Source: Vreelandella nanhaiensis (lineage in GTDB: Bacteria; Pseudomonadota; Gammaproteobacteria; Pseudomonadales; Halomonadaceae). Taken from it: a DNA stretch of 64,000 nt. A program made the translations under genes and the position numbers. A model generated the notes under the pieces. That model made no database searches. It had not been told where the DNA came from and worked only from the letters and a program-made list of their open reading frames with translations. The stretch's first letter is position 1; every line of letters begins with the position of its first letter. This document shows positions 1 through 64,000 of the stretch, one piece after another. Location of the stretch: assembly GCF_003990185.1 (NCBI RefSeq), contig NZ_RZHF01000028.1, forward strand, positions 134 through 64,133, written 5' to 3'.

Positions 1-100
1 GCTCGTGCCTCGCGAGATTCGTTACCACGCGCTACGGGTTCAAGCCTCATTAGAACATGTGCCTTGCACGTGTTTTGCGTAATGCGATGACCCGTAGCGC
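1..100. repeat. REP/BIME copy downstream of the RAYT gene
   Basis: A REP-type module containing TTACCACGCGCTACGGGTT is followed about 50 bases later by an inverted arm ACCCGTAGCGCG, so the pair could fold as a BIME. The same module recurs near 745-830 and 3064-3240. It directly flanks the REP-associated transposase gene, the usual arrangement for the family that mobilises such repeats. The left end is cut by the window edge. Confidence 0.7.
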
Positions 101-104
101 GATG

Positions 105-614
105 TTATTCCCAATCCATCTGGGCAATGTCTGGCGCGTCCTGCTTACCCCACTCCTTGTCGTACCATCCTTTCTCTACGCACTGATGAAAGCTTGACCA
201 CTTCCATTCGCCTGGCGCTTTGGCCCAGCCATGTTTTACCGGGTTGTAATGGATGTAATCAACATGCTGTCGCCAGTCGTTTTCGTCGCGAATGACATGT
301 TCCCAGAATCCTCGCTGCCAGGTGCTTGAGCCCCCCGCGGGAAGAAGAAACTCTTTCGATGCGTATTTTTTGATATCTCTCCAGCGCGATGAATAATCCG
401 TATCACCCTCTGGCAGTGTCCAAATGCAATGAAGGTGATCGGGGAGCAGCACAAAGGCTTCCATAGTGAAGGGCTGCTCGTCGCGTACTCGGCGAAAGGC
501 ACGGCCAAGAGCGTTAACATTTAAGGAATCAGCAAGCAGCGATTGGCGGGCATAGGTAACAACGGTAAAGAAGTAGGTGCCTCCGGGAACATGTGCTCTT
601 CGATATGTTGCCAT
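105..614 (-). CDS. REP-associated tyrosine transposase (RAYT, Y1_Tnp/IS200-like)
   Basis: A 169-residue HUH-type single-strand transposase related to IS200 TnpA. The HUH metal site is visible as LPDHLHCIW, and the catalytic Tyr region as DYIHYNPVKHGWA, typical of RAYT proteins. RAYTs are single-copy domesticated transposases thought to cut and move REP palindromes in stems found around them. REP modules lie immediately downstream (1-100) and upstream (739-850) of the gene, and another cluster sits near 3.1 kb, which supports the assignment. The start follows a GAGGCAGCA ribosome-binding stretch. It looks intact; activity is inferred, not shown. Confidence 0.9.
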   Translation of the reverse strand: MATYRRAHVPGGTYFFTVVTYARQSLLADSLNVNALGRAFRRVRDEQPFTMEAFVLLPDHLHCIWTLPEGDTDYSSRWRDIKKYASKEFLLPAGGSSTWQRGFWEHVIRDENDWRQHVDYIHYNPVKHGWAKAPGEWKWSSFHQCVEKGWYDKEWGKQDAPDIAQMDWE

Positions 615-738
615 TGCTGCCTCGTTTCATAAATATTAAGTGTGTTGAGGCATCAGGATAAGGAGCTGCGAAGAATACTTCATCTTAACAGGCATGTGCA
701 GTGGACTGGGTGGGGTGGTCTGGGCGGCTTAACGCCGC

Positions 739-850
739 CATCCGCGGGTGCCTTATTTGCTCATGCCTCGCAAAACGTTACCACGCGCTTCCTTGGCGGC
801 TTCCATGTAGCGCGTGGTCAGCACCAGCGCACCCGCAGCGGCGGCCAGGC
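739..850. repeat. REP/BIME pair
   Basis: Two inverted copies of the REP module: CGGGTGCCT...GTTACCACGCGCT on one side and TAGCGCGTGG...GCGCACCCGC on the other. Their arms are complementary, so the block can form a cruciform or hairpin. It fills most of the 274-base gap between the RAYT gene and rnk, where no other gene is visible. Confidence 0.65.
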
Positions 851-888
851 GCGCGAGCAGCGCGCATAGTGCAGCTGGGGCAGGACGG

Positions 889-1302
889 TTAACGATGAAA
901 CTGTTTTTCGCGCTCGGGCTGCCAGAGAATGGCATCTACGCGCAGCTGCACGGTTGCATTGTTGGGGATAGGCCAGTGAATGACATCGCCGACCTTGAGA
1001 CCAATCAGGCCTGCGCCAATTGGGGCCATGACGGAGATGGCATCTTCGACTGAGTCCATCGCATGGGGGTACACCAGCGTACGGATCATCTGGCGCCCGC
1101 GCGTCAGGTCGGTAAAGCGAATCTGACTGTTCATGCTCACGACGTTATCCGGAATCAGCTCCGGGTCAATCACCTCGCCGCGCATTAACTCTTCTTCGAG
1201 CAGTTCAGCTACCGCCTGCTCTTTGTCTGTCGCGTTATCGATTAAGCGCTGCAGGCGTTCGGCATCGAGACGGTTAATAATGATCGGAGGGCGCTGCTCC
1301 AT
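889..1302 (-). CDS. rnk: Regulator of nucleoside diphosphate kinase (Rnk), GreA/GreB family
   Basis: A 137-residue protein that begins MEQRPPIIINRLDAERL and has the Rnk layout: a short N-terminal coiled-coil arm (about 1-45) and a GreA/GreB-like C-terminal domain (about 50-130) with VMAPIGAGLIGLKVGDVI. Rnk binds RNA polymerase near the secondary channel and affects nucleoside diphosphate kinase levels. The start was chosen because AAGGAGAG sits just upstream; the reading frame stays open further upstream, but that stretch is low-complexity and overlaps the gdhA terminator region. It is the next gene downstream of gdhA, separated from it by that terminator. Confidence 0.88.
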   Translation of the reverse strand: MEQRPPIIINRLDAERLQRLIDNATDKEQAVAELLEEELMRGEVIDPELIPDNVVSMNSQIRFTDLTRGRQMIRTLVYPHAMDSVEDAISVMAPIGAGLIGLKVGDVIHWPIPNNATVQLRVDAILWQPEREKQFHR

Positions 1303-1377
1303 GTTACTCTCCTTAGAAAGCAATAAAATCAAACATATACTTTGATTAAATGGTAAATAAACGATTTTTGTACCTAC

Positions 1378-1413
1378 CAATAAAAACAGCCCTCCCCAGA
1401 AGGGAGGACTGTT
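1378..1413 (-). terminator. Rho-independent terminator after gdhA
   Basis: Read on the minus strand, a GC-rich stem ACAGTCCTCCC / GGGAGGGCTGT closes on a short loop and is followed by TTTTTA. It lies 40 bases after the gdhA stop codon and upstream of rnk, so rnk is probably transcribed separately. Confidence 0.85.
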
Positions 1414-1452
1414 CACCAATGCCAGTGTAAGCGATCTAGCAGTGGAAGGCGA

Positions 1453-2994
<1,542 letters not shown>

Positions 2995-3059
2995 TTAAAC
3001 GGAGTCGCGGTGGGTAAGTCACCACACCATTCACACATAGGTCGAATATAGCGTGGTAC

Positions 3060-3265
3060 TACGTAGCGCGTGGTAAGCGACAGCGCACCCGAGGGAGCAG
3101 CGCGGTTAGCGCTACCGGGGTTGGGTGGCCGGGCGCAAGAGCAAGGTTTCGGTAACACAGCCGGAGCGGCTTAGTAGTCGCCTCCCGCGGGTGCCTCATG
3201 CGCTCGTACCTCGCGATTCGTTACCACGCGCTACAGGTTTGGATCAGGTGCTATACCCGTAGCGT
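3060..3265. repeat. REP/BIME cluster between gdhA and the ggt-like gene
   Basis: This block holds GTAGCGCGTGGTAAGCGACAG with GCGCACCCGAGG. About 100 bases later comes the inverted CGCGGGTGCCTCATGCGCTC, followed by CGTTACCACGCGCTAC and a further CCCGTAGCGTGTGGCG arm. The modules match those beside the RAYT gene. The rest of the 2806-3277 gap is AT-rich and probably carries the gdhA promoter, but I could not fix a convincing -35/-10 pair. Confidence 0.65.
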
Positions 3266-3277
3266 GTGGCGAGTAAA

Positions 3278-4885
3278 TCAAACAGGGAGGACGGCACCGT
3301 CAGCTCGGGGTTCGGTGCCTCCTTGGAGTACGCCGTTTTCGGGGTTGCGTACAATGATCTGCCCGCGGCCAAAGGTGAGCGAGTCGGTGGGCCGAACAAT
3401 GCGGTGACCACGCCGCTCAAGCGCTTGAGCAAGATGGTCGGGGAAGGCTGGTTCCACTTCAACCGTTCGACCTTCCACCCATTTCCAGCGGGGTAGGTCC
3501 AGCGCGGCCTGAGGGTTGAGCTTGTCTTCCAGCATGCTGGTAACCACCTGAACGTGGCCCTGGGGCTGCATGTAGCCACCCATAACACCGAAAGGGCCGA
3601 TCGCCTGGCCATCTTTGGTGATAAAGCCAGGGATAATCGTGTGGTAGGTGCGTTTGCCGGGGCGTAATACGTTGGCATGCTCTTCATCCAGCGAGAACGA
3701 CCAGCCCCGGTTTTGCAGGCTGATGCCAGTGCCTGGCACGACGATGCCAGAACCGAAGCCTTCAAAGTTACTCTGGATGAACGACACCATATTGCCTTCA
3801 TCGTCAGCGGTCGAAAGATACACCGTGCCGCCCATCAGAGGATTGCCATGAGTCGGGTCGATGGCTTTAAAGCCAATAAGCTCGCTGCGTTGCTTGAGGT
3901 AAGCGGGCGAGAGCATCTGCTTGACGCTGGGTGTCATGTGTTCCTGTTCGGTGATATAGCGCAGTCCATCCACATAGCCCAGCTTGGTGGCTTCGATGCG
4001 CCGATGCAGTGATTCAACAGCGTCGCGAGGCTCGTCGCCCATCGCTTCCAGAATGCCTAGCGCCTGAAGGGCAATCAAACCGCTGCCGTTGGGCGGGATT
4101 TCCCAGATATCGTGGCCACGATAACGAACGTTAATAGGGTCAACCCATTCTGGAGTGAACGCTTCCAGGTCTTCCTTGCGCAGGAAGCCGCCGTGCTTGC
4201 GTGAGAAGGTGTCCATGGCATCGGCAAGCTCGCCTTGGTAGAAGGCTTTTGCGCGGGTTTCGCCAATCGCACGCAGGGTTTTGGCCATCTCAGGTGAGCG
4301 CCATACATCGCCCGCTTTGGGGGCATGGCCCTCTGGCGCGAAATGCTCGAACCAGGGCGCGAACTCGGGACGATCGTATTGACTGTAACGAGCGTGGGCT
4401 TTCTCCCAAAGCTGGCTCACCACAGGGGAAACTGCAAAGCCTTCTTCGGCAAGTTGGATGGCGGGTGCCATCAGCGTCTCAAAAGGCAGCTTGCCAAAGC
4501 GCTCGGAGAGGGTGGCCCAGGCGCCGGGCGCGCCAGGAACGGTGACCGGCACTAAGCCGTGGGCGGGCATGGCTTCATGGCCTTTTTCACGCACGCCCGC
4601 GCAGGAGATACCTATGGGCGCTCGCCCGCTGGCATTCAAACCGTGCAATTCATCTTTCACCCAGACCAGCGCGAAGGCGTCGCTGCCGATGCCGTTCGAG
4701 GTGGGTTCAACAACGGTGAGCGCAGCGGCGGTGGCGATGGCTGCATCAATGGCGTTGCCGCCATCGCGTAGGATATTAGCACCTACCTGAGCGGCCAGTG
4801 ATTGGGAAGTGGCTACCATGCCGCGCTTACCAAACGTGACGGTACGGCGCGAGGCGGCAGGGTAGTAATGAGGGTCAAGATTCAT
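3278..4885 (-). CDS. Gamma-glutamyltransferase family protein (YwrD-like Ntn hydrolase)
   Basis: A 535-residue protein of the gamma-glutamyltranspeptidase superfamily, which hydrolyses or transfers gamma-glutamyl groups after autocleavage before a conserved Thr. The N-terminal large-subunit segment contains RDGGNAIDAAIATAAALTVV. The cleavage region reads MGGTVYLSTADDEGNMVSF, where the Thr of TVYLS is the expected new N-terminal nucleophile. A C-terminal GVMGGYMQPQGHVQV follows. No signal peptide is visible, unlike periplasmic Ggt, so a cytoplasmic place is likely. The start follows AAGGAAG. Substrate is uncertain because this branch also includes acylases and hydrolases of unknown specificity. 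Confidence 0.85.
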   Translation of the reverse strand: MNLDPHYYPAASRRTVTFGKRGMVATSQSLAAQVGANILRDGGNAIDAAIATAAALTVVEPTSNGIGSDAFALVWVKDELHGLNASGRAPIGISCAGVREKGHEAMPAHGLVPVTVPGAPGAWATLSERFGKLPFETLMAPAIQLAEEGFAVSPVVSQLWEKAHARYSQYDRPEFAPWFEHFAPEGHAPKAGDVWRSPEMAKTLRAIGETRAKAFYQGELADAMDTFSRKHGGFLRKEDLEAFTPEWVDPINVRYRGHDIWEIPPNGSGLIALQALGILEAMGDEPRDAVESLHRRIEATKLGYVDGLRYITEQEHMTPSVKQMLSPAYLKQRSELIGFKAIDPTHGNPLMGGTVYLSTADDEGNMVSFIQSNFEGFGSGIVVPGTGISLQNRGWSFSLDEEHANVLRPGKRTYHTIIPGFITKDGQAIGPFGVMGGYMQPQGHVQVVTSMLEDKLNPQAALDLPRWKWVEGRTVEVEPAFPDHLAQALERRGHRIVRPTDSLTFGRGQIIVRNPENGVLQGGTEPRADGAVLPV

Positions 4886-5003
4886 TCGAGAGCTTCCTTA
4901 TGCCTGGGGCGCCAGGCAGGCCAATGTATGGCTCAACATTAGCAGGATAAGCTTACGAACGTCTTTTGATACTTAGGCTAAGCGTCACGTAACTGAGACC
5001 TGT

Positions 5004-5552
5004 TTACTGCTTGCGCAACTGCTCTAGAGGCAAGTTCAAGTGCTGTGGGCGCTGCAGTACGTTCAGTAGCACAATGGCACGCTCTTCGCCCTTGGTGCGC
5101 TCGAATATAGCTTCGAGGTCTTTAAAAGGCCCTTCGGTAATCATGACCTTTTCGCCCGTACAGAAATAGGTATGACTCCCTTCCTGACGATGGGGCTGGG
5201 CGCGAAGCGTCTCTATTAATGCATCAGGTACGCTCACGGGGGTATTGCCAAAGATGAGGAGGCGCAGAACACCTCGAGTTGAGCGAATGGGGCGCCAATC
5301 GCTTACTACTTGGTCCAAACGGATAAACAGGTAGTAGGGAAACAGCGGTTCGGTCACTGTCGCAGGTTTGCCTTGGCGCCTGCGTTTTACATTCAGCACA
5401 GGGTGAAACACCTCATAACCTTGATTTGTGAGATGTTCGGCGGCACGAAATGATTCGTTGCCTTTACACTGAATAACGTACCAACTAGGTAGGGCGCCTT
5501 CTTCGATGTGATCTGGTTCTGCATTACTTGGTTTTGCGTTACGTGGTTCCAT
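5004..5552 (-). CDS. rfaH: RfaH-type transcription antiterminator (NusG paralogue), last gene of the capsule-lipid operon
   Basis: A 182-residue NusG-family protein. The N-terminal NGN domain (about 20-120) begins SWYVIQCKGNESFRAAEHL and contains FPYYLFIRLDQ and STRGVLRLLIFG; a C-terminal KOW-like segment follows (KVMITEGPFKDLEAIFERT). RfaH proteins bind paused RNA polymerase at ops elements and let it read through long operons for LPS, capsule or toxins. The start was chosen four bases after the stop of the upstream synthase gene, with GGAG at good spacing; a longer in-frame start would overlap that gene. Being encoded at the end of the operon it probably serves is unlike unlinked E. coli rfaH. 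No canonical ops sequence was found upstream of kpsC. Confidence 0.85.
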   Translation of the reverse strand: MEPRNAKPSNAEPDHIEEGALPSWYVIQCKGNESFRAAEHLTNQGYEVFHPVLNVKRRRQGKPATVTEPLFPYYLFIRLDQVVSDWRPIRSTRGVLRLLIFGNTPVSVPDALIETLRAQPHRQEGSHTYFCTGEKVMITEGPFKDLEAIFERTKGEERAIVLLNVLQRPQHLNLPLEQLRKQ

Positions 5553-5556
5553 ACCG

Positions 5557-6921
5557 TTAGCTCCGGGCTTGGGCAAGCAGAGTAGCAAGGGCATCTAGCG
5601 TTTGGTCGATATGGGCCTGGGTATGATCATAGGCGAGGAAAAAGCGCAGGCGGGCGCTTTTTTCAGGTACCGCTGGATGAAGAATAGGCTGAACATTGAT
5701 GTGGTATTGCTCAAGCAGCGTATGGGAAAGGTGAGCCGCCAAGGGCGAGCTGCCCACAATAATCGGCACGACGGCCGCGCCGATGCTGTGACCGGTATCC
5801 ATGCCGTGCTTTTTGGCCTGCTGCAGGAAGTAGCGCGAAATGGCATGGAGTTTCTCTACCCGCTCGGGCTCTTGCTGCATAAGTTCAAGCACTTTAATGG
5901 ATGGTGCGGCCACCTGTGCGGGCATGCCCACGCTATACAAAAAGCCTGGCGCAAAGTAGCGCAGCGTTTCTACCAGAGCGCTGCTACCGGCGATATACCC
6001 GCCGCAGCCCGAGAGCGTTTTACTCATGGTACCCATCCAGATATCCACATCACGAGGATCAATGGAAAAGTACTCATGAAGGCCAAGACCATTATTGCCC
6101 ATCACTCCAAAAGAGTGTGCCTCGTCCACCATCAACCAGACCTGATGGCGTTTTTTAAGCTCGATGAATCGCGGCAGGTCGGGGACGTCGCCATCCATGC
6201 TGTAAAGCCCTTCGATCACCACGATCACGCGCTCAAACTGGTGGCGATGACGGCTAAGCAGCGCGTCCAGGGCATCCGGGTCGTTATGGGCGAACGACAT
6301 GCGCTTGGCGCCGGAAAGCTGAGCACCGACAAGCGAGCTGTTGTGGATATACTCGTCGTGGAGCACAAGATCCTTGGCGCCAAGCAGGTAGCCAAGTGTC
6401 GAGACATTGGTTGCATGACCGCTGACAAATGCCACGGCGTCGTCTACCTGATACGCCTTGGCAATTGCCTGTTCCAGCTCATGATGAATCGGGCGCTCGC
6501 CGGAAACCACGCGGCTTGCAGAAACTGATGTGCCGTAACGGGCTACCGCTTCGCAAGCGGCTTGGGTAACCCGGGGATCGCCCGAGTAGCCCAGGTAGTT
6601 ATAGCTTGCAAAGTTGATACAGGGTCGCCCCTGAACCACGCTGGTAGCGCCAGCAATGCCTTCATGGACTTTGAAAAAAGGGTCTTTCAAGCCCAGCTGT
6701 TCAGCGCCCTGGCGTAGCATGGTTAACTGCTGATAGCCCGGGTGGGCATCAAATCGCGTAAAACGCTCAGCCACCGGGCCGGGTTTGCCATTACCCGTTG
6801 GGGGTGAGCCCGTTGGGGTAGAGATAGTGCTGTCATTCGTGCGAGCAGTGGCACGTGGCGCGGTACGCTTACGTGCCTGCTCCAACAGCTGACGTTTTAG
6901 ATCAGAGCGATTGGCGGTCAT
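5557..6921 (-). CDS. Alpha-oxoamine synthase (RkpG-like, PLP-dependent acyltransferase)
   Basis: A 454-residue fold-type I PLP enzyme of the AONS/KBL/serine palmitoyltransferase family, which condenses an acyl thioester with an amino acid and releases CO2. Visible motifs are FASYNYLGYSGDPRV, SGHATNVSTLGYLLG, VDEAHSFGVMG (PLP-binding Asp) and TMSKTLSGCGG with the Schiff-base Lys at about 301. An extra N-terminal 50 residues is basic and disordered. The start overlaps the PKS stop by four bases (ATGA), so the two are translationally coupled. The natural acyl donor is probably the neighbouring PKS's ACP, since that PKS lacks a release domain. Rhizobial RkpG is the best-known counterpart by context. 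The amino acid used is unknown. Confidence 0.88.
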   Translation of the reverse strand: MTANRSDLKRQLLEQARKRTAPRATARTNDSTISTPTGSPPTGNGKPGPVAERFTRFDAHPGYQQLTMLRQGAEQLGLKDPFFKVHEGIAGATSVVQGRPCINFASYNYLGYSGDPRVTQAACEAVARYGTSVSASRVVSGERPIHHELEQAIAKAYQVDDAVAFVSGHATNVSTLGYLLGAKDLVLHDEYIHNSSLVGAQLSGAKRMSFAHNDPDALDALLSRHRHQFERVIVVIEGLYSMDGDVPDLPRFIELKKRHQVWLMVDEAHSFGVMGNNGLGLHEYFSIDPRDVDIWMGTMSKTLSGCGGYIAGSSALVETLRYFAPGFLYSVGMPAQVAAPSIKVLELMQQEPERVEKLHAISRYFLQQAKKHGMDTGHSIGAAVVPIIVGSSPLAAHLSHTLLEQYHINVQPILHPAVPEKSARLRFFLAYDHTQAHIDQTLDALATLLAQARS

Positions 6922-9900
6922 GGTGTCTCAGTCGTTGATGCGGAGGGTGCTGACTCGGTAAACCCTTCAGCCCCGTGGCGAGCGGCCAGAGAGGCTAACG
7001 CATCCTGTGGGGCCTCTTCAACATCATCGTCATGCTGGTGGAGCTTCTGGATCAGCACACCCGCGAGCTTATCAAGCGTTGAGGCCTCGCTCAGCACCAT
7101 GACCGGTACCTGAACACCCAAGCGATTTTCAATCGCCGTCATCAGCTCGACACCCATCAGGGAGTCAAAGCCCATGTCGTAGACCGAGCGATTAACGTCA
7201 ATCTTCTCCTCTTCAATCAGCAGGATGCTGGCAAGCTCCGCCCGAAGAAGATCAGTCACCGTGCTATGCAGTTCTTCCGGTGACAGATCGGCCAGCAGGG
7301 CGCTAATATCATCATCGCTCTCATGGCTGCTATCGTCATCGCTGGCGCGGGCTATCTCATCAAAGCGTGGGGCATTGGCGGTGGGCAAAAAGCGCGCCAG
7401 CGCCCCCCACTCAAGTTCCAGAACGCCAAGGCTCGGGCCTGGTGTTACCAGCATCTGTTCCAGCACCTTGAGCGCATCATCCGAGCGCAGGGCCGAACCA
7501 CCCAAACGCTCTTGCAGCGCATCACGCGTACGGGTGTTGCGGGCAAGGAAGCCGACGTCTTCAATCGCGCCCCAGCGTACACAGGTAGCAGGTAGCCCCG
7601 CCGATCGACGGCTTGCCGCAAAGGCTTCCAGCCAGTGATTGGCGGCTACGTAGTTGGCCTGACCAGGGTTGCCGAATAGCGTAGTGGCGGAGGAGTAGAG
7701 AACAAAGAAGTCTAACTGCTCGTTACGCGTTAGCGCATCCAGATGACGAGCGCCTTCAATCTTGGGCGCCAGCACCTTTTGAATGCGCTCGACGTCTAGG
7801 TTACGAATCAACCCGTCATCAATCACTGTGGCGGCATGCACGATACCGCGCAGCGGGCCAAGCTCATCCCTGGTGCGCGCCAGCACGTTAGCCAGCGCAT
7901 CACGGTCGGTAATATCGCAGGCAACCGCCATCACCTTGACGCCTTGGGCGTTAAATTCGGCAATAGCTGCCTGAGCCTCCTCACTAGACGGACCGCTGCG
8001 GCTAAGCAGAATCAGCTGACGGGCGCCTTTGCTCGTAAGCCACTGGGCCGTTTTAAGGCCGAACCCGCCCAGCCCGCCAGTGACCAAATAGCTGCCATCG
8101 CTTGAGAGATTTAGCGTTTCGTGGCCAAGCGCCTCATCTTTAGGTGGCGCGATGGGCTGCTCATAGGTGACGACGACTTTACCGATCTGGCGCGCCTGCT
8201 GCATATAGCGGAACGCATCAATCACCTGGCTATGACTGAACGCAGTAAACGGTAGCGGGCTGAGTGTGCCGTCATTGAACAGCGCCATCATCTCGCCGAA
8301 TAGGCGTTGAGTCAGGGCAGGCTGTACCTTCATCAGCTGGTCGGAGTCGATACCGAAGTAGCTCAGGTTGTTACGGAACGGACGTAAGCCGATATGCGTA
8401 TTTTCATAGAAATCACGCTTGCCCAGCTCCAGGAAACGCCCGAAGGGCCTCAAGGCGCGAAGGTTCTGGTTGATGGCTTCCCCGGCAAGGGAGTTCAGCA
8501 CGATGTCGACGCCTTCCCCTTGAGTATCTTCAAGAATTTCTTCAGCAAACGTGAGCGAGCGGGAGTCGTAAAGATGCTCTATGCCCATCAGACGCAGGAA
8601 GTCACGCTTCTCTTCAGAGCCCACCGTGGCGTAAATTTCAGCGCCCAACCATTGGGCAATTTGCAGAGCGGCAATACCCACGCCGCCTGCCGCGCCATGA
8701 ATCAACACTTTCTCGCCCGGCTCCAAACGTGCCAGGTGTTTCAGCGCGTAGTACACCGTAAAGAAGGTCGTCGGAATGGTCGCGGCAGCGGCAAAACTTA
8801 CGCCTTCCGGTAGCGGCGCCACCGCATGTTGGCTGGCAATCAGCCGGTCACTGAAGCTTGCCGGGCCAAAGCCAACGACGGCTTGTCCTGGGGCCACGTG
8901 AGTGACGTTGTCACCTACGGCAACGACTTCACCGGAGAACTCAAGACCCAGCGTTGGCCCGGCAAAGCCGTTCTCAATCGCTTCATCAGAGAGCAGGCCA
9001 AGGGTATACATCACGTCACGGAAGTTAAGCCCCGTGGCCTTGACCTTGATTTCAACCTCATCGGCCTTGAGCGCAGGCAGTTCACGCGGGCGCCACTGTA
9101 GCTGGCGTAATTGGCCGGGAAGTGCAAAGCCTAGCGTCATTGCTTGCCGTGCAGGCGTGTCGGCATCAACTACCTGCTGAGGCGCTGGGGCCGACAGTGT
9201 GCGTAGACGCGTAGCAAAGCGTTCGCCCTTGGCATTGATCACCACTTCGTTTTCACGATCCGGTGCTATCAGCGATGCAGCCCATGCACTTAATGCAGCA
9301 TCGCTAACGTCGTAAGGGATATCCAGCAGGCTGGCTGTATGACCAACGGCTTCATTGGCAAGCGAGCGGCCAAAGCCCCAGAACGCGGCATCATCAAACA
9401 CGCAGGCAAGCGCTTGTGGCGATTGCCAAAGCAGGCTGACCCCTTGGGTCGTGAGCCATAGCGTTGCAGCCTCAAGCCCTTTTGCTTCAAGTGCAAGGCT
9501 CCACTGCTGGGCACGGTGGCAGCGCAGCGTTTGTACCTCAATACCGCTACCTTTCAGGCCGCGCAGATCAATCACGTTAAGTGCTTGGGCGGTATCACCA
9601 AACTCGGCTAGCGTCTCATCTAAAAGAGCTTCAGGCAGGCTTTCGCTCTGCTTAACCATGACCTTGGCCTGGCGCGCGGTAAGCGCTTCAGACAGGCGCG
9701 CAGCCAGTACCTCATTGGTCTGGTCGGTCACGATGAGCTGACAAGGCATCGCCTGTGAATGCTCTGTTTTTTCAGCGGTCGAAGAAACCGGCACTTGAGC
9801 GTGCAACAGGTAAGCGCCGTTCAACCCTTCTTCGAGCTCTATGGGCGCTGAAACGTTAAAGCCCTGAGCATTTAGCCACCCACTAAGCGTTTCCTGCTCC

Positions 9901-12900
9901 AGTGCCGTTTGATCAATACCGGGCGTGGCTAGCACATCGTCCAGCCAGCGGCTGGGGGCGATGGCGACCACCATGATATGCGCGCCGGGGGCGAGCTGAG
10001 CGGGTAGGGTTTCAACCAACTGATGCGTACGGGCAGGCTGAGTGACATCCGCGCTGATAAATGCCAGCTGGGCTTTTTCAGCATTGGTCAGTGCTTGGGG
10101 AGCATCATCCAGCGGCTGCACGTCGATAAGCGGGAAACGTTCCTGTAGCTGCTCGGCCTGATGGCGGGCGCTATCATGGGTTGTTATCGCCCGGTAGCGA
10201 TAGTTAGTGGCCTGACGTGCGTTGGTTAGCTGCTCTAGCAGGCGCTGGCCCAGCGCAGGCGCACAGGGCCCTGCTTCAAGCAGAGACAAACGTTCACCCG
10301 TGCCGAGTGAACCAAGCGAGGTCTCCACCAGGCTGCCAAGCTCGCTGGAAAGAAGCTGCCAGCCGCTTTCGCCCACTAACACGCGGTTAAGCCTTGCCAG
10401 ATGCTCGGCAGAAATATCCAGCGTTTCAAGCTGGGTAGCACCGCTTTGTAACGCTTGGCGGTGCAGGCCAAGTCGGCCTACCAGATGAATAGGGGCAAAG
10501 TAGTCGGGGTAATCCTGTACCAGCAGTTGCCAGATGGTTTCCGGCGGCAGCTGCTCGTCGTTACCTTCTACTTCCAAGCCTTGCTGGGCAAACGCTTCGC
10601 TCAGACTATCCAGCAGCGGAGCAACTTCCTGGGCATAGCGTTGACCGGTATGTTCAGCATAGCTTTCGCTTAATCCGGCCAGACGGGCCAGGGCTTCCGC
10701 TGGCAGCGGCAGAGTGTTGGCCTCAAGCGGGGCAGGGGTAAGCTCGATATCCAGATAGCTAAACTGCTGATGATGAGCACGGTTCAGGCGAATCGCCTTG
10801 AAACGCGTTTGGCTAAGCACGGCCACGGCACGGCCTGCGGCATCAAAAAGCTCAAAATCGGCGGTAAACGAGTGGGGCGCGCGCTTGCCCATGACCGCAC
10901 GGGCAATAACCGGCGCACCTGCTTCGGTATTGACCTGAATGCGGCCAACACGCACAGGCACAAACGCAAGCTGGGCGGCAAACTCACTATGCTGAGCCAG
11001 CAGCGGAATAAACAGCTGGAAGGCGCTGTCCAGAATGCCGGGGTGCACGTGAAGCGTAGAAAGCTGCGCCTGAACATCGCTGGAAAGTTCAATCGCGCCG
11101 ATCACAGCATCTTCTTCAATCCAGCCGTGGCTGATCGCCTGGAAGGCGGGGCCGTAGTGCAGGCCGATTCGCTCAGCCATCTGCAGGTGATTCTCAAGCG
11201 TATAGTCTGGCGCTCGCTCAGGCAGTACAGGCGCCTGGCGGTTGAGCAGAAAGCCGCGGCTTTCGCGCATGTTGCGGGCGACCGCGTTCAGCTGCCATTC
11301 GTGGCCGTTGGCCGGCTCCCGGGAGTGGATGGTAATGCGCCCATCGTCGGGGCCAAGCGTCAGGCGCATGGTGCGACCATTGGGGCCGTCCAGCAGCAGC
11401 GGCGCGCGGATCTCCAGCTCTTCGATATCCAGAAGTGGGTTGTCGTGTTGTTGAAGCGCTGCGGCCAGAGTCAGCTCTACAAAACCCGCGCCGGGGAATA
11501 CGGCACCTTCGCCAACCACGTGATCGGCAAGCCAGGGCTGGCGCTTGGTATCCAGTTGGCTTTCCCAGGTGTGGTCCTGTTGGGCAAGCGGGTAGCCCAG
11601 CAGAGGATGCTGGTAGTAGCGTGAAAGCAATCCCTGGCTATCCTGCGTACTACTTACCCAGTGGCGAGTGTGCTGCCATGAGTAGCGCGGTAGCAGGACA
11701 TGCTGGCCTTCCACTGGGAATAAATGGCGAACATCAAGCCCTAGCCCGCTTAACAGCAGCTGGCTCACGCTTTGCTGTAACATTTCAGGGCCGGGCTTAT
11801 GGCGCTCAAGCGTACCGATCACAAGCCCCGTACGCTCTTGCTGGCGCAGTGACTCGTTCAAGTAACGGCGCAGAATGGGGTGGGCGCCAATCTCTACAAA
11901 TACGTTGTAGCCCTGTTCGATCAACGCTGTAGCGGCATGGTCAAACAGTACCGGCTCGCGGATATTTTTCCACCAGTAGGTGGCGCCAAGCTCCGTGCCC
12001 TGGCTGATTTTTCCGGTTACCGTTGAATAGTAAGGAAGCTCTGTCTGGCGGGGCGTGATGCCTGCCAGCGCTTCAATCACACCGGCCTGGATGGTGTCCA
12101 TAGCCGGGCTGTGGAAGGCGTAGTCCAGCGGCAGGCGCTTGGCAAAAACGCCCTGATCGCTCAATTCTGCTTCAAGTATTACCAGCTGCTCGCGCTCACC
12201 AGCCAATGTAATGCCTTTGGGGCTGTTAACGCCTGCCAGGAAAACCTGGTCAAATTCAGGGCGGGCAAGCCAGGGCGCGATATCCTCGGCGCTCATGGCC
12301 ACGGCCGTCATTTCACCCAGACCGCGGGTTTTACCCTGATAAAAGCTGCGGTAGTAAATCACCTTTACCGCATCTTCAAGGCTCAAACTGCCCGCCGCCC
12401 AGGCGGCAGCCACTTCACCCACGCTATGTCCAAATACTGCAGAGGGAACAATCCCTTGGTCTTTCAACCATTCGGTCAATGCGACTTGCAGGGCAAACAG
12501 GGCAGGCTGAGCGATTTCGGTAAGCTCAAAGCGGTTCTCACCATTTTGACCGGTCAGCTCATCACGCAGCGAAAAATTCCCATACTGCTGGAACAGGCTA
12601 TCCACGCGGTCAATGGCATCAGAAAATACTGGCGCTGTGTCCAGAAGATCGCGGCCCATGGTTTCCCATTGGCAGCCATTACCGTCATACACGAACACTG
12701 GACCACGCGCGTTGGTTAACCGTTCAAGCGTAGTGACGGTAGTGACGCTGGGGGTGTTTTCACCCTCGGCGAACTGACCAAGCGCTGAGGCGGCTTCTTC
12801 CGGCGTTTGGGCAAAGCAGAGCGCACCAAAAGCATGCGGCTCGCGGCGGTTGTAAAGCGTATGGGCGATATCGTAAAACGCGCTGTCGGCATTTTTCAGA

Positions 12901-14279
12901 TAAGCCGCCAAGCTGCGGGCGCTATCAGTCAGGGCATCCTGGCTTTTTGCACTAAGCCGGATAGGCAGTGCATGTGCAGGCGCCACGGTAGGTGTTGAGG
13001 TTTTTTCAGGCGCACTTTCCAGTATGACGTGGGCGTTGGCGCCGCCAAAACCAAAGGAGTTGATGCCGATCACCAAACGGCCCTGTTTTTTCAGGGGCTG
13101 CGCCTTGGTGACCACATGCAGGTTCCACTCATCAAACTTGATGCGCGGATTCAATTTGCGAATCCCGATGGTAGCGGGCACTTCACGGTGCTGCAGGCTA
13201 TACAATGCCTTGGCAAGCCCGGCCACGCCCGAGGCGGTTTCCAGATGGCCAACGTTACTTTTGACCGAGCCAATAAGCAGCGGCGACTGGCGGTGTTTAC
13301 CCAACGCTTCGCCAATCGCACGGGTTTCGATCGGATCGCCCACGGCGGTACCCGTACCATGAGCCTCAAGGTAGTCGATCTCATCGGGCGTAATGCCAGC
13401 CTGCTCGTAGGCGCGGCACATCAGGTCGATCTGGGCGCTGGGGTTGGGCACCGTAAGGCCCGATTTATGGCCATCGGTATTCACGGCAGAACCGGCAACC
13501 ACGGCCAGAATATTGTCGCCATCAGCGATAGCCTGATCATAGTCCTTCAGCAAAAACAGCCCGGCACCTTCTGAGCGTACGTAGCCATTGCCCGCTTCAT
13601 CGAACACCTGGCAGCGGCCTGTCGGCGAGAGCATGCTGGCCTTCGAGAAAATGATGAAGCCGTAAGGGTGCAGATGCAGGCTGATACCGCCCGCCAGCGC
13701 CATGCTGGTTTCGCCGCTGCGAATGGATTGGCAGGCCTGATGAAACGCCACCATGGCCGACGAGCAGGCGGTGTCCAGCGACATGCTGGGGCCGCGCAGG
13801 TCAAACACGTAGGAAAGGCGGTTTGAAGCAATGCTTGAGGTGTTACCCGTGGCGGTGGAGGCATCAATGGCCGCCATGTCATCCGCCATGCGGTATGAGT
13901 AATCAAGGCTGGCAACGCCCAGGAACACGCCACAATGGCTACCACGCAGGCTGCTGGGCACGATGCCCGCGCTCTCGATGGTTTCCCAGGCGAGTTCCAG
14001 CAGCATGCGCTGCTGGGGGTCCATATTGGCCGCTTCACGCGGGGAGATGCCAAAGAACTCGGCATCAAAGCCGCTGATATCGCCAAGGCTGCCCGCGGCA
14101 AAGGTGACGCTGGTGCCTGGGTGACGTTTATCTGGATGCCAGAAGGCATCATGGCTCCAACGGTCGGGGGCTACTTGGGTGACTAAATCTTTTTCGGCTT
14201 GCAGGTCCTGCCAGAACGTTTCAGGGGTTGTGCCTGGGAAACGATGGGCGGCGCCGATAATGGCAACGCGTTTAGTCAT
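6918..14279 (-). CDS. Reducing type I polyketide/fatty acid synthase (RkpA-like), KS-AT-DH-psiMT-ER-KR-ACP
   Basis: A 2453-residue single-module megasynthase. Domains in order: KS (about 1-425; Cys172 in DTACSS, His307 in HGTGT, His345 in GHLETA); AT (about 525-860; nucleophile Ser619 in GHSVGE, with YAFH near 720, closer to malonyl- than methylmalonyl-type); DH (about 890-1165; His920 in HVVGEGAVFPG, Asp near 1084). A methyltransferase-like stretch follows (about 1200-1500) whose SAM loop is degenerate. Then come ER (about 1720-2040; LIHGAAGGVGIAA), KR (about 2060-2290; YLVTGGLGGFG, Tyr in NPGQANYVAA) and ACP (about 2340-2410; Ser2373 in GFDSLM). There is no thioesterase, fitting release by the downstream oxoamine synthase. 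Full reduction domains predict a saturated lipid chain, made iteratively. It overlaps both neighbours by four bases. Confidence 0.93.
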   Translation of the reverse strand: MTKRVAIIGAAHRFPGTTPETFWQDLQAEKDLVTQVAPDRWSHDAFWHPDKRHPGTSVTFAAGSLGDISGFDAEFFGISPREAANMDPQQRMLLELAWETIESAGIVPSSLRGSHCGVFLGVASLDYSYRMADDMAAIDASTATGNTSSIASNRLSYVFDLRGPSMSLDTACSSAMVAFHQACQSIRSGETSMALAGGISLHLHPYGFIIFSKASMLSPTGRCQVFDEAGNGYVRSEGAGLFLLKDYDQAIADGDNILAVVAGSAVNTDGHKSGLTVPNPSAQIDLMCRAYEQAGITPDEIDYLEAHGTGTAVGDPIETRAIGEALGKHRQSPLLIGSVKSNVGHLETASGVAGLAKALYSLQHREVPATIGIRKLNPRIKFDEWNLHVVTKAQPLKKQGRLVIGINSFGFGGANAHVILESAPEKTSTPTVAPAHALPIRLSAKSQDALTDSARSLAAYLKNADSAFYDIAHTLYNRREPHAFGALCFAQTPEEAASALGQFAEGENTPSVTTVTTLERLTNARGPVFVYDGNGCQWETMGRDLLDTAPVFSDAIDRVDSLFQQYGNFSLRDELTGQNGENRFELTEIAQPALFALQVALTEWLKDQGIVPSAVFGHSVGEVAAAWAAGSLSLEDAVKVIYYRSFYQGKTRGLGEMTAVAMSAEDIAPWLARPEFDQVFLAGVNSPKGITLAGEREQLVILEAELSDQGVFAKRLPLDYAFHSPAMDTIQAGVIEALAGITPRQTELPYYSTVTGKISQGTELGATYWWKNIREPVLFDHAATALIEQGYNVFVEIGAHPILRRYLNESLRQQERTGLVIGTLERHKPGPEMLQQSVSQLLLSGLGLDVRHLFPVEGQHVLLPRYSWQHTRHWVSSTQDSQGLLSRYYQHPLLGYPLAQQDHTWESQLDTKRQPWLADHVVGEGAVFPGAGFVELTLAAALQQHDNPLLDIEELEIRAPLLLDGPNGRTMRLTLGPDDGRITIHSREPANGHEWQLNAVARNMRESRGFLLNRQAPVLPERAPDYTLENHLQMAERIGLHYGPAFQAISHGWIEEDAVIGAIELSSDVQAQLSTLHVHPGILDSAFQLFIPLLAQHSEFAAQLAFVPVRVGRIQVNTEAGAPVIARAVMGKRAPHSFTADFELFDAAGRAVAVLSQTRFKAIRLNRAHHQQFSYLDIELTPAPLEANTLPLPAEALARLAGLSESYAEHTGQRYAQEVAPLLDSLSEAFAQQGLEVEGNDEQLPPETIWQLLVQDYPDYFAPIHLVGRLGLHRQALQSGATQLETLDISAEHLARLNRVLVGESGWQLLSSELGSLVETSLGSLGTGERLSLLEAGPCAPALGQRLLEQLTNARQATNYRYRAITTHDSARHQAEQLQERFPLIDVQPLDDAPQALTNAEKAQLAFISADVTQPARTHQLVETLPAQLAPGAHIMVVAIAPSRWLDDVLATPGIDQTALEQETLSGWLNAQGFNVSAPIELEEGLNGAYLLHAQVPVSSTAEKTEHSQAMPCQLIVTDQTNEVLAARLSEALTARQAKVMVKQSESLPEALLDETLAEFGDTAQALNVIDLRGLKGSGIEVQTLRCHRAQQWSLALEAKGLEAATLWLTTQGVSLLWQSPQALACVFDDAAFWGFGRSLANEAVGHTASLLDIPYDVSDAALSAWAASLIAPDRENEVVINAKGERFATRLRTLSAPAPQQVVDADTPARQAMTLGFALPGQLRQLQWRPRELPALKADEVEIKVKATGLNFRDVMYTLGLLSDEAIENGFAGPTLGLEFSGEVVAVGDNVTHVAPGQAVVGFGPASFSDRLIASQHAVAPLPEGVSFAAAATIPTTFFTVYYALKHLARLEPGEKVLIHGAAGGVGIAALQIAQWLGAEIYATVGSEEKRDFLRLMGIEHLYDSRSLTFAEEILEDTQGEGVDIVLNSLAGEAINQNLRALRPFGRFLELGKRDFYENTHIGLRPFRNNLSYFGIDSDQLMKVQPALTQRLFGEMMALFNDGTLSPLPFTAFSHSQVIDAFRYMQQARQIGKVVVTYEQPIAPPKDEALGHETLNLSSDGSYLVTGGLGGFGLKTAQWLTSKGARQLILLSRSGPSSEEAQAAIAEFNAQGVKVMAVACDITDRDALANVLARTRDELGPLRGIVHAATVIDDGLIRNLDVERIQKVLAPKIEGARHLDALTRNEQLDFFVLYSSATTLFGNPGQANYVAANHWLEAFAASRRSAGLPATCVRWGAIEDVGFLARNTRTRDALQERLGGSALRSDDALKVLEQMLVTPGPSLGVLELEWGALARFLPTANAPRFDEIARASDDDSSHESDDDISALLADLSPEELHSTVTDLLRAELASILLIEEEKIDVNRSVYDMGFDSLMGVELMTAIENRLGVQVPVMVLSEASTLDKLAGVLIQKLHQHDDDVEEAPQDALASLAARHGAEGFTESAPSASTTETP

Positions 14280-15940
14280 TCTTGCTCCTGAGGTTCTGGT
14301 TCTGCCTTGATCACATTGCTACTTATATCGTGTCCAAACGCTTGTTTAAATAGCTGGACGCCAAGTTCATTGGCTGCCAACGCACGCTGGTTTGGCGATA
14401 CGTCGTCTGGGGGCATGTGCGCCTGTATCTGGCGCCGCGCTTGAGATGGCCCCTGAAAATCAGTTGACCATATCATGTACGGTGTAGTGCCAGTCGGGGG
14501 CGAAAAATACCGATATGCTGCGGGTAAAATGGGGACGTGATCGCCGTACCAGCCCAGCAGCCCCGGCCGTTTCGCCTCGCTTAATGCATTTTTGACACTT
14601 GCCAGCATTTTGTCGGCCTCACCCAGATGACGCAAATACACCGCTAAATCGCGTAAATGCGTGGGTAGTGGCCAGGGGGCCGTTGGCAGCGCCGCTGCCA
14701 AGCTTTCCTGAAGCGGCGCTTCCAGATGCAGTGGGCCATGGTTTTCCATGGTAATCACGAACACAAAGACTGGCCTATTATCGCTATCTTCAAGCAGTCG
14801 TCCAACCTTTCGTGCAACAGCAAGGTCGCCAATGTACTGCCCATGTTTATCGCTGCTTTCAAAACTGCTGATATCGATAAATTGATCAAACCCCAGTTGG
14901 GGGATCACTTTATGGCGCATATAGAAGCTGGCAGGGTAGGGGTGAATACATACCGTGCGATAGCCAGCCGCCTTGAACGTGCCGGCCAAGCTTGGCAGCG
15001 GGTGACGCGACAGCGTGCGGTAGGGGTTGAACTGGCGCGGCCCCCAAACGCTTGGCGTAAGCCCGGTAAGTACAGCGCATTCTGTGCGAACGGTGTTGGC
15101 GCCCCAGGCGGGTACGGTTAGCTCGCCGTGTTGCAGGGCTTCTGCGCGTGTGGCGTCAAAATGCGCAAGTAGGCTGTCGGCAATATCGGGATACCAAGGG
15201 CGGGGGTCAAAAAAAGACTCGCTCTGAATCAATACCACATTCTTCACAAGCGTGCTGGAAGTGCCGGGCGCGGAGCTTGCGGTATTTAGCGAGTTGGATA
15301 ATTGATAAAACGGTGACTGCTCAGGTGTTGGGGGCGAGGAGCGCATAAGCGCTATGCCGTAAGCCCATAGGCTGGCAAATGGCCCTAGCTGGTCCATATC
15401 TTCAACCGGGTTCAGCGTGATAGGGGCAAGCGCCCGAAAGCCCAGCACTACTAAGGCCGCGCCTGACAAAATAAGCAGGCCCGCATGGGTAATAAAAGGG
15501 AGCCCGCCCCACTGGGTAATAAGCGATGGCTCCCAGTAAAGAAATCCACCGATAGCGGCCGCCCCAGCGCTGCTGGCAGCAATGGCCAGGCCGGTACCGA
15601 AAAAGGGGACATAGAGACGCGGGTGGAGAAGCGCATCCCAGAAGTATTCGAAATCGTGGCAGATAAACGGCTCACACAGGGTGCTTGATTTGGTGTTGCT
15701 GGATTGAACCACTACCAGTTGCAGCGCCAAAATAAAAATTACTGCAAACCAGGGGCGCTGGAGCACCAGAACAAAGATCCCGAACAGCAGCAGCCAACTG
15801 CCCAGATGAACACTGTTGGCCGCCATGCCGCGCCGCCAGAACGGTTGTGGGCGTGGGTTAAGCAGTGCTTCAAACACTACCGTTCCCAAGAGCCCTATCA
15901 GTAGCGGCCATAAAAGCGGCAAAGCCAAGGAGGTGGTCAT
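14276..15940 (-). CDS. Membrane-anchored sulfatase/LtaS-type enzyme (RkpI-like position)
   Basis: A 554-residue inner-membrane protein with four to five N-terminal hydrophobic segments (about 1-210) and an extracytoplasmic alkaline-phosphatase-superfamily domain (about 235-520). Metal-site features are VLIQSESFFDP near the domain start, WGANTVRTECAVLTGL (likely Thr nucleophile region), FVITMENHGP and GWYGDHVP near the end. Relatives transfer phosphoglycerol or phosphoethanolamine, or cleave sulfate. The start follows AGGAAGG and lies one base after the SDR stop; a longer frame would overlap that gene heavily. Its place between the SDR and PKS genes mirrors rkpI in rhizobia. Which head group it moves is not shown by the sequence. 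Confidence 0.8.
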   Translation of the reverse strand: MTTSLALPLLWPLLIGLLGTVVFEALLNPRPQPFWRRGMAANSVHLGSWLLLFGIFVLVLQRPWFAVIFILALQLVVVQSSNTKSSTLCEPFICHDFEYFWDALLHPRLYVPFFGTGLAIAASSAGAAAIGGFLYWEPSLITQWGGLPFITHAGLLILSGAALVVLGFRALAPITLNPVEDMDQLGPFASLWAYGIALMRSSPPTPEQSPFYQLSNSLNTASSAPGTSSTLVKNVVLIQSESFFDPRPWYPDIADSLLAHFDATRAEALQHGELTVPAWGANTVRTECAVLTGLTPSVWGPRQFNPYRTLSRHPLPSLAGTFKAAGYRTVCIHPYPASFYMRHKVIPQLGFDQFIDISSFESSDKHGQYIGDLAVARKVGRLLEDSDNRPVFVFVITMENHGPLHLEAPLQESLAAALPTAPWPLPTHLRDLAVYLRHLGEADKMLASVKNALSEAKRPGLLGWYGDHVPILPAAYRYFSPPTGTTPYMIWSTDFQGPSQARRQIQAHMPPDDVSPNQRALAANELGVQLFKQAFGHDISSNVIKAEPEPQEQE

Positions 15941-15941
15941 T

Positions 15942-16748
15942 TCAAGCGCCTTCCTGATGGTCGGTATGGTCAAAGCCCAGGCGTTTGATGAACCATTGGG
16001 AAACAGCAGCGGGGAGTACTGCCAGCCACCAGGTGCCAAAGTTAAGCGGGAAAGGAAAGCTGATGCGCGCTCGATTTGTATCAATGCCTTGCTTGATTAC
16101 CTTGGCGGCTCTTTCCGGCGGCCATTCGAAAGGCTTGGGCCCAGGCATGGCATTGCACATGGGCGACGTTACATAGCCGGGCATTACCACGGTCACCCCA
16201 ATGCCGTGAGGCGCCAACAAACCACGCAGCCCTTCGCCGTAGGCTTTGATACCTGCTTTGCTGGCGCTGTACGTGGGCGTGGTGGGCAGACCATGCCACC
16301 CGGCCAGCGAGCTGATGAAGACCAGTTGGCCGTGGCCGCGGGCCTTCATGGCAGGCACCAGGAGCTGGGCCATGGCGATAGGGGTTTTCAGGTTGATATC
16401 GATAAGTGCCTGAACGTCGTCCCACGGCTCTAACTGTCCTGGCGCCTGGGGGTGTGTGTTTTTACCGGCATTGGCAATCACGATATCGGGCGTGTGCTCG
16501 GCACACAACGTTTGAAGCCACTGCGAGAGCGCTGTCTCATCGGTTAGGTTAACAGAGGACGTGGTTACCTCAGCGCCCAGTTCGCGACAAGCTTCCGCCA
16601 GAGTCGCTAATGCCGCTTGCTGTCTGCCGTGTACTATTAGATGGGTATTCTGATTTGCGTAGGCGCGGGCAAGTGCGCCGCCAATCGCGCCGGTTGCGCC
16701 GGTAATCAGTACGCAGCGTTTGGGTAAAGCGTTAACAGAAGCGCTCAA
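15942..16748 (-). CDS. Short-chain dehydrogenase/reductase (RkpH-like)
   Basis: A 268-residue classical SDR. The cofactor loop is LITGATGAIGGALA, the NNAG-equivalent reads IANAGKN, and the catalytic Ser-Tyr-Lys set is in FISSLAG and TYSASKAG. A C-terminal hydrophobic stretch suggests membrane association. The position next to an alpha-oxoamine synthase and a lipid-making PKS suggests it reduces the 3-keto group of the oxoamine product, as 3-ketosphinganine reductase does in sphingolipid synthesis; this is inference. Its start overlaps the kpsS stop (ATGA) and its stop is one base before the sulfatase-type gene. Confidence 0.85.
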   Translation of the reverse strand: MSASVNALPKRCVLITGATGAIGGALARAYANQNTHLIVHGRQQAALATLAEACRELGAEVTTSSVNLTDETALSQWLQTLCAEHTPDIVIANAGKNTHPQAPGQLEPWDDVQALIDINLKTPIAMAQLLVPAMKARGHGQLVFISSLAGWHGLPTTPTYSASKAGIKAYGEGLRGLLAPHGIGVTVVMPGYVTSPMCNAMPGPKPFEWPPERAAKVIKQGIDTNRARISFPFPLNFGTWWLAVLPAAVSQWFIKRLGFDHTDHQEGA

Positions 16749-17980
16749 AGCAGTTTCTCCAGCGGCGATGGGCAGGCTTCCAGTATGTGGGCAGCATTAT
16801 TTACCGCGAGATCAATACTGGGCTGGCAGTAAAAGCCGCCGTTGACCTGCACGGTATGCATCACCGTGTTACGAAAATAGTTAAACAGCTGTTGACTTGG
16901 CGGTGGCGGCTGGTTCCAGAATTCATCCAGGCTCTCCGGATAGGTGAGACCGGCAAGGTTATAGATCGGGTCGCTAAGTGCAAAGGTGGGGCACTGTTTT
17001 TCAAGCGACACAAACCCGACAGTGCTATTCACCGTGACAACACCCACGGCGTGCTTGATCAGGGCGTCCAGATTGCCGGATTCCAGATAGACAATGCGCC
17101 CTTCCAAGCCGTAAAACCGGGATAACTGCTCGATGATACTAGGATAGTTGACCAGCCCCATGTCCAGCGGATGATTTTTAATGCACAGCAATGCATCACT
17201 TGGTGCATGCTCTGCAAAAGAGCCCATGACATGATCCATCACTTCCTGCATGTTGGCATAGGGCGAGTGATCGCGGATCTGGGCGTCGGTATTCAGCTGT
17301 AGTGGCAGTATGAAGTAAGGCCTGGCGCTTTCGATAAGCGTCTTGATGCGCTGGGCGTCTCTGGGCTTCCATTTTTTTAGCAGTGTGAAGCGTTTGATAT
17401 AGCCCATGTATTCGACCGGGGCGGTGATCGGTGCATGATTACGATAGCGCGGCACCACCACCGGGTTGGCAAGCCCCGCCAAGTGATAGCCAATGTCATG
17501 CAGCGCGCGAATTTTAAACGATGATCGAAAACGTACCGGTGGCGGTAGTTCGGGCAGTGCCTTGCCCGTTTCATAAAACCAGTTGGGGTCGCGGGGCAGA
17601 AGCGAGTGACCGTTCACGCCATCGCGTTCCAGTGTGATCCAGAAGGGACGAAAGTAACCTTCTTCAAACACGTGGGTGCGTACGCCTGCTTTGGGCGCAT
17701 TTTCAACGGCCGGCCTATGAATGGGTCGACGGTCACCAAACATTACCTGATCGGTAATTCCATAGCGTTGCCATAGCGCTTCAATATAGGCAGGCAGCTC
17801 GCTTAGCGGCTCACGGAACAGGTGGCTCTCGCTGTGGGTGCGCTGCCAGTAGGCCATGTCGCCAGCGTTGAAGTTGACCTTTACCACGCGGTGCCCATCG
17901 TCGGTAAGCCGACGCGCCAAACGTTGGTAGAAGGGCGAGCAGACCCCCTGTAAAAATAAGAATGCGCGCTTTTGCTTCAA
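16745..17980 (-). CDS. kpsS: Capsule polysaccharide protein KpsS (beta-Kdo transferase, RkpJ-like)
   Basis: About 411 residues. It has the KpsS/LipB family features: AFLFLQGVCSPFYQRLARRL at the N-terminus, GDRRPIHRPAV, VFEEGYFRPFWITLERDGVN, CIKNHPLDMG and VNSTVGFVSLE. In E. coli KpsS adds the first beta-Kdo to lysophosphatidylglycerol, starting the poly-Kdo linker of group 2 capsules. No ATG fits. A TTG one base after the kpsC stop is preceded by GGAAGA at seven bases and is preferred; a second TTG at 17995 gives five more residues. It is coupled on both sides within the operon. Confidence 0.87.
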   Translation of the reverse strand: MKQKRAFLFLQGVCSPFYQRLARRLTDDGHRVVKVNFNAGDMAYWQRTHSESHLFREPLSELPAYIEALWQRYGITDQVMFGDRRPIHRPAVENAPKAGVRTHVFEEGYFRPFWITLERDGVNGHSLLPRDPNWFYETGKALPELPPPVRFRSSFKIRALHDIGYHLAGLANPVVVPRYRNHAPITAPVEYMGYIKRFTLLKKWKPRDAQRIKTLIESARPYFILPLQLNTDAQIRDHSPYANMQEVMDHVMGSFAEHAPSDALLCIKNHPLDMGLVNYPSIIEQLSRFYGLEGRIVYLESGNLDALIKHAVGVVTVNSTVGFVSLEKQCPTFALSDPIYNLAGLTYPESLDEFWNQPPPPSQQLFNYFRNTVMHTVQVNGGFYCQPSIDLAVNNAAHILEACPSPLEKLL

Positions 17981-17981
17981 C

Positions 17982-19985
17982 TCAATGTCTTCCAATCAAT
18001 AAATTGCGGTATAGCCGATAAAGACGCTGCTTCCATGTCAGCGCCGGTTGCTGTGTTCTTGCCTGTTCCAACAGACTAACGACGGTTTCCGCGTTGCAGA
18101 GCTGGCGGCTCAACGGATCGACATAGCTTGGGTAGAGAATTAGCGTACCTGCTACCAATGCATCAAGCGTAAGGAGGCGAGATCGGCGCTGGCAGTGCAT
18201 GGCGTCCTGCGTTAATCCCCAACCAGCATAAAACGGCATGCCATAGGTAACTACTTGGCGGTGGCGTAAAAGCGCCTCAAACCCCGTCAGCGAACTCATG
18301 GTGTGAACCGCATCGACTCGCTCTAATAAGGAGGCGATATCCACGTGGCTGGCATCCAGATCATACAGACGTTTGGCACCAGGTTCGAGTGCACCTATGC
18401 GAGCGCCGGTGATAACATCCGGGTGAGCCTTATAGATGATGAACGCCTCTGGGTTAGCCTTACGCACTGCACGCAGCAGAGCGCTATTGGTGCGTATCTC
18501 GGGCGAACCGGTAGCAATGGAGGCGTCGCTTTCCACCTGGCCAGGTACCAAAATGGTTAACCTGTTTGCTGGCAGCTCAATAGTGCCTTGCCCGCGCACG
18601 TTATACTTGGAAAGCTTGAGTGCTACCAGTCGCTCACGCAAGTGAGCGGCGCGCTCGAGCAGGTCATCGCTGAATATCGTGTGCTGAAGCAGCGTTTCCA
18701 GGTCACTTGGCCGGCTTGGATCGTAATAAATGCCTTGAGCATCAATCACCAGCGACAGCGGCTGGGTAAGATCAACACCCAGCCCGACCGAGCGGATAAA
18801 GCCATCCTCTATGCGCCACAGATGTGGCATAAGAGCAGCGTGCTGCTGTTCGAATGCCTGATCAATACGGCTTGACCATACTAAAAGTTTTTGTTCGGGC
18901 AGCGTGGCCGGCAGCGCTTCCTGATAAGTTACACGGGCAGCGCTGCCGGTGAAGTGATGAATAAAGCGCCGTTTCCAGGATGAAAAGCCGCAGGCCAGCC
19001 ATTCGCCTCGTAGCCGTTCCTGCTGGCGTTTCTGATCGGCAATCAATGCAATGGTGTCTTCAAGGGTAGTTGGCGTGAGCGTGTAGGGATTAACGTAGCG
19101 CGTATAACGTAAATAAGCCGCAGCAAATACTTCATTAAGCATACGTTGGGCACGGCGGCGCGTGCAGGGCAGGCGGTCCTGAGTGAGCCCCCAGCCGGCA
19201 TAAAAGGGCAGACCAAAGCAGTGTACGCGCTTGCCAGCCAGCAGAGCTTCAAACCCCAATTGGCTGGTGACCACATAAACCGTATCCACCTGATCAAACA
19301 GTGCCCAGGGATTGATGTCTTCACTCACCACTTGGCAGCGCGGGTGTGTTTGTGCATTAAGGAGATGGCCCTGTTTTTTACCGGCAATAACGTCAGGGTG
19401 AATCTTGATCAGGATCTCCGCTTCGGGATGATTTTCAAGCGCGGTGTTGAGCATTTCATCAAAGCTGTCTGCCCTTGCTCCGCCATACTCAATAGACGCA
19501 TCGCCTGCGGTTTGATCCACTACCAGTACACTTGCCTTGGGGGGGAGGTTGGTAGTGCGGTCCGGGGCGTGGTTATATTTTGAAAGTCGGTAACGGACGA
19601 TTTGCTGGATGCACCGCTCGGCTTGATTGAGCTCGTCTTCTGTAAACGTGGCAGTATTAAGCCAGTTCTCCAGATCCGAGGGCCGCGAGGCATCGTAGTA
19701 GATGCCGGTGTAGTCGACTACCAAGCTGTGCGCTTGATAACCCATAACGCCTAGACCCAGCGAACGCAAAAAACCGTCCTCCAGGGCGATATAAGGTATC
19801 TTGTGGCGCTTGGCGTAGTGCCTTGCATAAATACTGGTAGACTTTACCCCCCAGCCGAGTACGGCATCGGGCTTTTTTTGTAATGGCCGCAGCCGGGAGA
19901 AGCGGCTAAATTCAGACAGCAGGACGGGAAGGGTATCGATTCTGCCAATACCAGCGGAAGTGTAGCCTGCCGTGTATTTCGCCAT
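17982..19985 (-). CDS. kpsC: Capsule polysaccharide protein KpsC (dual beta-Kdo transferase), first gene of the operon
   Basis: A 667-residue protein made of two homologous halves. The motif EDGFLRSLGLG near 69 is echoed by EDGFIRSVGLG near 393, IYYDASRPSDLE by IYYDPSRPSDLE, and PFYAGWGLTQD occurs twice. In E. coli KpsC alternates beta-2,4 and beta-2,7 Kdo transfer to extend the linker that joins the capsule to its lipid. With KpsS next to it, the pair predicts a Kdo-linked surface polysaccharide. Exporter genes kpsMTED are not in this window. The start has no strong Shine-Dalgarno sequence; the N-terminal AGIGRIDTLPVLL matches the family start. Confidence 0.9.
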   Translation of the reverse strand: MAKYTAGYTSAGIGRIDTLPVLLSEFSRFSRLRPLQKKPDAVLGWGVKSTSIYARHYAKRHKIPYIALEDGFLRSLGLGVMGYQAHSLVVDYTGIYYDASRPSDLENWLNTATFTEDELNQAERCIQQIVRYRLSKYNHAPDRTTNLPPKASVLVVDQTAGDASIEYGGARADSFDEMLNTALENHPEAEILIKIHPDVIAGKKQGHLLNAQTHPRCQVVSEDINPWALFDQVDTVYVVTSQLGFEALLAGKRVHCFGLPFYAGWGLTQDRLPCTRRRAQRMLNEVFAAAYLRYTRYVNPYTLTPTTLEDTIALIADQKRQQERLRGEWLACGFSSWKRRFIHHFTGSAARVTYQEALPATLPEQKLLVWSSRIDQAFEQQHAALMPHLWRIEDGFIRSVGLGVDLTQPLSLVIDAQGIYYDPSRPSDLETLLQHTIFSDDLLERAAHLRERLVALKLSKYNVRGQGTIELPANRLTILVPGQVESDASIATGSPEIRTNSALLRAVRKANPEAFIIYKAHPDVITGARIGALEPGAKRLYDLDASHVDIASLLERVDAVHTMSSLTGFEALLRHRQVVTYGMPFYAGWGLTQDAMHCQRRSRLLTLDALVAGTLILYPSYVDPLSRQLCNAETVVSLLEQARTQQPALTWKQRLYRLYRNLLIGRH

Positions 19986-20236
19986 GGGGTATACTTCGTT
20001 AGTCTAGGAACTGAGATCAGCGAGCGAACATACGTGAAATACACCCGCTTATCAATTCAGCGCAGTAAGTGCTCACTTATCTAAACCGGTTTGAATAAGT
20101 ACTCGAATACATTAAAAAAATTGCTTTAAATTATTTTTAATTAAAGCGCAAAATAACCATTCTTTTAGAAATTATATTTAACAAATACAATTGTTGTAGA
20201 TCAAGTAATTGATTGTATTAAAAAGGATATTGGGTT
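19986..20236. promoter_or_regulatory. Divergent AT-rich intergenic region between kpsC and the cyclase gene
   Basis: About 250 bases separate kpsC (minus) from the GGDEF gene (plus). The plus-proximal half is strongly AT-rich, with ATTATTTTTAATTAAAGC and TACAATTGTTGTAGAT (a TACAATTGTTGTA inverted repeat near 20186). Promoters for both directions must lie here. I see no ops or JUMPstart-like sequence in the kpsC leader, although the operon ends with rfaH. Confidence 0.5.
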
Positions 20237-22249
20237 TTGCTGTCTTGCCTGCTGAAAAAAATGTGCTCTTTTAGTACGCTGAGGGGCCGGCTTCTGCTGG
20301 GGCTTTTAGCGACTTTGTTGATACTGATATCGGTGTTGCTGGGGTTGGCATGGCAGGTGGGCAAGGCCATGGTGTTTGAAGCCAATATCACGCACCTGCG
20401 TTATGAAGCGCGCCTGCTGGCGGATGAAGTCACTCAGCAGGTTGACCTGCGTTTTCAATCGCTTCAACGGCTGAGTGACATTCTTGGCTATAGCGATGAC
20501 CCGGAGTGGTTGAGCTATGAATTGGGCCATAACGATACACTCATGGCCTGGTTTGACGGCATCGTTGTGATTGACCGCTATGGTCACGTGGTTGCCGATT
20601 GGCCAAATGTAGTGGGACGCGTAGGGCTCGATGTCTCCGATACCGAATTTTTCAAGATGGTGCGCGGCACCCGGCAGCCGCATATGAGCGAGCCGTTTAT
20701 AGGTCGGGCCAGTAAGGCGCCCATGGTATTGGTTAGCGTACCCCGTATTAATGAAAGCGGGGAGTTTGTCGGCATGATTGGCGGCAAACTCAGCCTGGAT
20801 GCTGGGGGGCTGTTTAACCGTTTGGCAAAAGTGCGCTTGGGTGAGCAGGGCTATGCGGGGGTAGTCGCCGCCTCGGGCACTGTCTTGTATCACCCCGACT
20901 CTTCGCTTATTAATACTGATGTGGTTGATGTCATCGTTAATCCTCTACTGGATCTAGCACTTGATGGCTGGGAGGGGGGCGGAGTTGGCACGCTGCTCAG
21001 CGGGCAGTTGGGCCTGCAATCCTATACCCAGATCTGGCCGGCCAACTGGATTATCGGGCTTTATTTGCCCGCTGAGCAGGCGCAGCTGCCGTTGTCGGGC
21101 TTTATTCGTAGGCTTGCGTGGATATGGCTATTTCTTGCCATACTTGTCATGCCGCTTTTATGGTGGGTTTTGGCGCGCATTCTAGTACCGCTCAATCATT
21201 TGGAGACCCAGATAGGCGAAGTGGGCCTGGGACAGCGCCAGCACATTAGCCTGGCCACCAGCATGCATGAATTACAGCAAGTGGCTTCTACTTTTAACCG
21301 CGTGGAAAGCGAGCGTCAAACGCTTGTTGAGCATCTTCACGAGCGGCAGGCTTTCCTGGACACGGTATTAAGTGCCGCTCCACAGGGCATGTTTGTTGCC
21401 AACTTTGATGGCGCGATTACCTATATGAATCCGGCGCTGCTTGACATACTGGGCATCTCGTCTGATTGGAGCATGAGGGCATTGCTCGCGCGTATTCATG
21501 CCGATGACCGTAACGGCGCTCGCGACATGTGGCAGTACAGTCTTGGCAACGGCAGCGATTTTGTGCGTCAGCTGAGATTTACGCGCTTGGATGAGGAAGT
21601 GCTGTGGCTGGACGTCCATGCGCGAGTGGTTTTACTCACTCAGGGCGGTCATTCGCTTGGGTTGGTGGGTGTGGTGAAAGATATTACCGAGCGCCGCGAG
21701 CAGGAGGCGCTGCAACGTTGGGAGGCCGAACACGACCCGCTGACCGGACTGTTAAACCGACGAGGGTTTGAACGCCGCTTGGAAGAGGCCTTTGCCGATT
21801 TCAAGAAAACCAGTACGCCTTCTGCACTGTTAATGTTTGATTTGGACCATTTCAAACCGATTAATGATGAAGGCGGCCACTCCTTGGGTGATGAAATGCT
21901 GCGCCGCATTGCCCAGATAGTGGCTTGGAAAGTGCGCCGAAGTGACCATGTGGCACGCCAGGGAGGGGATGAGTTTGGCGTGTTGCTGCCCAGTTGCACT
22001 TTGCCACAGGCACAGCTAATTGCAGAATCATTACGCCAGGCTGGCAGTGAAGTTTCTGTGAGCCATTTAAATAAAGAGTACCGCGTAACGTTAAGTATTG
22101 GTGTTACCAGCTTTAATGATAGTGACACCCGTATCGAAGAAATACTTTCTCGGGCGGATGCGGCCAGCTATGAGGCTAAGGGAAAAGGCCGCAACAGCGT
22201 AGTGATTAAACCAACATCCGAGAAGAATGCTCCTACGCTGTTCAAGTAA
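20237..22249 (+). CDS. Membrane diguanylate cyclase (dCache-HAMP-like-PAS-GGDEF)
   Basis: A 670-residue c-di-GMP synthase. A first membrane helix (about 18-42) is followed by a periplasmic dCache-type sensor (about 45-285). A second helix (about 290-312), a HAMP-like linker, a PAS domain (about 370-490) and a C-terminal GGDEF domain (about 500-655) complete it. The active site is intact (RQGGDEFGVLL), and an RRSD inhibitory I-site lies five residues upstream, so product feedback is expected. The start is a TTG after AAAAGGAT; an ATG eight codons later lacks a good ribosome site. It is divergent from the capsule operon, which hints at a link between c-di-GMP and surface polysaccharide, not proven. 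Confidence 0.88.
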   Translation: MLSCLLKKMCSFSTLRGRLLLGLLATLLILISVLLGLAWQVGKAMVFEANITHLRYEARLLADEVTQQVDLRFQSLQRLSDILGYSDDPEWLSYELGHNDTLMAWFDGIVVIDRYGHVVADWPNVVGRVGLDVSDTEFFKMVRGTRQPHMSEPFIGRASKAPMVLVSVPRINESGEFVGMIGGKLSLDAGGLFNRLAKVRLGEQGYAGVVAASGTVLYHPDSSLINTDVVDVIVNPLLDLALDGWEGGGVGTLLSGQLGLQSYTQIWPANWIIGLYLPAEQAQLPLSGFIRRLAWIWLFLAILVMPLLWWVLARILVPLNHLETQIGEVGLGQRQHISLATSMHELQQVASTFNRVESERQTLVEHLHERQAFLDTVLSAAPQGMFVANFDGAITYMNPALLDILGISSDWSMRALLARIHADDRNGARDMWQYSLGNGSDFVRQLRFTRLDEEVLWLDVHARVVLLTQGGHSLGLVGVVKDITERREQEALQRWEAEHDPLTGLLNRRGFERRLEEAFADFKKTSTPSALLMFDLDHFKPINDEGGHSLGDEMLRRIAQIVAWKVRRSDHVARQGGDEFGVLLPSCTLPQAQLIAESLRQAGSEVSVSHLNKEYRVTLSIGVTSFNDSDTRIEEILSRADAASYEAKGKGRNSVVIKPTSEKNAPTLFK

Positions 22250-22356
22250 TATTGGATAGAAGTCTGGGTTTACGATTTGGTCTTCCCTCATTTCAATTCA
22301 AAAAATTATAGATAACCCCGAATACAAGAGCTTGCTGAATTGGTTGAGACAACTCT

Positions 22357-23304
22357 GTGAACCTACTTGAACTGTTTACTCAAACGCTGGATATCACCTT
22401 ACCTGTGTTTGCTATGGTTTTTCTAGGTATTGGCCTAAAGCGCCTTGGCTGGATTGATCGAGCATTTGTGTCTACGGCCTCAGCGCTGGTCTTTAAGGCC
22501 ACGCTACCTACGCTGATTTTTCTTAGCTTGATAAAAGCGGATATTAGCGTGGCATTGGATATCTCGCTGATGCTGTTTTTCGCCGCCGCGACACTTGGTC
22601 AATTTCTGTTGAGCTGGTTATGGGCGCGTTACCGCATTCCCTATGCCGAGCGGGGTATCTATGTTCAGGGAGCCTTTCGTGGTAACTGTGGGGTGGTGGG
22701 GCTGGCCTTGGCAGCCGGAATGTACGGCAACTATGGGCTTTCGGCAGGTAGTTTGCTGGTGGGCGTAGTCATTGTGATGTACAACGCATTATCAGTTGTA
22801 GTATTGGCGACATATCAGCCGGGGCAGGCGACCGATTGGCGAAGCATCCTCAAGCATATTGCCACCAATCCGTTAATTATCTCGGTAGTGGTAGCCTTAC
22901 CGTTTACAGCGCTTTCCATTTCACTACCCAGTTGGTTGATGACCTCGGGGGAATACTTTGCCTCGCTTACACTGCCACTGGCGCTGATTTGTATTGGTGC
23001 CACGCTTTCGGTTTCAAGTATTCGAGACAAAAGCGAAGTGGCTTTCAGCTCCAGCATTATGAAAATGGCGGTTCTTCCCGTACTTTCGACCGTTGCCGCC
23101 TGGCTGATGGGCTTTAAAGACGAGCAACTCGGCTTGCTGTTTCTCTTCTTCGCCAGCCCCACCGCCGCGGCCAGTTTTGTAATGGTGAAAGCCATGGGCG
23201 GCAACGCGGCCCTGGCCGCCAACATCATCGCCATCACCACTCTGATGGCGAGTATTAGTATTACCCTGGGAATTTTTGCCCTACGGATGCTCGGCTGGAT
23301 ATAA
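22357..23304 (+). CDS. AEC family transporter (auxin efflux carrier/malate permease type)
   Basis: A 315-residue polytopic membrane protein with about ten hydrophobic segments in two repeats of five, the AEC pattern. It starts MNLLELFTQTLDITLPVFAMVFLG and contains RGNCGVVGLALAAGMYG and SPTAAASFVMVKAMGGN, the conserved half-site motifs. Bacterial members move malate, malonate or other small acids; the substrate here cannot be told. The start is GTG. It stands alone between the cyclase gene and tRNA-Arg. Confidence 0.87.
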   Translation: MNLLELFTQTLDITLPVFAMVFLGIGLKRLGWIDRAFVSTASALVFKATLPTLIFLSLIKADISVALDISLMLFFAAATLGQFLLSWLWARYRIPYAERGIYVQGAFRGNCGVVGLALAAGMYGNYGLSAGSLLVGVVIVMYNALSVVVLATYQPGQATDWRSILKHIATNPLIISVVVALPFTALSISLPSWLMTSGEYFASLTLPLALICIGATLSVSSIRDKSEVAFSSSIMKMAVLPVLSTVAAWLMGFKDEQLGLLFLFFASPTAAASFVMVKAMGGNAALAANIIAITTLMASISITLGIFALRMLGWI

Positions 23305-23321
23305 GAAGCAGCTTAAGCGGG

Positions 23322-23350
23322 TTGGAGTGTTATCTGGAACACGCTATACT
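23322..23350 (+). promoter_or_regulatory. Promoter of tRNA-Arg
   Basis: TTGGAG (-35) and TATACT (-10) are separated by exactly 17 bases. The -10 lies 22 bases before the tRNA 5' end, a good fit to a sigma-70 promoter driving the tRNA. Confidence 0.65.
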
Positions 23351-23372
23351 ATGTGCCCCTTCTGTAAGCAAA

Positions 23373-23449
23373 GTCCCTGTAGCTCAGTAGGATAGAGCAG
23401 CCGCCTCCTAAGCGGCAGGTCGCAGGTTCGACTCCTGCCAGGGACGCCA
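23373..23449 (+). tRNA. tRNA-Arg (anticodon CCT)
   Basis: A 77-base cloverleaf. The acceptor stem GTCCCTG pairs with CAGGGAC; the anticodon arm is GCCGC-CTCCTAA-GCGGC with CCT at 23407-23409; the T arm contains GGTTCGACTCC; the CCA end is encoded. It reads AGG codons. Its 3' 20 bases are the attachment site of the element to its right; insertion keeps the tRNA whole. Confidence 0.97.
23430..23449 (+). repeat. attL: tRNA 3' end, left copy of the 20-bp direct repeat
   Basis: GACTCCTGCCAGGGACGCCA is present here and again, identically, at 36798-36817. The flanking base differs on each side, so the repeat is exactly 20 bp. This is the normal result of tyrosine-recombinase integration into a tRNA 3' end. 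Confidence 0.92.
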
Positions 23450-23563
23450 ACGGGCATTCTTCACAAGTCCTGAGAAAGCCAAAAATAGAGTGTAATACTC
23501 TGAAATACTAAGATTTTTAGCCCTCCTTGTTCCTCAGCGTTCCTTTCAAATCCAGCTTCCAAG

Positions 23564-23583
23564 TGGTATACAGAATGGTATAT
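23564..23583 (+). repeat. Left arm-type repeat pair (TGGTATAC / TGGTATAT)
   Basis: TGGTATAC and TGGTATAT start 12 bases apart, and an inverted ATATACCA lies at 23605-23612 just before the integrase start. The same pair with the same 12-base period occurs near attR. Likely arm-type binding sites for integrase or its directionality factor. Confidence 0.5.
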
Positions 23584-23614
23584 ACCTCCATTCGGAAATA
23601 CTCGATATACCATC

Positions 23615-24808
23615 ATGGCGCTAACCGTTCGACAAATAAACGCAACCAAGCCCGGCACGAAAATTGTCACCCTTTCAGATGGCCTGGGATTAGAACTTAG
23701 GATCTGGCCCGATGGCCGCCGTGGCTGGCGTCTGCGCTACACACGCCCCAACGGCAAACGCAACATGACCAGCCTTGGTAAGTACCCTGATATAAGCCTT
23801 GCTGAAGCCCGAGAGAAGCGCACCGATATAAAGCGCTTGCTTGCTCAGGGAATCGACCCAGTAGAGCAGAAGCAGGACGATAAACGTAAGCAGCAATACG
23901 CCTCACAGAATACGTTCAAGGTGTTGGCCATGGAGTGGCACGCTTCCATGGTGCCGCGTTGGAAAGAAACGTCTAAGCGGGCTAACGACAGTAAGCGCGT
24001 GCTTGAGATGTATGTCTTTCCTAAGGTGGGAGAGCGCGCCATTGAAACCATCGTGCCGCTTGAATGGCTCGAAATCCTGCGCAGCCTGGAAGACGCTGGC
24101 AAATTCGAGCAGAGACGCCGCCTTCATGCTTTTTGCCGCGACATTTACCGCTTTGCCATCATAACGGGCCGCGCTCGTTACAACCCCCTTACCGACCTGA
24201 ATACGGCGCTCAAGCCCTACAAGCGGGGAAGCTTTCACCATATCCCCCAAGACGAGCTACCCGAGCTTGTACGCGATATTGAGGCATACGATAAAAGCCC
24301 CATTGTGCGCATTGGCCTCAAGCTTCTACTGCTAACCGCAGTGCGCCCCGGTGAACTGCGTATGGCCGAGTGGAAAGAGTTCGACCTACAAGCCGCCGTT
24401 TGGAAGATCCCCGCCGAGCGCATGAAGATGGGCAGGGCGCACCAAGTGCCACTGCCTACCCAGGCCGTTGACGAGCTGCGCTACCTGCACAAGCTGACAG
24501 GTACGTTCAAATTGCTTTTCCCAGGCCGGAACAACCCACGTAAGCCGCTATCTGATGCGGCGTTTGGCATGGCACTCAAGCGCATAGGATACGAAGGGCG
24601 ACACGTGCCCCACGGTACTCGCCATGTAGTGGCCACCGGGCTAAAAGAGCTTGGCTACCCAAGGGAATGGATTGAGCTACAGCTATCGCACAAGCTGCCA
24701 GGCATTGAAGGTGTTTACACCCATGCCCAGCACATGGCCCCGGATCAGCGCCCTGCGATGATGCAGTTTTGGGCGAACTACCTAGATAACATTAGCGCTG
24801 AGGTTTAA
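23615..24808 (+). CDS. int: P4-type tyrosine integrase
   Basis: A 397-residue site-specific recombinase of the P4 integrase family. The N-terminal arm-binding domain (about 1-90) starts MALTVRQINATKPG and has LGKYPDISLAEAREKR; a core-binding domain follows (about 98-185). The catalytic domain (about 210-385) has Arg244 (AVRPGE), His333/Arg336 (HGTRH), His359 (LSHKLPG) and Tyr368 (VYTHA), all present. It lies 166 bases from the tRNA it uses as attachment site. Its stop codon is immediately followed by the ATG of the next gene, so the two are co-transcribed. Confidence 0.95.
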   Translation: MALTVRQINATKPGTKIVTLSDGLGLELRIWPDGRRGWRLRYTRPNGKRNMTSLGKYPDISLAEAREKRTDIKRLLAQGIDPVEQKQDDKRKQQYASQNTFKVLAMEWHASMVPRWKETSKRANDSKRVLEMYVFPKVGERAIETIVPLEWLEILRSLEDAGKFEQRRRLHAFCRDIYRFAIITGRARYNPLTDLNTALKPYKRGSFHHIPQDELPELVRDIEAYDKSPIVRIGLKLLLLTAVRPGELRMAEWKEFDLQAAVWKIPAERMKMGRAHQVPLPTQAVDELRYLHKLTGTFKLLFPGRNNPRKPLSDAAFGMALKRIGYEGRHVPHGTRHVVATGLKELGYPREWIELQLSHKLPGIEGVYTHAQHMAPDQRPAMMQFWANYLDNISAEV

Positions 24809-25615
24809 ATGCGACTCAAGCTACCTATTAATTGCCCTAATTGCGGATCGAAAACCCGTACTAGATCGAGCCGGAAAATGGCAGAGGGGTATCATGTTTT
24901 ATATCAAGAATGCACTAACGAGAAGTGTGGCAATAAGTTTAAAGCTGACGAGGTATTCAGTGACACGACAATCGATGCGGTGGCGGAAAATTTCGGTTTA
25001 ATGGGCTTAAACCCTGATGCATGTGCGTTGATGATCATCGATCAGCAGCAAGCGGATATGTACTATCCCGTTTTTAGAAAGCGCAATAACGAGCGCGCAG
25101 AGTACAACATGTTTCGGCTGTTGAGTGCATGGCGTGAGAACTCGCTGCCCATCATCCATGTTCGTCATCTCTCAGGTGATCCAGACTCTCCCTATTCCCC
25201 CGGCCATCCTGGTGTGCGTTTTAAACTTGGTTTAGAACCTCTCGCTAACGAGAAGATTTTCGATAAAAGCATCACGGATGCCTTTTTACGCTCCAACATC
25301 GAGGATTGGCTGCTTAAGCGATCCATTCGCCAACTCGTGGTGGTGGGATCGAGCAGTGAAGGTGCAGTAGAGGCGACGGTAAGAAGCGCCTCTAACTTAG
25401 GGTTCACCGTATGGGTTCCTGATGACGCTTGCTACACCTTCGAGAAATTCAGTTACGACGCCGTGGATATTCTTCCCGAAACTGTCCATACCCTTGCCAT
25501 GACGAACTTGCACCAAGGTAACTCCACGGTAGTGGATACTACGTTGGTGCTTCACGCGATCGAGCACGCCACGTCTGCCAAAAGTGGTAAAGGGAAAGGC
25601 CAGCGCCACCACTGA
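24809..25615 (+). CDS. Ogr/Delta-like zinc finger fused to an isochorismatase-fold pseudoenzyme
   Basis: A 268-residue two-domain protein. Residues 5-48 form an Ogr/Delta zinc finger with Cys9, Cys12, Cys35 and Cys40 in the CxxC-x22-CxxxxC spacing of P2 Ogr and P4 Delta, which activate phage late promoters. Residues 70-245 match the isochorismatase/cysteine hydrolase fold: ALMIIDQQQADMY gives Asp78, KIFDKSITDAF gives Lys153, and VVVGSSSEGAVEATVRSA aligns with the usual GxxTxxCVxxTxRxA motif, but the nucleophile Cys is Ala186. It is therefore probably not a normal hydrolase and may sense or bind a ligand. The stop/start junction with integrase is direct, and GAGG overlaps the integrase end. 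I do not know of this fusion being described. Confidence 0.8.
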   Translation: MRLKLPINCPNCGSKTRTRSSRKMAEGYHVLYQECTNEKCGNKFKADEVFSDTTIDAVAENFGLMGLNPDACALMIIDQQQADMYYPVFRKRNNERAEYNMFRLLSAWRENSLPIIHVRHLSGDPDSPYSPGHPGVRFKLGLEPLANEKIFDKSITDAFLRSNIEDWLLKRSIRQLVVVGSSSEGAVEATVRSASNLGFTVWVPDDACYTFEKFSYDAVDILPETVHTLAMTNLHQGNSTVVDTTLVLHAIEHATSAKSGKGKGQRHH

Positions 25616-25743
25616 GAGATGGTCAGAACGGCTGCGTGTTGTAAGATTCGCCATTTCTACAACAGAGAAAAATCGAGTCATTTTATTTCATAAGCTATTG
25701 AATTTTAGTAATTAAAAGTATTTAACCATGGGTTTTTTATTTG

Positions 25744-25780
25744 GGCGCTTCACTACACATGGGTGGTGAAGCGCCTTTTT
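25744..25780 (+). terminator. Terminator of the int operon
   Basis: A GGCGCTTCAC / GTGAAGCGCC stem with a 12-base loop is followed by TTTTTG. It lies 128 bases after the stop of the zinc-finger fusion gene. The remaining 310 bases to alpA show no gene and should hold the alpA promoter. Confidence 0.8.
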
Positions 25781-26096
25781 GTTGTATGTCCATACAGTGT
25801 TTACAGCAGGTGTTTCTGGCCGTCCTGCCTGTTCCTCGTCAAGCTGTTGGTGTCTTGAACGCAACGCTTGTCACGCCATCTATCAACGCGAGGAACTCAC
25901 CACATGACACACCTTAGAACCTCCTTTCGACTCTCAGGGCTCCCCTTGTGATGACAATCGAAGCACACGCAGCGGATAGGGCGTTGTGCGGGAAGATTGG
26001 CACAACGGCCACCGATGGCGTGCCCCACTGACAACCGTCAAGCTTCATAGGGCCAGTAGGGTACATACCCGGAAGACACCGCGAGGACACGAAATA

Positions 26097-26402
26097 ATGC
26101 CTGAACTCACCACCCACACACCGCCTTTCAAAACGGTGAACAAGATCCAGCTCGGCAACCGACTGTTACGCCGTAAAGAGGTGGAGCAGAAAACCGGCAA
26201 AAGCCGCTCGGCCATTTATGACGGCATCCGCCAGGGCACCTTCCCGGCCCCGGTACCGATTGGCGGCAAAAGCGTTGCTTGGCTTGAGGAGGAGGTGGAT
26301 AGCTGGATCGCCCACTGCCTCGAGGAGCGCAAACGCCAGACCCTGGAAAATCGCCCCGCACCGCTACGCATGACCGCCCAACCGCAGGAGCAACGCGCAT
26401 GA
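26097..26402 (+). CDS. alpA: AlpA family transcriptional regulator
   Basis: A 101-residue small DNA-binding protein with the AlpA winged helix (about 25-80): NRLLRRKEVEQKTGKSRSAIYDGIRQGTFPAPVPIGGKSVAWLEEEVDSW. AlpA proteins control integrase or excision in P4-like islands and cryptic prophages. The start follows GAGGACACG; an open frame extends upstream but lacks family similarity. It overlaps the next gene by four bases (ATGA). Confidence 0.9.
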   Translation: MPELTTHTPPFKTVNKIQLGNRLLRRKEVEQKTGKSRSAIYDGIRQGTFPAPVPIGGKSVAWLEEEVDSWIAHCLEERKRQTLENRPAPLRMTAQPQEQRA

Positions 26403-26626
26403 GCCAATTTGAGATCACTATCAACGGCACCACGCTAAACCTAACCACTGAGGATATGGCCGCGATTGAAACTGCCATGGCGGACGCAATGCGCACCCCG
26501 CATCAAAAAACGTTCCGTAAGGGCACTACGGGTAACGTCTACGCCAAGCTATTGAACGGCCCAGGTAGTAACGGCCAGCACTTCAGTCATGGCTTGCCTG
26601 CCGGTTACATCGAAACCGACTGCTAG
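26399..26626 (+). CDS. Small hypothetical protein, coupled to alpA
   Basis: A 75-residue protein, MSQFEITINGTTLNLTTEDM at its start, not recognised. It begins inside the alpA stop (ATGA overlap), which supports real translation. The composition is mixed, with no membrane segment and no Cys cluster. The position, directly after AlpA and before the structured leader, is where satellites carry small regulators. Confidence 0.6.
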   Translation: MSQFEITINGTTLNLTTEDMAAIETAMADAMRTPHQKTFRKGTTGNVYAKLLNGPGSNGQHFSHGLPAGYIETDC

Positions 26627-26843
26627 ACCCCTAAACCCCACCAAACAGCTTTAACGCTGCTGGGCCAACGCTCAGCGGGTATGGGGAAGCTTTGTCTGTA
26701 AATCGCAAAAAGGCCCCAGCGCGGGGAGCACTGAAGCCTAAGCGAAGAAACATCAAAGGGAAGACATGAAGCATATCAAATTAAGCGTAATTTGCTGCCT
26801 CGAAGGCTTGCGAGGAACACTGAGGAATGATTATCATGGCTGT

Positions 26844-26927
26844 GCTGTAGCAAAATCTACAGCCGGGCGTGAGAACCCGAGTTCACAAAGGCGCTACAGC
26901 GCCCCTACCATTGCAGGCGCTTTTTTT
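26844..26927 (+). promoter_or_regulatory. Structured leader with alternative hairpins and intrinsic terminator (P4 immunity-like)
   Basis: GCTGTAG (26844-26850) can pair with CTACAGC at 26857-26863 or with a second CTACAGC at 26894-26900. AGCGCC (26898-26903) can pair with the upstream GGCGCT (26890-26895) or with a downstream GGCGCT (26916-26921) that is followed by seven T residues. The last pairing is a terminator; the earlier ones would block it. P4 controls its replication operon through a small CI RNA and competing pairings in the same position, before the replication genes. The similarity is of layout, not of sequence. The wider gap 26627-27077 shows no convincing gene. Confidence 0.5.
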
Positions 26928-27077
26928 GTACCTGTAATGCGTCCTTATGGTGGCTGTGCGTGGGCACGCTTCGGCGTGGCCGGTTTCCTTTGTGGCCGGT
27001 TTCTCACCCCGCGTACAGTCGCCTCCAATCGCGTGAGAACGGTTGTTGGTGACTCCATACACGAAGGAGTCTTACCC

Positions 27078-27317
27078 ATGGCCAATCAAAGCCAAGGTGC
27101 GTATACGCACACCCAAATTTCCCCCTCGCAAATTGCCACTGCCTTAATCGGCACCAAACTTATTGCCTATCGCGTAAACCGTCGCCCCGAACAGCTTTCT
27201 TACCTGCTGGGACTGGTGCGCATGGCTACCGCACTTGGCCACATTTCTTCCGAAGACCATTCCCAATTAATGATCGACCTGGAACGCCTTGTTGTTGAGG
27301 AGGTGCCCCATGTCTAA
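27078..27317 (+). CDS. Small satellite protein upstream of primase
   Basis: A 79-residue protein starting MANQSQGAYTHTQISPSQIA after a strong AAGGAGT. It is not recognised and shows no membrane segment. The same frame is open for another 104 codons upstream through the structured leader, but that part looks like RNA structure rather than protein; a longer Ash/Icd-like product cannot be excluded. It overlaps the next gene by eight bases, so these small genes are read together with the primase. Confidence 0.65.
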   Translation: MANQSQGAYTHTQISPSQIATALIGTKLIAYRVNRRPEQLSYLLGLVRMATALGHISSEDHSQLMIDLERLVVEEVPHV

Positions 27318-27621
27318 TCCAACGCCACGCCTTGAAGATGCGCTTTGCCTTACCGAGGCCGAGTGCCTTTTGATCGACCCCCGCGCCAGAGCAGAGGATC
27401 TATTCGACCAGTGCGAAACTCGCCTGGAAGCGGCAAGCAATCTGATGATGACGCTAAGCACACTAGATGCCCCTGGGGCCTGCGCTGATGCGCGTGACCT
27501 AGCTAATGTGGCGTTACCTGGTCGACTATTGCTTGCTGATTCACTCGATTTGCTCATGGCTGCCCGGCGAGTCGCTAAAGGCCAAGCAGCGCCTGCCAGG
27601 AAGGGGGGCGAGCATGGCTAA
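27310..27621 (+). CDS. Hypothetical protein in the replication operon
   Basis: A 103-residue, mostly helical, acidic protein (MSNPTPRLEDALCLTEAECLL at the start). The start has GAGGAGG seven bases upstream. It overlaps the preceding gene by eight bases and the primase gene by eight bases, so it belongs to the same translation-coupled operon. No family recognised. Confidence 0.65.
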   Translation: MSNPTPRLEDALCLTEAECLLIDPRARAEDLFDQCETRLEAASNLMMTLSTLDAPGACADARDLANVALPGRLLLADSLDLLMAARRVAKGQAAPARKGGEHG

Positions 27622-28606
27622 ATCGACCGTTCAAAAGATCCAACAAGTAGCCATAGCCGCATTAAACGACGTTGAGACGTTACTAGCCGAATGGCTGCCT
27701 GATGGCATCCGCCAGGGTAGCGAGTGGGTAGCGCGCAACACGGCCCGAGACGACCAGGGTAAAGGCTCGTTTGGCGTATCACTGGCCAGCGGCAAGTGGA
27801 ACGACTTTGCTGACTCAGATGCCCATGGTGGCGACTTAGTATCGCTGCTTAGCTACTTACAGGGCTGCCGACAGGTCGAGGCGGCCATGCAAATTGACCA
27901 GCGCTTAGGGCTGGGTATTTTTCAACGCAACGGTGAGGCGCAAGCCTCACCCCCCATTACCTCTACGTCTACCAAAAGCCAGCTACGCCAACAGGCAGAA
28001 GCCGAGCGCATAGCCTCCTTGCAGAAAGCGGCCCAACTCGCCAAACGGCTTTGGCAAAGCGCGCAACCGGCATGCCCTGGCCACGCCTACTTAGTGGACA
28101 AAGGCATAAGCCCTTACCGACTTCGGCAAACGCCGCAAGGCCAGTTAATGGTGCCGCTTTATGCACATGGGGAGCTGGTCAACGTTCAGTTGATCGACGC
28201 CCAAGGCAATAAGCGCTTTTTGAAAGGTGGGCAAGTGCAGGGCGCCTATGCGCCGCTTGGCCGGGTAATGCCCGGAAAGACGCTTTATGTGTGTGAGGGC
28301 TGGGCTACCGGGGCGACTATTTACGCCCATACCCGCGAGCCGGTGGCGTGTGCCATGCATGCTGGCAATCTGGAGCCAGTGGCCCGTGCCTTGTGCGAGC
28401 GGTATGGCCACCTTGAAATGGTAATAGCCGGTGATGATGACCGCGCTACCCCTGGCAACCCTGGGCGCACAGCCGCGAACGCTGCTGCATTAGCGGTGGG
28501 CGCGTTAGTGCTTTTCCCCGCTTGGCCAAAGGAAGCCCCCCATAGATTGACCGATTTTAACGATCTGGCGCGCTGGTATCGCCAGCAAGGGGGCCATGAT
28601 GAGTGA
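27614..28606 (+). CDS. TOPRIM-domain primase-like protein (P4 alpha-type)
   Basis: A 330-residue protein with a C-terminal TOPRIM domain (about 220-325): LYVCEGWATGATIYA supplies the metal Glu near 228, and VIAGDDDRATPGNPGR the Asp group near 274-276. The N-terminal part contains SFGVSLASGKWNDFADSDAHGGDLVSL, typical of phage and plasmid primase-like proteins. It would make primers for satellite replication together with the DUF927 helicase next to it; P4 alpha carries both functions in one chain, here they are split. The start follows AAGGGGGGCG. It overlaps both neighbours. Confidence 0.85.
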   Translation: MAKSTVQKIQQVAIAALNDVETLLAEWLPDGIRQGSEWVARNTARDDQGKGSFGVSLASGKWNDFADSDAHGGDLVSLLSYLQGCRQVEAAMQIDQRLGLGIFQRNGEAQASPPITSTSTKSQLRQQAEAERIASLQKAAQLAKRLWQSAQPACPGHAYLVDKGISPYRLRQTPQGQLMVPLYAHGELVNVQLIDAQGNKRFLKGGQVQGAYAPLGRVMPGKTLYVCEGWATGATIYAHTREPVACAMHAGNLEPVARALCERYGHLEMVIAGDDDRATPGNPGRTAANAAALAVGALVLFPAWPKEAPHRLTDFNDLARWYRQQGGHDE

Positions 28607-30389
28607 TAAGAAACGTGAGCAGCAAAGCCATCTTGCGTTAGTTGGCCAACCGACTGCGCCGGAGATCGACACCTTGGAGCGGCCAAGCTATGCCGTGTAC
28701 GAAGGCCAGACCCTGGTAGATGGAAAGCTATTCAAAGCAGGCACATGGTTTCACGGCATCAAGCAAGGGCAGGGCGATGATATCGGCCAGCCGTTTGATT
28801 TATGGGTATGTGCGCCGCTGCATGTGGACGCTGAGACGGTTAATAGCGATGACGGTAGCGTAGGCCGCCTACTTCACTTCAAGCACCGGGGCCGCGTGGT
28901 CGAGTACGTCATGCCCATGGAAGCGCTGGCCGGTAAAGGTGAGGAGGTATTGAAAGCCCTTTTCCGGCAGGGCTTAAAGGTGGAGTACCACCAGCGCCGT
29001 TATGTGCCTGCGTATATCGCCAGCCACCACGATCTAAAGCGCGTGCTGGCCACCACCACCAAACCCGGCTGGCACGACGCCAGCGGCGCGTTTGTACTGC
29101 CTAGCAAGATCCTGGGCGGCCAGGATGTGCGCTTTCAGGATAGCGGCAAGGGGGCGCACCTGTTTTCCGAACGCGGCACGTTGGAAAGCTGGCAAAGCGA
29201 GCTGGCGTATTACTGCCAGGGGAACCCGGTACTGATTCTATCCGTGTGCTGCGCACTGGCCGGGCCGCTGCTTTCAAAAGTAGGGGTAAACGGTGGCGGC
29301 GTGCATTTGGTAGGCGATTCCTCAAGTGGTAAGTCACTGGCTCAGGCTATCGCTGCCTCAGTGTGGGGCGACCCCAGCCGTTTCGCCGCCTCGTGGGATA
29401 TGTCGCGGGGCGGTATCGAGATCGAGGCATCGTCACGTAATGACACGGTGCTGATTCTGGACGAGATCAAGCGCGCCGACCCCAAACGGGTACAAGAAAT
29501 GGCCTACGCCATCGCTAACGGCACCGGCAAAGGCACGATGACCCGCGAGCGGGAAGGGCGGCCCAAGCTCTACTGGCGCGTATTGGCGCTATCCAGCGGC
29601 GAGCGCTCGCTTTCTGAACATGCGGCCATATCCGGTAACGCCGCCCACGCCGGGGCAGAGCTGCGCATGGTGGACGTGAACGCGGGAACCCGCACTTATC
29701 GCGCCTTCGATGACGTACACGGCATGGACGGGGCCACCTTTCACCGGAAGCTGACCACAGCTACCGCGCACCACTTCGGTGTGGTGGGGCCTGCGTTTGT
29801 CGAACGGTTGATTAAGGAGACTGACCCCGACGTTTTCTATCAGCGCTTTGCTGAAGTGCGGGCAGGGTTCAACTCCGATGGCCCCCAGGCGGGCAGGGTG
29901 GCGGATCGCTTCGCCATCATTGGCCTAGCGGGCGAACTGGCGACCACCTACGGCATTTTGCCGTGGGAAGAAGGTACCGCAGCTAACGCCAGTCGTCAGC
30001 TATTCCGCGAGTGGGTCGCCAGCGTAGGCGATGGAAACGCAGAAGATCGTCAAATACTTAGCGCGCTATCAGACTTTATCGCTATGCACGGTGATAGCCG
30101 CTTTTCTAATATCGCTGCTGAGCTGCCCAATGCTGGTATCAAGCACCGCGCCGGTTACTACGAGATCGAGGACAGAAAGCGCTTGTATCTGTTCAACCGT
30201 GCCTCACTAACGGAAGCGGCAGCGGGCTATGGCAGAGACCGCGTGATTCGTACCCTGGAAACCTACAACGTGTTGGCCAAAACCGACAGTGGCCGCCGCC
30301 AGAAAAACTACCGCCTGCCAGGAGGAGGGAGCACGCGCTTCTTCGTCATTGATCCCGACAAGCTTGACGGCGAGCGAGGAGGCGAATGA
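28596..30389 (+). CDS. DUF927 superfamily-3-like replicative helicase
   Basis: A 597-residue ATPase. The DUF927 region spans about 130-420, with Walker A GDSSSGKS at 240-247 and Walker B TVLILDEI ending at Asp289-Glu290. A likely arginine-finger area lies around TMTREREGRPKLYWRV. The C-terminal 150 residues contain a winged-helix-like segment (HRAGYYEIEDRKRLYLF), possibly the origin-binding part as in P4 alpha. It overlaps the primase gene by 11 bases. Immediately downstream is a cluster of GGCAAC/GTTGCC repeats that would suit an origin bound by this protein. Confidence 0.87.
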   Translation: MMSDKKREQQSHLALVGQPTAPEIDTLERPSYAVYEGQTLVDGKLFKAGTWFHGIKQGQGDDIGQPFDLWVCAPLHVDAETVNSDDGSVGRLLHFKHRGRVVEYVMPMEALAGKGEEVLKALFRQGLKVEYHQRRYVPAYIASHHDLKRVLATTTKPGWHDASGAFVLPSKILGGQDVRFQDSGKGAHLFSERGTLESWQSELAYYCQGNPVLILSVCCALAGPLLSKVGVNGGGVHLVGDSSSGKSLAQAIAASVWGDPSRFAASWDMSRGGIEIEASSRNDTVLILDEIKRADPKRVQEMAYAIANGTGKGTMTREREGRPKLYWRVLALSSGERSLSEHAAISGNAAHAGAELRMVDVNAGTRTYRAFDDVHGMDGATFHRKLTTATAHHFGVVGPAFVERLIKETDPDVFYQRFAEVRAGFNSDGPQAGRVADRFAIIGLAGELATTYGILPWEEGTAANASRQLFREWVASVGDGNAEDRQILSALSDFIAMHGDSRFSNIAAELPNAGIKHRAGYYEIEDRKRLYLFNRASLTEAAAGYGRDRVIRTLETYNVLAKTDSGRRQKNYRLPGGGSTRFFVIDPDKLDGERGGE

Positions 30390-30424
30390 TGAAGAAGCAA
30401 TTTACACGTGAACCTAGTTTTTAT

Positions 30425-30631
30425 GGCAACACTGGCTACAACGGCAACGCCCAGCAATCACGGGGGGTTGAGGTGTTGCCTATTAATAAGAGAGGTGGCA
30501 ACAAAGGCAACACATATCTTTATACCTATATATCCCCTGTGCCTACCTGTTGCCGTTTTCAAAAAGCGGCTACAGGTTGCCAAAAAAAATACCAATTAAA
30601 TCAATGGTGTTGCCGGTGTTGCCACGTTGCC
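30425..30631. other. Candidate replication origin with iteron-like repeats
   Basis: Ten copies of the hexamer GGCAAC or its complement GTTGCC lie in 207 bases: starts at 30425, 30443, 30475, 30497, 30506, 30549, 30576, 30609, 30618 and 30626. Left copies are mostly GGCAAC and right copies all GTTGCC, facing across an AT-rich centre (30511-30540, ATATCTTTATACC). The position directly after the primase and helicase genes is where P4-like elements keep origin or replication-control repeats. A weak open frame (30386-30811) crosses this region but looks like a by-product of the repeats. Confidence 0.55.
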
Positions 30632-30818
30632 CGCATTTTTGAAAACAGTCAGGGGAATATTAGGGGTAGGAAGCTTGTTGATGGGCGAACTTTTTCCCAT
30701 CACTTGAGACCGATGCCCCTTCCTGGCAGGCGGATTTACACCTTACTGACCACTTCCCGTTGGTGGGGCGCTGGCTCCACCGTTCCACCCGCGCACACAA
30801 GCCCAACGTGAGGCCCAC

Positions 30819-31724
30819 ATGACCGACCAGACACCGGCCACCCCTAAAGCCACTGAGCAGGAGCGACACACCATGCAGATAGACAATATGCGTTACTTCA
30901 AAGCCCCCGAGGTTGTCGATTTGGGAGTATCAGAAGCGAAGCTGGAGGCACAGATCGAGCGGGAGCGTGCCGCCTACATGGTTCGGCGCTCGAAGCTCGA
31001 GAGTGCTTCAAGCAGACTGAACAAGTTGAGGAAGACCCTAACTGCATTGAACGAGCAATCCGAGGCGTCGGATAAAGCATGGCGGCTAGATTTCGTGAAG
31101 GGATTTGGAGAGCAGAGTAAGTCGGTACGGGAGCAGCTCAAGCAGAAAGGCAAATGGTCGGTCGAAGCCGAGCAGACTCAGGAAATGATTGCGATGCTCG
31201 AGCCGCAACTGGAATGGCTCCAGATGCATACCCACGCGGCAAGAAAAGTCTTACAGAAGACGGTGACGCTGTGGTGTGAGCTGTCATCACACAATGCGCT
31301 GATAAACAGCTTAAAAGAGCTGTCTACCACCGACGGAATTGCGGCACTGAGTGCCGAGGTGCCCACACTGTTCAAGCGTATCAAAGAGGATACCTACAAC
31401 GATGACCTTTTCATGGTTGGCCTGGGTTTCGATGTATCGTTTAAACGAGGAAGTGCTATCGCTTCCCAGCTCAGTCGAGAAGATACGATCCAGGTAAACC
31501 ACGAGATCCGTGATCGCCAATATTCAGCGCTAGGTGAACTCGTGGCGAGTATTTTGCCAAAGGTTAGAAAGGTGGTAACACCGACTGCGCAGCTACCCGA
31601 GCGTCTAAGCTGTGAGGCCGATGCCAACGAATACCCGTCCACTTTCGGCTTCTCTCGTCGTTTGAAGGAGCTTGAAGCGCTAATGGAGTACGTGCCCAAC
31701 CTGGAAGATCTCGACGCCGCATAG
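30819..31724 (+). CDS. Psu-like (capsid decoration/polarity suppression family) coiled-coil protein
   Basis: A 301-residue, strongly helical protein with long charged coiled-coil segments (about 30-170). The C-terminal part NDDLFMVGLGFDVSF resembles the IGFRPDVAS region of P4 Psu, and the upstream helices (QLEWLQMHTHAARKVLQKTV) fit Psu's helical core; the match is by eye and moderate. Psu decorates the small P4 capsid and inhibits Rho. In P4, psu is the last gene before cos, the same place as here. Start choices are ATG at 30819 (GTGAGG upstream) or ATG at 30873 (AGGAG upstream). A decayed paralogue lies outside the island near 38.4 kb. Confidence 0.5.
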   Translation: MTDQTPATPKATEQERHTMQIDNMRYFKAPEVVDLGVSEAKLEAQIERERAAYMVRRSKLESASSRLNKLRKTLTALNEQSEASDKAWRLDFVKGFGEQSKSVREQLKQKGKWSVEAEQTQEMIAMLEPQLEWLQMHTHAARKVLQKTVTLWCELSSHNALINSLKELSTTDGIAALSAEVPTLFKRIKEDTYNDDLFMVGLGFDVSFKRGSAIASQLSREDTIQVNHEIRDRQYSALGELVASILPKVRKVVTPTAQLPERLSCEADANEYPSTFGFSRRLKELEALMEYVPNLEDLDAA

Positions 31725-31748
31725 GCAAAAGATGCTGGTATGTGATCT

Positions 31749-31772
31749 ACGCCCCGCCCTTGTGCGGGGCGT
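31749..31772. terminator. GC-rich hairpin after the Psu-like gene
   Basis: ACGCCCCGC and GCGGGGCGT form a nine-base stem on a short loop, 25 bases after the stop codon. The following run is only TTCGT, so it is a weak or Rho-assisted terminator. Confidence 0.55.
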
Positions 31773-31890
31773 TCGTATGTTAGGGCTTAGCGAGAAAAGG
31801 GCAGCCACTGAACGCGTCCACAGGCCGTTTAGATAGGATGTTGCCAACCTCATACCCGCGTACCGGCCGCGCCCCACGGCGCGCTATCGA

Positions 31891-31909
31891 CACCCCGCCC
31901 CGCCCGCGC
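31891..31909 (-). other. Candidate cos-like packaging site
   Basis: On the minus strand GCGCGGGCGGGGCGGGGTG resembles the GGCGxGGCGGGG core of P2/P4-type cohesive ends. It lies 167 bases after the Psu-like gene, where P4 has cosR. The match is short and GC-biased, so chance is possible. No gene is visible in the 720 bases from 31725 to 32444. Confidence 0.3.
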
Positions 31910-31928
31910 GCTAAATGTAGTAGTTTTT

Positions 31929-32026
31929 ATGCACCCCTGAAAACGCCGCCAAACCGCGCTACTGCTGGGCTGGCTGGTGGAAAATGGGTGCATGAAAATT
32001 ATGCGAATTCATGCGGGGTTATGCAG
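31929..32026. repeat. ATGC repeats with 10-base phasing and an inverted ATGCACCC arm
   Basis: ATGCACCC (31929-31936) is matched by GGGTGCAT (31986-31993), and ATGC starts again at 32001, 32011 and 32021, exactly one helical turn apart. This could be a protein-binding array, for example for packaging, beside the cos-like site. Function unknown. Confidence 0.4.
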
Positions 32027-32444
32027 TTTTAACGAATAGAGCAGGTAGCAACAAACTAAAGCTGTGATATCGGCTGGCCGAAAGCTAAAAAGGACATTCC
32101 TGACAAGACCCTGTGGAGCTCAAGCCTTCCGGCGTAGGATGGTCTAAAGTCGCAGCTAAACGGGTTGCATAGACGGAAAGGAATGGGCAATACTGCTAAA
32201 AATAATTAATTAGTGGAGGCATGGGCTCATGAGGATTAATTTTATTGCGACCATAATTTGTAAATTATCAGCAACCACTAATGGTGCCGTTGAGCGAGCT
32301 CATTGTTTGATTTCAGAAGCCTGTATTTCTTACGTATCAGGAACCTCTATACCCGTACTTTACGGCAGCCATCGACCCAAGGTGGCCCTTCCGGCGAAAG
32401 CAGCATGCTAATTCAGCCATGTTATGCAGCGGGCACGATAATCT

Positions 32445-33305
32445 ATGTTAAGTTGCCATGATAGATCGAGCATGAAGTTAAAGAAATTGATATTAATTCC
32501 GGAGGTGGCCCAGCTCTACTCTCACTTAGAAAGTGACTTTGAGAAGGAGATATATACTGCTGCACTCAGAAATTATTGCAGCATGGGAAACCCGATCAGA
32601 TTCAATAATTTTGCCTTCGTGATTCGAGAGCTTCTAACTAAAGTGGTCGATAGGCTGGCTACAACGGAAGATGTCAAAAAAGCCAAGTGGTACTCAAAAG
32701 AAAGTGAGGATTATGAAGTTACGCGAAAGCAACAATTGAAATTCTGTGCTCAAGGCTATTTTGTCGATTCGGTTCTTCCTGACTGGATCGAAGAGGAAGT
32801 CGATGAGTTTATAAAAGAATATGTAAAGCTTTACAGAAAGCTCAATCAATATACCCATATAAGCGAGAAATATAAAGGGTTGTCACCACAAAAAGCTTTT
32901 TCATTTTTAAAAGATCTTGTAGTTACTTTTTCGGCAATACTATCCACTCTCTCCGATATAAAGGGCCATATTACAGAAGAAATAGAGAGTGAAGTTCATG
33001 ATGTTGTTTTCGATAAGCTCATGTTTGAATCGCATGAGGCCCTTATTGAATTATCTGGTCAGACAATCGTGGAAGGTATAAATATAGAAGGGTATTGGCT
33101 TTCAAGGGTAGAGCCAGATTCCATCATGTTTGAAGGCGAAGGCTTCGTAGAGTGTGAATTAAATTACGGGTCTAAACATGACGGTATGTCAATGAGTCAT
33201 GATGTGCCTTTTTCGTTTTGCCTGGTTGCTAGTATAGAAAAACCAACTGAGCTAGATTTTTACGAGCAGGGTATGTATTTAGATAACAGTAGTTTCTATG
33301 AGTAG
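32445..33305 (+). CDS. Cassette 1 protein, possibly pPIWI-associating-nuclease-like
   Basis: A 286-residue AT-rich gene unlike its neighbours in codon use. The C-terminal part, with VEPDSIMFEGEGFVECELNYG and SHDVPFSFCLVAS, recalls the predicted pPIWI-associating nuclease family, but this is a memory-based, weak match. The N-terminal helical part (FVIRELLTKVVDRLA) is not recognised. An alternative ATG lies nine codons downstream (MKLKKLILIPEVAQL). The stop codon is followed within three bases by an attC site, and GTTATGC 24 bases upstream marks a likely cassette boundary, so this is an integron-type gene cassette. Confidence 0.65.
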   Translation: MLSCHDRSSMKLKKLILIPEVAQLYSHLESDFEKEIYTAALRNYCSMGNPIRFNNFAFVIRELLTKVVDRLATTEDVKKAKWYSKESEDYEVTRKQQLKFCAQGYFVDSVLPDWIEEEVDEFIKEYVKLYRKLNQYTHISEKYKGLSPQKAFSFLKDLVVTFSAILSTLSDIKGHITEEIESEVHDVVFDKLMFESHEALIELSGQTIVEGINIEGYWLSRVEPDSIMFEGEGFVECELNYGSKHDGMSMSHDVPFSFCLVASIEKPTELDFYEQGMYLDNSSFYE

Positions 33306-33307
33306 CA

Positions 33308-33368
33308 ACTTAACAAGCGCGTCAATTAGGACGCTCGCAAGCTTGCGCCTATTACACGAGCGTTAAGT
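33308..33368 (+). repeat. attC recombination site of cassette 1
   Basis: The outer boxes ACTTAAC and GTTAAGT are perfect complements and fit the RYYYAAC/GTTRRRY consensus of integron attC sites. The 61-base site has a central palindrome CGCAAGCTTGCG flanked by TTAGG/CCTA. It starts just after the stop codon, as attC sites do. Confidence 0.8.
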
Positions 33369-33388
33369 CATAAACCAAGGAAATCAGA

Positions 33389-34054
33389 GTGAACCAGAAA
33401 ATCTCCGAGCGATTCACAAACTTGATTGGCGAGATCGATGCTATAGACTCCTCCAAAACTAGGTCCTCTGGAGATTTTGGTGACGGCTGGAAAATTGATA
33501 GTGATGCTTTTCTTGCTTGGCGGGTGAAGGCTAAAAATATAATCCTCCAAGTATGCGGTGAAAAGTCCCAGCATTTTATTGAATTCACTCAATCTGAGAA
33601 GGTTGCTGGCTTAGGGGACGGCTATCATAGTGCCCTAAAACGAACGCGAGCCGTTTTCAGTGCAGCGAAAGATGATTTTGAAGGAGGGTATTTAACTTCT
33701 ATAAAATCTTTAGTTCAAGCAGAAGTCTTCGATAGCGAGCTAGAACAAGCAGAAGAGCTTCTTGCGAGTGGATATCACATAGCAGCTGCGGTTATCGCTG
33801 GCGTTGTACTCGAGACCGGCCTAAGAGAGCTGTGCGACAGAAATACTATTCCACACTCAAAGCTAGATAAAATGAATGCTGACCTTGCAAAAAAAGGTGC
33901 ATACAACAAGCTTCAGCAAAAAAGAGTTACAGCGCTTGCTGATATTAGAAACAGTGCCGCTCATGGAAAGCCTGATGAATTCACCGTTGAAGATGTACGG
34001 GCAATGATAAAAGAAGTGGGACAATTTTTAGCCGTAAATTTGAGCGCTGAGTAG
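33389..34054 (+). CDS. Cassette 2 protein, HEPN-like C-terminus
   Basis: A 221-residue protein. The C-terminal helical domain (about 115-215) contains ADIRNSAAHG, with Arg187 and His192 giving the R-x4-H motif of HEPN ribonucleases and their DUF4145-like relatives. The N-terminal half is not recognised. The start is GTG with AAGGAAA upstream. It is flanked by attC sites on both sides, is AT-rich and lies on the same strand as the other cassettes. HEPN domains often act in toxin-antitoxin or anti-phage systems, but many DUF4145 proteins have no known activity. Confidence 0.68.
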   Translation: MNQKISERFTNLIGEIDAIDSSKTRSSGDFGDGWKIDSDAFLAWRVKAKNIILQVCGEKSQHFIEFTQSEKVAGLGDGYHSALKRTRAVFSAAKDDFEGGYLTSIKSLVQAEVFDSELEQAEELLASGYHIAAAVIAGVVLETGLRELCDRNTIPHSKLDKMNADLAKKGAYNKLQQKRVTALADIRNSAAHGKPDEFTVEDVRAMIKEVGQFLAVNLSAE

Positions 34055-34056
34055 CA

Positions 34057-34128
34057 ACTTAACAATCGCAGCCACTGGGACAAAATTTCCGCTGCGCTGC
34101 AATTTTCCCCGTGCTGCGGGCGTTATGT
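34057..34128 (+). repeat. attC recombination site of cassette 2
   Basis: Outer boxes are ACTTAAC and GTTATGT (one mismatch in complement). Inner boxes CGCAGC and GCTGCG are perfect complements, and ACAAAATT pairs with AATTTT further in. The 72-base site starts at the cassette stop. The 18 bases leading into it, TGAGTAGCAACTTAACAA, are identical to those entering the first attC. Confidence 0.82.
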
Positions 34129-34151
34129 GTAGGGGATAGAGAGTCGAATCC

Positions 34152-34646
34152 ATGAAGGAATATGTACCAATTATTGTTTCCGTAATTGCAGGAATGTTTG
34201 CTCTATGGTCTGCGGTATTCACATGGAGACTAAAGCAAGCCTCTGATAAGCGAATGCGCGAGCTAAGTAAAGAAGAGGCTGCTCACAACGAATTGAAGGC
34301 CCTTTACGTAAAAATTCACGAGACATTCGAAGATCTTATAAAAGAATCACGAAACTACAAAAAGAGCGATTTGAATTCACGGTTTAGCACACTGACGGCT
34401 GAAGTAGGATTGTTAGCTTCAACAGAGGTAGTCGGTAGATATCATCGGGTGGCTGATTTATACCAAGAATGGGCTCCGTTGTATTTAAAAGCGTATCCAG
34501 CACCAAAGAATGGTGTCTTGCTAATTCAATCACCTGATCCAACTCTAAAATACAAAGAGCCAGAAAAAGAAGCTTATGACCGTTTCTATGAAGAATACAG
34601 CAACTTGATCAAGAGTTTACGTGGTGAAATCGGAGTCAACACATAA
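34152..34646 (+). CDS. Cassette 3 membrane-anchored hypothetical protein
   Basis: A 164-residue protein with one N-terminal membrane helix (about 5-26, VPIIVSVIAGMFALWSAVF), then a basic, helical cytoplasmic part. Not recognised. It lies between two attC sites on the plus strand and its stop codon overlaps the first box of the third attC, a typical compact gene cassette. Single-helix anchored cytoplasmic proteins of unknown function are common in integron arrays. Confidence 0.65.
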   Translation: MKEYVPIIVSVIAGMFALWSAVFTWRLKQASDKRMRELSKEEAAHNELKALYVKIHETFEDLIKESRNYKKSDLNSRFSTLTAEVGLLASTEVVGRYHRVADLYQEWAPLYLKAYPAPKNGVLLIQSPDPTLKYKEPEKEAYDRFYEEYSNLIKSLRGEIGVNT

Positions 34647-34725
34647 CAAGTTGTTGTAGTTCGTTCCGGCCTGCGGCCTCCACCGGGCGCCCCTGTCGGG
34701 ACTTCGCTAAACAAAAGCGTTATAT
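34641..34725 (+). repeat. attC recombination site of cassette 3
   Basis: Outer boxes are ACATAAC and GTTATAT, with one mismatch in complement; TTGTT near the left pairs with AACAA near the right. The 85-base site has a GC-rich centre (CGGCCTGCGGCC). It is the weakest of the three to the consensus but sits in the correct place and orientation. The following 260 bases to the next gene are AT-rich with no visible gene. Confidence 0.68.
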
Positions 34726-34989
34726 CAGAGACGACTAAAAGGCAGCTTCTGGAAGAAACAGGAATGCCCTTGTTTAGGCTCCTATCTACCTTAGCGGCCA
34801 TTCAGGGAAATGCAACAGACACACGTATCTTGTATGTGCAGATCAGTTTAACCTAATTATAAATAATTCTTAATTAGAACATAGGATTTAGTATTTGTCA
34901 GGCTGTATGTTTCTGTACAAATGTACCTGCACGTTCATCCAGTCATAAGTTAAGAAGTCTAATTCCTGCTATATGTCACAAGGTAAATT

Positions 34990-35838
34990 ATGAGCAGTAT
35001 TAAAGAATATTACCTAGAAAATGAAGAAAGCCGCTATATTCAATTGGCGGATATCCTGGGTGTTTCGTGGCGAGAATTACAAGATTTGGAGTATGAAATT
35101 ACCGCGAGAGTATCCACGGATGGTAATGTATATAGTTACATTATTGAATTTTCTAAAGACAATGATCCGTCTGTTTTGAGAAATGTAGAAGGCTTAAGCG
35201 AAAATTGGACTGTTGAAATAGCGCCTTGGGTACTTGAGAGAAGCGAAGAAGATGAGTACGAACTCGGTGCAATCGCGAGGAACGAAAACTATAGGTTAAG
35301 CTTTATAAGTGAATTGCAGGATCTCGATGGGTTATTGGAATTAGAAATAGCAGATCAAAACTTGCATAGAGTTCTTCTTCGTCAGGTTTTTATAAGTATT
35401 ATTGGTGCTGTTGAGACCTATTTGTCAGATGCATTCATTAATGAAGTGATTTCAAATCCACTATATCTAGAACGTTTTGTACAGTCACACCCAGAATTTA
35501 AGAAACAAAAAATAAGCCTTAGTGAGATTTTTTACGAATCATTAAAAATTAAAGAAAAAGCAAAAAATATCATGCTAGGTACGATTTACCACAAGTTGCC
35601 AGTGGTAAAGCAGATGTATCAAGATACATTTGGAATAAAATTTCCTCATATAGGTGATATGCAAAAATATATTATACAGCGTCATGACCTTGTTCATAGA
35701 AACGGGAAAACAGCGGATGGCGATCAAGTTATTATCGATAGAAAAACCATAGATAATTTGAAGAGTTCAGCGTTTGAAATGATAGATAAAATTGATATAG
35801 AGATAAAAGAACTAAGCGATTATGGCTTGCCATTCTAG
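34990..35838 (+). CDS. HEPN-like cargo protein
   Basis: A 282-residue AT-rich gene. The C-terminal domain (about 120-280) ends in IIQRHDLVHRNGKTADG, with Arg231 and His236 in R-x4-H spacing; the RHDxVHRNG pattern is typical of RiboL-PSP-HEPN-like domains. The N-terminal 115 residues are acidic and not recognised. No attC follows it, so it may be ordinary satellite cargo or a cassette that lost its site. RNase activity is only suggested by the motif. Confidence 0.7.
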   Translation: MSSIKEYYLENEESRYIQLADILGVSWRELQDLEYEITARVSTDGNVYSYIIEFSKDNDPSVLRNVEGLSENWTVEIAPWVLERSEEDEYELGAIARNENYRLSFISELQDLDGLLELEIADQNLHRVLLRQVFISIIGAVETYLSDAFINEVISNPLYLERFVQSHPEFKKQKISLSEIFYESLKIKEKAKNIMLGTIYHKLPVVKQMYQDTFGIKFPHIGDMQKYIIQRHDLVHRNGKTADGDQVIIDRKTIDNLKSSAFEMIDKIDIEIKELSDYGLPF

Positions 35839-35985
35839 TAGCTCTTCGTGCCTTGGAAATAATAAGCTAATGCATATTCATCTAGCTAGTTTGCTTATTT
35901 TGTCGTGGTGTCGCTTTGCTTTCTCTACCATAAAAAGCACTCTAAACTGCAGACCCGGCGATTAGGCCGTTGTGGATAAATAAAT

Positions 35986-36546
35986 ATGGATTGGAAAACA
36001 TTTTTCTCACAGATAATTGACTCACTTGCGTGGCCAGCGGTAACAGTTTTCGTGGTTGTTCTATTACGAGACAAAGTCACCGATCTGCTTCTGAGACTGA
36101 AAAAGTTGAAGCATAAAGAAACAGAGATTGAGTTTGCTGAAGGCATTTCTGAACTCATACAAGAGCGTGAAGCACAAGGCATTGAAGGTGAGGAGCTGGC
36201 ACGAAATAATGAGTATCAAAACCAATTTGATTTTTTGTCTCGACTGGCTGATATTTCACCAAGGTCAGCCGTCCTCGAATCTTTTCGTATCGTTGAATCG
36301 GCTGCAGCTAAAAAGGCTGCGAAGTTATACCCTGATCTAGAAAACCGGTATGCGAGAAGCCCCCCTCATCTTCAAAAAATGCTCAAAGGAGAGGTTTTGA
36401 GCAAGAACGAGTTCCGTCAGTTCGACCAGCTCCGCAAGCTGCGGAATGAAGCTGCACACGATGAGGAGTTTGATGTTAGAGGTATGCCAATAGAAGCGTA
36501 TATTGATATCGCACTATCTATGGCCTCTAGGTTAGAGTCTGAATAG
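35986..36546 (+). CDS. Membrane-anchored DUF4145/HEPN-like cargo protein
   Basis: A 186-residue protein. A membrane helix near 12-28 (SLAWPAVTVFVVVLL) is followed by a charged linker with coiled-coil character (about 35-75) and a helical domain ending QLRKLRNEAAHDEEF, Arg153 and His158 in R-x4-H spacing. It is the last gene before attR. Anchored HEPN/DUF4145 proteins are frequent in defence-rich islands. No partner toxin or antitoxin was recognised next to it. Confidence 0.7.
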   Translation: MDWKTFFSQIIDSLAWPAVTVFVVVLLRDKVTDLLLRLKKLKHKETEIEFAEGISELIQEREAQGIEGEELARNNEYQNQFDFLSRLADISPRSAVLESFRIVESAAAKKAAKLYPDLENRYARSPPHLQKMLKGEVLSKNEFRQFDQLRKLRNEAAHDEEFDVRGMPIEAYIDIALSMASRLESE

Positions 36547-36720
36547 CCACAAAAGGGTGGTCAATAAGACGCCAACAGCGTAGAGATACATGGCGGGGGG
36601 GCAGATATAATGTCAGAGATGCCTAAAATATAGCTCCTAACCCTAACAGATCACACGTGCCTCATACGAAATTACAATTGATTGATGTTATCTACGCTAT
36701 ACGGGGGGCAGGTGGGGTAC

Positions 36721-36740
36721 TGGTATACGTAGTGGTATAT
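36721..36740 (+). repeat. Right arm-type repeat pair (TGGTATAC / TGGTATAT)
   Basis: The same two octamers seen near attL, in the same orientation and with the same 12-base period, lie 58 bases before attR. This symmetry supports integrase arm sites. Confidence 0.5.
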
Positions 36741-36797
36741 TGTATTTTTTGTCTTTATATTTAGTTATTTAAAATCATGCTATTACATGGTTTTATA

Positions 36798-36817
36798 GAC
36801 TCCTGCCAGGGACGCCA
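36798..36817 (+). repeat. attR: right copy of the 20-bp att repeat
   Basis: Identical to the last 20 bases of tRNA-Arg including CCA. There is no tRNA body to its left, so it is the repeat left at the far end of the element. Confidence 0.92.
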
Positions 36818-36989
36818 TACCACTTTTTAAAGTCCCCCACGTTATACCAAAAACCAGACAACCACGCGGGTTTTACCCTGTCGGCCTACCTATAATCACC
36901 CCACGTGAATCCCTCTCAAACCATGCTTTTATGTATACGAGAGTGTATGCCGACAGATAATAACTTCCTTAGCATACATAGAGGCGGGT

Positions 36990-37204
36990 ATGAAGCGTTC
37001 TGAGGTGCGTAGTAAGCCGCTAGCCGCCGAGGCGTTTGATATGGCGGCTTTTGCCGGACGTGTTTCTTCTGACCCTATACGAGGCGTGGAGAGTTCATCG
37101 AATCAGGGAAGGGGAATAATTACGCTCACGTATCCCAGCCAGAAGTGCCGGCCCTTATGCGTGCCATTGACCAGTACGCGCGCGTGAAAAACCAAGCCGC
37201 CTAA
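36990..37204 (+). pseudogene. Gene scrap beyond attR, possibly frameshifted; may include a P4-type integrase fragment
   Basis: A start with GAGGCGGGT upstream opens MKRSEVRSKPLAAEAFDMAAF. A second frame then reads YAHVSQPEVPALMRAIDQY and a stop. The latter lines up with FHHIPQDELPELVRDIEAY of the island integrase, sharing H, Q, E, P, L, R, I and Y at matching places. It is either an integrase relic or a small frameshifted gene; the evidence does not decide. The rest of 36818-37478 shows no clear gene. Confidence 0.3.
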
Positions 37205-37478
37205 GGGCTGCCGTGAGAATTAGGCAAGGTCAAGATCCACTGTCAGATCACAACAACCTTCGAGTAAAAAATTGAAGCGACGCTGGGTGCACTCGAATTC
37301 TAACGGTAGATTTTTTGGAAACACTCTTAGCATCACCGTGTCACTTGGGACAGGTAGGTATCCAGGTGGGTCTACCCAACTGCGGCCTAACCACCAAGCC
37401 CCGCTTAATCCCCTCTACTCCTTAACCTCTCCCTGCGTTACCCTACCGAAATATAATCCAACACTGGGGAGCGGGATA

Positions 37479-37784
37479 ATGAAGAAAGAGTTAATAATGG
37501 GTTTGTATCTCGTTTTATTACCCTCTATAGCTTTCGGCCAGACAAATAGCGAATGCAGCGATCGTCAGAAGCTCACAGAAATAGCAACTGAGGCAAGAGA
37601 TAGGGTTAGCCAAGGCGAATCAGAGGACAGTCTAGCAATGTGGGCTGGCGATATTGCAGAGCCTGGATTACAGGCAGCTGCGTATAAAGCCATTGAAGCC
37701 TTTATCTTTAGGCCTCCCGCTAAAAGCGTTCCCCAGCTCGTAACGGTTATGGGGTTTCTGTGCAATAAAGCGTACAACCCATGA
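37479..37784 (+). CDS. Small secreted hypothetical protein
   Basis: A 101-residue protein with a clear signal peptide (MKKELIMGLYLVLLPSIAFG, cleavage likely before QTNSE) and two Cys in the mature part that could form a disulfide. The start follows GGGGAGCGGG; the upstream in-frame stretch lacks coding character. The mature 80 residues are helical and not recognised. It lies in the relic zone beyond the island, between the scrap above and broken hicAB. Confidence 0.6.
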   Translation: MKKELIMGLYLVLLPSIAFGQTNSECSDRQKLTEIATEARDRVSQGESEDSLAMWAGDIAEPGLQAAAYKAIEAFIFRPPAKSVPQLVTVMGFLCNKAYNP

Positions 37785-37796
37785 GACGGTAAAGAA

Positions 37797-37816
37797 AACC
37801 CCGCCGAAGCGGGGCT
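37797..37816 (-). terminator. Terminator downstream of the hicB remnant
   Basis: On the minus strand, AGCCCCGC-TTCG-GCGGGG is followed by TTTTCTTT. The UUCG-type tetraloop and T run make it a good intrinsic terminator. The broken hicB frame now reads through it. Confidence 0.7.
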
Positions 37817-37817
37817 A

Positions 37818-38157
37818 ATGCTAAGCTTGAACTCGTGTTCGATGGCGGTTGCCACAAACTGGTTTAGGCTTTGGCCGCTGGCGGTAGCAGCATCAACTGC
37901 ATGCTCATGAATCTCGGCAGGCAGGCGAACCTGGAACTTGCCCAAATAGGACTTGGTTGGCTGGATGCCGCGACGCTCGTACTCCTCTAGAAAAATGCGA
38001 AGCGATACCCGGCCCCCTCTTTGCGAAGATCTGAGACACTATCGGCGTAAAAGTCAGCGCCACCGTTAAGCCCGACGAACTCGACACGAAGCATCTCAAT
38101 CTCTGGATCGTACTGAATCACGGCACGATAGCCGTCGATAACCATGAGGTTGTTCAT
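37818..38157 (-). pseudogene. hicB: hicB antitoxin, frameshifted
   Basis: The 5' part encodes MNNLMVIDGYRAVIQYDPEI and continues about 56 codons to a premature TAG at 37987. The 3' part in another frame encodes GKFQVRLPAEIHEHAVDAATASGQSLNQFV, the RHH DNA-binding end of HicB. A net one-base change near 38010 (GGGGGCCGGG) explains the break. HicB normally neutralises HicA and represses the operon. With hicA also truncated, the pair is dead. Confidence 0.75.
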
Positions 38158-38277
38158 GGTGCTTCATTCTCTTCTAGCCACTTACGGACACTGGCAACGG
38201 CGCCCTTGTCTATGTCGGGCGATGGGGGTGGACGATGAAATACGCGCACCTCGCCAAACAACACAACCGCGTCAAGT
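38154..38277 (-). pseudogene. hicA: hicA toxin, C-terminal fragment
   Basis: The minus strand encodes VRVFHRPPPSPDIDKGAVAS followed by VRKWLEENEAP and a stop overlapping the hicB ATG, the usual hicAB junction. The N-terminal half of HicA is missing; similarity ends where the Psu-like relic zone begins. HicA is an mRNA interferase; this fragment should be inactive. Confidence 0.65.
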
Positions 38278-38336
38278 TCTATGCACTATGTTGAGCTGCA
38301 AATAGGGTGTAGAACTTGCTGTCACCTGGATTTCTA

Positions 38337-38640
38337 AAGAAGTGTGGCAAGCTGAATCGTCTGAAAAAAACATTTAGTGCTTTAGAGCAGCAAGAGAAAA
38401 CCGCTGATATTGCATGGCGACAGGCCTTTGTTAAAGGCTTTGGAAAACAAAGCAAGCTCATGCGGGACCAGCTCAAACAGAATACTTAGTGGAAACTGGA
38501 GGCTGAACAGACGAGGGAAACGGTCATGCTATTAGGACCGCAAGTAGAATGGCTAAAAATGCATACCTACGTAGCTCGTAGAACCTTTATGACTAGCTTG
38601 CGCTCCATGAACGACTTGCCGTTATCGGTCAGCGCTGACT
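38337..38640 (+). pseudogene. Decayed paralogue of the satellite Psu-like gene
   Basis: The plus frame reads KLNRLKKTFSALEQQEKTAD, then AWRQAFVKGFGKQSKLMRDQ, then LKQNT, a TAG, and WKLEAEQTRETVMLLGPQ with VEWLKMHTYVARR. This matches the island protein at KLRKTLTAL, WRLDFVKGFGEQSKSVREQL, EAEQTQEMIAMLEPQLEWL and QMHTHAARK. The in-frame TAG at about 38488 and missing ends make it a pseudogene. It lies 1.5 kb outside attR, so it came from a different, older element. Confidence 0.8.
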
Positions 38641-39048
38641 GACTCTCGGCACGGACTTTTAGCGTAGTGGTAGCCTGTTAAGCAGGTTGATGCCATGAAC
38701 CTGTACCTGTACCGGGATGAATGGCTGTAGGAAGCTCTCTTGCTGACAGCAAAAGAACTCTCACAGCTCATTTGGTCATCCGAACTCTACAGTCACATAG
38801 CATGGTCGAAAAATTGAGATTGCAGCGGGAAATTAAAGGAAAAAAGATATCTGCCGATCTAGTACAGATAGATCAGCTTTCAGCCCATCACTGCCATTGA
38901 TGATCGGTATAAACCTCCGCCACATGCGGACCCCGAAGTGGCCTCTCGTTGGAAGCCGCTGGTCAGACCTGTGCTGTATTTGAATCTTGCCGATGCAAGC
39001 GCTTCAAGCTGCAACCTAGCCCACTCTTCCCAGCCTGGCGAGTCAACA

Positions 39049-41601
39049 ATGACACACAATTCTGACCCGATCCTCCCTAATGACGCGGCGTCATATACTG
39101 CCATGGCACTCATGGCATCACGCAGTTTCATCTATGTTATCTGCGGCCTGTTTCTTACTGTGGGCCTGATGTTGATCTATCTAAGCCTTTCGTTGGATGA
39201 GCGTCAGGTTCTGCATAGTGAAACCGACGCAGCCAGGATGTTGGAGGGTCGGCAAGACAAGATCGGTACGGTGCTGGCTGACGACGCGTTCTGGATCGAT
39301 GCCTTTAGCTATACATACGGCTCCATCAATACGGCGTGGGCCTTCGAGCGTGACAACATCGGTCCATCTCTCTTTTCAACCTATGATCTGGACGGCGTAT
39401 TTATCATCGGCCCGAATGCGGAGACTCGCTACGGCATCATCGACGGCGAGCTTAGTGACATTGACGCAAGTGAATGGATAACCGGTGACTTGCCCGCCCT
39501 GCTTGCCAAAGCACGCAGAGAATCTGTTGAAGATGAAATCGCGTATGCGTATTTTTCCGTAAGAGGCACACCCGCCGTCGTGTTCGCCGCGGTAATACGA
39601 CCAGACAATTCCTATGATCAATTCGATCAACTTTCGTATCTGGTTTACGCCGATGTGCTTACCGATTCCAAGCTTATGGTGATTCAGGAAGCCTTTAATC
39701 TGCGCGGCCTTAAAGCGAACCTCGGAGCCGCACCCGATGCTCGAAGACCTCAGCTTACGTTGCAAGAGGATGTCGGCGACATGGTGACCTTGCAGTGGGA
39801 AAGCGAGGCGTTGGGTCGGTCGGTTCTGAGCAAGTTTCTACCGATGCTGTTCTTGCTCGGCGTGGTGGTTGCCATGTTGGTAAAGAATCTTCGCAGGCGC
39901 ATCATCCATGCGAGCGAGATGATCGAAGCGGCCCAGCGTGCCTTACAGGTTAGCGAGCAGCGTTTTAAAAATATATCGGAAGCATCATCTGACTGGATCT
40001 GGGAGACAGATCGGGATCAAATCCTGATCTACCTGTCCGAGCGCTTTACTCAACTAACGGGTTTACCCTGCCACGACTGGATTGGACGGCCATTGTCGGA
40101 GCTCTTAACCTATGACACAACAGTGCTGGCGTCCGCGGCCGAGCACTGCAATGCGGCCGGACGCAAGCCAATACTTTGTGAAATGCGCGACAGCAATGAT
40201 AGCCTTCACTATTGCCAGCTGTTTGTCCGTGAAGTGAGGGTAGGTGATCAACTGCAGGGTTATCAGGGAACGGTCTGTGATATTACCCAGGAAACTGAAG
40301 CCAAGGCGCGCATCGAGCACATCAGCCATCATGATTCGCTGACCGGGCTGGCGAACCGTCACCGCCTCAACCAGTACCTTAATGATCGCCTGAACCAAGG
40401 GCTGAGCGGCGACCGCCCGCTGTTCCTCCTGGCGCTAGACCTCGACCGCTTTAAACCTATCAACGACACCTTCGGCCATGCCACTGGTGATCTGGTGCTT
40501 CAAAAGGTTGCCGATGCCATCAGCCGCTGCATCCGTGAGACGGATCTGGTTGCAAGGCTGGGCGGGGACGAATTTATTGTGGTTGCTACCGATTGCCGTA
40601 CCTATGAGCATGCAGAACGCCTGTGCCAACGGCTGATTGAGGAAATCAACCAACCGATTCGGATTTACGGGAATGAAGTTAGCGTCGGTACGAGCATCGG
40701 CATCGCCGCTGCGCCCTATCACGGATTGACTGCTGAGGACCTGTTGCGCTACGGGGACATAGCGCTTTACGAAGCCAAGTCCAAGGGGCGCAACCTGTTC
40801 CAATTCTACGAGCCGGCAATGAATGAGCGAATTATGGAGCGCCGTCAGCTGGAGATGGATATGCGCCAAGCCCTGCACCGGCGAGAATTCCGGCTCGTTT
40901 TTCAGCCACGCTACAATGCAACGACTCAAAAAATTGTAGGGGCTGAGGCGCTGGTGCGTTGGCTACATCCGACCCGGGATCTACTCAGTCCAGCTTGTTT
41001 CATCCCGCTGGCCGAAGAGACAGGCCTGATCTTTGAGCTTAGCGACTGGGTGCTGCATGAGGCCTGCCTCAACGCTCTAAGCTGGCATGACAATGTGCTG
41101 GTATCGGTAAATCTGTCACCCATGGAGTTTCAGCGCAACGATGTGGCGGATCGCATTGCGGCCGTAATTGAACGTACCGGCATCGCCCCTCAGCGCCTGG
41201 AACTAGAAATCACCGAAAGCGTTATGCTTGAAGACGCTACCTCTGCGCTGACTATGATGAAAAAGCTCAAAGCGCTAGGGGTGCGCTTATCGATGGATGA
41301 TTTTGGCACCGGCTATTCGTCGCTCGGCTATTTGCGTAGCTATCCGTTCGATGGAATCAAGATTGACCGCAGTTTCATCATGGATCTAGATCAGACACAG
41401 AGTAGCGAGGCACTAGTGAACGCTATCATCAGCATGGGCCACGCGCTCGCCTTGACCGTTACTGCCGAGGGAATTGAGACCGCAGAGCAACTTGGCAAAG
41501 TGGTCGAGCTCGCTTGCGATCAAGCGCAAGGATTTTACCTGGGCCGTCCTGTGTCGCCCATGCAGTTTAGACAAGTTGTTGAGGAAATGGAGTTAAGCTG
41601 A
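39049..41601 (+). CDS. Membrane GGDEF-EAL protein with periplasmic sensor (CHASE4-like) and PAS
   Basis: An 850-residue c-di-GMP enzyme. One membrane helix (about 27-48) is followed by a periplasmic sensor (about 50-265) resembling CHASE4, a second helix (about 268-285), PAS (about 305-425), GGDEF (about 430-590) and EAL (about 605-845). The cyclase site ARLGGDEF is intact with an RETD I-site; the phosphodiesterase motifs GAEALVRW and DDFGTGYSSLGYL are intact. Both activities are possible. ATG at 39049 was chosen; a GTG 37 codons upstream gives a longer form, and neither has a strong ribosome site. It lies just right of the relic zone. Confidence 0.87.
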   Translation: MTHNSDPILPNDAASYTAMALMASRSFIYVICGLFLTVGLMLIYLSLSLDERQVLHSETDAARMLEGRQDKIGTVLADDAFWIDAFSYTYGSINTAWAFERDNIGPSLFSTYDLDGVFIIGPNAETRYGIIDGELSDIDASEWITGDLPALLAKARRESVEDEIAYAYFSVRGTPAVVFAAVIRPDNSYDQFDQLSYLVYADVLTDSKLMVIQEAFNLRGLKANLGAAPDARRPQLTLQEDVGDMVTLQWESEALGRSVLSKFLPMLFLLGVVVAMLVKNLRRRIIHASEMIEAAQRALQVSEQRFKNISEASSDWIWETDRDQILIYLSERFTQLTGLPCHDWIGRPLSELLTYDTTVLASAAEHCNAAGRKPILCEMRDSNDSLHYCQLFVREVRVGDQLQGYQGTVCDITQETEAKARIEHISHHDSLTGLANRHRLNQYLNDRLNQGLSGDRPLFLLALDLDRFKPINDTFGHATGDLVLQKVADAISRCIRETDLVARLGGDEFIVVATDCRTYEHAERLCQRLIEEINQPIRIYGNEVSVGTSIGIAAAPYHGLTAEDLLRYGDIALYEAKSKGRNLFQFYEPAMNERIMERRQLEMDMRQALHRREFRLVFQPRYNATTQKIVGAEALVRWLHPTRDLLSPACFIPLAEETGLIFELSDWVLHEACLNALSWHDNVLVSVNLSPMEFQRNDVADRIAAVIERTGIAPQRLELEITESVMLEDATSALTMMKKLKALGVRLSMDDFGTGYSSLGYLRSYPFDGIKIDRSFIMDLDQTQSSEALVNAIISMGHALALTVTAEGIETAEQLGKVVELACDQAQGFYLGRPVSPMQFRQVVEEMELS

Positions 41602-42024
41602 TTATGCCCGACAATGCTGCTCCAAAGATGCATAGGGGTTTATGCACGCTTATACTTGTTAAATATTTGATATATAAAAATTAAATAAAGAATGCTTCGT
41701 GTTCATTAAGTAACGTATATTTCTGCCGCTAATTCTCGTCTCCAAAGCAACCCTGCTAAGTAATAATAAACTAGCCCATAAAAATCATTACCGTGGAGGG
41801 GAGCTATACGTCTGTCTTACTGCCTATGCCGTTTGATGCGGTTTCAATAGGTTCGGGTAGAACCCTCTGCTTACCATTATTTTATGGTCTTTTTCGCTGA
41901 GGCATTTAGTGGTTAGCTTGGCAACTTTGGCGTCTTCGATTACTAATTGCCCCGGGCAGAGTACCTTCAACACTCATACGTATTCGTGCCCTGGAACTCG
42001 ACACTAGCTACATGTTGAAGCTGA
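41602..42024. other. Convergent intergenic region without a visible gene
   Basis: About 420 bases between two convergent c-di-GMP genes. The left part is AT-rich, the right part mixed. Only very short open frames exist and none resembles a known protein. No strong terminator hairpin with a T run was found. Confidence 0.5.
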
Positions 42025-44595
42025 TTAAACGGTTACCCATTTTTTTTCAACGTAGGTAACTAGCATGGACAGCGGTAATGGCCTTGCAATGAAGTAACCT
42101 TGTGCCTCGTCGCATTGGGTTTGGCAGAGCAGATCAAGAGTAGCCTTGTCTTCGACTCCTTCGGCAACGACATGCAATCCTAGCGCATGAGTCATGTCCG
42201 ATAACGCTTTCATGAAACCGCGCCCGTGCGGTTCTGAGGTGTTGGGGGTAATGAATGTACGGTCCAGCTTCACAACGTCGATTGGAAATCGCTGTAGATA
42301 AGAAATTCCGGCGTGACCAGTTCCGAAGTCGTCAACCGCCAAGCGCACGCCAAGCGTCTTCAACTGCTGCATCGCCAGGGTCGAGGCTTGCATATCATGG
42401 ATGAAAGCGCCCTCGGTCAGTTCAAGCTCCAGATATTTTGACTGCATGCCCGCCTGGTCAAGGGCATGCTGGACCTGCGCGACCAAATTGGGTGAGAGCA
42501 ACTGTTTGGGGGATAGGTTCACAGATACGCTCAGTTGATAGCCGAGGCGATTACTCAATCCTTGTATATCTAAACAAGCCTGTCGTAGCACCCAGATGCC
42601 TAATTCGTCGATCAATCCAGTTTCTTCAGCGATCGAGATGAAATCAGACGGTGGAACCAGGCCGCGCTCTGGGTTGTTCCATCGTACTAATGCCTCAACG
42701 CCCATCAGCTTTTCAGAAGGCAGCCCTATCCTCGGTTGGTAATGAAGCACGAACTCACCTCGGTCAAGCGCGCCGCGCAGAGCTATTTCGAGCGCCATGC
42801 GCTTTTTCATTGCAATGCTCATTTCTTCCGAGAAAAAGCCGTAGCGGTTCCCCCCATCGCCCTTGGCCTTGTACATGGCGATGTCTGCATTCTGGATGAG
42901 AACATCTTTACTTTGACCATCCTCTGGATACATGCAAATCCCGATTGAGGCACTGGGAAACAACTGATAATCGCTTACATCTACCGGCAGGGTTAACGTC
43001 TCTACCAGCTTCTTTGCCATTGACTCTACAGAAATTTTTCCTCGTTGGGCGTGAGCAATGACTACAAACTCATCCCCTCCAAGACGAGCAACGAGGTCGC
43101 CAGTAGGCAACGCGGCTTGCAGGCGCTTGGCAATTTGGCAAAGCATTTCATCGCCTGAACCGTGTCCCAGTGAGTCGTTGACATGTTTAAATCGATCAAG
43201 GTCAATTAACATCACAGCAATCGAGGTATCCGACGGTGTGAAGCTTAAAAGGGCCTCCAGATGTTCGTTCAAATATGCCCGGTTGGGAAGTCCCGTTAGC
43301 CCATCATGAGTCGCCATATGATGCAGGCGCTGTTCGGACTCTATACGTTCTGTGATATCCGTGTAGCTGCCTGCCCACTCCTTCACAGCGCCTGATGCAT
43401 CTAATATAGGGACGGCGTGAAACATCATGTGACGAAACTCTCCGTCTGCGCGCCTCAAACGCACCTCATTTTGCAGAGGAACGGCTTCTTGGCGCATGCG
43501 AGCAATCAGAGTCAACATGGAGGCACGATCATCTGGGTGAATGGCATCGAGCCACCCCATGCCTTCGACCTGTTCACGGGAGAAACCCGTGAAGTTCGTC
43601 CATTCGGGGACGGGATTGAATATCTCGGCTTCGCTTGAGGTTGTCCAGATGAGCGCATTCGTCGCGTTCACGAGCGATCGGAAACGCAACTCGGCTCTGC
43701 TTCTCTCCTCAGTTTCCCGATAGCGTTCGATGATCAATGAAGCTGTATTGGCTACCAGCTCGATAGACTCACATTCTTGTTCGGTTGGCCCTCGCTTTTC
43801 TCGACAATAAAGCGGCATGACGCCTTGGATGCAGCCTTTGGTTGAAAGCAAAAGCACTAGCCAGCAAGCCTGCATCCCAAGGGGCATCATGAAACGAGTG
43901 AGTTGTTTGCCTAGCTCATCCTGGGTGGTATCGGTGATAATGGACGAAGCAAGCAACGTTAAGTTGTCGCAGAGGGTGGTGCAGGCTCCGGCGGCCAAGC
44001 CATCAATTGATTGGCTGTACTCAGACGGTATTGACGGGGCTGCGCACATCTTTAAGTGAGCCTGATCAGCATCGAGCAGCATCACGGAAGCCATCAGGCC
44101 GCCTCCGGACTGTTCTTCGACAAGATGACAGAGAAGATTTAATACTTCTTTGAGGGGGGCGCCACTCATGGCCAGTTCAAGAGCGCGTCGTTGCCCATGT
44201 GCAACAACCTCAGCGTGCTTTCTTGCCGTGGCGTCCTGGGTAAAGCCGTACACGTGCTCGATTTGACCATCTTCGCCTTGTGAGAAAGCATTTACGGAAA
44301 TCCAACGCACATCGCTGGGACTTATCACCAGCCGGCACTCGTAGCGGTAGCAATCTGCCTTCAACAGCATGCTTTCGGTTATACGCTCAGCTGCTGGCCT
44401 GTCGTCAGGATGAAGCGCCTCAAAAAATTCTTGTATGCTACGAATGCCTTCGAAAATCTCAGAATCTGATGCAAAGGTTAAAGCGCCTGTATCAGTGTCT
44501 AGTTCCCACTCATAGACGTCGGATTTTCCTAAGGTAAAACGGAAGCGCTCCGGCAGGTCGGCAAGTAAGCGGGTACGAGCTGCAGAAAAGGGCAT
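42025..44595 (-). CDS. Cytoplasmic PAS-GAF-PAS-GGDEF-EAL protein
   Basis: An 856-residue soluble multi-domain protein with no membrane helix. Order: PAS (about 20-135, SDVYEWELDTDTGALTF), GAF-like (about 150-300), PAS (about 305-425, NPVPEWTNFTGFSREQVEGM), GGDEF (about 430-590; ARLGGDEFVVIA) and EAL (about 605-850; GVEALVRW, DDFGTGHAGISYL). The usual RxxD I-site position reads PTGD, so cyclase feedback inhibition is probably lost. Both catalytic domains otherwise look complete. The signal sensed is unknown. Convergent with the membrane GGDEF-EAL gene. Confidence 0.87.
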   Translation of the reverse strand: MPFSAARTRLLADLPERFRFTLGKSDVYEWELDTDTGALTFASDSEIFEGIRSIQEFFEALHPDDRPAAERITESMLLKADCYRYECRLVISPSDVRWISVNAFSQGEDGQIEHVYGFTQDATARKHAEVVAHGQRRALELAMSGAPLKEVLNLLCHLVEEQSGGGLMASVMLLDADQAHLKMCAAPSIPSEYSQSIDGLAAGACTTLCDNLTLLASSIITDTTQDELGKQLTRFMMPLGMQACWLVLLLSTKGCIQGVMPLYCREKRGPTEQECESIELVANTASLIIERYRETEERSRAELRFRSLVNATNALIWTTSSEAEIFNPVPEWTNFTGFSREQVEGMGWLDAIHPDDRASMLTLIARMRQEAVPLQNEVRLRRADGEFRHMMFHAVPILDASGAVKEWAGSYTDITERIESEQRLHHMATHDGLTGLPNRAYLNEHLEALLSFTPSDTSIAVMLIDLDRFKHVNDSLGHGSGDEMLCQIAKRLQAALPTGDLVARLGGDEFVVIAHAQRGKISVESMAKKLVETLTLPVDVSDYQLFPSASIGICMYPEDGQSKDVLIQNADIAMYKAKGDGGNRYGFFSEEMSIAMKKRMALEIALRGALDRGEFVLHYQPRIGLPSEKLMGVEALVRWNNPERGLVPPSDFISIAEETGLIDELGIWVLRQACLDIQGLSNRLGYQLSVSVNLSPKQLLSPNLVAQVQHALDQAGMQSKYLELELTEGAFIHDMQASTLAMQQLKTLGVRLAVDDFGTGHAGISYLQRFPIDVVKLDRTFITPNTSEPHGRGFMKALSDMTHALGLHVVAEGVEDKATLDLLCQTQCDEAQGYFIARPLPLSMLVTYVEKKWVTV

Positions 44596-45143
44596 GACTC
44601 AACTCCATCTGCAGACGCATCGAGATAAGAACAAGCGAATGTTCAGAATAGCATCGTAAGATGTCATTATGACGGCGCCGCAGTATTGACGAAAAAAGTT
44701 GGGAGAAATTTGTTGCAGTGTACCTTCACTGCTCTTAGGTATTACCGTCGTCCTCTCCTCAGGGTGTCGGACCTTAACAATCTTTTATGGCAAACGCTAT
44801 AGGCGTGGTTCCTGGGATGGCAGTTGTACGTTGAAACAGTATTGAATCTTCGTGAGATAATTTTGGTTTACCATATGGCATGGCGCTTAGCCTGGCTGTC
44901 GGCTTCTACTAAATTTGCTTTGCAATCAGGTATTAAGTTTCGCTGCTGCGTGTTACACCTGTTTGACGCCTCGATTGCCGCTCGGCTGTGATCGTGGGGC
45001 GGGTCTTGACGTGCCGATACTTGAAAATCATTCAGACAATCAGGGTTAGGCGCGCGTCCACAGTTCCAATAATACCTGTATAAAAGGAAGTCATTAGGTA
45101 TGCGCTTAGTGAACGTAAACTGCTATTACCGAGGACGCTAACC
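44596..45143. other. Divergent intergenic region, promoters expected
   Basis: About 550 bases between the soluble c-di-GMP protein (minus) and creA (plus). Short open frames only; no similarity recognised. TTGAAAATCATTCAGACAAT near 45020 and TATAAAAGG near 45080 are AT-rich patches suited to the creA promoter, but I could not assign it firmly. Confidence 0.4.
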
Positions 45144-45632
45144 ATGTTTTTTACTAAACGTGCGGTCATCAATTTGCTCGTTGGCGTATTAGCACTACTG
45201 CCAATCACGCTATTGGCTCAGGATGCCCATATTGGCAGTGTACGTACCGAGTTCAGAATGCTCGGGCCGAACAATACCATTGAAGTAGAGCGCTTCGATG
45301 ACCCGAAGGTGCAGGGCATTTCCTGCTATATTTCTTATTCTCAGATTGGCGGGATCTCTGGCGCGGTGGGGCTTGCCGAGGAAGCCAGTGAGGCAAGCGT
45401 TGCCTGTCGGCAAACAGGGGAGATTATCTTTAACCCAGCTGAGGTAGAAGGGCAGGAGGTGGTGTTTACCCAGCGTCGTTCGGCACTTTTCAAGAATATG
45501 CGCGTGGTACGCATGCACGATGCTGAAACCGAGACCTTTGTGTATTTGACCTATAGCACTAGGCTGGTGGATGGGTCGCCCAAGAATGCGGTAACGGCTG
45601 TTCACTACGGTGACCTGACGCCAGCTCAATAG
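45144..45632 (+). CDS. creA: CreA family periplasmic protein
   Basis: A 162-residue protein with a signal peptide (ending ITLLAQ, mature from about DAHIG) and the CreA domain: IGSVRTEFRMLGPNNTIEVERFDDPKVQGISCYISYSQIGG. E. coli CreA lies beside creBCD but its job is unknown. Here it stands alone. The start follows CGAGGACG at good spacing. The length matches the family. Confidence 0.9.
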   Translation: MFFTKRAVINLLVGVLALLPITLLAQDAHIGSVRTEFRMLGPNNTIEVERFDDPKVQGISCYISYSQIGGISGAVGLAEEASEASVACRQTGEIIFNPAEVEGQEVVFTQRRSALFKNMRVVRMHDAETETFVYLTYSTRLVDGSPKNAVTAVHYGDLTPAQ

Positions 45633-45670
45633 CCCGGTGCGAGCGCTTGAACCCGCGTGTGCAGATCGGG

Positions 45671-46237
45671 TTAGCGGGGGCGGCCCAGCGCCTGGGTCCA
45701 GTAAGTGGTATAGCGGGATTCCGGGTTATCAGCTTTGGCCATGCCCATCTGGGTGAAGGCACCGTTCATGATGTTGCTGCAGTGGCCGGGGCTTTCCAGC
45801 CAGCCTTCGACCACTGCGGATGCTGACATGTGGCCAGCGGCGATGTTTTCCCCCACGGCGCGCCATACATAGTCTTGCTCTTCCACGCGTTGCTCAATAC
45901 CAACGCCTTCAGGGCTGGTATGGCTGAAGTACTGGTTTTCGGCCATATCTTTAGAGTGCGCTTTGGCCGCATCGTGAAGCTTGCAGCTCCAGGTTAGCGG
46001 CTTTACCGAATCGAAGGACTGTTCGCCACACTGGCGGGCCTGGCTGCGAGCTTCGTTAACCAGATTAAGCATCTCCTGCTGCTGTTCGGTGGGCTCGCAC
46101 TCGCCGGATGAGGCGCTTTGCCGTGAATCATCAGACGCCCACGCCGTGCCTGTACCGATCAATATTAGGGCCATGAAACGAAAAAGCGCCCCGTTAATAG
46201 GGCGCTTTGCGAATGAATTAACCGCCGAATTTTTCAT
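45671..46237 (-). CDS. CAP-domain (SCP/PR-1-like) secreted protein
   Basis: About 188 residues. A membrane-targeting segment (FMALILIGTGTAWA) is followed by the CAP domain (about 55-185): LVNEARSQARQCG, LHDAAKAHSKDMAENQYFSHTSPEG, VGENIAAGHMSASAVVEGWLESPGHCSNIMNGAFTQMG, with the usual two His and two Glu of the CAP cavity. The role of bacterial CAP proteins is unclear. Start is uncertain: ATG at 46237 lies inside the end of the upstream gene and gives a long n-region; ATG at 46174 gives a very short signal. A terminator of the upstream gene lies inside this 5' part. Confidence 0.75.
   Translation of the reverse strand: MKNSAVNSFAKRPINGALFRFMALILIGTGTAWASDDSRQSASSGECEPTEQQQEMLNLVNEARSQARQCGEQSFDSVKPLTWSCKLHDAAKAHSKDMAENQYFSHTSPEGVGIEQRVEEQDYVWRAVGENIAAGHMSASAVVEGWLESPGHCSNIMNGAFTQMGMAKADNPESRYTTYWTQALGRPR
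46179..46208 (-). terminator. Terminator of the PNPOx-like gene
   Basis: On the minus strand AAAGCGCCC and GGGCGCTTT flank an eight-base loop and are followed by TTCG. It lies ten bases after the stop codon and overlaps the 5' part of the CAP gene, which could make CAP expression depend on readthrough or its own promoter. Confidence 0.75.
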
Positions 46238-46706
46238 TTTCACCAAGATCCGGTGTGGCATCTTTTTTCAAGTTCGCCTTAGCAATCTCGTAGAGCTGGT
46301 AGGTTTTGCTCTCTTTGGATTTCCAGTGCTCGCCCATCGCTACCTTGATTTCCAGAAGCGTGACGTCAGGATCATCCTTGCCTTCCGGGAACCAGGCTGC
46401 CACGAAGGGGTTCCAGTACTTGTGGATCAGCTCGCGGTTATCATTCAGGTTGGCCTTGCCGGAAAGCGAGACGTACACGCCGTCTTCCTGGTCGGAGAAG
46501 CTCAGGCAAACATCATGATCACTTTCGGTTTCAAAGACCTTTTCGGCGCTGCGGCGGGTGTAGAACCACAGCGTGCCGTCATACTCTTCCTGCACCAAGT
46601 GCATGGGACGCGCACGGGGCGTATCGTGGTCCATGGTCACCAACATGCCAACTTTAATATCCTTGATCATCTTCCAGATCTTCTGCTTATGTTCCGGGCT
46701 GGACAT
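46218..46706 (-). CDS. Pyridoxamine 5'-phosphate oxidase-like stress protein (general stress protein 26 family)
   Basis: A 162-residue flavin-binding split-barrel protein. It begins MSSPEHKQKIWKMIKDIKVG and contains MLVTMDHDTPRARPMHLVQ and LWFYTRRSAEKVFE, the usual FMN-binding face, then VYVSLSGKANLNDNRELIHKYWNP and a tail. The family includes general stress protein 26 and BLUF-unrelated flavin oxidoreductases of unknown substrate. The start follows AAGGAGAG; a longer frame upstream is unlikely. Confidence 0.85.
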   Translation of the reverse strand: MSSPEHKQKIWKMIKDIKVGMLVTMDHDTPRARPMHLVQEEYDGTLWFYTRRSAEKVFETESDHDVCLSFSDQEDGVYVSLSGKANLNDNRELIHKYWNPFVAAWFPEGKDDPDVTLLEIKVAMGEHWKSKESKTYQLYEIAKANLKKDATPDLGENEKFGG

Positions 46707-46863
46707 AGCGTCACTCTCCTTATGAATAAGTATGTTGATTAGCCAATCCTTCAGCATGACTAACAACAGCCTAGCCAGCATTGGTGATATCGGCAAACGC
46801 TCGCGGTAATAAGCCGGCAGGGCTAAAGTGAAAGTGCACAAATGGCTACCGAAGGAGAGTGTC

Positions 46864-47157
46864 ATGTTCGTAAAAGTGAGATCGCAAGGGTCAAGATTAA
46901 AAGCCCTTAGCGTGAAAGGATCCGGTTATACCGTTACTCTGGTTGCCATATTACTGCTTGCCGGTTGTGCAACAGGGGAGCGCGTCGATTCGCAAACCAG
47001 TATGCGGGGCGCGGCCGCTGAGTATTGTAAAAGTATCGCAGGACAAACCGAGGTGCAAGAAACACGTTTGGGTAGCGGCCGCTATTGCCGTTTACCGGGT
47101 GGCCAGCTTGAAAATGAGTGGATGCTTTATCGCTCCGAGCGGCTTGATAACGATTAG
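46864..47157 (+). CDS. DUF333-type lipoprotein
   Basis: A 97-residue protein with a lipobox LLLAGC at about residues 29-34 after a long basic n-region. The mature part has AAAEYCKSIAGQTEVQ and GRYCRLPGGQLENEWMLYRS, the two-Cys DUF333 pattern (putative hemolysin/YoaF-like). Likely anchored in the outer membrane. The start follows AAGGAGAG. Function unknown. Confidence 0.85.
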   Translation: MFVKVRSQGSRLKALSVKGSGYTVTLVAILLLAGCATGERVDSQTSMRGAAAEYCKSIAGQTEVQETRLGSGRYCRLPGGQLENEWMLYRSERLDND

Positions 47158-47244
47158 AAATGCATCAACCACTACGCTTCGCGTTTATAAGGAGCGTTTT
47201 ATTGACGCAGCTCATGCATTGGCCTGAAAGAATCTGATATTTTA

Positions 47245-47267
47245 AAGATGTATTTTAGATGAATCTT
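47245..47267 (+). promoter_or_regulatory. NsrR-like operator upstream of hmp
   Basis: AAGATGTATTT and AGATGAATCTT are arranged as an 11-1-11 imperfect palindrome close to the NsrR consensus (AAGATGCATTT half sites), with 8 of 11 pairs symmetric. It ends 24 bases before the hmp start, where it could block transcription until nitric oxide relieves it. Confidence 0.7.
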
Positions 47268-47291
47268 TAAAACTACTGGAAAGAGGCCACT

Positions 47292-48461
47292 ATGCTCACA
47301 TCGGCACAAGAACAGGTTATTGCTGCGACAGCTCCCGTTGTGGCTGAGCATCTCGACGCTATTACCCAGCGCTTTTATCCGCTAATGTTTGATCGCTACC
47401 CTGAGGTCAAGTCGCTTTTCAACCAGACCCACCAGCAAAACGGGGGGCAGCCGAGAGCGCTGGCAGGTGCCATTCTTGCTTATGTTCAGGTGCGCCAAAA
47501 CCAGGAAGCGGCGCGCCAAATCATGGAAACCGTGGTTAATAAGCACATCTCGCTGGATATTCAGCCGCATCAGTACCCGATTGTGGGTGAGTGCCTCATG
47601 GAAGCCATTGGGGAAGTGCTGGGTGAAGCGGTTACGGCTGAGGTTGCCGATGCCTGGGGGGCGCTGTATCAAGAGCTTGCCGGGTTATTGATTGAGCTTG
47701 AAGAGCAGCGTTATCAGGAGTTTGAACAGCGCCCCGGTGGCTGGCGCAGTGCACGACGTTTTCATATTGAGACAACCCACCAGGAAAGCAGCGTGATTCG
47801 TTCGTTCATCCTGGTGCCGGAAGATGGTGGCCCGGTGGCGAACTATACACCCGGTCAGTATATAGGCGTAAAGCTCATGATTGATGGTGAGCCGGTACAT
47901 CGGCATTACAGCCTATCGGGTATGCCGAATGGGCGTTCCTACCGTCTATCTATCAAGCGTGAGTCTCATGGTTTAGCCAGCCGCTATTTTCACGACCATT
48001 TAAACGTGGGAGATACTATCGAGCTGCTTCCGCCGGCCGGTGAGCTAACGTTGGTGACGGGCGATGAGCCCTTGTTGCTGGTCAGTGGGGGGATTGGTCA
48101 GACGCCGTTACTGCCTATTGCTCAAGAGGCGTTGCAACAAGGCCGGAAAGTTATCTACCTGCATGCTGCCATCGATGCTGAGCACCGTGCCTTTGCTCAA
48201 ACGCTGCAGGAATTGGCGCAGGCCTATCCTCAGCAATTAAGCGTGGTAACCGTGCTTGAGCAAGACGATAGTGGCGACTACCAAGGGCGTATCAACGATG
48301 AACTATTGGCCAAGCATATCGTACCCGGTGTGCGCTGCTACTTTGTGGGTCCTCATGGCTTTATGAAAGCCGTGGATGAAAGTCTGGCCCGCCTGGGAGT
48401 ACCCGAATCGCATCGCCATTTCGAGCATTTTGGCCCCGCGAAAGCGCTAAACGCTGCATAG
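47292..48461 (+). CDS. hmp: Flavohemoglobin nitric oxide dioxygenase
   Basis: A 389-residue flavohemoglobin that converts NO and O2 to nitrate with NAD(P)H. The globin domain (about 1-140) starts MLTSAQEQVIAATAPVV and has the proximal His in VVNKHISLDIQPHQYPIVG. The FAD domain (about 150-258) has HRHYSLSGMPNGRSYRLSIKRE, and the NAD domain (about 260-389) GGIGQTPLLPI and VGPHGFMKAV. The length is right for the family. GAGG lies just before the start and an NsrR-like operator upstream. It is convergent with the broken channel gene. Confidence 0.96.
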   Translation: MLTSAQEQVIAATAPVVAEHLDAITQRFYPLMFDRYPEVKSLFNQTHQQNGGQPRALAGAILAYVQVRQNQEAARQIMETVVNKHISLDIQPHQYPIVGECLMEAIGEVLGEAVTAEVADAWGALYQELAGLLIELEEQRYQEFEQRPGGWRSARRFHIETTHQESSVIRSFILVPEDGGPVANYTPGQYIGVKLMIDGEPVHRHYSLSGMPNGRSYRLSIKRESHGLASRYFHDHLNVGDTIELLPPAGELTLVTGDEPLLLVSGGIGQTPLLPIAQEALQQGRKVIYLHAAIDAEHRAFAQTLQELAQAYPQQLSVVTVLEQDDSGDYQGRINDELLAKHIVPGVRCYFVGPHGFMKAVDESLARLGVPESHRHFEHFGPAKALNAA

Positions 48462-48513
48462 CCGAAACGCCCCCTTCGCATGTGAATTAGTGCAGAGGGG
48501 GATGGCCTCGGAT

Positions 48514-49540
48514 TTATGGCGCGCTTTTCTCTTCTACTGCTTGCCAGATATCTTCCCACTCCCAGCCATCCTTTTGGATATAGGCGAGCAGCACTTTCTG
48601 GGATTGCTCGCTTAACCCCTCCTGCATCTGTTTTTGTGATGCGTCGAATCCAGGTAAGGCCTTGTAAGCTTCAAGGGCCGGAAAAGGAGGCAAATGTGTT
48701 TCTGCGCGGATAAAAGCGCTATTCAACGTATCAAGAAATTGATCGATGACTCGCAACGTTATAGTGAACTGAGTGCGAGTTGAGACGCTAAGATCAGGAT
48801 TGGCAATGGTCGCCAGTATGAGCGCCTGATAAAGCCGCGCTAACGCCAAAGGGAGTGATTTCTGGCGACTGCCTGCGTGGTAATAGTGAAGGATCGGGTA
48901 GGCAAGGTGCTGTTGGCCAAGTGTGCTGATGGTTTGCTGAATAGGCGATAGTTGCTGGCTTAAGCTGGCAAATTTACCGTTATCATGAGTGGTGTTAAGA
49001 ATCTCTAACGGACTTTCTCCTAACGCACTGATAGACAGCGCCAAGTGGCGCTTTTGGGTAACGTTAGAAACAATATTAAGCATGTAGGTAATCGACAGCG
49101 TAAACAGGAAAAAGCCGTTAGCCGCTGCCAATGTGGGAACCAGGCGCCAACGATCATTACCCGGTACGAAATCACCGTAGCCCAGTGTGGTAAGGGTGTA
49201 ACCGGTGTAAGTAGATACGCTCGATTAATCCGGCCGACGCCTGGGTGTTGGCATTCACAACGGCGTCTGACCCACCGCAAAAAACCAATAGCCAGCCCAG
49301 CCATAGCATCACTACCCAGACTAAAATAAGCCCGACCGTTATCCAGGGACCCGTGGCAGTGAGCAGCCAGTGGCAGCGTCGGTATCGATGGATAAATAAC
49401 AATATCGACCAAACACCACTAATCAAGCGATTGGTGACGGGGCCCGAGTGAGAAGCGGAAAGGGTAGTACGAATGGCATCGAAATTGGCCAGCGCAATAA
49501 GAAGAACCCCTATCACGCCAGCCAGTATGCTTCCTGTCAT
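48514..49540 (-). pseudogene. Two-helix potassium channel family protein, frameshifted
   Basis: The 5' part (start after AGGAAGG) gives an N-terminal membrane helix (MTGSILAGVIGVLLIALANF) and a second (GLILVWVVMLWLGWLLVF) up to ASAGLIERIY, then runs off frame. The other frame continues YTGYTLTTLGYGDFVPGNDR, a K+ selectivity filter, then a pore helix and a cytoplasmic domain to the stop. Removing one T from CTACTTACACC near 49210 restores IYYTGYTL. So it is a single-base insertion in an otherwise whole gene, either true decay or a sequencing error. Confidence 0.8.
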
Positions 49541-49594
49541 ATAAAGCATCCTTCCTATCTGTTATGGCGGCGTTAGTCAGCCACACTTGTTGGT

Positions 49595-50572
49595 TTATGT
49601 CGGGTTGGCGTTGGCAGGAGAAAGGCTATGTTCTTCATTGGGCCATGCAGTAACAACTACCTCATAAATACGCCAGTCGTAATTATTAAGGTGCCGGGAG
49701 GCTTGTTTAAGATGACGCGCCAGATCATCATTGCTATGCGGTGTCACAAAGGCTTCACCGCTGAAGATGGGGCCTTCTTCACGTAAACGTACCGAGGCGG
49801 CGGCTACCCAGGGCATGGCACAAAGCTCGGCTTCAAGCGCTTCTTCCAGGTGTTCCGGTTTATCTTGAGAGGTAAAGTGAGGCCGACGGTCGAGCAAGTC
49901 TCCTATGGCTTCCTTTAAATTGGTAATCCCGTCTTTGGTAACATCAAGGGCAATAATAGCCGCAGCAACAGCATCAGCCCACCAAAAACCGGCTCCTACA
50001 CCCAGTACGCCAACAATGGCAGCCAGCCCCGTCATCCAGTCGGCTTTGCTCCTCTTTCCATCAGCAAACACAGTCTTTTCATGCACTTTTGCTGCGGCTT
50101 TGGTCTGTAAGTGCCCGATAATGACAGGTGGGATGACGCTATAAATAAGCACGCCGACCATTAGCCACCCCATCCATATCGTTTCACCAAACAGGGTAAT
50201 GGCGCCGATACTGGGGTGTTCCTGCTGGACAAGCTTGAGCAAGGAATCCCCAAGTAAAAAAAGGCCCATCGCGCTTAGTGCAGTCGCCGTGCATAAAAAG
50301 GCGATAATAGTGGCGCGCTGATACCCATAAGGGTATGTCTGATTAGGCGGACGTTTGCGGAACCTGACGGCCAACAAAAAGGCGATAGGCGGAATGAGCG
50401 AAAGCATGTCTTCCAACCACGCGACTTTCATTGCTTGGCTGTTACCCAATACCAGAGCGAGTATGGAAACAATAGAAATACGAAACGCTAAATTCCACCA
50501 TTCAAGGCGAATCAGATAATTAAGATCCCGCTGTTTATCCGGTGGCAGGCGATAAAGTTCACGTATTTTCAT
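49595..50572 (-). CDS. Cation diffusion facilitator (CDF) family metal exporter
   Basis: A 325-residue protein with about six membrane segments in the first 215 residues and a cytoplasmic C-terminal domain. Features are EDMLSLIPPIAFLLAVRF (helix 2), RRPPNQTYPYGYQRA (loop) and ADWMTGLAAIVGVLGVGAGFWWADAVAA (helix 5). The helix-2 and helix-5 metal residues read as E-D and D-D pairs rather than classic H-x3-D, so the metal is uncertain. Its start overlaps the stop of the upstream solute-binding gene (ATGA), which links the two. Confidence 0.85.
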   Translation of the reverse strand: MKIRELYRLPPDKQRDLNYLIRLEWWNLAFRISIVSILALVLGNSQAMKVAWLEDMLSLIPPIAFLLAVRFRKRPPNQTYPYGYQRATIIAFLCTATALSAMGLFLLGDSLLKLVQQEHPSIGAITLFGETIWMGWLMVGVLIYSVIPPVIIGHLQTKAAAKVHEKTVFADGKRSKADWMTGLAAIVGVLGVGAGFWWADAVAAAIIALDVTKDGITNLKEAIGDLLDRRPHFTSQDKPEHLEEALEAELCAMPWVAAASVRLREEGPIFSGEAFVTPHSNDDLARHLKQASRHLNNYDWRIYEVVVTAWPNEEHSLSPANANPT

Positions 50573-51303
50573 CGGCCTGCCTCCAAGTGTTGCAGACGTT
50601 GTTCAATATCAGGGTAGCTATTCAAATGCCGTTGAACGGCAAGCATCCAGGCATTTTCCCCTTTGGGGAGCGCCATGACATGATGATCGGTCGCGATTTC
50701 CCAGTCGCCTATTTGATAGTTATGCGCATGAAGCCACCAGGATGGATTGGTGACCGCTTCATTGTGTGTGCCAAGGTCAGGGGTAGGGCGGGGAATCGCA
50801 CCCTCTTTTTTTAGTGCATGAGCGATATGGTTGATAACGGGAACGGCTACCTCCACACCTTCCAGGTTGCTGGGTAAAGAAATGCCCTCGGGCACACCGA
50901 CTGAATAGTGGCTCTGATAATAAGCTTTTGTGGGCGCGGCGAGGGCGCTCACATTTGAATCCTGCGTAAGTCCACCGATAACCAAGTCAAGCTGATATTG
51001 GGATAGCGCTGCCAACAGATTGCCCTCGCTACCCCAATGCCAGTTAATAGTGGCATTCATCTTTTCTGCAAGCGCACGGACAATTTCGACTTCCAGTCCT
51101 GCCGGGCCCTGATCGGTATTAATGACCCAAGGTGGGTTTTCGGAAAGACCAATGTTCAGCTCACCGCCATGCATATCTGCTATGGGGCGTTCAATATTGA
51201 CCGGGTACCGGCAGCCTGCCAGTACTAACACCGCGAAAACAATCAGTATGCTGGGCCGTTTATGAGAAAAAACGAATTGTATAAAGCTGTCCTTGCTTTG
51301 CAT
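50569..51303 (-). CDS. Family 3 extracellular solute-binding lipoprotein
   Basis: A 244-residue protein with a lipobox LVLAGC at about residue 30. The SBP family 3 fold follows: LNIGLSENPPWVINTDQGPAGLEVEIVRALAEKMNATINW, then LDLVIGGLTQDSNVSALAAPTKAYYQSHYSVGV. No ABC permease is next to it; it is coupled to the CDF exporter instead, so it may act as a sensor or scavenger. The ligand is unknown. The start follows ACGGAAG. Confidence 0.78.
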   Translation of the reverse strand: MQSKDSFIQFVFSHKRPSILIVFAVLVLAGCRYPVNIERPIADMHGGELNIGLSENPPWVINTDQGPAGLEVEIVRALAEKMNATINWHWGSEGNLLAALSQYQLDLVIGGLTQDSNVSALAAPTKAYYQSHYSVGVPEGISLPSNLEGVEVAVPVINHIAHALKKEGAIPRPTPDLGTHNEAVTNPSWWLHAHNYQIGDWEIATDHHVMALPKGENAWMLAVQRHLNSYPDIEQRLQHLEAGR

Positions 51304-51353
51304 CGTATTGCCGCTTCCGTAACGGAGGAATCCATATAACAACTAAAAATAAG

Positions 51354-51400
51354 TCCTATAAAAAAAGTGAGCATAGGGCTGTTCAAACCCTGCTCACTTT
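51354..51400 (-). terminator. Terminator after the Cys-rich copper protein gene
   Basis: On the minus strand AAAGTGAGCA and TGCTCACTTT form the stem (with an inner GGG/CCC) and a seven-T run follows. It is nearly symmetric, so it could also act from the other side. Confidence 0.85.
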
Positions 51401-51478
51401 ATAAGTTAGACGTAATACACTGTTTTTCAAATTAATTGCTAAAGCACAACAGTGCGTTTGTTCTCGCTGAGGTGCCTT

Positions 51479-51808
51479 TTAGGCAACCATTGATGCACAT
51501 AGGCTGGCGCAGCGATGACACGCTTGGGCGCACTCCTGGCAATGTTCGGCTTCGTGTTGGCCGCACTCATCACCGCATTTTTGACAGATATCGGCACATA
51601 GTTGGCAGATATCCTGGGCATATTCGCTGCCTTGGGCCATAAAGGCGACGGCCAGGCGACAGATTTGCGCGCACTGTATATCTAATCGAACACATTCAGC
51701 CATGTTTTCAAGATTAGGTTCCTGAAGACAAGAAGTAGCGCAATTATCACAGTAGACCGCACATATATTGCAAGCTTCGATGCACTCTTTATATTTCTGT
51801 ATGCTCAT
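51479..51808 (-). CDS. Four-helix bundle copper-binding protein (Csp/DUF326 family)
   Basis: A 109-residue, Cys-rich protein (about 18 Cys) with the repeated CxxxC and CxxC spacing of Csp1/Csp3 copper-storage proteins: CIEACNICAVYCDNCATSC, ICQLCADICQKCGDECGQH, CQECAQACHRCASLC. No signal peptide, so cytosolic (Csp3-like). Cysteines line the core of a four-helix bundle and bind Cu(I). The start follows GGGAGG. An AAGTTG-agag-CAACTT palindrome lies 33 bases upstream. Confidence 0.9.
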   Translation of the reverse strand: MSIQKYKECIEACNICAVYCDNCATSCLQEPNLENMAECVRLDIQCAQICRLAVAFMAQGSEYAQDICQLCADICQKCGDECGQHEAEHCQECAQACHRCASLCASMVA

Positions 51809-51840
51809 GTCAAAACCTCCCTTATTAAATGTACGCCTTT

Positions 51841-51856
51841 AAGTTGAGAGCAACTT
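51841..51856. promoter_or_regulatory. Palindromic candidate operator upstream of the copper protein
   Basis: AAGTTG and CAACTT are separated by four bases, a perfect six-base palindrome just upstream of the Csp-like gene and its likely promoter. It could be a metal-responsive repressor or MerR-type site; the regulator is not identified. Confidence 0.35.
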
Positions 51857-52111
51857 ATAAAATAAGAAATGGGTAGTTTTCTATTTTATAAGCCAGTTAA
51901 TAATAGAATCTAGATTGGTTTTTTGCATAAGATAAGAGAGGTTTTAACTTGTTTTAAAAATCAATAGATTAATGTGCTGTTGTAGTTTTAAAGGTTGCTT
52001 AATATGTTGGTAGCGAGAATGAATATATTACGTATGGCAATATTGTTATTTTTCCCTGAAAAAACAATTTTATTTTAATCGCAAGAGCGGTCGTCCTGTG
52101 ACGCTCTTGCA

Positions 52112-52525
52112 ATAGTGTCAATAGGTTAGACGGCTGTTTGATTAGGCACGCTGAGGTTAAATCTTGGATATTAGTGAACCCCAATAGACCTAGGGTTCTG
52201 TCTATCTCTCCTCGCAGTAAGCTCAGCGCATGCTCCGCACCCGCTGGACCACCAGCCGCTAACCCATATAGCGTCGCTCTTCCAAGCCATACGGCCTCTG
52301 CCCCTAGCGTCAGGGCTTTGATGATATCGGTGCCACGCCGAAAGCCGCTATCAAAAAATTCTGTGTGTCCACATTGGTCATTATTTTAGGTTCAAACAGA
52401 TATTGAACAAACACAGCGCGATTACGGCGCAGCGTATGTTCATCATCGCTTCCACCATCAACATATTCAAATACAAAGTTCGGCAGTTTTTTCTTGGCGA
52501 TACGTCCCAAGTTATGAATATTCAA
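52112..52525 (-). pseudogene. FMN-dependent alpha-hydroxy-acid (L-lactate) dehydrogenase, internally deleted
   Basis: The 5' part encodes MNIHNLGRIAKKKLPNFVFEYVDGGSDDEHTLRRN. About 55 codons later the sequence jumps, in another frame, to the far C-terminal motif FFDSGFRRGTDIIKAL and LGRATLYGLAAGGPAGAEHA, ending near LLGFTNIQDL. Some 220 central residues are missing, including the FMN and catalytic His regions. A GCAAGAGCG hairpin just beyond (52079-52109) may be its old terminator. It is clearly dead. Confidence 0.85.
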
Positions 52526-52619
52526 AGCTTTTTTATAATTTTAGCCTGAGAGGAGCGGACTTTTTATCGTTACTCACCTGCAACCAAAGTATAGGGTGTA
52601 AGGGCTTTTGTTTGCTTTG

Positions 52620-52635
52620 CCATACTACCATACTA
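52620..52635 (+). promoter_or_regulatory. Tandem CCATACTA repeat upstream of the GntR gene
   Basis: CCATACTA occurs twice back to back, 48 bases before the GntR start. Tandem octamers in front of a regulator and its operon suit an autoregulatory operator, but there is no direct evidence. Confidence 0.3.
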
Positions 52636-52682
52636 GTTATATCAGTTAAGGATGCCATGCCCCTCTACCCAGGCTGCTGCAG

Positions 52683-53429
52683 ATGAGCAACATCAATACT
52701 ACGTTACAAGCGCTATGGCAGGAGACTTCGGAGACCGAATCGGTTCGCCAGCGTCTTTACCATGTGTTGCGCCAGTCAATCATTCAGATGGTGCTGCCTC
52801 CAGGTCAGGCACTTTCTGAAAAAGAAGTAGCGGATACCTTTTCGGTCAGCCGCCAGCCGGTACGCGAAGCCTTTATTCGACTTTCTGAGACAGGGCTTGT
52901 CGAGGTCAAACCTCAGCGTGGCACCTATGTCGTCAAAATCTCCCAAGGCGCAGTGTTGGAGGCGCGCTTTGTACGTGAAGCGGTGGAAGTAGCCGTGGTG
53001 CGTCAGGCAACGGCCAAAGGGCTTGCGCCTGAGGTGCTGACAGAGCTGCACGATTTGCTTGAGCGCCAGCGTCGCTGTATCGAGCCTCACGACACCATTC
53101 GTTTCTATCGGCTGGACGAGCTCTTTCACAAGACACTGTCGCTGGGTGTTGGGCAACAGGCCGCCTGGAAGGTCATTGAAGAGGTGAGAGCACAGCTGGA
53201 CCGCGTACGCTACCTGAGCGTTCCCGACACAACGCCGATTGCCCGCTTGATTGACCAGCACGCCGATATAGTGGCAGCCATTGAAGACCGCGATGTAGCG
53301 CTCGCCGAGCAGGCCATGCGGCGCCATTTGCGTGAAATTTTTGTTTCTCTTCCCGACCTTGTTCAGCGTTTTCCCGAGATGTTCGATGCTCAGGAAACGG
53401 CATCTCTCATTGAGGAGGCAACCCCATGA
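52683..53429 (+). CDS. GntR family (FadR/FCD-type) regulator of the hexuronate operon
   Basis: A 248-residue regulator. The N-terminal winged helix (about 20-90) has [38 protein letters not shown]; the C-terminal FCD domain (about 105-235) binds a metal and sugar-acid ligand (DELFHKTL and a His-containing [10 protein letters not shown]). Members control hexuronate and aldonate pathways. It is the first gene of the operon and overlaps manD by four bases (ATGA). Confidence 0.9.
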
Positions 53430-54637
53430 AAATCGAACATGCCTATACCATTGTTACCTCGCCGGGGCGCAATTTCGTTACCTTGAAAATCGTCACTGAC
53501 GAAGGTACTTACGGAATAGGGGATGCCACGCTAAACGGGCGGGAAATGGCTGTGGTGGCTTACCTGGATGAACACGTCATACCAGCGTTGATTGGCCGCG
53601 ACCCGCAGCGCATTGAGGATATCTGGCACTATTTATACCGCGGCGCTTACTGGCGGCGCGGGCCGGTCACCATGAGCGCGATTGCCGCGGTGGACATGGC
53701 ACTTTGGGATATCAAGTCAAAGCTTGCGGGCATGCCGCTTTACCAGTTGCTGGGTGGTAAGAGCCGCGAGCGCGTGATGGTATATGGCCATGCCACGGGG
53801 CGAGATATCGATTCGTGCCTTGAAGAGGTCGCCCGCCATGTGGATGAGGGCTACAAAGCCGTGCGTGTGCAGGCAGGCGTGCCAGGAATCGCCAGTATTT
53901 ATGGCGTGGCCAAGAAAGATGGCGAGCCCTATGAGCCTGCGGATGCTGATTTGCCCGCCGAGCACGTGTGGAGCACCAGCAAATACTTGAACCATGTACC
54001 CAAACTGTTTGCCGCCGTCCGCGAGCGCTTTGGTGACGACCTACATATTTTGCACGATGTACACCACCGCTTGACGCCCATTGAAGCCGCCCGCTTAGGC
54101 AAAGAAGTTGAGCCTTATCATCTTTTCTGGCTTGAAGACTGCGTACCGGCTGAAAACCAGGAAGCGTTTGGGCTTATACGCCAACATACCACCACACCGT
54201 TAGCGGTGGGCGAAGTGTTTAATAGCCTGTATGACGCCAAGGCACTGATTGAGAACCAATGGATTGACTATATTCGCGCTACGCTCACCCACGCAGGCGG
54301 CATCACTCACGTACGCCGAATCGCTGATTTAGCCGGCCTTTATCATGTGCGGACCGGTTTCCACGGGCCGACCGATCTTTCTCCGGTCTGCCTGGGATCG
54401 GCTATCCATTTTGATACCTGGGTGCCCAACTTTGGTATTCAAGAGTATATGCCCCATACCAGCGCGACTGACGAGGTGTTCCCTCACGATTACCGGTTTG
54501 AGGATGGCCACTTCATCGTCGGCGAAACGCCGGGGCACGGCGTCGATATCGACGAAGAGCTTGCCAAACAGTATCCCTACAAGCGCGCCAGCCTGCCGGT
54601 CAACCGGTTGGAAGATGGCACCCTCTGGCATTGGTGA
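53426..54637 (+). CDS. manD: D-mannonate dehydratase, enolase superfamily (ManD/RspA)
   Basis: A 403-residue enolase-superfamily enzyme of the ManD subgroup, dehydrating D-mannonate (some members D-gluconate, often slowly) to 2-keto-3-deoxygluconate. Visible marks are [50 protein letters not shown] (metal Asp), [10 protein letters not shown] (metal Glu), VGEVF (metal Glu) and [14 protein letters not shown]. The operon also encodes the unrelated UxuA, so this may be the low-efficiency type tied to L-gulonate or L-idonate use. It is translationally coupled to the GntR gene. Confidence 0.92.
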
Positions 54638-54667
54638 TCTAAAGAACGGGTAAGGAGTTTTGCATCC

Positions 54668-55690
54668 ATGAAAGCATTTCAGGTCAATGCACCCCACGAC
54701 TACCGGGTCGCCGAGGTTGAAGCACCCACGGCAGGCGCCGGCGAAGTGCTGGTACGCGTGGCGTTTGCCGGTATCTGTGGCTCCGATATGCATATTATTC
54801 ACGGTGATAACGCTTTCGTGCGTTTTCCGCGCATCACCGGCCACGAATTTGCCGGTGTGGTGGACGCCGTGGGCGAGGGCGTAGCGGATGTAGCGGTTGG
54901 TGATCGTGTCTGCGTCGATCCGGTCACCAGCTGCGGTACCTGCTACCCCTGCCGGATCGGCCGACCTAACGTGTGCAGCGCCTTGGAAGTGATCGGTGTG
55001 CACCGTGACGGCGGCTTCGAGGAATTCGTTTCTGTGCCGGCGACGAACGTGCATAAGCTGCCCGAGTATATCGGCCTGGACGCGGCCGCGCTGGTGGAGC
55101 CTTACACCATCGCCGCCAACGTGCTGGATCGCATGCAGCCACACCCGGGCGATCGCCTGCTGATTTTAGGTGCGGGCGTGATCGGCATGACGATTCTGCA
55201 GATGGCGCGGGCCTTGGGCATTGAAGAGATCATTGTCACCGATGTCATCAACGAGCGCCTGACTGCCGCCAAAGAGCTGGGGGCTACCCATGTTCTCAAC
55301 AGCCGCGAGCAGGATGTCGAAAAAGAAGTGCTGGCGCTGACCGAGGGCGAAGGCGTGCCGCTGATTGCCGATGCGGCCTGCGTGCCGGCGCTCTTGCCCC
55401 AGATGCTGCGCCTGGCGTCGCCCGCTGGGCGAATCGGCCTGCTCGGCTTCAGCGTGCAGCCAAGCGATCTGATACAGCTTGAAGTGATCAAGAAAGAGCT
55501 GACCCTGGTCGGCTCGCGGCTCAATAATCGAAAGTTTCCGGAGGTGCTTGCGCTCATGGCAAGTGGCAAGCTGGACCCGCTGGCGCTGGTTAGCCATCGG
55601 TTACCGTTAAGCGATATGCCCGGCGCCATCGATATGCTTGATCACCGTCCTGAAGAAGCCCGCAAGGTATTGATTCAGATCAGCGCCTGA
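54668..55690 (+). CDS. Zinc-dependent alcohol dehydrogenase, RspB-like (candidate L-gulonate/L-idonate 5-dehydrogenase)
   Basis: A 340-residue medium-chain dehydrogenase. The catalytic zinc site is in GICGSDMHIIHGD and GHEFAGVVDAVG; the structural zinc Cys cluster reads CGTCYPCRIGRPNVC; the NAD loop is LILGAGVIGMTILQMA. RspB-type enzymes next to ManD oxidise L-gulonate at C5 to D-fructuronate in characterised relatives; the same reaction here is inference by context. GGTAAGGAG precedes the start. Confidence 0.88.
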   Translation: MKAFQVNAPHDYRVAEVEAPTAGAGEVLVRVAFAGICGSDMHIIHGDNAFVRFPRITGHEFAGVVDAVGEGVADVAVGDRVCVDPVTSCGTCYPCRIGRPNVCSALEVIGVHRDGGFEEFVSVPATNVHKLPEYIGLDAAALVEPYTIAANVLDRMQPHPGDRLLILGAGVIGMTILQMARALGIEEIIVTDVINERLTAAKELGATHVLNSREQDVEKEVLALTEGEGVPLIADAACVPALLPQMLRLASPAGRIGLLGFSVQPSDLIQLEVIKKELTLVGSRLNNRKFPEVLALMASGKLDPLALVSHRLPLSDMPGAIDMLDHRPEEARKVLIQISA

Positions 55691-55773
55691 AGGCACGCCA
55701 ACTCACCACGCTATCTCACTAATAACCAAGCGCGACTAACAACCTATAACGCGAAAGTGCAGGAGTGATAAAA

Positions 55774-56742
55774 ATGATCAAGAAACTGTTAACCGGTGCG
55801 GTACTGACAACGATGGTATTCAGCGCGCAATCGGCGCTGGCCGCCGACTACACGCTACGCTTTGGTCATCTGGCCAACGAGCAGAACATATGGCACCAGG
55901 CGGCCGAGAAGTTCAAGGAGGAGGTGGAAGCCAATTCCGACGGTCGCATTGAAGTTCGCCTCTATCCCAGCGAACAGTTGGGTAGCGAGATGGATGTAAT
56001 CAACAGTATTCAGCTGGGCACGGCGGATATGACCATCACTGGCGAGAGCCTGCAGAACTGGGCGCCCAAGGCCGCCATGATGGCCGTACCTTACGCCTTC
56101 CGTGACTCCGACCACCTGCACGCAGCGGTTAGCGGTGAGATTGGCGCAGAGATCGAAGAGCAGATCATCGAGCGTACCAACTTGGTGCCGCTGGCCTGGT
56201 TTGAACGGGGTCCTCGTGAGTTGACGTCCAATCGTCCTATCCGTACACCGGATGACCTGGACGGCTTGCGCTTGCGTGTACCAAACGTACCGTTATTCGT
56301 GGATACCTGGCAGGCGATGGGGGCACGTCCTACGCCGATGGCGTTCAGCGAAGTGTTTACTGCGCTTCAGCAAAATACTCTGGAAGGGCAGGAAAACCCG
56401 CTTAGCCTGATTGAAAGTGCCAGTTTCAACGAGGTGCAGGACTACGTCAACATGACCGGTCACGTGCGCAGCTGGATCTATGTTGTGATTGGCCGTAACC
56501 AGCTGGAAAACATGCCTGACGATCTGCAGCAGGTCGTGCGCGATGCAGCCGAAACCATGCAGGCCTATGAGTCCGAGCTGTTTGTCGAGGATCAGGAACG
56601 TCTGGAGCAGGCACTTCAGGAACGCGGCATGGAGTTCATCGAGGTGGATGTGGACGCCTTCGCTGAAGCGGCCCGTCCGGCGGTACTGGAAGCGCTGACG
56701 CCTGAACAGCGTGAGCTTTTCGACGCCATTCAAGACCTGTAA
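55774..56742 (+). CDS. TRAP transporter solute-binding protein (DctP family)
   Basis: A 322-residue periplasmic protein. Signal peptide MIKKLLTGAVLTTMVFSAQS with cleavage after ALA. The DctP fold follows, with YTLRFGHLANEQNIWHQAAEKF and LRLRVPNVPLFVDTWQAMGARPTPMAFSEVFTALQQNTLEGQENP, where the Arg of LRVP is the usual carboxylate anchor. A hexuronate or aldonate ligand is expected from the neighbouring enzymes. ATG at 55774 was chosen with AGGAG at eight bases. Confidence 0.92.
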   Translation: MIKKLLTGAVLTTMVFSAQSALAADYTLRFGHLANEQNIWHQAAEKFKEEVEANSDGRIEVRLYPSEQLGSEMDVINSIQLGTADMTITGESLQNWAPKAAMMAVPYAFRDSDHLHAAVSGEIGAEIEEQIIERTNLVPLAWFERGPRELTSNRPIRTPDDLDGLRLRVPNVPLFVDTWQAMGARPTPMAFSEVFTALQQNTLEGQENPLSLIESASFNEVQDYVNMTGHVRSWIYVVIGRNQLENMPDDLQQVVRDAAETMQAYESELFVEDQERLEQALQERGMEFIEVDVDAFAEAARPAVLEALTPEQRELFDAIQDL

Positions 56743-56758
56743 GTCGGTTGGTAACGAG

Positions 56759-56785
56759 GATGGGCTGGCCGCGTGCCAGCCCATC
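56759..56785 (+). terminator. Hairpin between TRAP P and Q genes
   Basis: GATGGGCTGGC and GCCAGCCCATC form a perfect 11-base stem on a five-base loop with no T run. Such hairpins after binding-protein genes stabilise the upstream mRNA or cause partial stops, so more binding protein than membrane subunits is made. Confidence 0.65.
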
Positions 56786-56825
56786 TTCTATCTGCAAGAG
56801 CAGTTTGTCCCACGAGGATACGTTT

Positions 56826-57407
56826 ATGAGCTCGGATCAAAAAGCGCTTGAGCAAGAAGCGTTGGAGAGTCTGGATTCGATGTCGGCGGTGCCCAAGCTG
56901 CAAGGCCCCATCGGGCGATTGATCGGCTGGGTGGATACCTGTTTTCTGACGCTTGCCGTGCTGGCGCTGATCGCCATTGCGGCCACCGTGCTGCTGCAGG
57001 TGAGTTCTCGGCTATTTTTGCCGTTTTCCATTGCCTGGACCGAAGAGCTCTCGCGCTATCTGTTCATCTACATGGTGGCGCTGTCGGTCGGGGTCGTCAT
57101 GCGCCAGCATCGCAATATCAGCGTCGAGCTTTTTCATCATATGCTCGGTCCGCGCATGAAGGCGGCGTTTCAGGCGCTGATCTGTCTGCTGATTGGCGTA
57201 TTTGCTTTTTTGGTGCTGCCCTACGCCTGGCAGTACGCCCAGAACGGCACCTGGCAGACGTCCCCCACGCTGCGCATACCCATGCTGTATATCTTTTTTT
57301 CAACGGTAGTCACTTTTGCGCTACTCCTGGTTTACAGCGTGCTGGGATGTCTTGAGGGAATCCTTGCAATGTGTCGCCCCTCTGCCTCCCGCGAACAGGA
57401 GTCGTAA
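56826..57407 (+). CDS. TRAP transporter small permease (DctQ family)
   Basis: A 193-residue membrane protein with four hydrophobic helices and the DctQ motif region AWTEELSRYLFIYMVALSVGVVMRQHRNISVE. The N-terminal 30 residues are acidic and cytoplasmic. It forms the permease with the DctM protein. The start follows GAGGATA; the stop lies two bases before the dctM start. Confidence 0.9.
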   Translation: MSSDQKALEQEALESLDSMSAVPKLQGPIGRLIGWVDTCFLTLAVLALIAIAATVLLQVSSRLFLPFSIAWTEELSRYLFIYMVALSVGVVMRQHRNISVELFHHMLGPRMKAAFQALICLLIGVFAFLVLPYAWQYAQNGTWQTSPTLRIPMLYIFFSTVVTFALLLVYSVLGCLEGILAMCRPSASREQES

Positions 57408-57409
57408 GT

Positions 57410-58693
57410 ATGGAAGTCATCATTTTATTCAGCGTTTTTCTGATACTGCTGGTGGTGGGCATGCCCATCGCCTTTGCTCTCGGCATTGCCTCGATGTCCT
57501 ATCTGCTGATGGAAGGCATTTCGCTGACTATCGTGCCCCAGCGCATGTACGCGGGCATCGACACCTTCGTTCTGCTGTGTATCCCGGGCTTCGTGCTGGC
57601 CGGTAACTTGATGAACGTGGGCAATATTACCGAGCACATCGTGCGCTTTTCCAATGCGCTGCTGGGCCATATTCGCGGCGGGCTGGGCCTTGCCAACGTG
57701 GGCGGCTCGATGATCTTTGGCGGCATTTCTGGCACCGCCGTGGCGGACTCGGCGAGTATTGGCTCGGTAATGATTCCCGGCATGGCGCGCTCGGGCTACG
57801 ACAAGCCGTTTGCCGCCGCGGTCACCGCCGCTTCATCCACCGTTGGGCCGATCATTCCGCCCAGCGTGCCGATGATCATCGCGGGCTCCTTGAGCGGTAT
57901 CTCTGTTGGCCGAATGTTTCTGGCCGGCGCCGTGCCTGGGCTTCTGATGGGCCTTGCCATGATGGTGACGGTTTACATTCTGGCCGTTCGCCGGGGGTAT
58001 CCCAAGGAGAAGCGTGTGCCGGTCCTGCAGCTTCTGCGCGAAGCCAAGACGGCGTTCTGGGCGCTGCTGATGACCGTCATCATTCTCTACGGCATCATCG
58101 GCGGCTTTTTTACGCCGACAGAGGCCTCGATTGTGGCCTGTGTCTACGCGCTGGTAGTCGGCATGTATGTCTACAAGGGGCTTACTTGGCGCAAACTGCC
58201 GTCCATTCTGGTGGATACCGTTCTGACCTCCTCGGCGCTGCTGCTGATGGTGGGCCTTGCCAACCTGTTCGGCTGGATCCTGACCAGTGAGCAGATCCCG
58301 CAGATGATCGCCACGTTGATTCTCTCCATCAGCGAAAACCCGCTGATCGTACTGCTGATTTTGAACCTGATTCTGCTGTTTGTCGGCGCCTTCATGGAAA
58401 CCATCGCTGCGCTGATTATCTTGTTCCCCGCGTTGGTGGGTGTAGCCACTGGTGTTGGCGTGGACCCGGTGCACTTTGCAGTGATTGCCGTACTTAACCT
58501 GATGATTGGTCTGACCACACCGCCTGTTGGCGTGTGTCTGTTCGTGGTGGCCGGTATCGGCAAGTTGCCCATGCTGTCGGTCGCCCGCGCGATTGTGCCT
58601 TTCCTGCTATGCAACCTGACGGTGTTGATGCTTGTGACCTACGTGCCAGCCATCTCACTCTGGCTACCCAATCTGCTGATGGGGAGTAACTAG
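57410..58693 (+). CDS. TRAP transporter large permease (DctM family)
   Basis: A 427-residue membrane protein with about 11-12 helices. Typical DctM features are LLCIPGFVLAGNLMN, GGSMIFGGISGTAVADSASIG, PIIPPSVPMIIAG and GLTTPPVGVCLFVV, the substrate and sodium path. With its P and Q partners it forms a sodium-driven sugar-acid importer. AGGAG precedes the start. The next enzyme gene starts three bases after its stop. Confidence 0.93.
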   Translation: MEVIILFSVFLILLVVGMPIAFALGIASMSYLLMEGISLTIVPQRMYAGIDTFVLLCIPGFVLAGNLMNVGNITEHIVRFSNALLGHIRGGLGLANVGGSMIFGGISGTAVADSASIGSVMIPGMARSGYDKPFAAAVTAASSTVGPIIPPSVPMIIAGSLSGISVGRMFLAGAVPGLLMGLAMMVTVYILAVRRGYPKEKRVPVLQLLREAKTAFWALLMTVIILYGIIGGFFTPTEASIVACVYALVVGMYVYKGLTWRKLPSILVDTVLTSSALLLMVGLANLFGWILTSEQIPQMIATLILSISENPLIVLLILNLILLFVGAFMETIAALIILFPALVGVATGVGVDPVHFAVIAVLNLMIGLTTPPVGVCLFVVAGIGKLPMLSVARAIVPFLLCNLTVLMLVTYVPAISLWLPNLLMGSN

Positions 58694-58695
58694 GC

Positions 58696-60168
58696 ATGCC
58701 CATAGAACGTATTAATGCAACGCCGCAAACCGGCCAAGTCGGTATCGTTCATCTTGGTCTGGGGGCGTTTCATCGCGCCCATCAGGCGGTTTATCTTGAG
58801 CGCTACCGGCAGCGCAGTGGTGATGGTGAGTGGGGCGTGTGCAGCGCGAATCTCCGCTCAAGCGTTGGTCTGGTGGATAGCCTGCAAAAGGCTGGCTACC
58901 GCTATCAGGTAGCGGAATATGCCGACAGCCAGACGCTTACGCTACGTGAAATCGGCGTGATCGAGGAGACGCTCTTTTCAGGCCGTGATGCCTCGGGCAA
59001 TTGGGGGCGCGATAGAGAAGCGCTACTTGCCCGAATGGCAGCCCCAAGTACTCGTATTGTCACGTTGACCGTGACCGAAAAGGGCTACTTTCTTAATCCG
59101 GCTACCGGCGAATTGAGGGTTGATGACCCTATGGTGGCGGGCGATATTGCCTCACCTCAGCAGCCGCGTACGGCGCCTGGCTTGTTGGTAGAAGCGTTGG
59201 CAAGACGTCATAAGGCGGGTATTGAGCCGTTTGTCGTGCTTTCTTGTGACAACATGCCCCATAACGGACAGCGCACCCGAATGGCGGTTGTGCGCCTTGC
59301 CGAACAGCGTAGTGCAGAGCTGGCTCAATGGATAGCAGAGCAGGTAGCGTTTCCAAGCTCAATGGTTGACCGTATTGTACCCGCGATGACCGACGCTGAC
59401 TTCGAGCGCCTTGCCGAGCTGGGCGTCGACGACCCCAATGCCGTGGTATGTGAAGCTTTTTCACAATGGGTGGTTGAAGATCACTTCCCGCTGGGAAGGC
59501 CAGGCTGGGAAACCGAAGGCGTCGAGATGGTAAGCGATGTAGCGCCGTTTGAAACCATGAAGCTGCGTATGCTGAACGGCAGCCATTCACTGCTCGCCTA
59601 TCTTGGCGCGTTAGAAGGTATTGAAACGGTTTTTGACGGTGTCAGCCACGCGCCGCTGCGTGCGCTATTACGCCGCTATATGCTTGAAGAAGCTGCTCCC
59701 ACGCTTGAAATGCCCGCAGGCACAGACTTGATTACCTACGCGGATTCACTGCTGGCGCGATTTGCAAATGACAGTTTGCGCCACCGGCTTCAGCAAATTG
59801 CCATGGACGGTAGCCAGAAATTACCCCAGCGCTGGTTAAGTGGAGCGCTTGAGCGGGCCAGTGCCGGGCAGCCATCCCCATGTGTGGCGCTGGGGATGGC
59901 TGCGTGGATTCGTTACACCGATGGGCAAGAGCTAAATGGCAAGCCTTATGCTGTCGATGATCCCATGGCAAAACAGTTTGCTGAGCTGCACCAGACTCAC
60001 GGTGGCCACCCGGTCGAGCTGGTAAACGCATTTTTAGCCATTGATGAGGTCGTACCGCCGGCGTTGGCGGCGAACCAGCCATTTGTTGACGATGTGCTAG
60101 TAGCTTATCGCGCCTTGACTCAAGACGGGTTAAACGCTGCGCTCGCAACGCTAGGCATCGAAGAATAG
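58696..60168 (+). CDS. uxuB: Mannitol dehydrogenase family: D-fructuronate reductase (mannonate oxidoreductase)
   Basis: A 490-residue polyol-specific long-chain dehydrogenase. The NAD loop is VGIVHLGLGAFHRAHQAVY; the catalytic K-N-H set is in METMKLRMLNGSHSLLAYLG-type sequence (read here MKLRMLNGSHS); VVLSCDNMPHNG is a further family mark. It interconverts D-fructuronate and D-mannonate with NADH. It lies between the transporter and uxuA in one operon. A mannitol or arabinitol role is possible for the family but less likely here. Confidence 0.9.
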   Translation: MPIERINATPQTGQVGIVHLGLGAFHRAHQAVYLERYRQRSGDGEWGVCSANLRSSVGLVDSLQKAGYRYQVAEYADSQTLTLREIGVIEETLFSGRDASGNWGRDREALLARMAAPSTRIVTLTVTEKGYFLNPATGELRVDDPMVAGDIASPQQPRTAPGLLVEALARRHKAGIEPFVVLSCDNMPHNGQRTRMAVVRLAEQRSAELAQWIAEQVAFPSSMVDRIVPAMTDADFERLAELGVDDPNAVVCEAFSQWVVEDHFPLGRPGWETEGVEMVSDVAPFETMKLRMLNGSHSLLAYLGALEGIETVFDGVSHAPLRALLRRYMLEEAAPTLEMPAGTDLITYADSLLARFANDSLRHRLQQIAMDGSQKLPQRWLSGALERASAGQPSPCVALGMAAWIRYTDGQELNGKPYAVDDPMAKQFAELHQTHGGHPVELVNAFLAIDEVVPPALAANQPFVDDVLVAYRALTQDGLNAALATLGIEE

Positions 60169-60178
60169 GGAGTGATTT

Positions 60179-61357
60179 ATGGAGCATACCTGGCGCTGGT
60201 TCGGCCCTAACGATGCGATACACCTTGAAGAAATCCGGCAGGCTGGCGCAACCGGTATTGTGACGGCACTGCATGAAATACCCAACGATCAGGTATGGCC
60301 GGTCGAGGCGATTCAAGCGCGTAAAGCCATGATTGAGGCCGTTGGGCTAAGCTGGTCGGTGGTTGAAAGCGTGCCGGTTCATGAAGCGATAAAGCAGGGC
60401 CTTGCGACGCGTGACGCGTTGATTGAAACGTACTGCCAAACGCTGCGTAATTTGGCGGCCTGTGGCATCGACACGGTGTGCTACAACTTTATGCCGGTGC
60501 TCGACTGGACGCGCACGGATCTCGTCCATGTACTGCCGGATGGTGCGCTGGCGCTGCGCTTTGATCACACCGCGTTTGCTGCTTTTGATCTCTATATTCT
60601 TAAGCGGCCAGGGGCCGAGGCTGAGTATAGCGAAGCAGATAAGCATATGGCGCAACGCTACCTGGAGACGCTTGATCAGTCCGCCCGTGACAAGCTGGTG
60701 ACCACACTGATCGCTGGACTGCCTGGGGCTGAAGAGCACTATACGCTGGAGCAGTTTCGGGATGTGCTGGCGGAGTATGCCGAGATTAATGCTGAAAAGC
60801 TGCACGAAAATCTTGGCTACTTTTTACAGGCAATTATTCCAGTGGCTGAAGAAGTCGGCATTCGTATGGCGATCCATCCGGATGACCCGCCCCGGCCGCT
60901 TCTGGGCTTGCCGCGTGTGGTGTCAACTCATGAGGATGCTCAGTGGGTGGTGGATCACGTGCCCAGTCCGGCCAATGGTCTAACGTTCTGCACCGGTTCT
61001 TATGGTGTTCGTAAAGATAACGACCTGGTTGCCATGGCGCGCCATTTTGCTCCGCATATTCACTTTATCCACCTGCGTGCTACAAAGCGCGAGGCGGATC
61101 CACGTTCGTTCCACGAAGCACCGCACCTTGCCGGTGATGTAGATATGGTCGGCGTGATAAAAGCGCTGGTGGAAGAAGAGCGTCGCCGTGAAAAAGAGGG
61201 TGGGGCACGTTTGCCGTTACGCCCTGATCATGGCCATCATATTCTTGACGATCAACAGCGTAAAACCGCGCCTGGCTACCCGCTTTATGGCCGCATGCGC
61301 GGGCTTGCCGAGCTGCGTGGCGTGGAGCTCGCTGTGCGCCAGCTAACTGCAGAGTAA
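60179..61357 (+). CDS. uxuA: D-mannonate dehydratase UxuA
   Basis: A 392-residue TIM-barrel metal enzyme, the length of E. coli UxuA. It starts [19 protein letters not shown] and has [34 protein letters not shown] and [16 protein letters not shown], the family's substrate and metal regions, then [13 protein letters not shown]. It dehydrates D-mannonate to 2-keto-3-deoxygluconate. AGGGAG precedes the start. It closes the operon before a strong terminator. A second, unrelated mannonate dehydratase (ManD) heads the same operon. Confidence 0.95.
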
Positions 61358-61374
61358 GCCATTGTTATAAGAAC

Positions 61375-61413
61375 AAAAAGCCCCGCTGATTTAATGGGTC
61401 AGCGGGGCTTTTT
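61375..61413. terminator. Strong bidirectional terminator after uxuA
   Basis: AAAAAGCCCCGCTGA and TCAGCGGGGCTTTTT form a 15-base perfect inverted repeat with a nine-base loop and T run on both strands. It ends the uxu operon and, from the other side, the kduD transcript. Confidence 0.93.
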
Positions 61414-61477
61414 ATGAGGCGTCAGTACTGTTAGTCGATAATGGCTTAAACGTTAAAGAGCACTTGGCTACCTGCTT

Positions 61478-62230
61478 TTAGCGTGCAAGCCAACCGCCAT
61501 CCACCGCTAGCGTGTGGCCATGAACATAACGAGCTGCATCGGAGCATAGAAAGATGACCGCGCCCGCCAAGTCGTCAGGCGTTCCCCAGCGGCCAGCCGG
61601 TATACGGCCCAGTATTTCGTCATGGCGCTCTGGGTCGTCGCGAAGCGCTTGGGTGTTATCCGTTGCCATATATCCAGGGGCGATCGCATTCACGTTAATA
61701 TCGTGGGCAGCCCACTCATTGGCCAGCAGGCGAGTAAGGCCTAGAAGCCCACTCTTACTGGCGGTGTAAGAGGGAACGCGAATGCCGCCTTGGAAAGAGA
61801 GCAATGAGGCGATATTGACAATCTTGCCGGGTGCCTGGCGCTCAATAAGATGCTTGGCGACGTGTTGAGCCAGGAAGAACGCGGCCTTTAAGTTAACGTC
61901 TAGCACGGCGTCCCAGTCTTCTTCGGAAAACTCAATGGCCGGTGCCCGTCGGATAATTCCAGCATTGTTGACCAGGATATCCAGCTTGCCCGCTTGTACG
62001 ATGGCCTGGCTCACGATCTCGCTTGGCGCATGCTGGCCAAGCTCCGCCTCAACCGTGTAAAAGCGCTGTCCCAAGGCTTCGACTTGGTGCTTAGTATCAT
62101 CGGCAGGGCGGCGGCTAACGCCGACAATATCAGCGCCTGCTTGGGCTAGGGCCAGGGCAATACCTTGGCCCAGTCCTTTATTGCAGCCGGTCACCATGGC
62201 GATCTGGCCGTGCAGCGAAAATAGCTTCAT
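61478..62230 (-). CDS. kduD: 2-dehydro-3-deoxy-D-gluconate 5-dehydrogenase-type SDR
   Basis: A 250-residue classical SDR that starts MKLFSLHGQIAMVTGCNKGLGQGIALAL. NNAGIIRRAPAIEFSEEDWD, the Ser in NIASLLSFQGG and the Tyr-Lys in SYTASKSG are all present, as is the C-terminal VDGGWLAR. KduD oxidises or reduces C5 of 3-deoxy sugar acids in pectin and uronate catabolism. The start follows GGGAG. It is convergent with the uxu operon and probably part of the same regulon. Confidence 0.88.
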   Translation of the reverse strand: MKLFSLHGQIAMVTGCNKGLGQGIALALAQAGADIVGVSRRPADDTKHQVEALGQRFYTVEAELGQHAPSEIVSQAIVQAGKLDILVNNAGIIRRAPAIEFSEEDWDAVLDVNLKAAFFLAQHVAKHLIERQAPGKIVNIASLLSFQGGIRVPSYTASKSGLLGLTRLLANEWAAHDINVNAIAPGYMATDNTQALRDDPERHDEILGRIPAGRWGTPDDLAGAVIFLCSDAARYVHGHTLAVDGGWLAR

Positions 62231-62337
62231 CGTGTCACTCCCTTCAACTGCCGTGCATATCAACAGGGTTGCTGTATCAAAACCTCGGTTGTTTCATCGG
62301 TAACCTTCACTTTTCAGCGTTGATACAGCTCTCAGTG

Positions 62338-63027
62338 CTAAACAGTAACTTTTGTATCAAGGCGGGCAATCGCGCCAGGTAGTTCATGGGCATGCTGTAT
62401 ACCAATCGCGCCTTTGGGCGTGGTTTCCTCTTCGGGGAAGTGGTTGATATGGATAACGTGCATACCCGCGGCCAAGCCTGCTTCTACACCCACGGCTGCA
62501 TCGTCGATCACGATACATTGCTCGGGGGCGTAGCCCATTGCTGAGGCTGCCTGAAGATAGAGCGCGGGGTCGGGTTTCCACACGTTCAGCGTATAAGCGC
62601 TAAAGATTTGCTCCCCGAAGTGCTGTGTTAGGCGCGTGCTTTCCAGCGCGCAGCGAATCTTGCGCTCTGGTCCGTTGGACACCACCGCCTTGGGGTAGGC
62701 GTTTAAGGCTGCCAGTGCTTCAGGAATGCCCGCTATCGGCTCAAGTTGAGCGCGCATACGCGCTTCCATACGGGCGCGCATTTGTGCTTCCAGTGCCGGA
62801 AATTTATCTTCTACCCATACGCCAAAACGCTCTTCAAGCATTTGGACAATGGTGTAAAAGCGAATGCCGCGAAACTCTTCCATATATTGCCGAGCTGAAA
62901 ACGGCAAGCCGAACTCAGGCAAGACTTCTCCAAGCACCTCAGCGAGTAAAATTTCGCTATCGACGAGTGTGCCATCGCAGTCAAACAGCAGACAAAGTGG
63001 TGTAGGCGAAGAGAGGAAATTATTCAT
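62338..63027 (-). CDS. HAD family phosphatase (subfamily IA)
   Basis: A 229-residue HAD hydrolase. Motif I is LLFDCDGTLVDSE, motif II VVSNGPE, motif III the Lys in VWKPDPALY, motif IV VIDDAAVGVEAG. A helical cap lies between about 25 and 90. Relatives dephosphorylate sugar phosphates such as 6-phosphogluconate (YieH) or act as beta-phosphoglucomutase; the true substrate is not clear. The start overlaps the stop of the upstream reductase gene by eight bases. Confidence 0.85.
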   Translation of the reverse strand: MNNFLSSPTPLCLLFDCDGTLVDSEILLAEVLGEVLPEFGLPFSARQYMEEFRGIRFYTIVQMLEERFGVWVEDKFPALEAQMRARMEARMRAQLEPIAGIPEALAALNAYPKAVVSNGPERKIRCALESTRLTQHFGEQIFSAYTLNVWKPDPALYLQAASAMGYAPEQCIVIDDAAVGVEAGLAAGMHVIHINHFPEEETTPKGAIGIQHAHELPGAIARLDTKVTV

Positions 63028-63997
63028 TAAGCACCGTTTCGTTAACGACATTGATAGGACGTTCACCCTGGAGCGCTAAACGGATATTATCCACGGCGCG
63101 TTGGGCCATTGCCTGGCGGGTTTCATGTGTGGCTGAGGCAATATGCGGTAACGCGACCACGTTATGCATATGGGGAAGCGGTGATGAGGCGGGAAGGGGT
63201 TCCTGCTCGAATACGTCAAGGCCGGCTGCTCGAATCGTGTTGTTTTTCAAGGCGTCTATCAGGGCTGCCTCATCAACTACTTTACCGCGCGCGATATTGA
63301 CGAATACAGCTGAGGGCTTCATCAAGGAGAACTCACGCTTGCCAATCAGTTTTTCCGTCTCTTGGGTGAGGGGCACGGTAATGCATACATAATCGGATTC
63401 TGCCAAAAGCGTCTCTAGTTCGCAGCGCTTTGCGCTCAGCTCTTTTTCAAGCTCCGGCTTCGGTGAAGCGTTGGAGTAAAGAATGGGCATACCAAAGCCC
63501 AGCGCGCCGCGTCGGGCAATTGCCGCACCAATACGGCCAAATCCGACCATGCCAAGCGTTTTGCCATGTACATCGTTGGCGTATAAATCAGGGCCAATAC
63601 CGGACTGCCATTTGCCTTGTTTGACTACTTCCGCAAGCTCGATCATGCGTCGGCCAGCCGCCATGATAAGTGCAAAGCCAATATCAGCCGTTGTTTCGGT
63701 GAGTACATCGGGGGTGTTGCAAAGCATGATGCCGCGCTTGGTCAGCTCATCCACGGGAATGCTGTCGTAACCTACAGAGACCGTAGAGATAACTTCAAGT
63801 TCAGGTGCCGCATCCAGCAGCTCGGGCGTTACGGGTAGACTAGAGCCGATAATGCCGTGCGCTTTGGAGAGAACCTCAGGCACACCCGGTTGGGCCAGAT
63901 CCAGTGAGCCTGAATGCTCAAGTAACGTAAAATGCTGTGCTAACTCTGCTTCTTGAGAGGCACTGAGCCGACCCATTACCATGATATTCTTTTTCAT
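63020..63997 (-). CDS. ghrB: D-2-hydroxyacid dehydrogenase, GhrB/2-ketogluconate reductase type
   Basis: A 325-residue enzyme. NAD loop VGFGRIGAAIARRGALGFGM; catalytic Arg in NIARGKVVDE, Glu in DVFEQEPLP, His in ALPHIASATHE. VGYDSIPVDELTKRGIMLCNTPDVL marks the substrate domain. GhrB reduces glyoxylate, hydroxypyruvate and 2-keto-D-gluconate with NADPH. The gene appears whole, starting three bases from the window edge. Context with sugar-acid genes favours a keto-aldonate substrate. Confidence 0.88.
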   Translation of the reverse strand: MKKNIMVMGRLSASQEAELAQHFTLLEHSGSLDLAQPGVPEVLSKAHGIIGSSLPVTPELLDAAPELEVISTVSVGYDSIPVDELTKRGIMLCNTPDVLTETTADIGFALIMAAGRRMIELAEVVKQGKWQSGIGPDLYANDVHGKTLGMVGFGRIGAAIARRGALGFGMPILYSNASPKPELEKELSAKRCELETLLAESDYVCITVPLTQETEKLIGKREFSLMKPSAVFVNIARGKVVDEAALIDALKNNTIRAAGLDVFEQEPLPASSPLPHMHNVVALPHIASATHETRQAMAQRAVDNIRLALQGERPINVVNETVLNE

Positions 63998-64000
63998 ATT

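Follow-up and report, generated by a model that had tools for sequence, protein, structure and literature searches.

The 64,000-nt stretch of DNA analysed here (the window) very probably contains an integrase-less integron platform, composed of an orphan attI and three gene cassettes, that lies in a phage satellite, was loaded in trans and is shuttled between cells. The parts of this reading taken from sequence are the attC sites, the attI, the junctions, the satellite ends, the differing cassettes that sister satellites and islands carry, and the attI family found across the genus. The region links the cassette pool of integrons with helper-dependent phage satellites, both of them systems of gene capture, and offers a testable way for single genes, probably including some for defence, to enter the accessory zone of a satellite cassette by cassette. 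Features are listed in Table 1.

Table 1. Features of the satellite and its cassette array (window coordinates)
Feature	Position	Strand	Remarks
tRNA-Arg(CCT), integration site	23373..23449	+	left att repeat formed by its final 20 bases (23430-23449)
Satellite-encoded tyrosine integrase, distinct from IntI	23615..24808	+	Pfam and PHROG matches
Ogr/Delta zinc finger fused to isochorismatase domain	24809..25615	+
AlpA-type excisionase/regulator	26094..26402	+
isrK-like RNA	26844-26927	+	Rfam; barely over gathering score (52.7 vs 50)
C4 antisense RNA	26943-27029	+	Rfam; above gathering score
Toprim primase	27614..28606	+
DUF927 primase/helicase	28596..30389	+	counterpart in G366 satellite 92%
Satellite backbone ORF	30819..31724	+	relatives in sister satellites
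Non-coding leader	31725..32371	+	directly 5′ of attI; partly common to satellites and tRNA-Arg islands
Orphan attI (A core)	32372..32447	+	recombination point G(32447)/TT; conserved copies, break points, 7/7 first-cassette match
Cassette 1, begins TTAAGT	32448..33362	+	ORF 32472-33305; pP_pnuc_1/2, PADLOC Aga_Nuclease
attC1	33308-33368	+	ACTTAAC...GTTAAGT, boxes 7/7 complementary
Cassette 2, begins TTAAGT	33363..34122	+	ORF 33389-34054; DUF4145/HEPN-like
attC2	34057-34128	+	ACTTAAC...GTTATGT, boxes 6/7 complementary
Cassette 3, begins TTATGT	34123..34719	+	ORF 34152-34646; small protein
attC3	34641-34725	+	ACATAAC...GTTATAT, boxes 6/7 complementary
Conserved tail 3′ of last attC	34726..34752	+	also at other loci of the genus
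Second, diverged attI-like sequence	34782..34968	+	core ...TAATTCCTG/CT; precedes next gene
Two accessory genes	34990..36546	+	without recognisable attC
RiboL-PSP HEPN-like accessory gene	34990-35838	+
DUF4145 HEPN-like accessory gene	35986-36546	+
Right att repeat	36798..36817	+	exact duplicate of the final 20 bases of the tRNA gene; satellite end

attC sites and gene cassettes

The initial annotation had placed three attC sites in this region, and all three were found there by box complementarity, a two-arm attC profile and a covariance model; by these sequence features the attC sites at 33308-34725 are genuine. The profile was trained on integrons of the order that carry an integrase, leaving out loci retrieved via the window's own sites, and its training set of 217 attC was gathered by iteration from 18 seeds instead of being curated. 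It scored attC1 at 39.1, attC2 at 50.1 and attC3 at 42.9, with 20.8 for the runner-up in the window. The covariance check proposed in the annotation gave 35.6, 57.8 and 21.7 bits, respectively, from a model other than IntegronFinder's, judged by E-value instead of the IntegronFinder threshold; these were the sole hits at E ≤ 10 on both strands of the 64 kb. attC3 is the weakest by this model and was absent from the six hits (E ≤ 1) of the whole-genome search. Folding of the bottom strand, likewise proposed, paired R″ with R′ in all three sites under RNA parameters, whereas under DNA parameters these boxes of attC3 did not pair. Compared with the nearest training sites, all from integrase-bearing integrons, attC1 is 91% identical over 58 nt, attC2 81% over 52 nt and attC3 92.5% over 80 nt. 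Plasmids of six other Gammaproteobacteria bear sites resembling attC1 or attC2 at 82–93% identity (attC2, 82–91%); in five of the six records the site immediately follows an annotated gene on its own strand, in most cases a hypothetical one, and the sixth record is unannotated there.

Chance hairpins or terminators could mimic attC. Palindromes are abundant, as a loose box-and-fold scan, dropped as unspecific, returned 26 in the window on both strands, and when one strand was simulated 60 times with an order-2 Markov model, one sequence reached a top profile score of 35.0, close under that of attC1. However, three sites that each lie 3′ of a gene within 1.4 kb, are homologous to those of integrase-bearing arrays and are matched by all three cassette starts, each exactly complementing the R″ box of its own attC, refute a chance origin, to which we assign practically no probability.

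Each cassette consists of an ORF and then an attC with paired R″/R′ and L″/L′ boxes, as is typical of integron cassettes, with the deviation in the fold of attC3 described above. The suggestion that they carry defence genes is plausible by sequence: the cassette 1 protein matches PADLOC Aga_Nuclease (1.7e-57; no match in the PDB), the cassette 2 protein gives weak DUF4145/HEPN matches under the Pfam cut-off, and a sister satellite (G297) carries Gabija in the same accessory zone. The cassette 2 protein also contains an R-NSAA-H motif, spotted by eye. The cassette 3 protein weakly matched a one-membrane-segment effector model (0.021), and NCBIfam returned no matches for the five accessory proteins. 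The initial annotation took homologous genes elsewhere without attC-like ends as evidence against it, and on this point the outcome is mixed. Among 49 relatives of the cassette 2 protein, which were the ones covered by this check, four are followed at once by an attC, and the closest relative (78% identity) is one of them; our model called none at the other 45.

The satellite and the missing integron integrase

That the cassettes reside in a satellite without an integron integrase, as first annotated, was borne out. Judged from gene content and ends, the host region is a P4-like phage satellite integrated at a chromosomal tRNA-Arg(CCT), with both 20-bp att repeats present; of the 82 genomes of the genus, 79 match some part of window positions 22900-23620. 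P4-like phage satellites possess a variable accessory zone with defence genes. The present element shares this zone with them as well as the tRNA-sited att repeats and integrase, AlpA, an Ogr/Delta-type zinc-finger regulator, a C4-type RNA (here with an isrK RNA), primase and helicase. Unlike them, it has an accessory zone partly filled by integron cassettes. Among the nine satellite proteins compared with PHROGs, which represent part of its ORFs, none gave a virion, psu or sid match. The accessory zone (32420-36830) had no match in any phage record, and no viral contig encoded relatives of cassette protein 1 or the satellite helicase, the two proteins queried.

Other attC arrays occupy the same accessory zone in two sister satellites (G366 and G321), whose integrases are 88–91% identical to the one described here, and are also found in four islands at the same tRNA-Arg. 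These islands share the leader, and tblastn found no satellite core genes in them bar a 20-residue remnant in G367. Eight of 11 DUF927 satellites of the genus carry no attC in the stretch examined; satellite and repeat counts from the genus scan are lower bounds, because at most three candidates per genome were scored.

The absence of intI noted at the outset extends to the whole 4.03-Mb genome, which is assembled in 29 contigs and probably comes from a salt-loving bacterium of the Halomonadaceae; in it no match lay above the cut-off (best TIGR02249 match, 78.8 bits against a cut-off of 265); matches below the cut-off were likewise obtained in 14 of 14 control genomes. The genome thus lacks the intI of a complete integron, and therefore nothing known can act on the array at present. 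With three attC sites and no IntI, the array corresponds to the definition of a CALIN (at least two attC, no nearby integrase).

The orphan attI and its relatives in the genus

The initial annotation stated that no attI was visible. This proved wrong: an orphan attI directly precedes the first cassette, so that on sequence evidence the attI of a complete integron is present. Its family occupies 43 places in 26 of the 82 genomes of the genus, and 18 of these 26 genomes give no integron-integrase match. Nowhere do one of the 43 and an IntI match (E ≤ 1e-50) share a contig at a distance of 100 kb or less; in G368 the orphan attI and the IntI match are on separate contigs. In 21 of 28 copies the next 3.5 kb contain an attC on the same strand, and in seven they do not. 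The random-position control (0/600) is weak, because its 12 loci hold no attC at that threshold. When 28 copies were aligned to the full element, 16 alignments stopped exactly at the TT of the B core and seven stopped 0–8 nt past the TT of the A core.

The bases 3′ of the core were complementary to R″ of the first attC at 78 of 92 positions, compared with a mean of 45.8 and a maximum of 62 in 5000 shuffles. This comparison started from 32 rows; seven without an attC in 3.5 kb and two without a core call were dropped and 23 were counted. All four variable positions were complementary in 18 of the 23 copies. Three of the five junctions that do not fully fit scored 0, and two of these three look mis-called owing to indels; all were retained. 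Since L071 and L116 bear the same cassette, their junctions are not independent. Downstream of 37 distinct attI copies in 18 upstream contexts we found 36 different sequences, and the window, G366 and G318 have only the upstream leader in common and differ downstream. The conserved tail occurs at 11 places in the genus, with an attC called exactly there in six. An empty platform, that is an attI core joined to this tail with at most three mismatches, was sought in the 82 genomes and gave one match with a poorly fitting core part.

Of the 20 loci in the genus that encode an integrase, five have next to IntI a core identical to the B core, and from sequence and junctions we infer that IntI would recognise the orphan cores. 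The second attI-like sequence of the window aligns weakly with regions in G294 and G316 that are themselves attI-like (best BLAST E 0.003, G294). The G321 satellite has a further motif of this kind (L100, 8533), which by eye looks similar to the Shewanella-type attI shown in PMC9892861; 30 integrase-bearing loci of the order contained none similar, and the control gave two in 223,104 bases.

Proposed loading in trans and competing explanations

We propose that an integron integrase encoded elsewhere, in the past or in another host, would have exchanged cassettes in trans at the orphan attI, and that the satellite would then ferry them among cells, including cells without IntI. Cassette capture would be one of several loading routes for the accessory zone, and the genes loaded would probably be anti-phage. 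In a wider form, stand-alone and often tandem attI platforms (A + B core) would be spread on chromosomes and satellites, an integrase-bearing minority would load all of them in trans and satellites would shuttle the cassettes; this extension is tentative, and we would sooner doubt than assert it.

The array might instead be a relic of one ancestral integron, an intI-attI-array unit that came into the satellite and later shed its intI in cis, the orphan attI being decayed remnants. In seven of the 20 integrase loci, the attI region next to IntI shares 74–82% identity with the B half of the family, and orphan attI and those attI therefore share an ancestor. However, the window genome has no IntI, the 43 attI places are set apart from IntI matches as described above, and none of the five loci with a locatable core showed an A core next to IntI. 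Contents also vary at apparently orthologous sites, so the platforms seem to be kept in use without IntI in cis, and we consider decay quite improbable. Somewhat less so, but still unlikely, is joint movement of leader, attI and cassettes by homologous recombination, with cassette insertion elsewhere before entry into the satellite. The leader common to the four islands that lack satellite core genes (apart from the G367 remnant) speaks for such block transfer, and leader and right end would provide homology for the exchange. Yet sequences part ways at the core, and each cassette start fits its own attC, while insertion outside the satellite stays compatible with both.

The region also suggests that an attI may persist and stay in use without an encoded integrase; such an orphan attI would escape surveys based on IntI or attC clusters alone. 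CALINs, attC arrays without intI like the present one, can reportedly be mobilised in trans by complete integrons (PMC11389934). Relative to their description there, the array differs by its recognisable attI, which belongs to a dispersed family, its canonical junctions and its location on a phage satellite. The presumed cryptic Shewanella prophage M16-3 bears a CALIN with its own attI as well as a complete integron (PMC9892861); both cases place an integrase-less array and an attI on a phage-derived element, but here the element is a satellite, the genome is without IntI and 43 related attI places exist in the genus. Sedentary chromosomal integrons serve as defence-gene stores (Darracq 2025, as cited in PMC13064858) and likewise hold cassettes with likely defence functions, whereas the present array is short, has no integrase in cis and lies in a genome that has more than one platform, including one on a satellite. 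The delta-attI cassettes of mobile integrons (PMC12901181) also contain attI-derived sequences in unusual positions that are usable by IntI1; they are bounded by partial attI and lie inside mobile integrons, unlike the stand-alone platform found here.

attC sites and cassette junctions

The initial annotation had described three consecutive genes as integron cassettes, each ending in an attC site. We built a two-arm attC profile from integrons of the order that have an integrase (132 of 293 genomes carry one at E ≤ 1e-60): 20 stretches adjoining integrases were fetched and, together with integrase loci, gave 217 training attC, the window and loci reached through it being excluded. The three sites score 39.1, 50.1 and 42.9 (attC1 to attC3), compared with 20.8 for the next best site on both strands of the window and a top score of 35.0 in 60 order-2 Markov simulations (one strand). 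The covariance-model check that had been proposed, run with a model built from 28 of the training attC, found no others at E ≤ 10 in the window and gave them 35.6, 57.8 and 21.7 bits in the same order; at E ≤ 1 in the whole genome it listed six sites, including attC1 and attC2 and lacking attC3. Identity to their nearest training attC is 91% (58 nt), 81% (52 nt) and 92.5% (80 nt). Furthermore, every cassette start is complementary to the R'' box of its own attC (GTTAAGT/ACTTAAC twice, GTTATGT/ACATAAC once), as expected where cassettes have been inserted at G|TTRRRY. The three sites are genuine.

Sites like attC1 or attC2 (82–93%) were also found on plasmids of Photobacterium, Alteromonas, Pseudoalteromonas, Halomonas, Acinetobacter and Salinivibrio (20 of 21 records listed), with an attC2 counterpart at 91% on a Halomonas plasmid. 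Directly 5' of the site, five of six plasmid records examined carry a same-strand annotated gene, mostly hypothetical; the sixth is unannotated there.

Features of the element and its surroundings (window coordinates)
Feature	Position	Remark
tRNA-Arg(CCT)	23373-23449	left boundary of element
Ogr/Delta-isochorismatase ORF	24809-25615	zinc finger and isochorismatase domain in a single ORF
Satellite backbone ORF	30819-31724	
Leader	31725-32371	directly 5' of attI
Repeat stretch	31863-32030	GC-rich, with ATGCA-type repeats
Orphan attI	32372-32447	recombination point G(32447)|TT
attC1	33308-33368	end of cassette 1
attC2	34057-34128	end of cassette 2
attC3	34641-34725	end of cassette 3
Decayed sequence	34782-34968	5' of gene 4
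Gene 4	34990-35838	
Gene 5	35986-36546	
20-bp exact copy of tRNA-Arg(CCT) 3' end	36798-36817	right boundary of element
Backbone-like stretch	38316-38600	beyond right att repeat

A satellite at tRNA-Arg and its relatives

The window genome (4.03 Mb, 29 contigs, completeness 100%) carries the array in a 13.4-kb element between tRNA-Arg and the 20-bp repeat. The element encodes an integrase, an Ogr/Delta finger, AlpA, C4 and isrK RNAs, a Toprim primase and a DUF927 helicase; this set and the boundaries identify it as a P4-like phage satellite. The Ogr/Delta-isochorismatase ORF has a counterpart along its length, in two pieces (62%), in the satellite of genome G321, and the match in G366 and G322 is confined to the finger part. 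The repeat stretch recurs at about 70–93% in many genus genomes and is possibly, as a guess, the satellite origin of replication. The backbone-like stretch, recognized by eye, resembles part of the backbone ORF and suggests a remnant of an older satellite.

Strong hits to the DUF927 gene occur in at least 11 genus genomes. Three of these satellites carry attC arrays in their accessory zone: that of the window, that of G366 (integrase 91%, helicase 92% identical to the window) and that of G321 (integrase 88%), a genome 86% complete in which helicase and primase are fragmented, perhaps by frameshifts. The stretches read from the other eight hold no attC at score 33, the G309 contig being short. 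Four further islands at the same tRNA (G294, G316, G318, G367) contain attC sites and have in common part of the leader and a right end that bears a variously decayed att-like copy (15–21 of 23 bases); between tRNA and array, tblastn detected no satellite core genes, bar a 20-residue remnant in G367. Leader and attI are common to the window, G366 and G318, and the cassettes are not. The arrays of G294 and G316 lie 3' of a diverged B-like core (see below) with the heptamer of the first attC; the decayed sequence 5' of gene 4 shows weak similarity to it.

An orphan attI family and signs of its use

No attI had been visible at first reading; one is present, and copies of 32372-32457 were found at 43 places in 26 of the 82 genus genomes (E ≤ 1e-6). 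Order-wide, the family occurs in 6 of 293 genomes, all in the taxonomic family of the window genome; together with the attC2 counterpart on a Halomonas plasmid, this points to the Halomonadaceae as the probable family of that genome. Integron integrase (IntI) is found in 22 of 82 genus genomes at E ≤ 1e-50, 19 above the curated cut-off; 18 of the 26 genomes bearing the orphan attI have no match at E ≤ 1e-50. By coordinates, no contig has an IntI match and one of the 43 places less than 100 kb apart, and in G368 the two are on separate contigs. The full element is ∼206 nt long and has an A core (TAATCTATG|TT) and a B core (TAATCACTG|TT). Of 20 integrase loci in the genus, 5 have the B core next to IntI, and in 7 the flanking half is 74–82% identical. 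Aligned to the full element, 28 copies end exactly at the B-core TT (16), 0–8 nt past the A-core TT (7, the kind found in the window) or elsewhere (5).

We then asked what lies behind these platforms. Among 29 copies in fetched loci, 28 were assessable, and 21 have a same-strand attC within 3.5 kb, with opposite-strand attC in none; random positions gave 0 of 600, a weak control as its loci hold no attC. The junction test counted 23 copies of 32 rows (seven without attC and two without a core call were left out). In 18 of the 23, the heptamer after the core complements the R'' box of the first attC at every one of the four variable positions. Agreement was 78 of 92 positions, compared with a mean of 45.8 and a maximum of 62 in 5000 shuffles; against each attC's own R' the same heptamers agreed at 50 of 92. 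Three copies scored zero, two of them probably mis-called cores, and two of the 23 bear one and the same cassette. Perfect junctions occur at A cores (window, locus L118) and B cores alike. When the flanks were clustered, the 40 entries (37 copies, as three loci were present twice) fell into 18 upstream contexts versus 36 distinct downstream sequences within 700 nt, the only shared one being that of L071 and L116; seven upstream contexts recur in at least two genomes, and contents differ in all seven. The platforms bear the marks of having been used.

The covariance model also reported additional attC in the window genome at 9903-9974 of locus L071, 9227-10295 of L072 and near 10000 of L073. 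On contig C6 an additional attC lies 3' of an orphan attI, whose B core is followed by a trypsin-like cassette gene; the remaining ones are on C24 and C8.

Cargo and a possible route of cassettes

The cassette 1 protein matches pP_pnuc_1/2 and PADLOC Aga_Nuclease (1.7e-57), cassette 2 encodes a DUF4145/HEPN-like protein under the Pfam cut-off, and the small cassette 3 protein has weak matches throughout; genes 4 and 5 are HEPN-like and have no attC. In the corresponding zones, G366 encodes a SIR2-like protein, G316 a protein kinase and G318 a PIN-domain protein; genes for SieB and FRG proteins lie behind chromosomal orphan attI, and the G297 satellite zone holds Gabija (L097 8418-11562; GajA 1e-233, GajB 1e-224). 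Scans of platform and of zone cargo left 4 of 10 and 6 of 10 proteins, respectively, without a Pfam match. Relatives of the cassette 2 protein give a divided answer on attC-like ends: an attC lies right behind the gene in 4 of 49, the closest relative (78%) included, and the attC model calls none there in the rest.

The attC sites, the attI, canonical junctions, differing contents at a fixed attI and the satellite context are established at the level of sequence. The suggestion of integron cassettes within a satellite is borne out, and the array is best described as a CALIN (attC array without intI) that lies inside a P4-like satellite behind an orphan attI, itself a member of a family spread through the genus. 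In an integrase-bearing cell, IntI acting in trans would load the satellite's attI, provided that it acts on these cores as predicted; a helper phage could then spread the satellite, whose mobility is likewise predicted, and cells unable to exchange cassettes would receive them with their putative defence genes.

Phage-borne integrons are already known, as are CALINs that act as hitchers and integrons that serve as defence stores (PMC11389934, PMC9892861, PMC13064858). In the parts of the open-access PMC literature consulted, preprints aside, we found neither integron cassettes nor an attI described on a phage satellite. The nearest case there is a prophage of Shewanella that carries a CALIN with an attI of its own (PMC9892861), whereas here CALIN and orphan attI reside on a P4-like satellite. 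In the G321 satellite (locus L100, around 8533) the heptamer of the first attC follows a motif that by eye resembles an attI of the Shewanella type; 30 integrase-bearing loci of the order hold no counterpart of the motif (control, 2 in 223,104 bases), and a transposase-piece-like ORF adjoins it.
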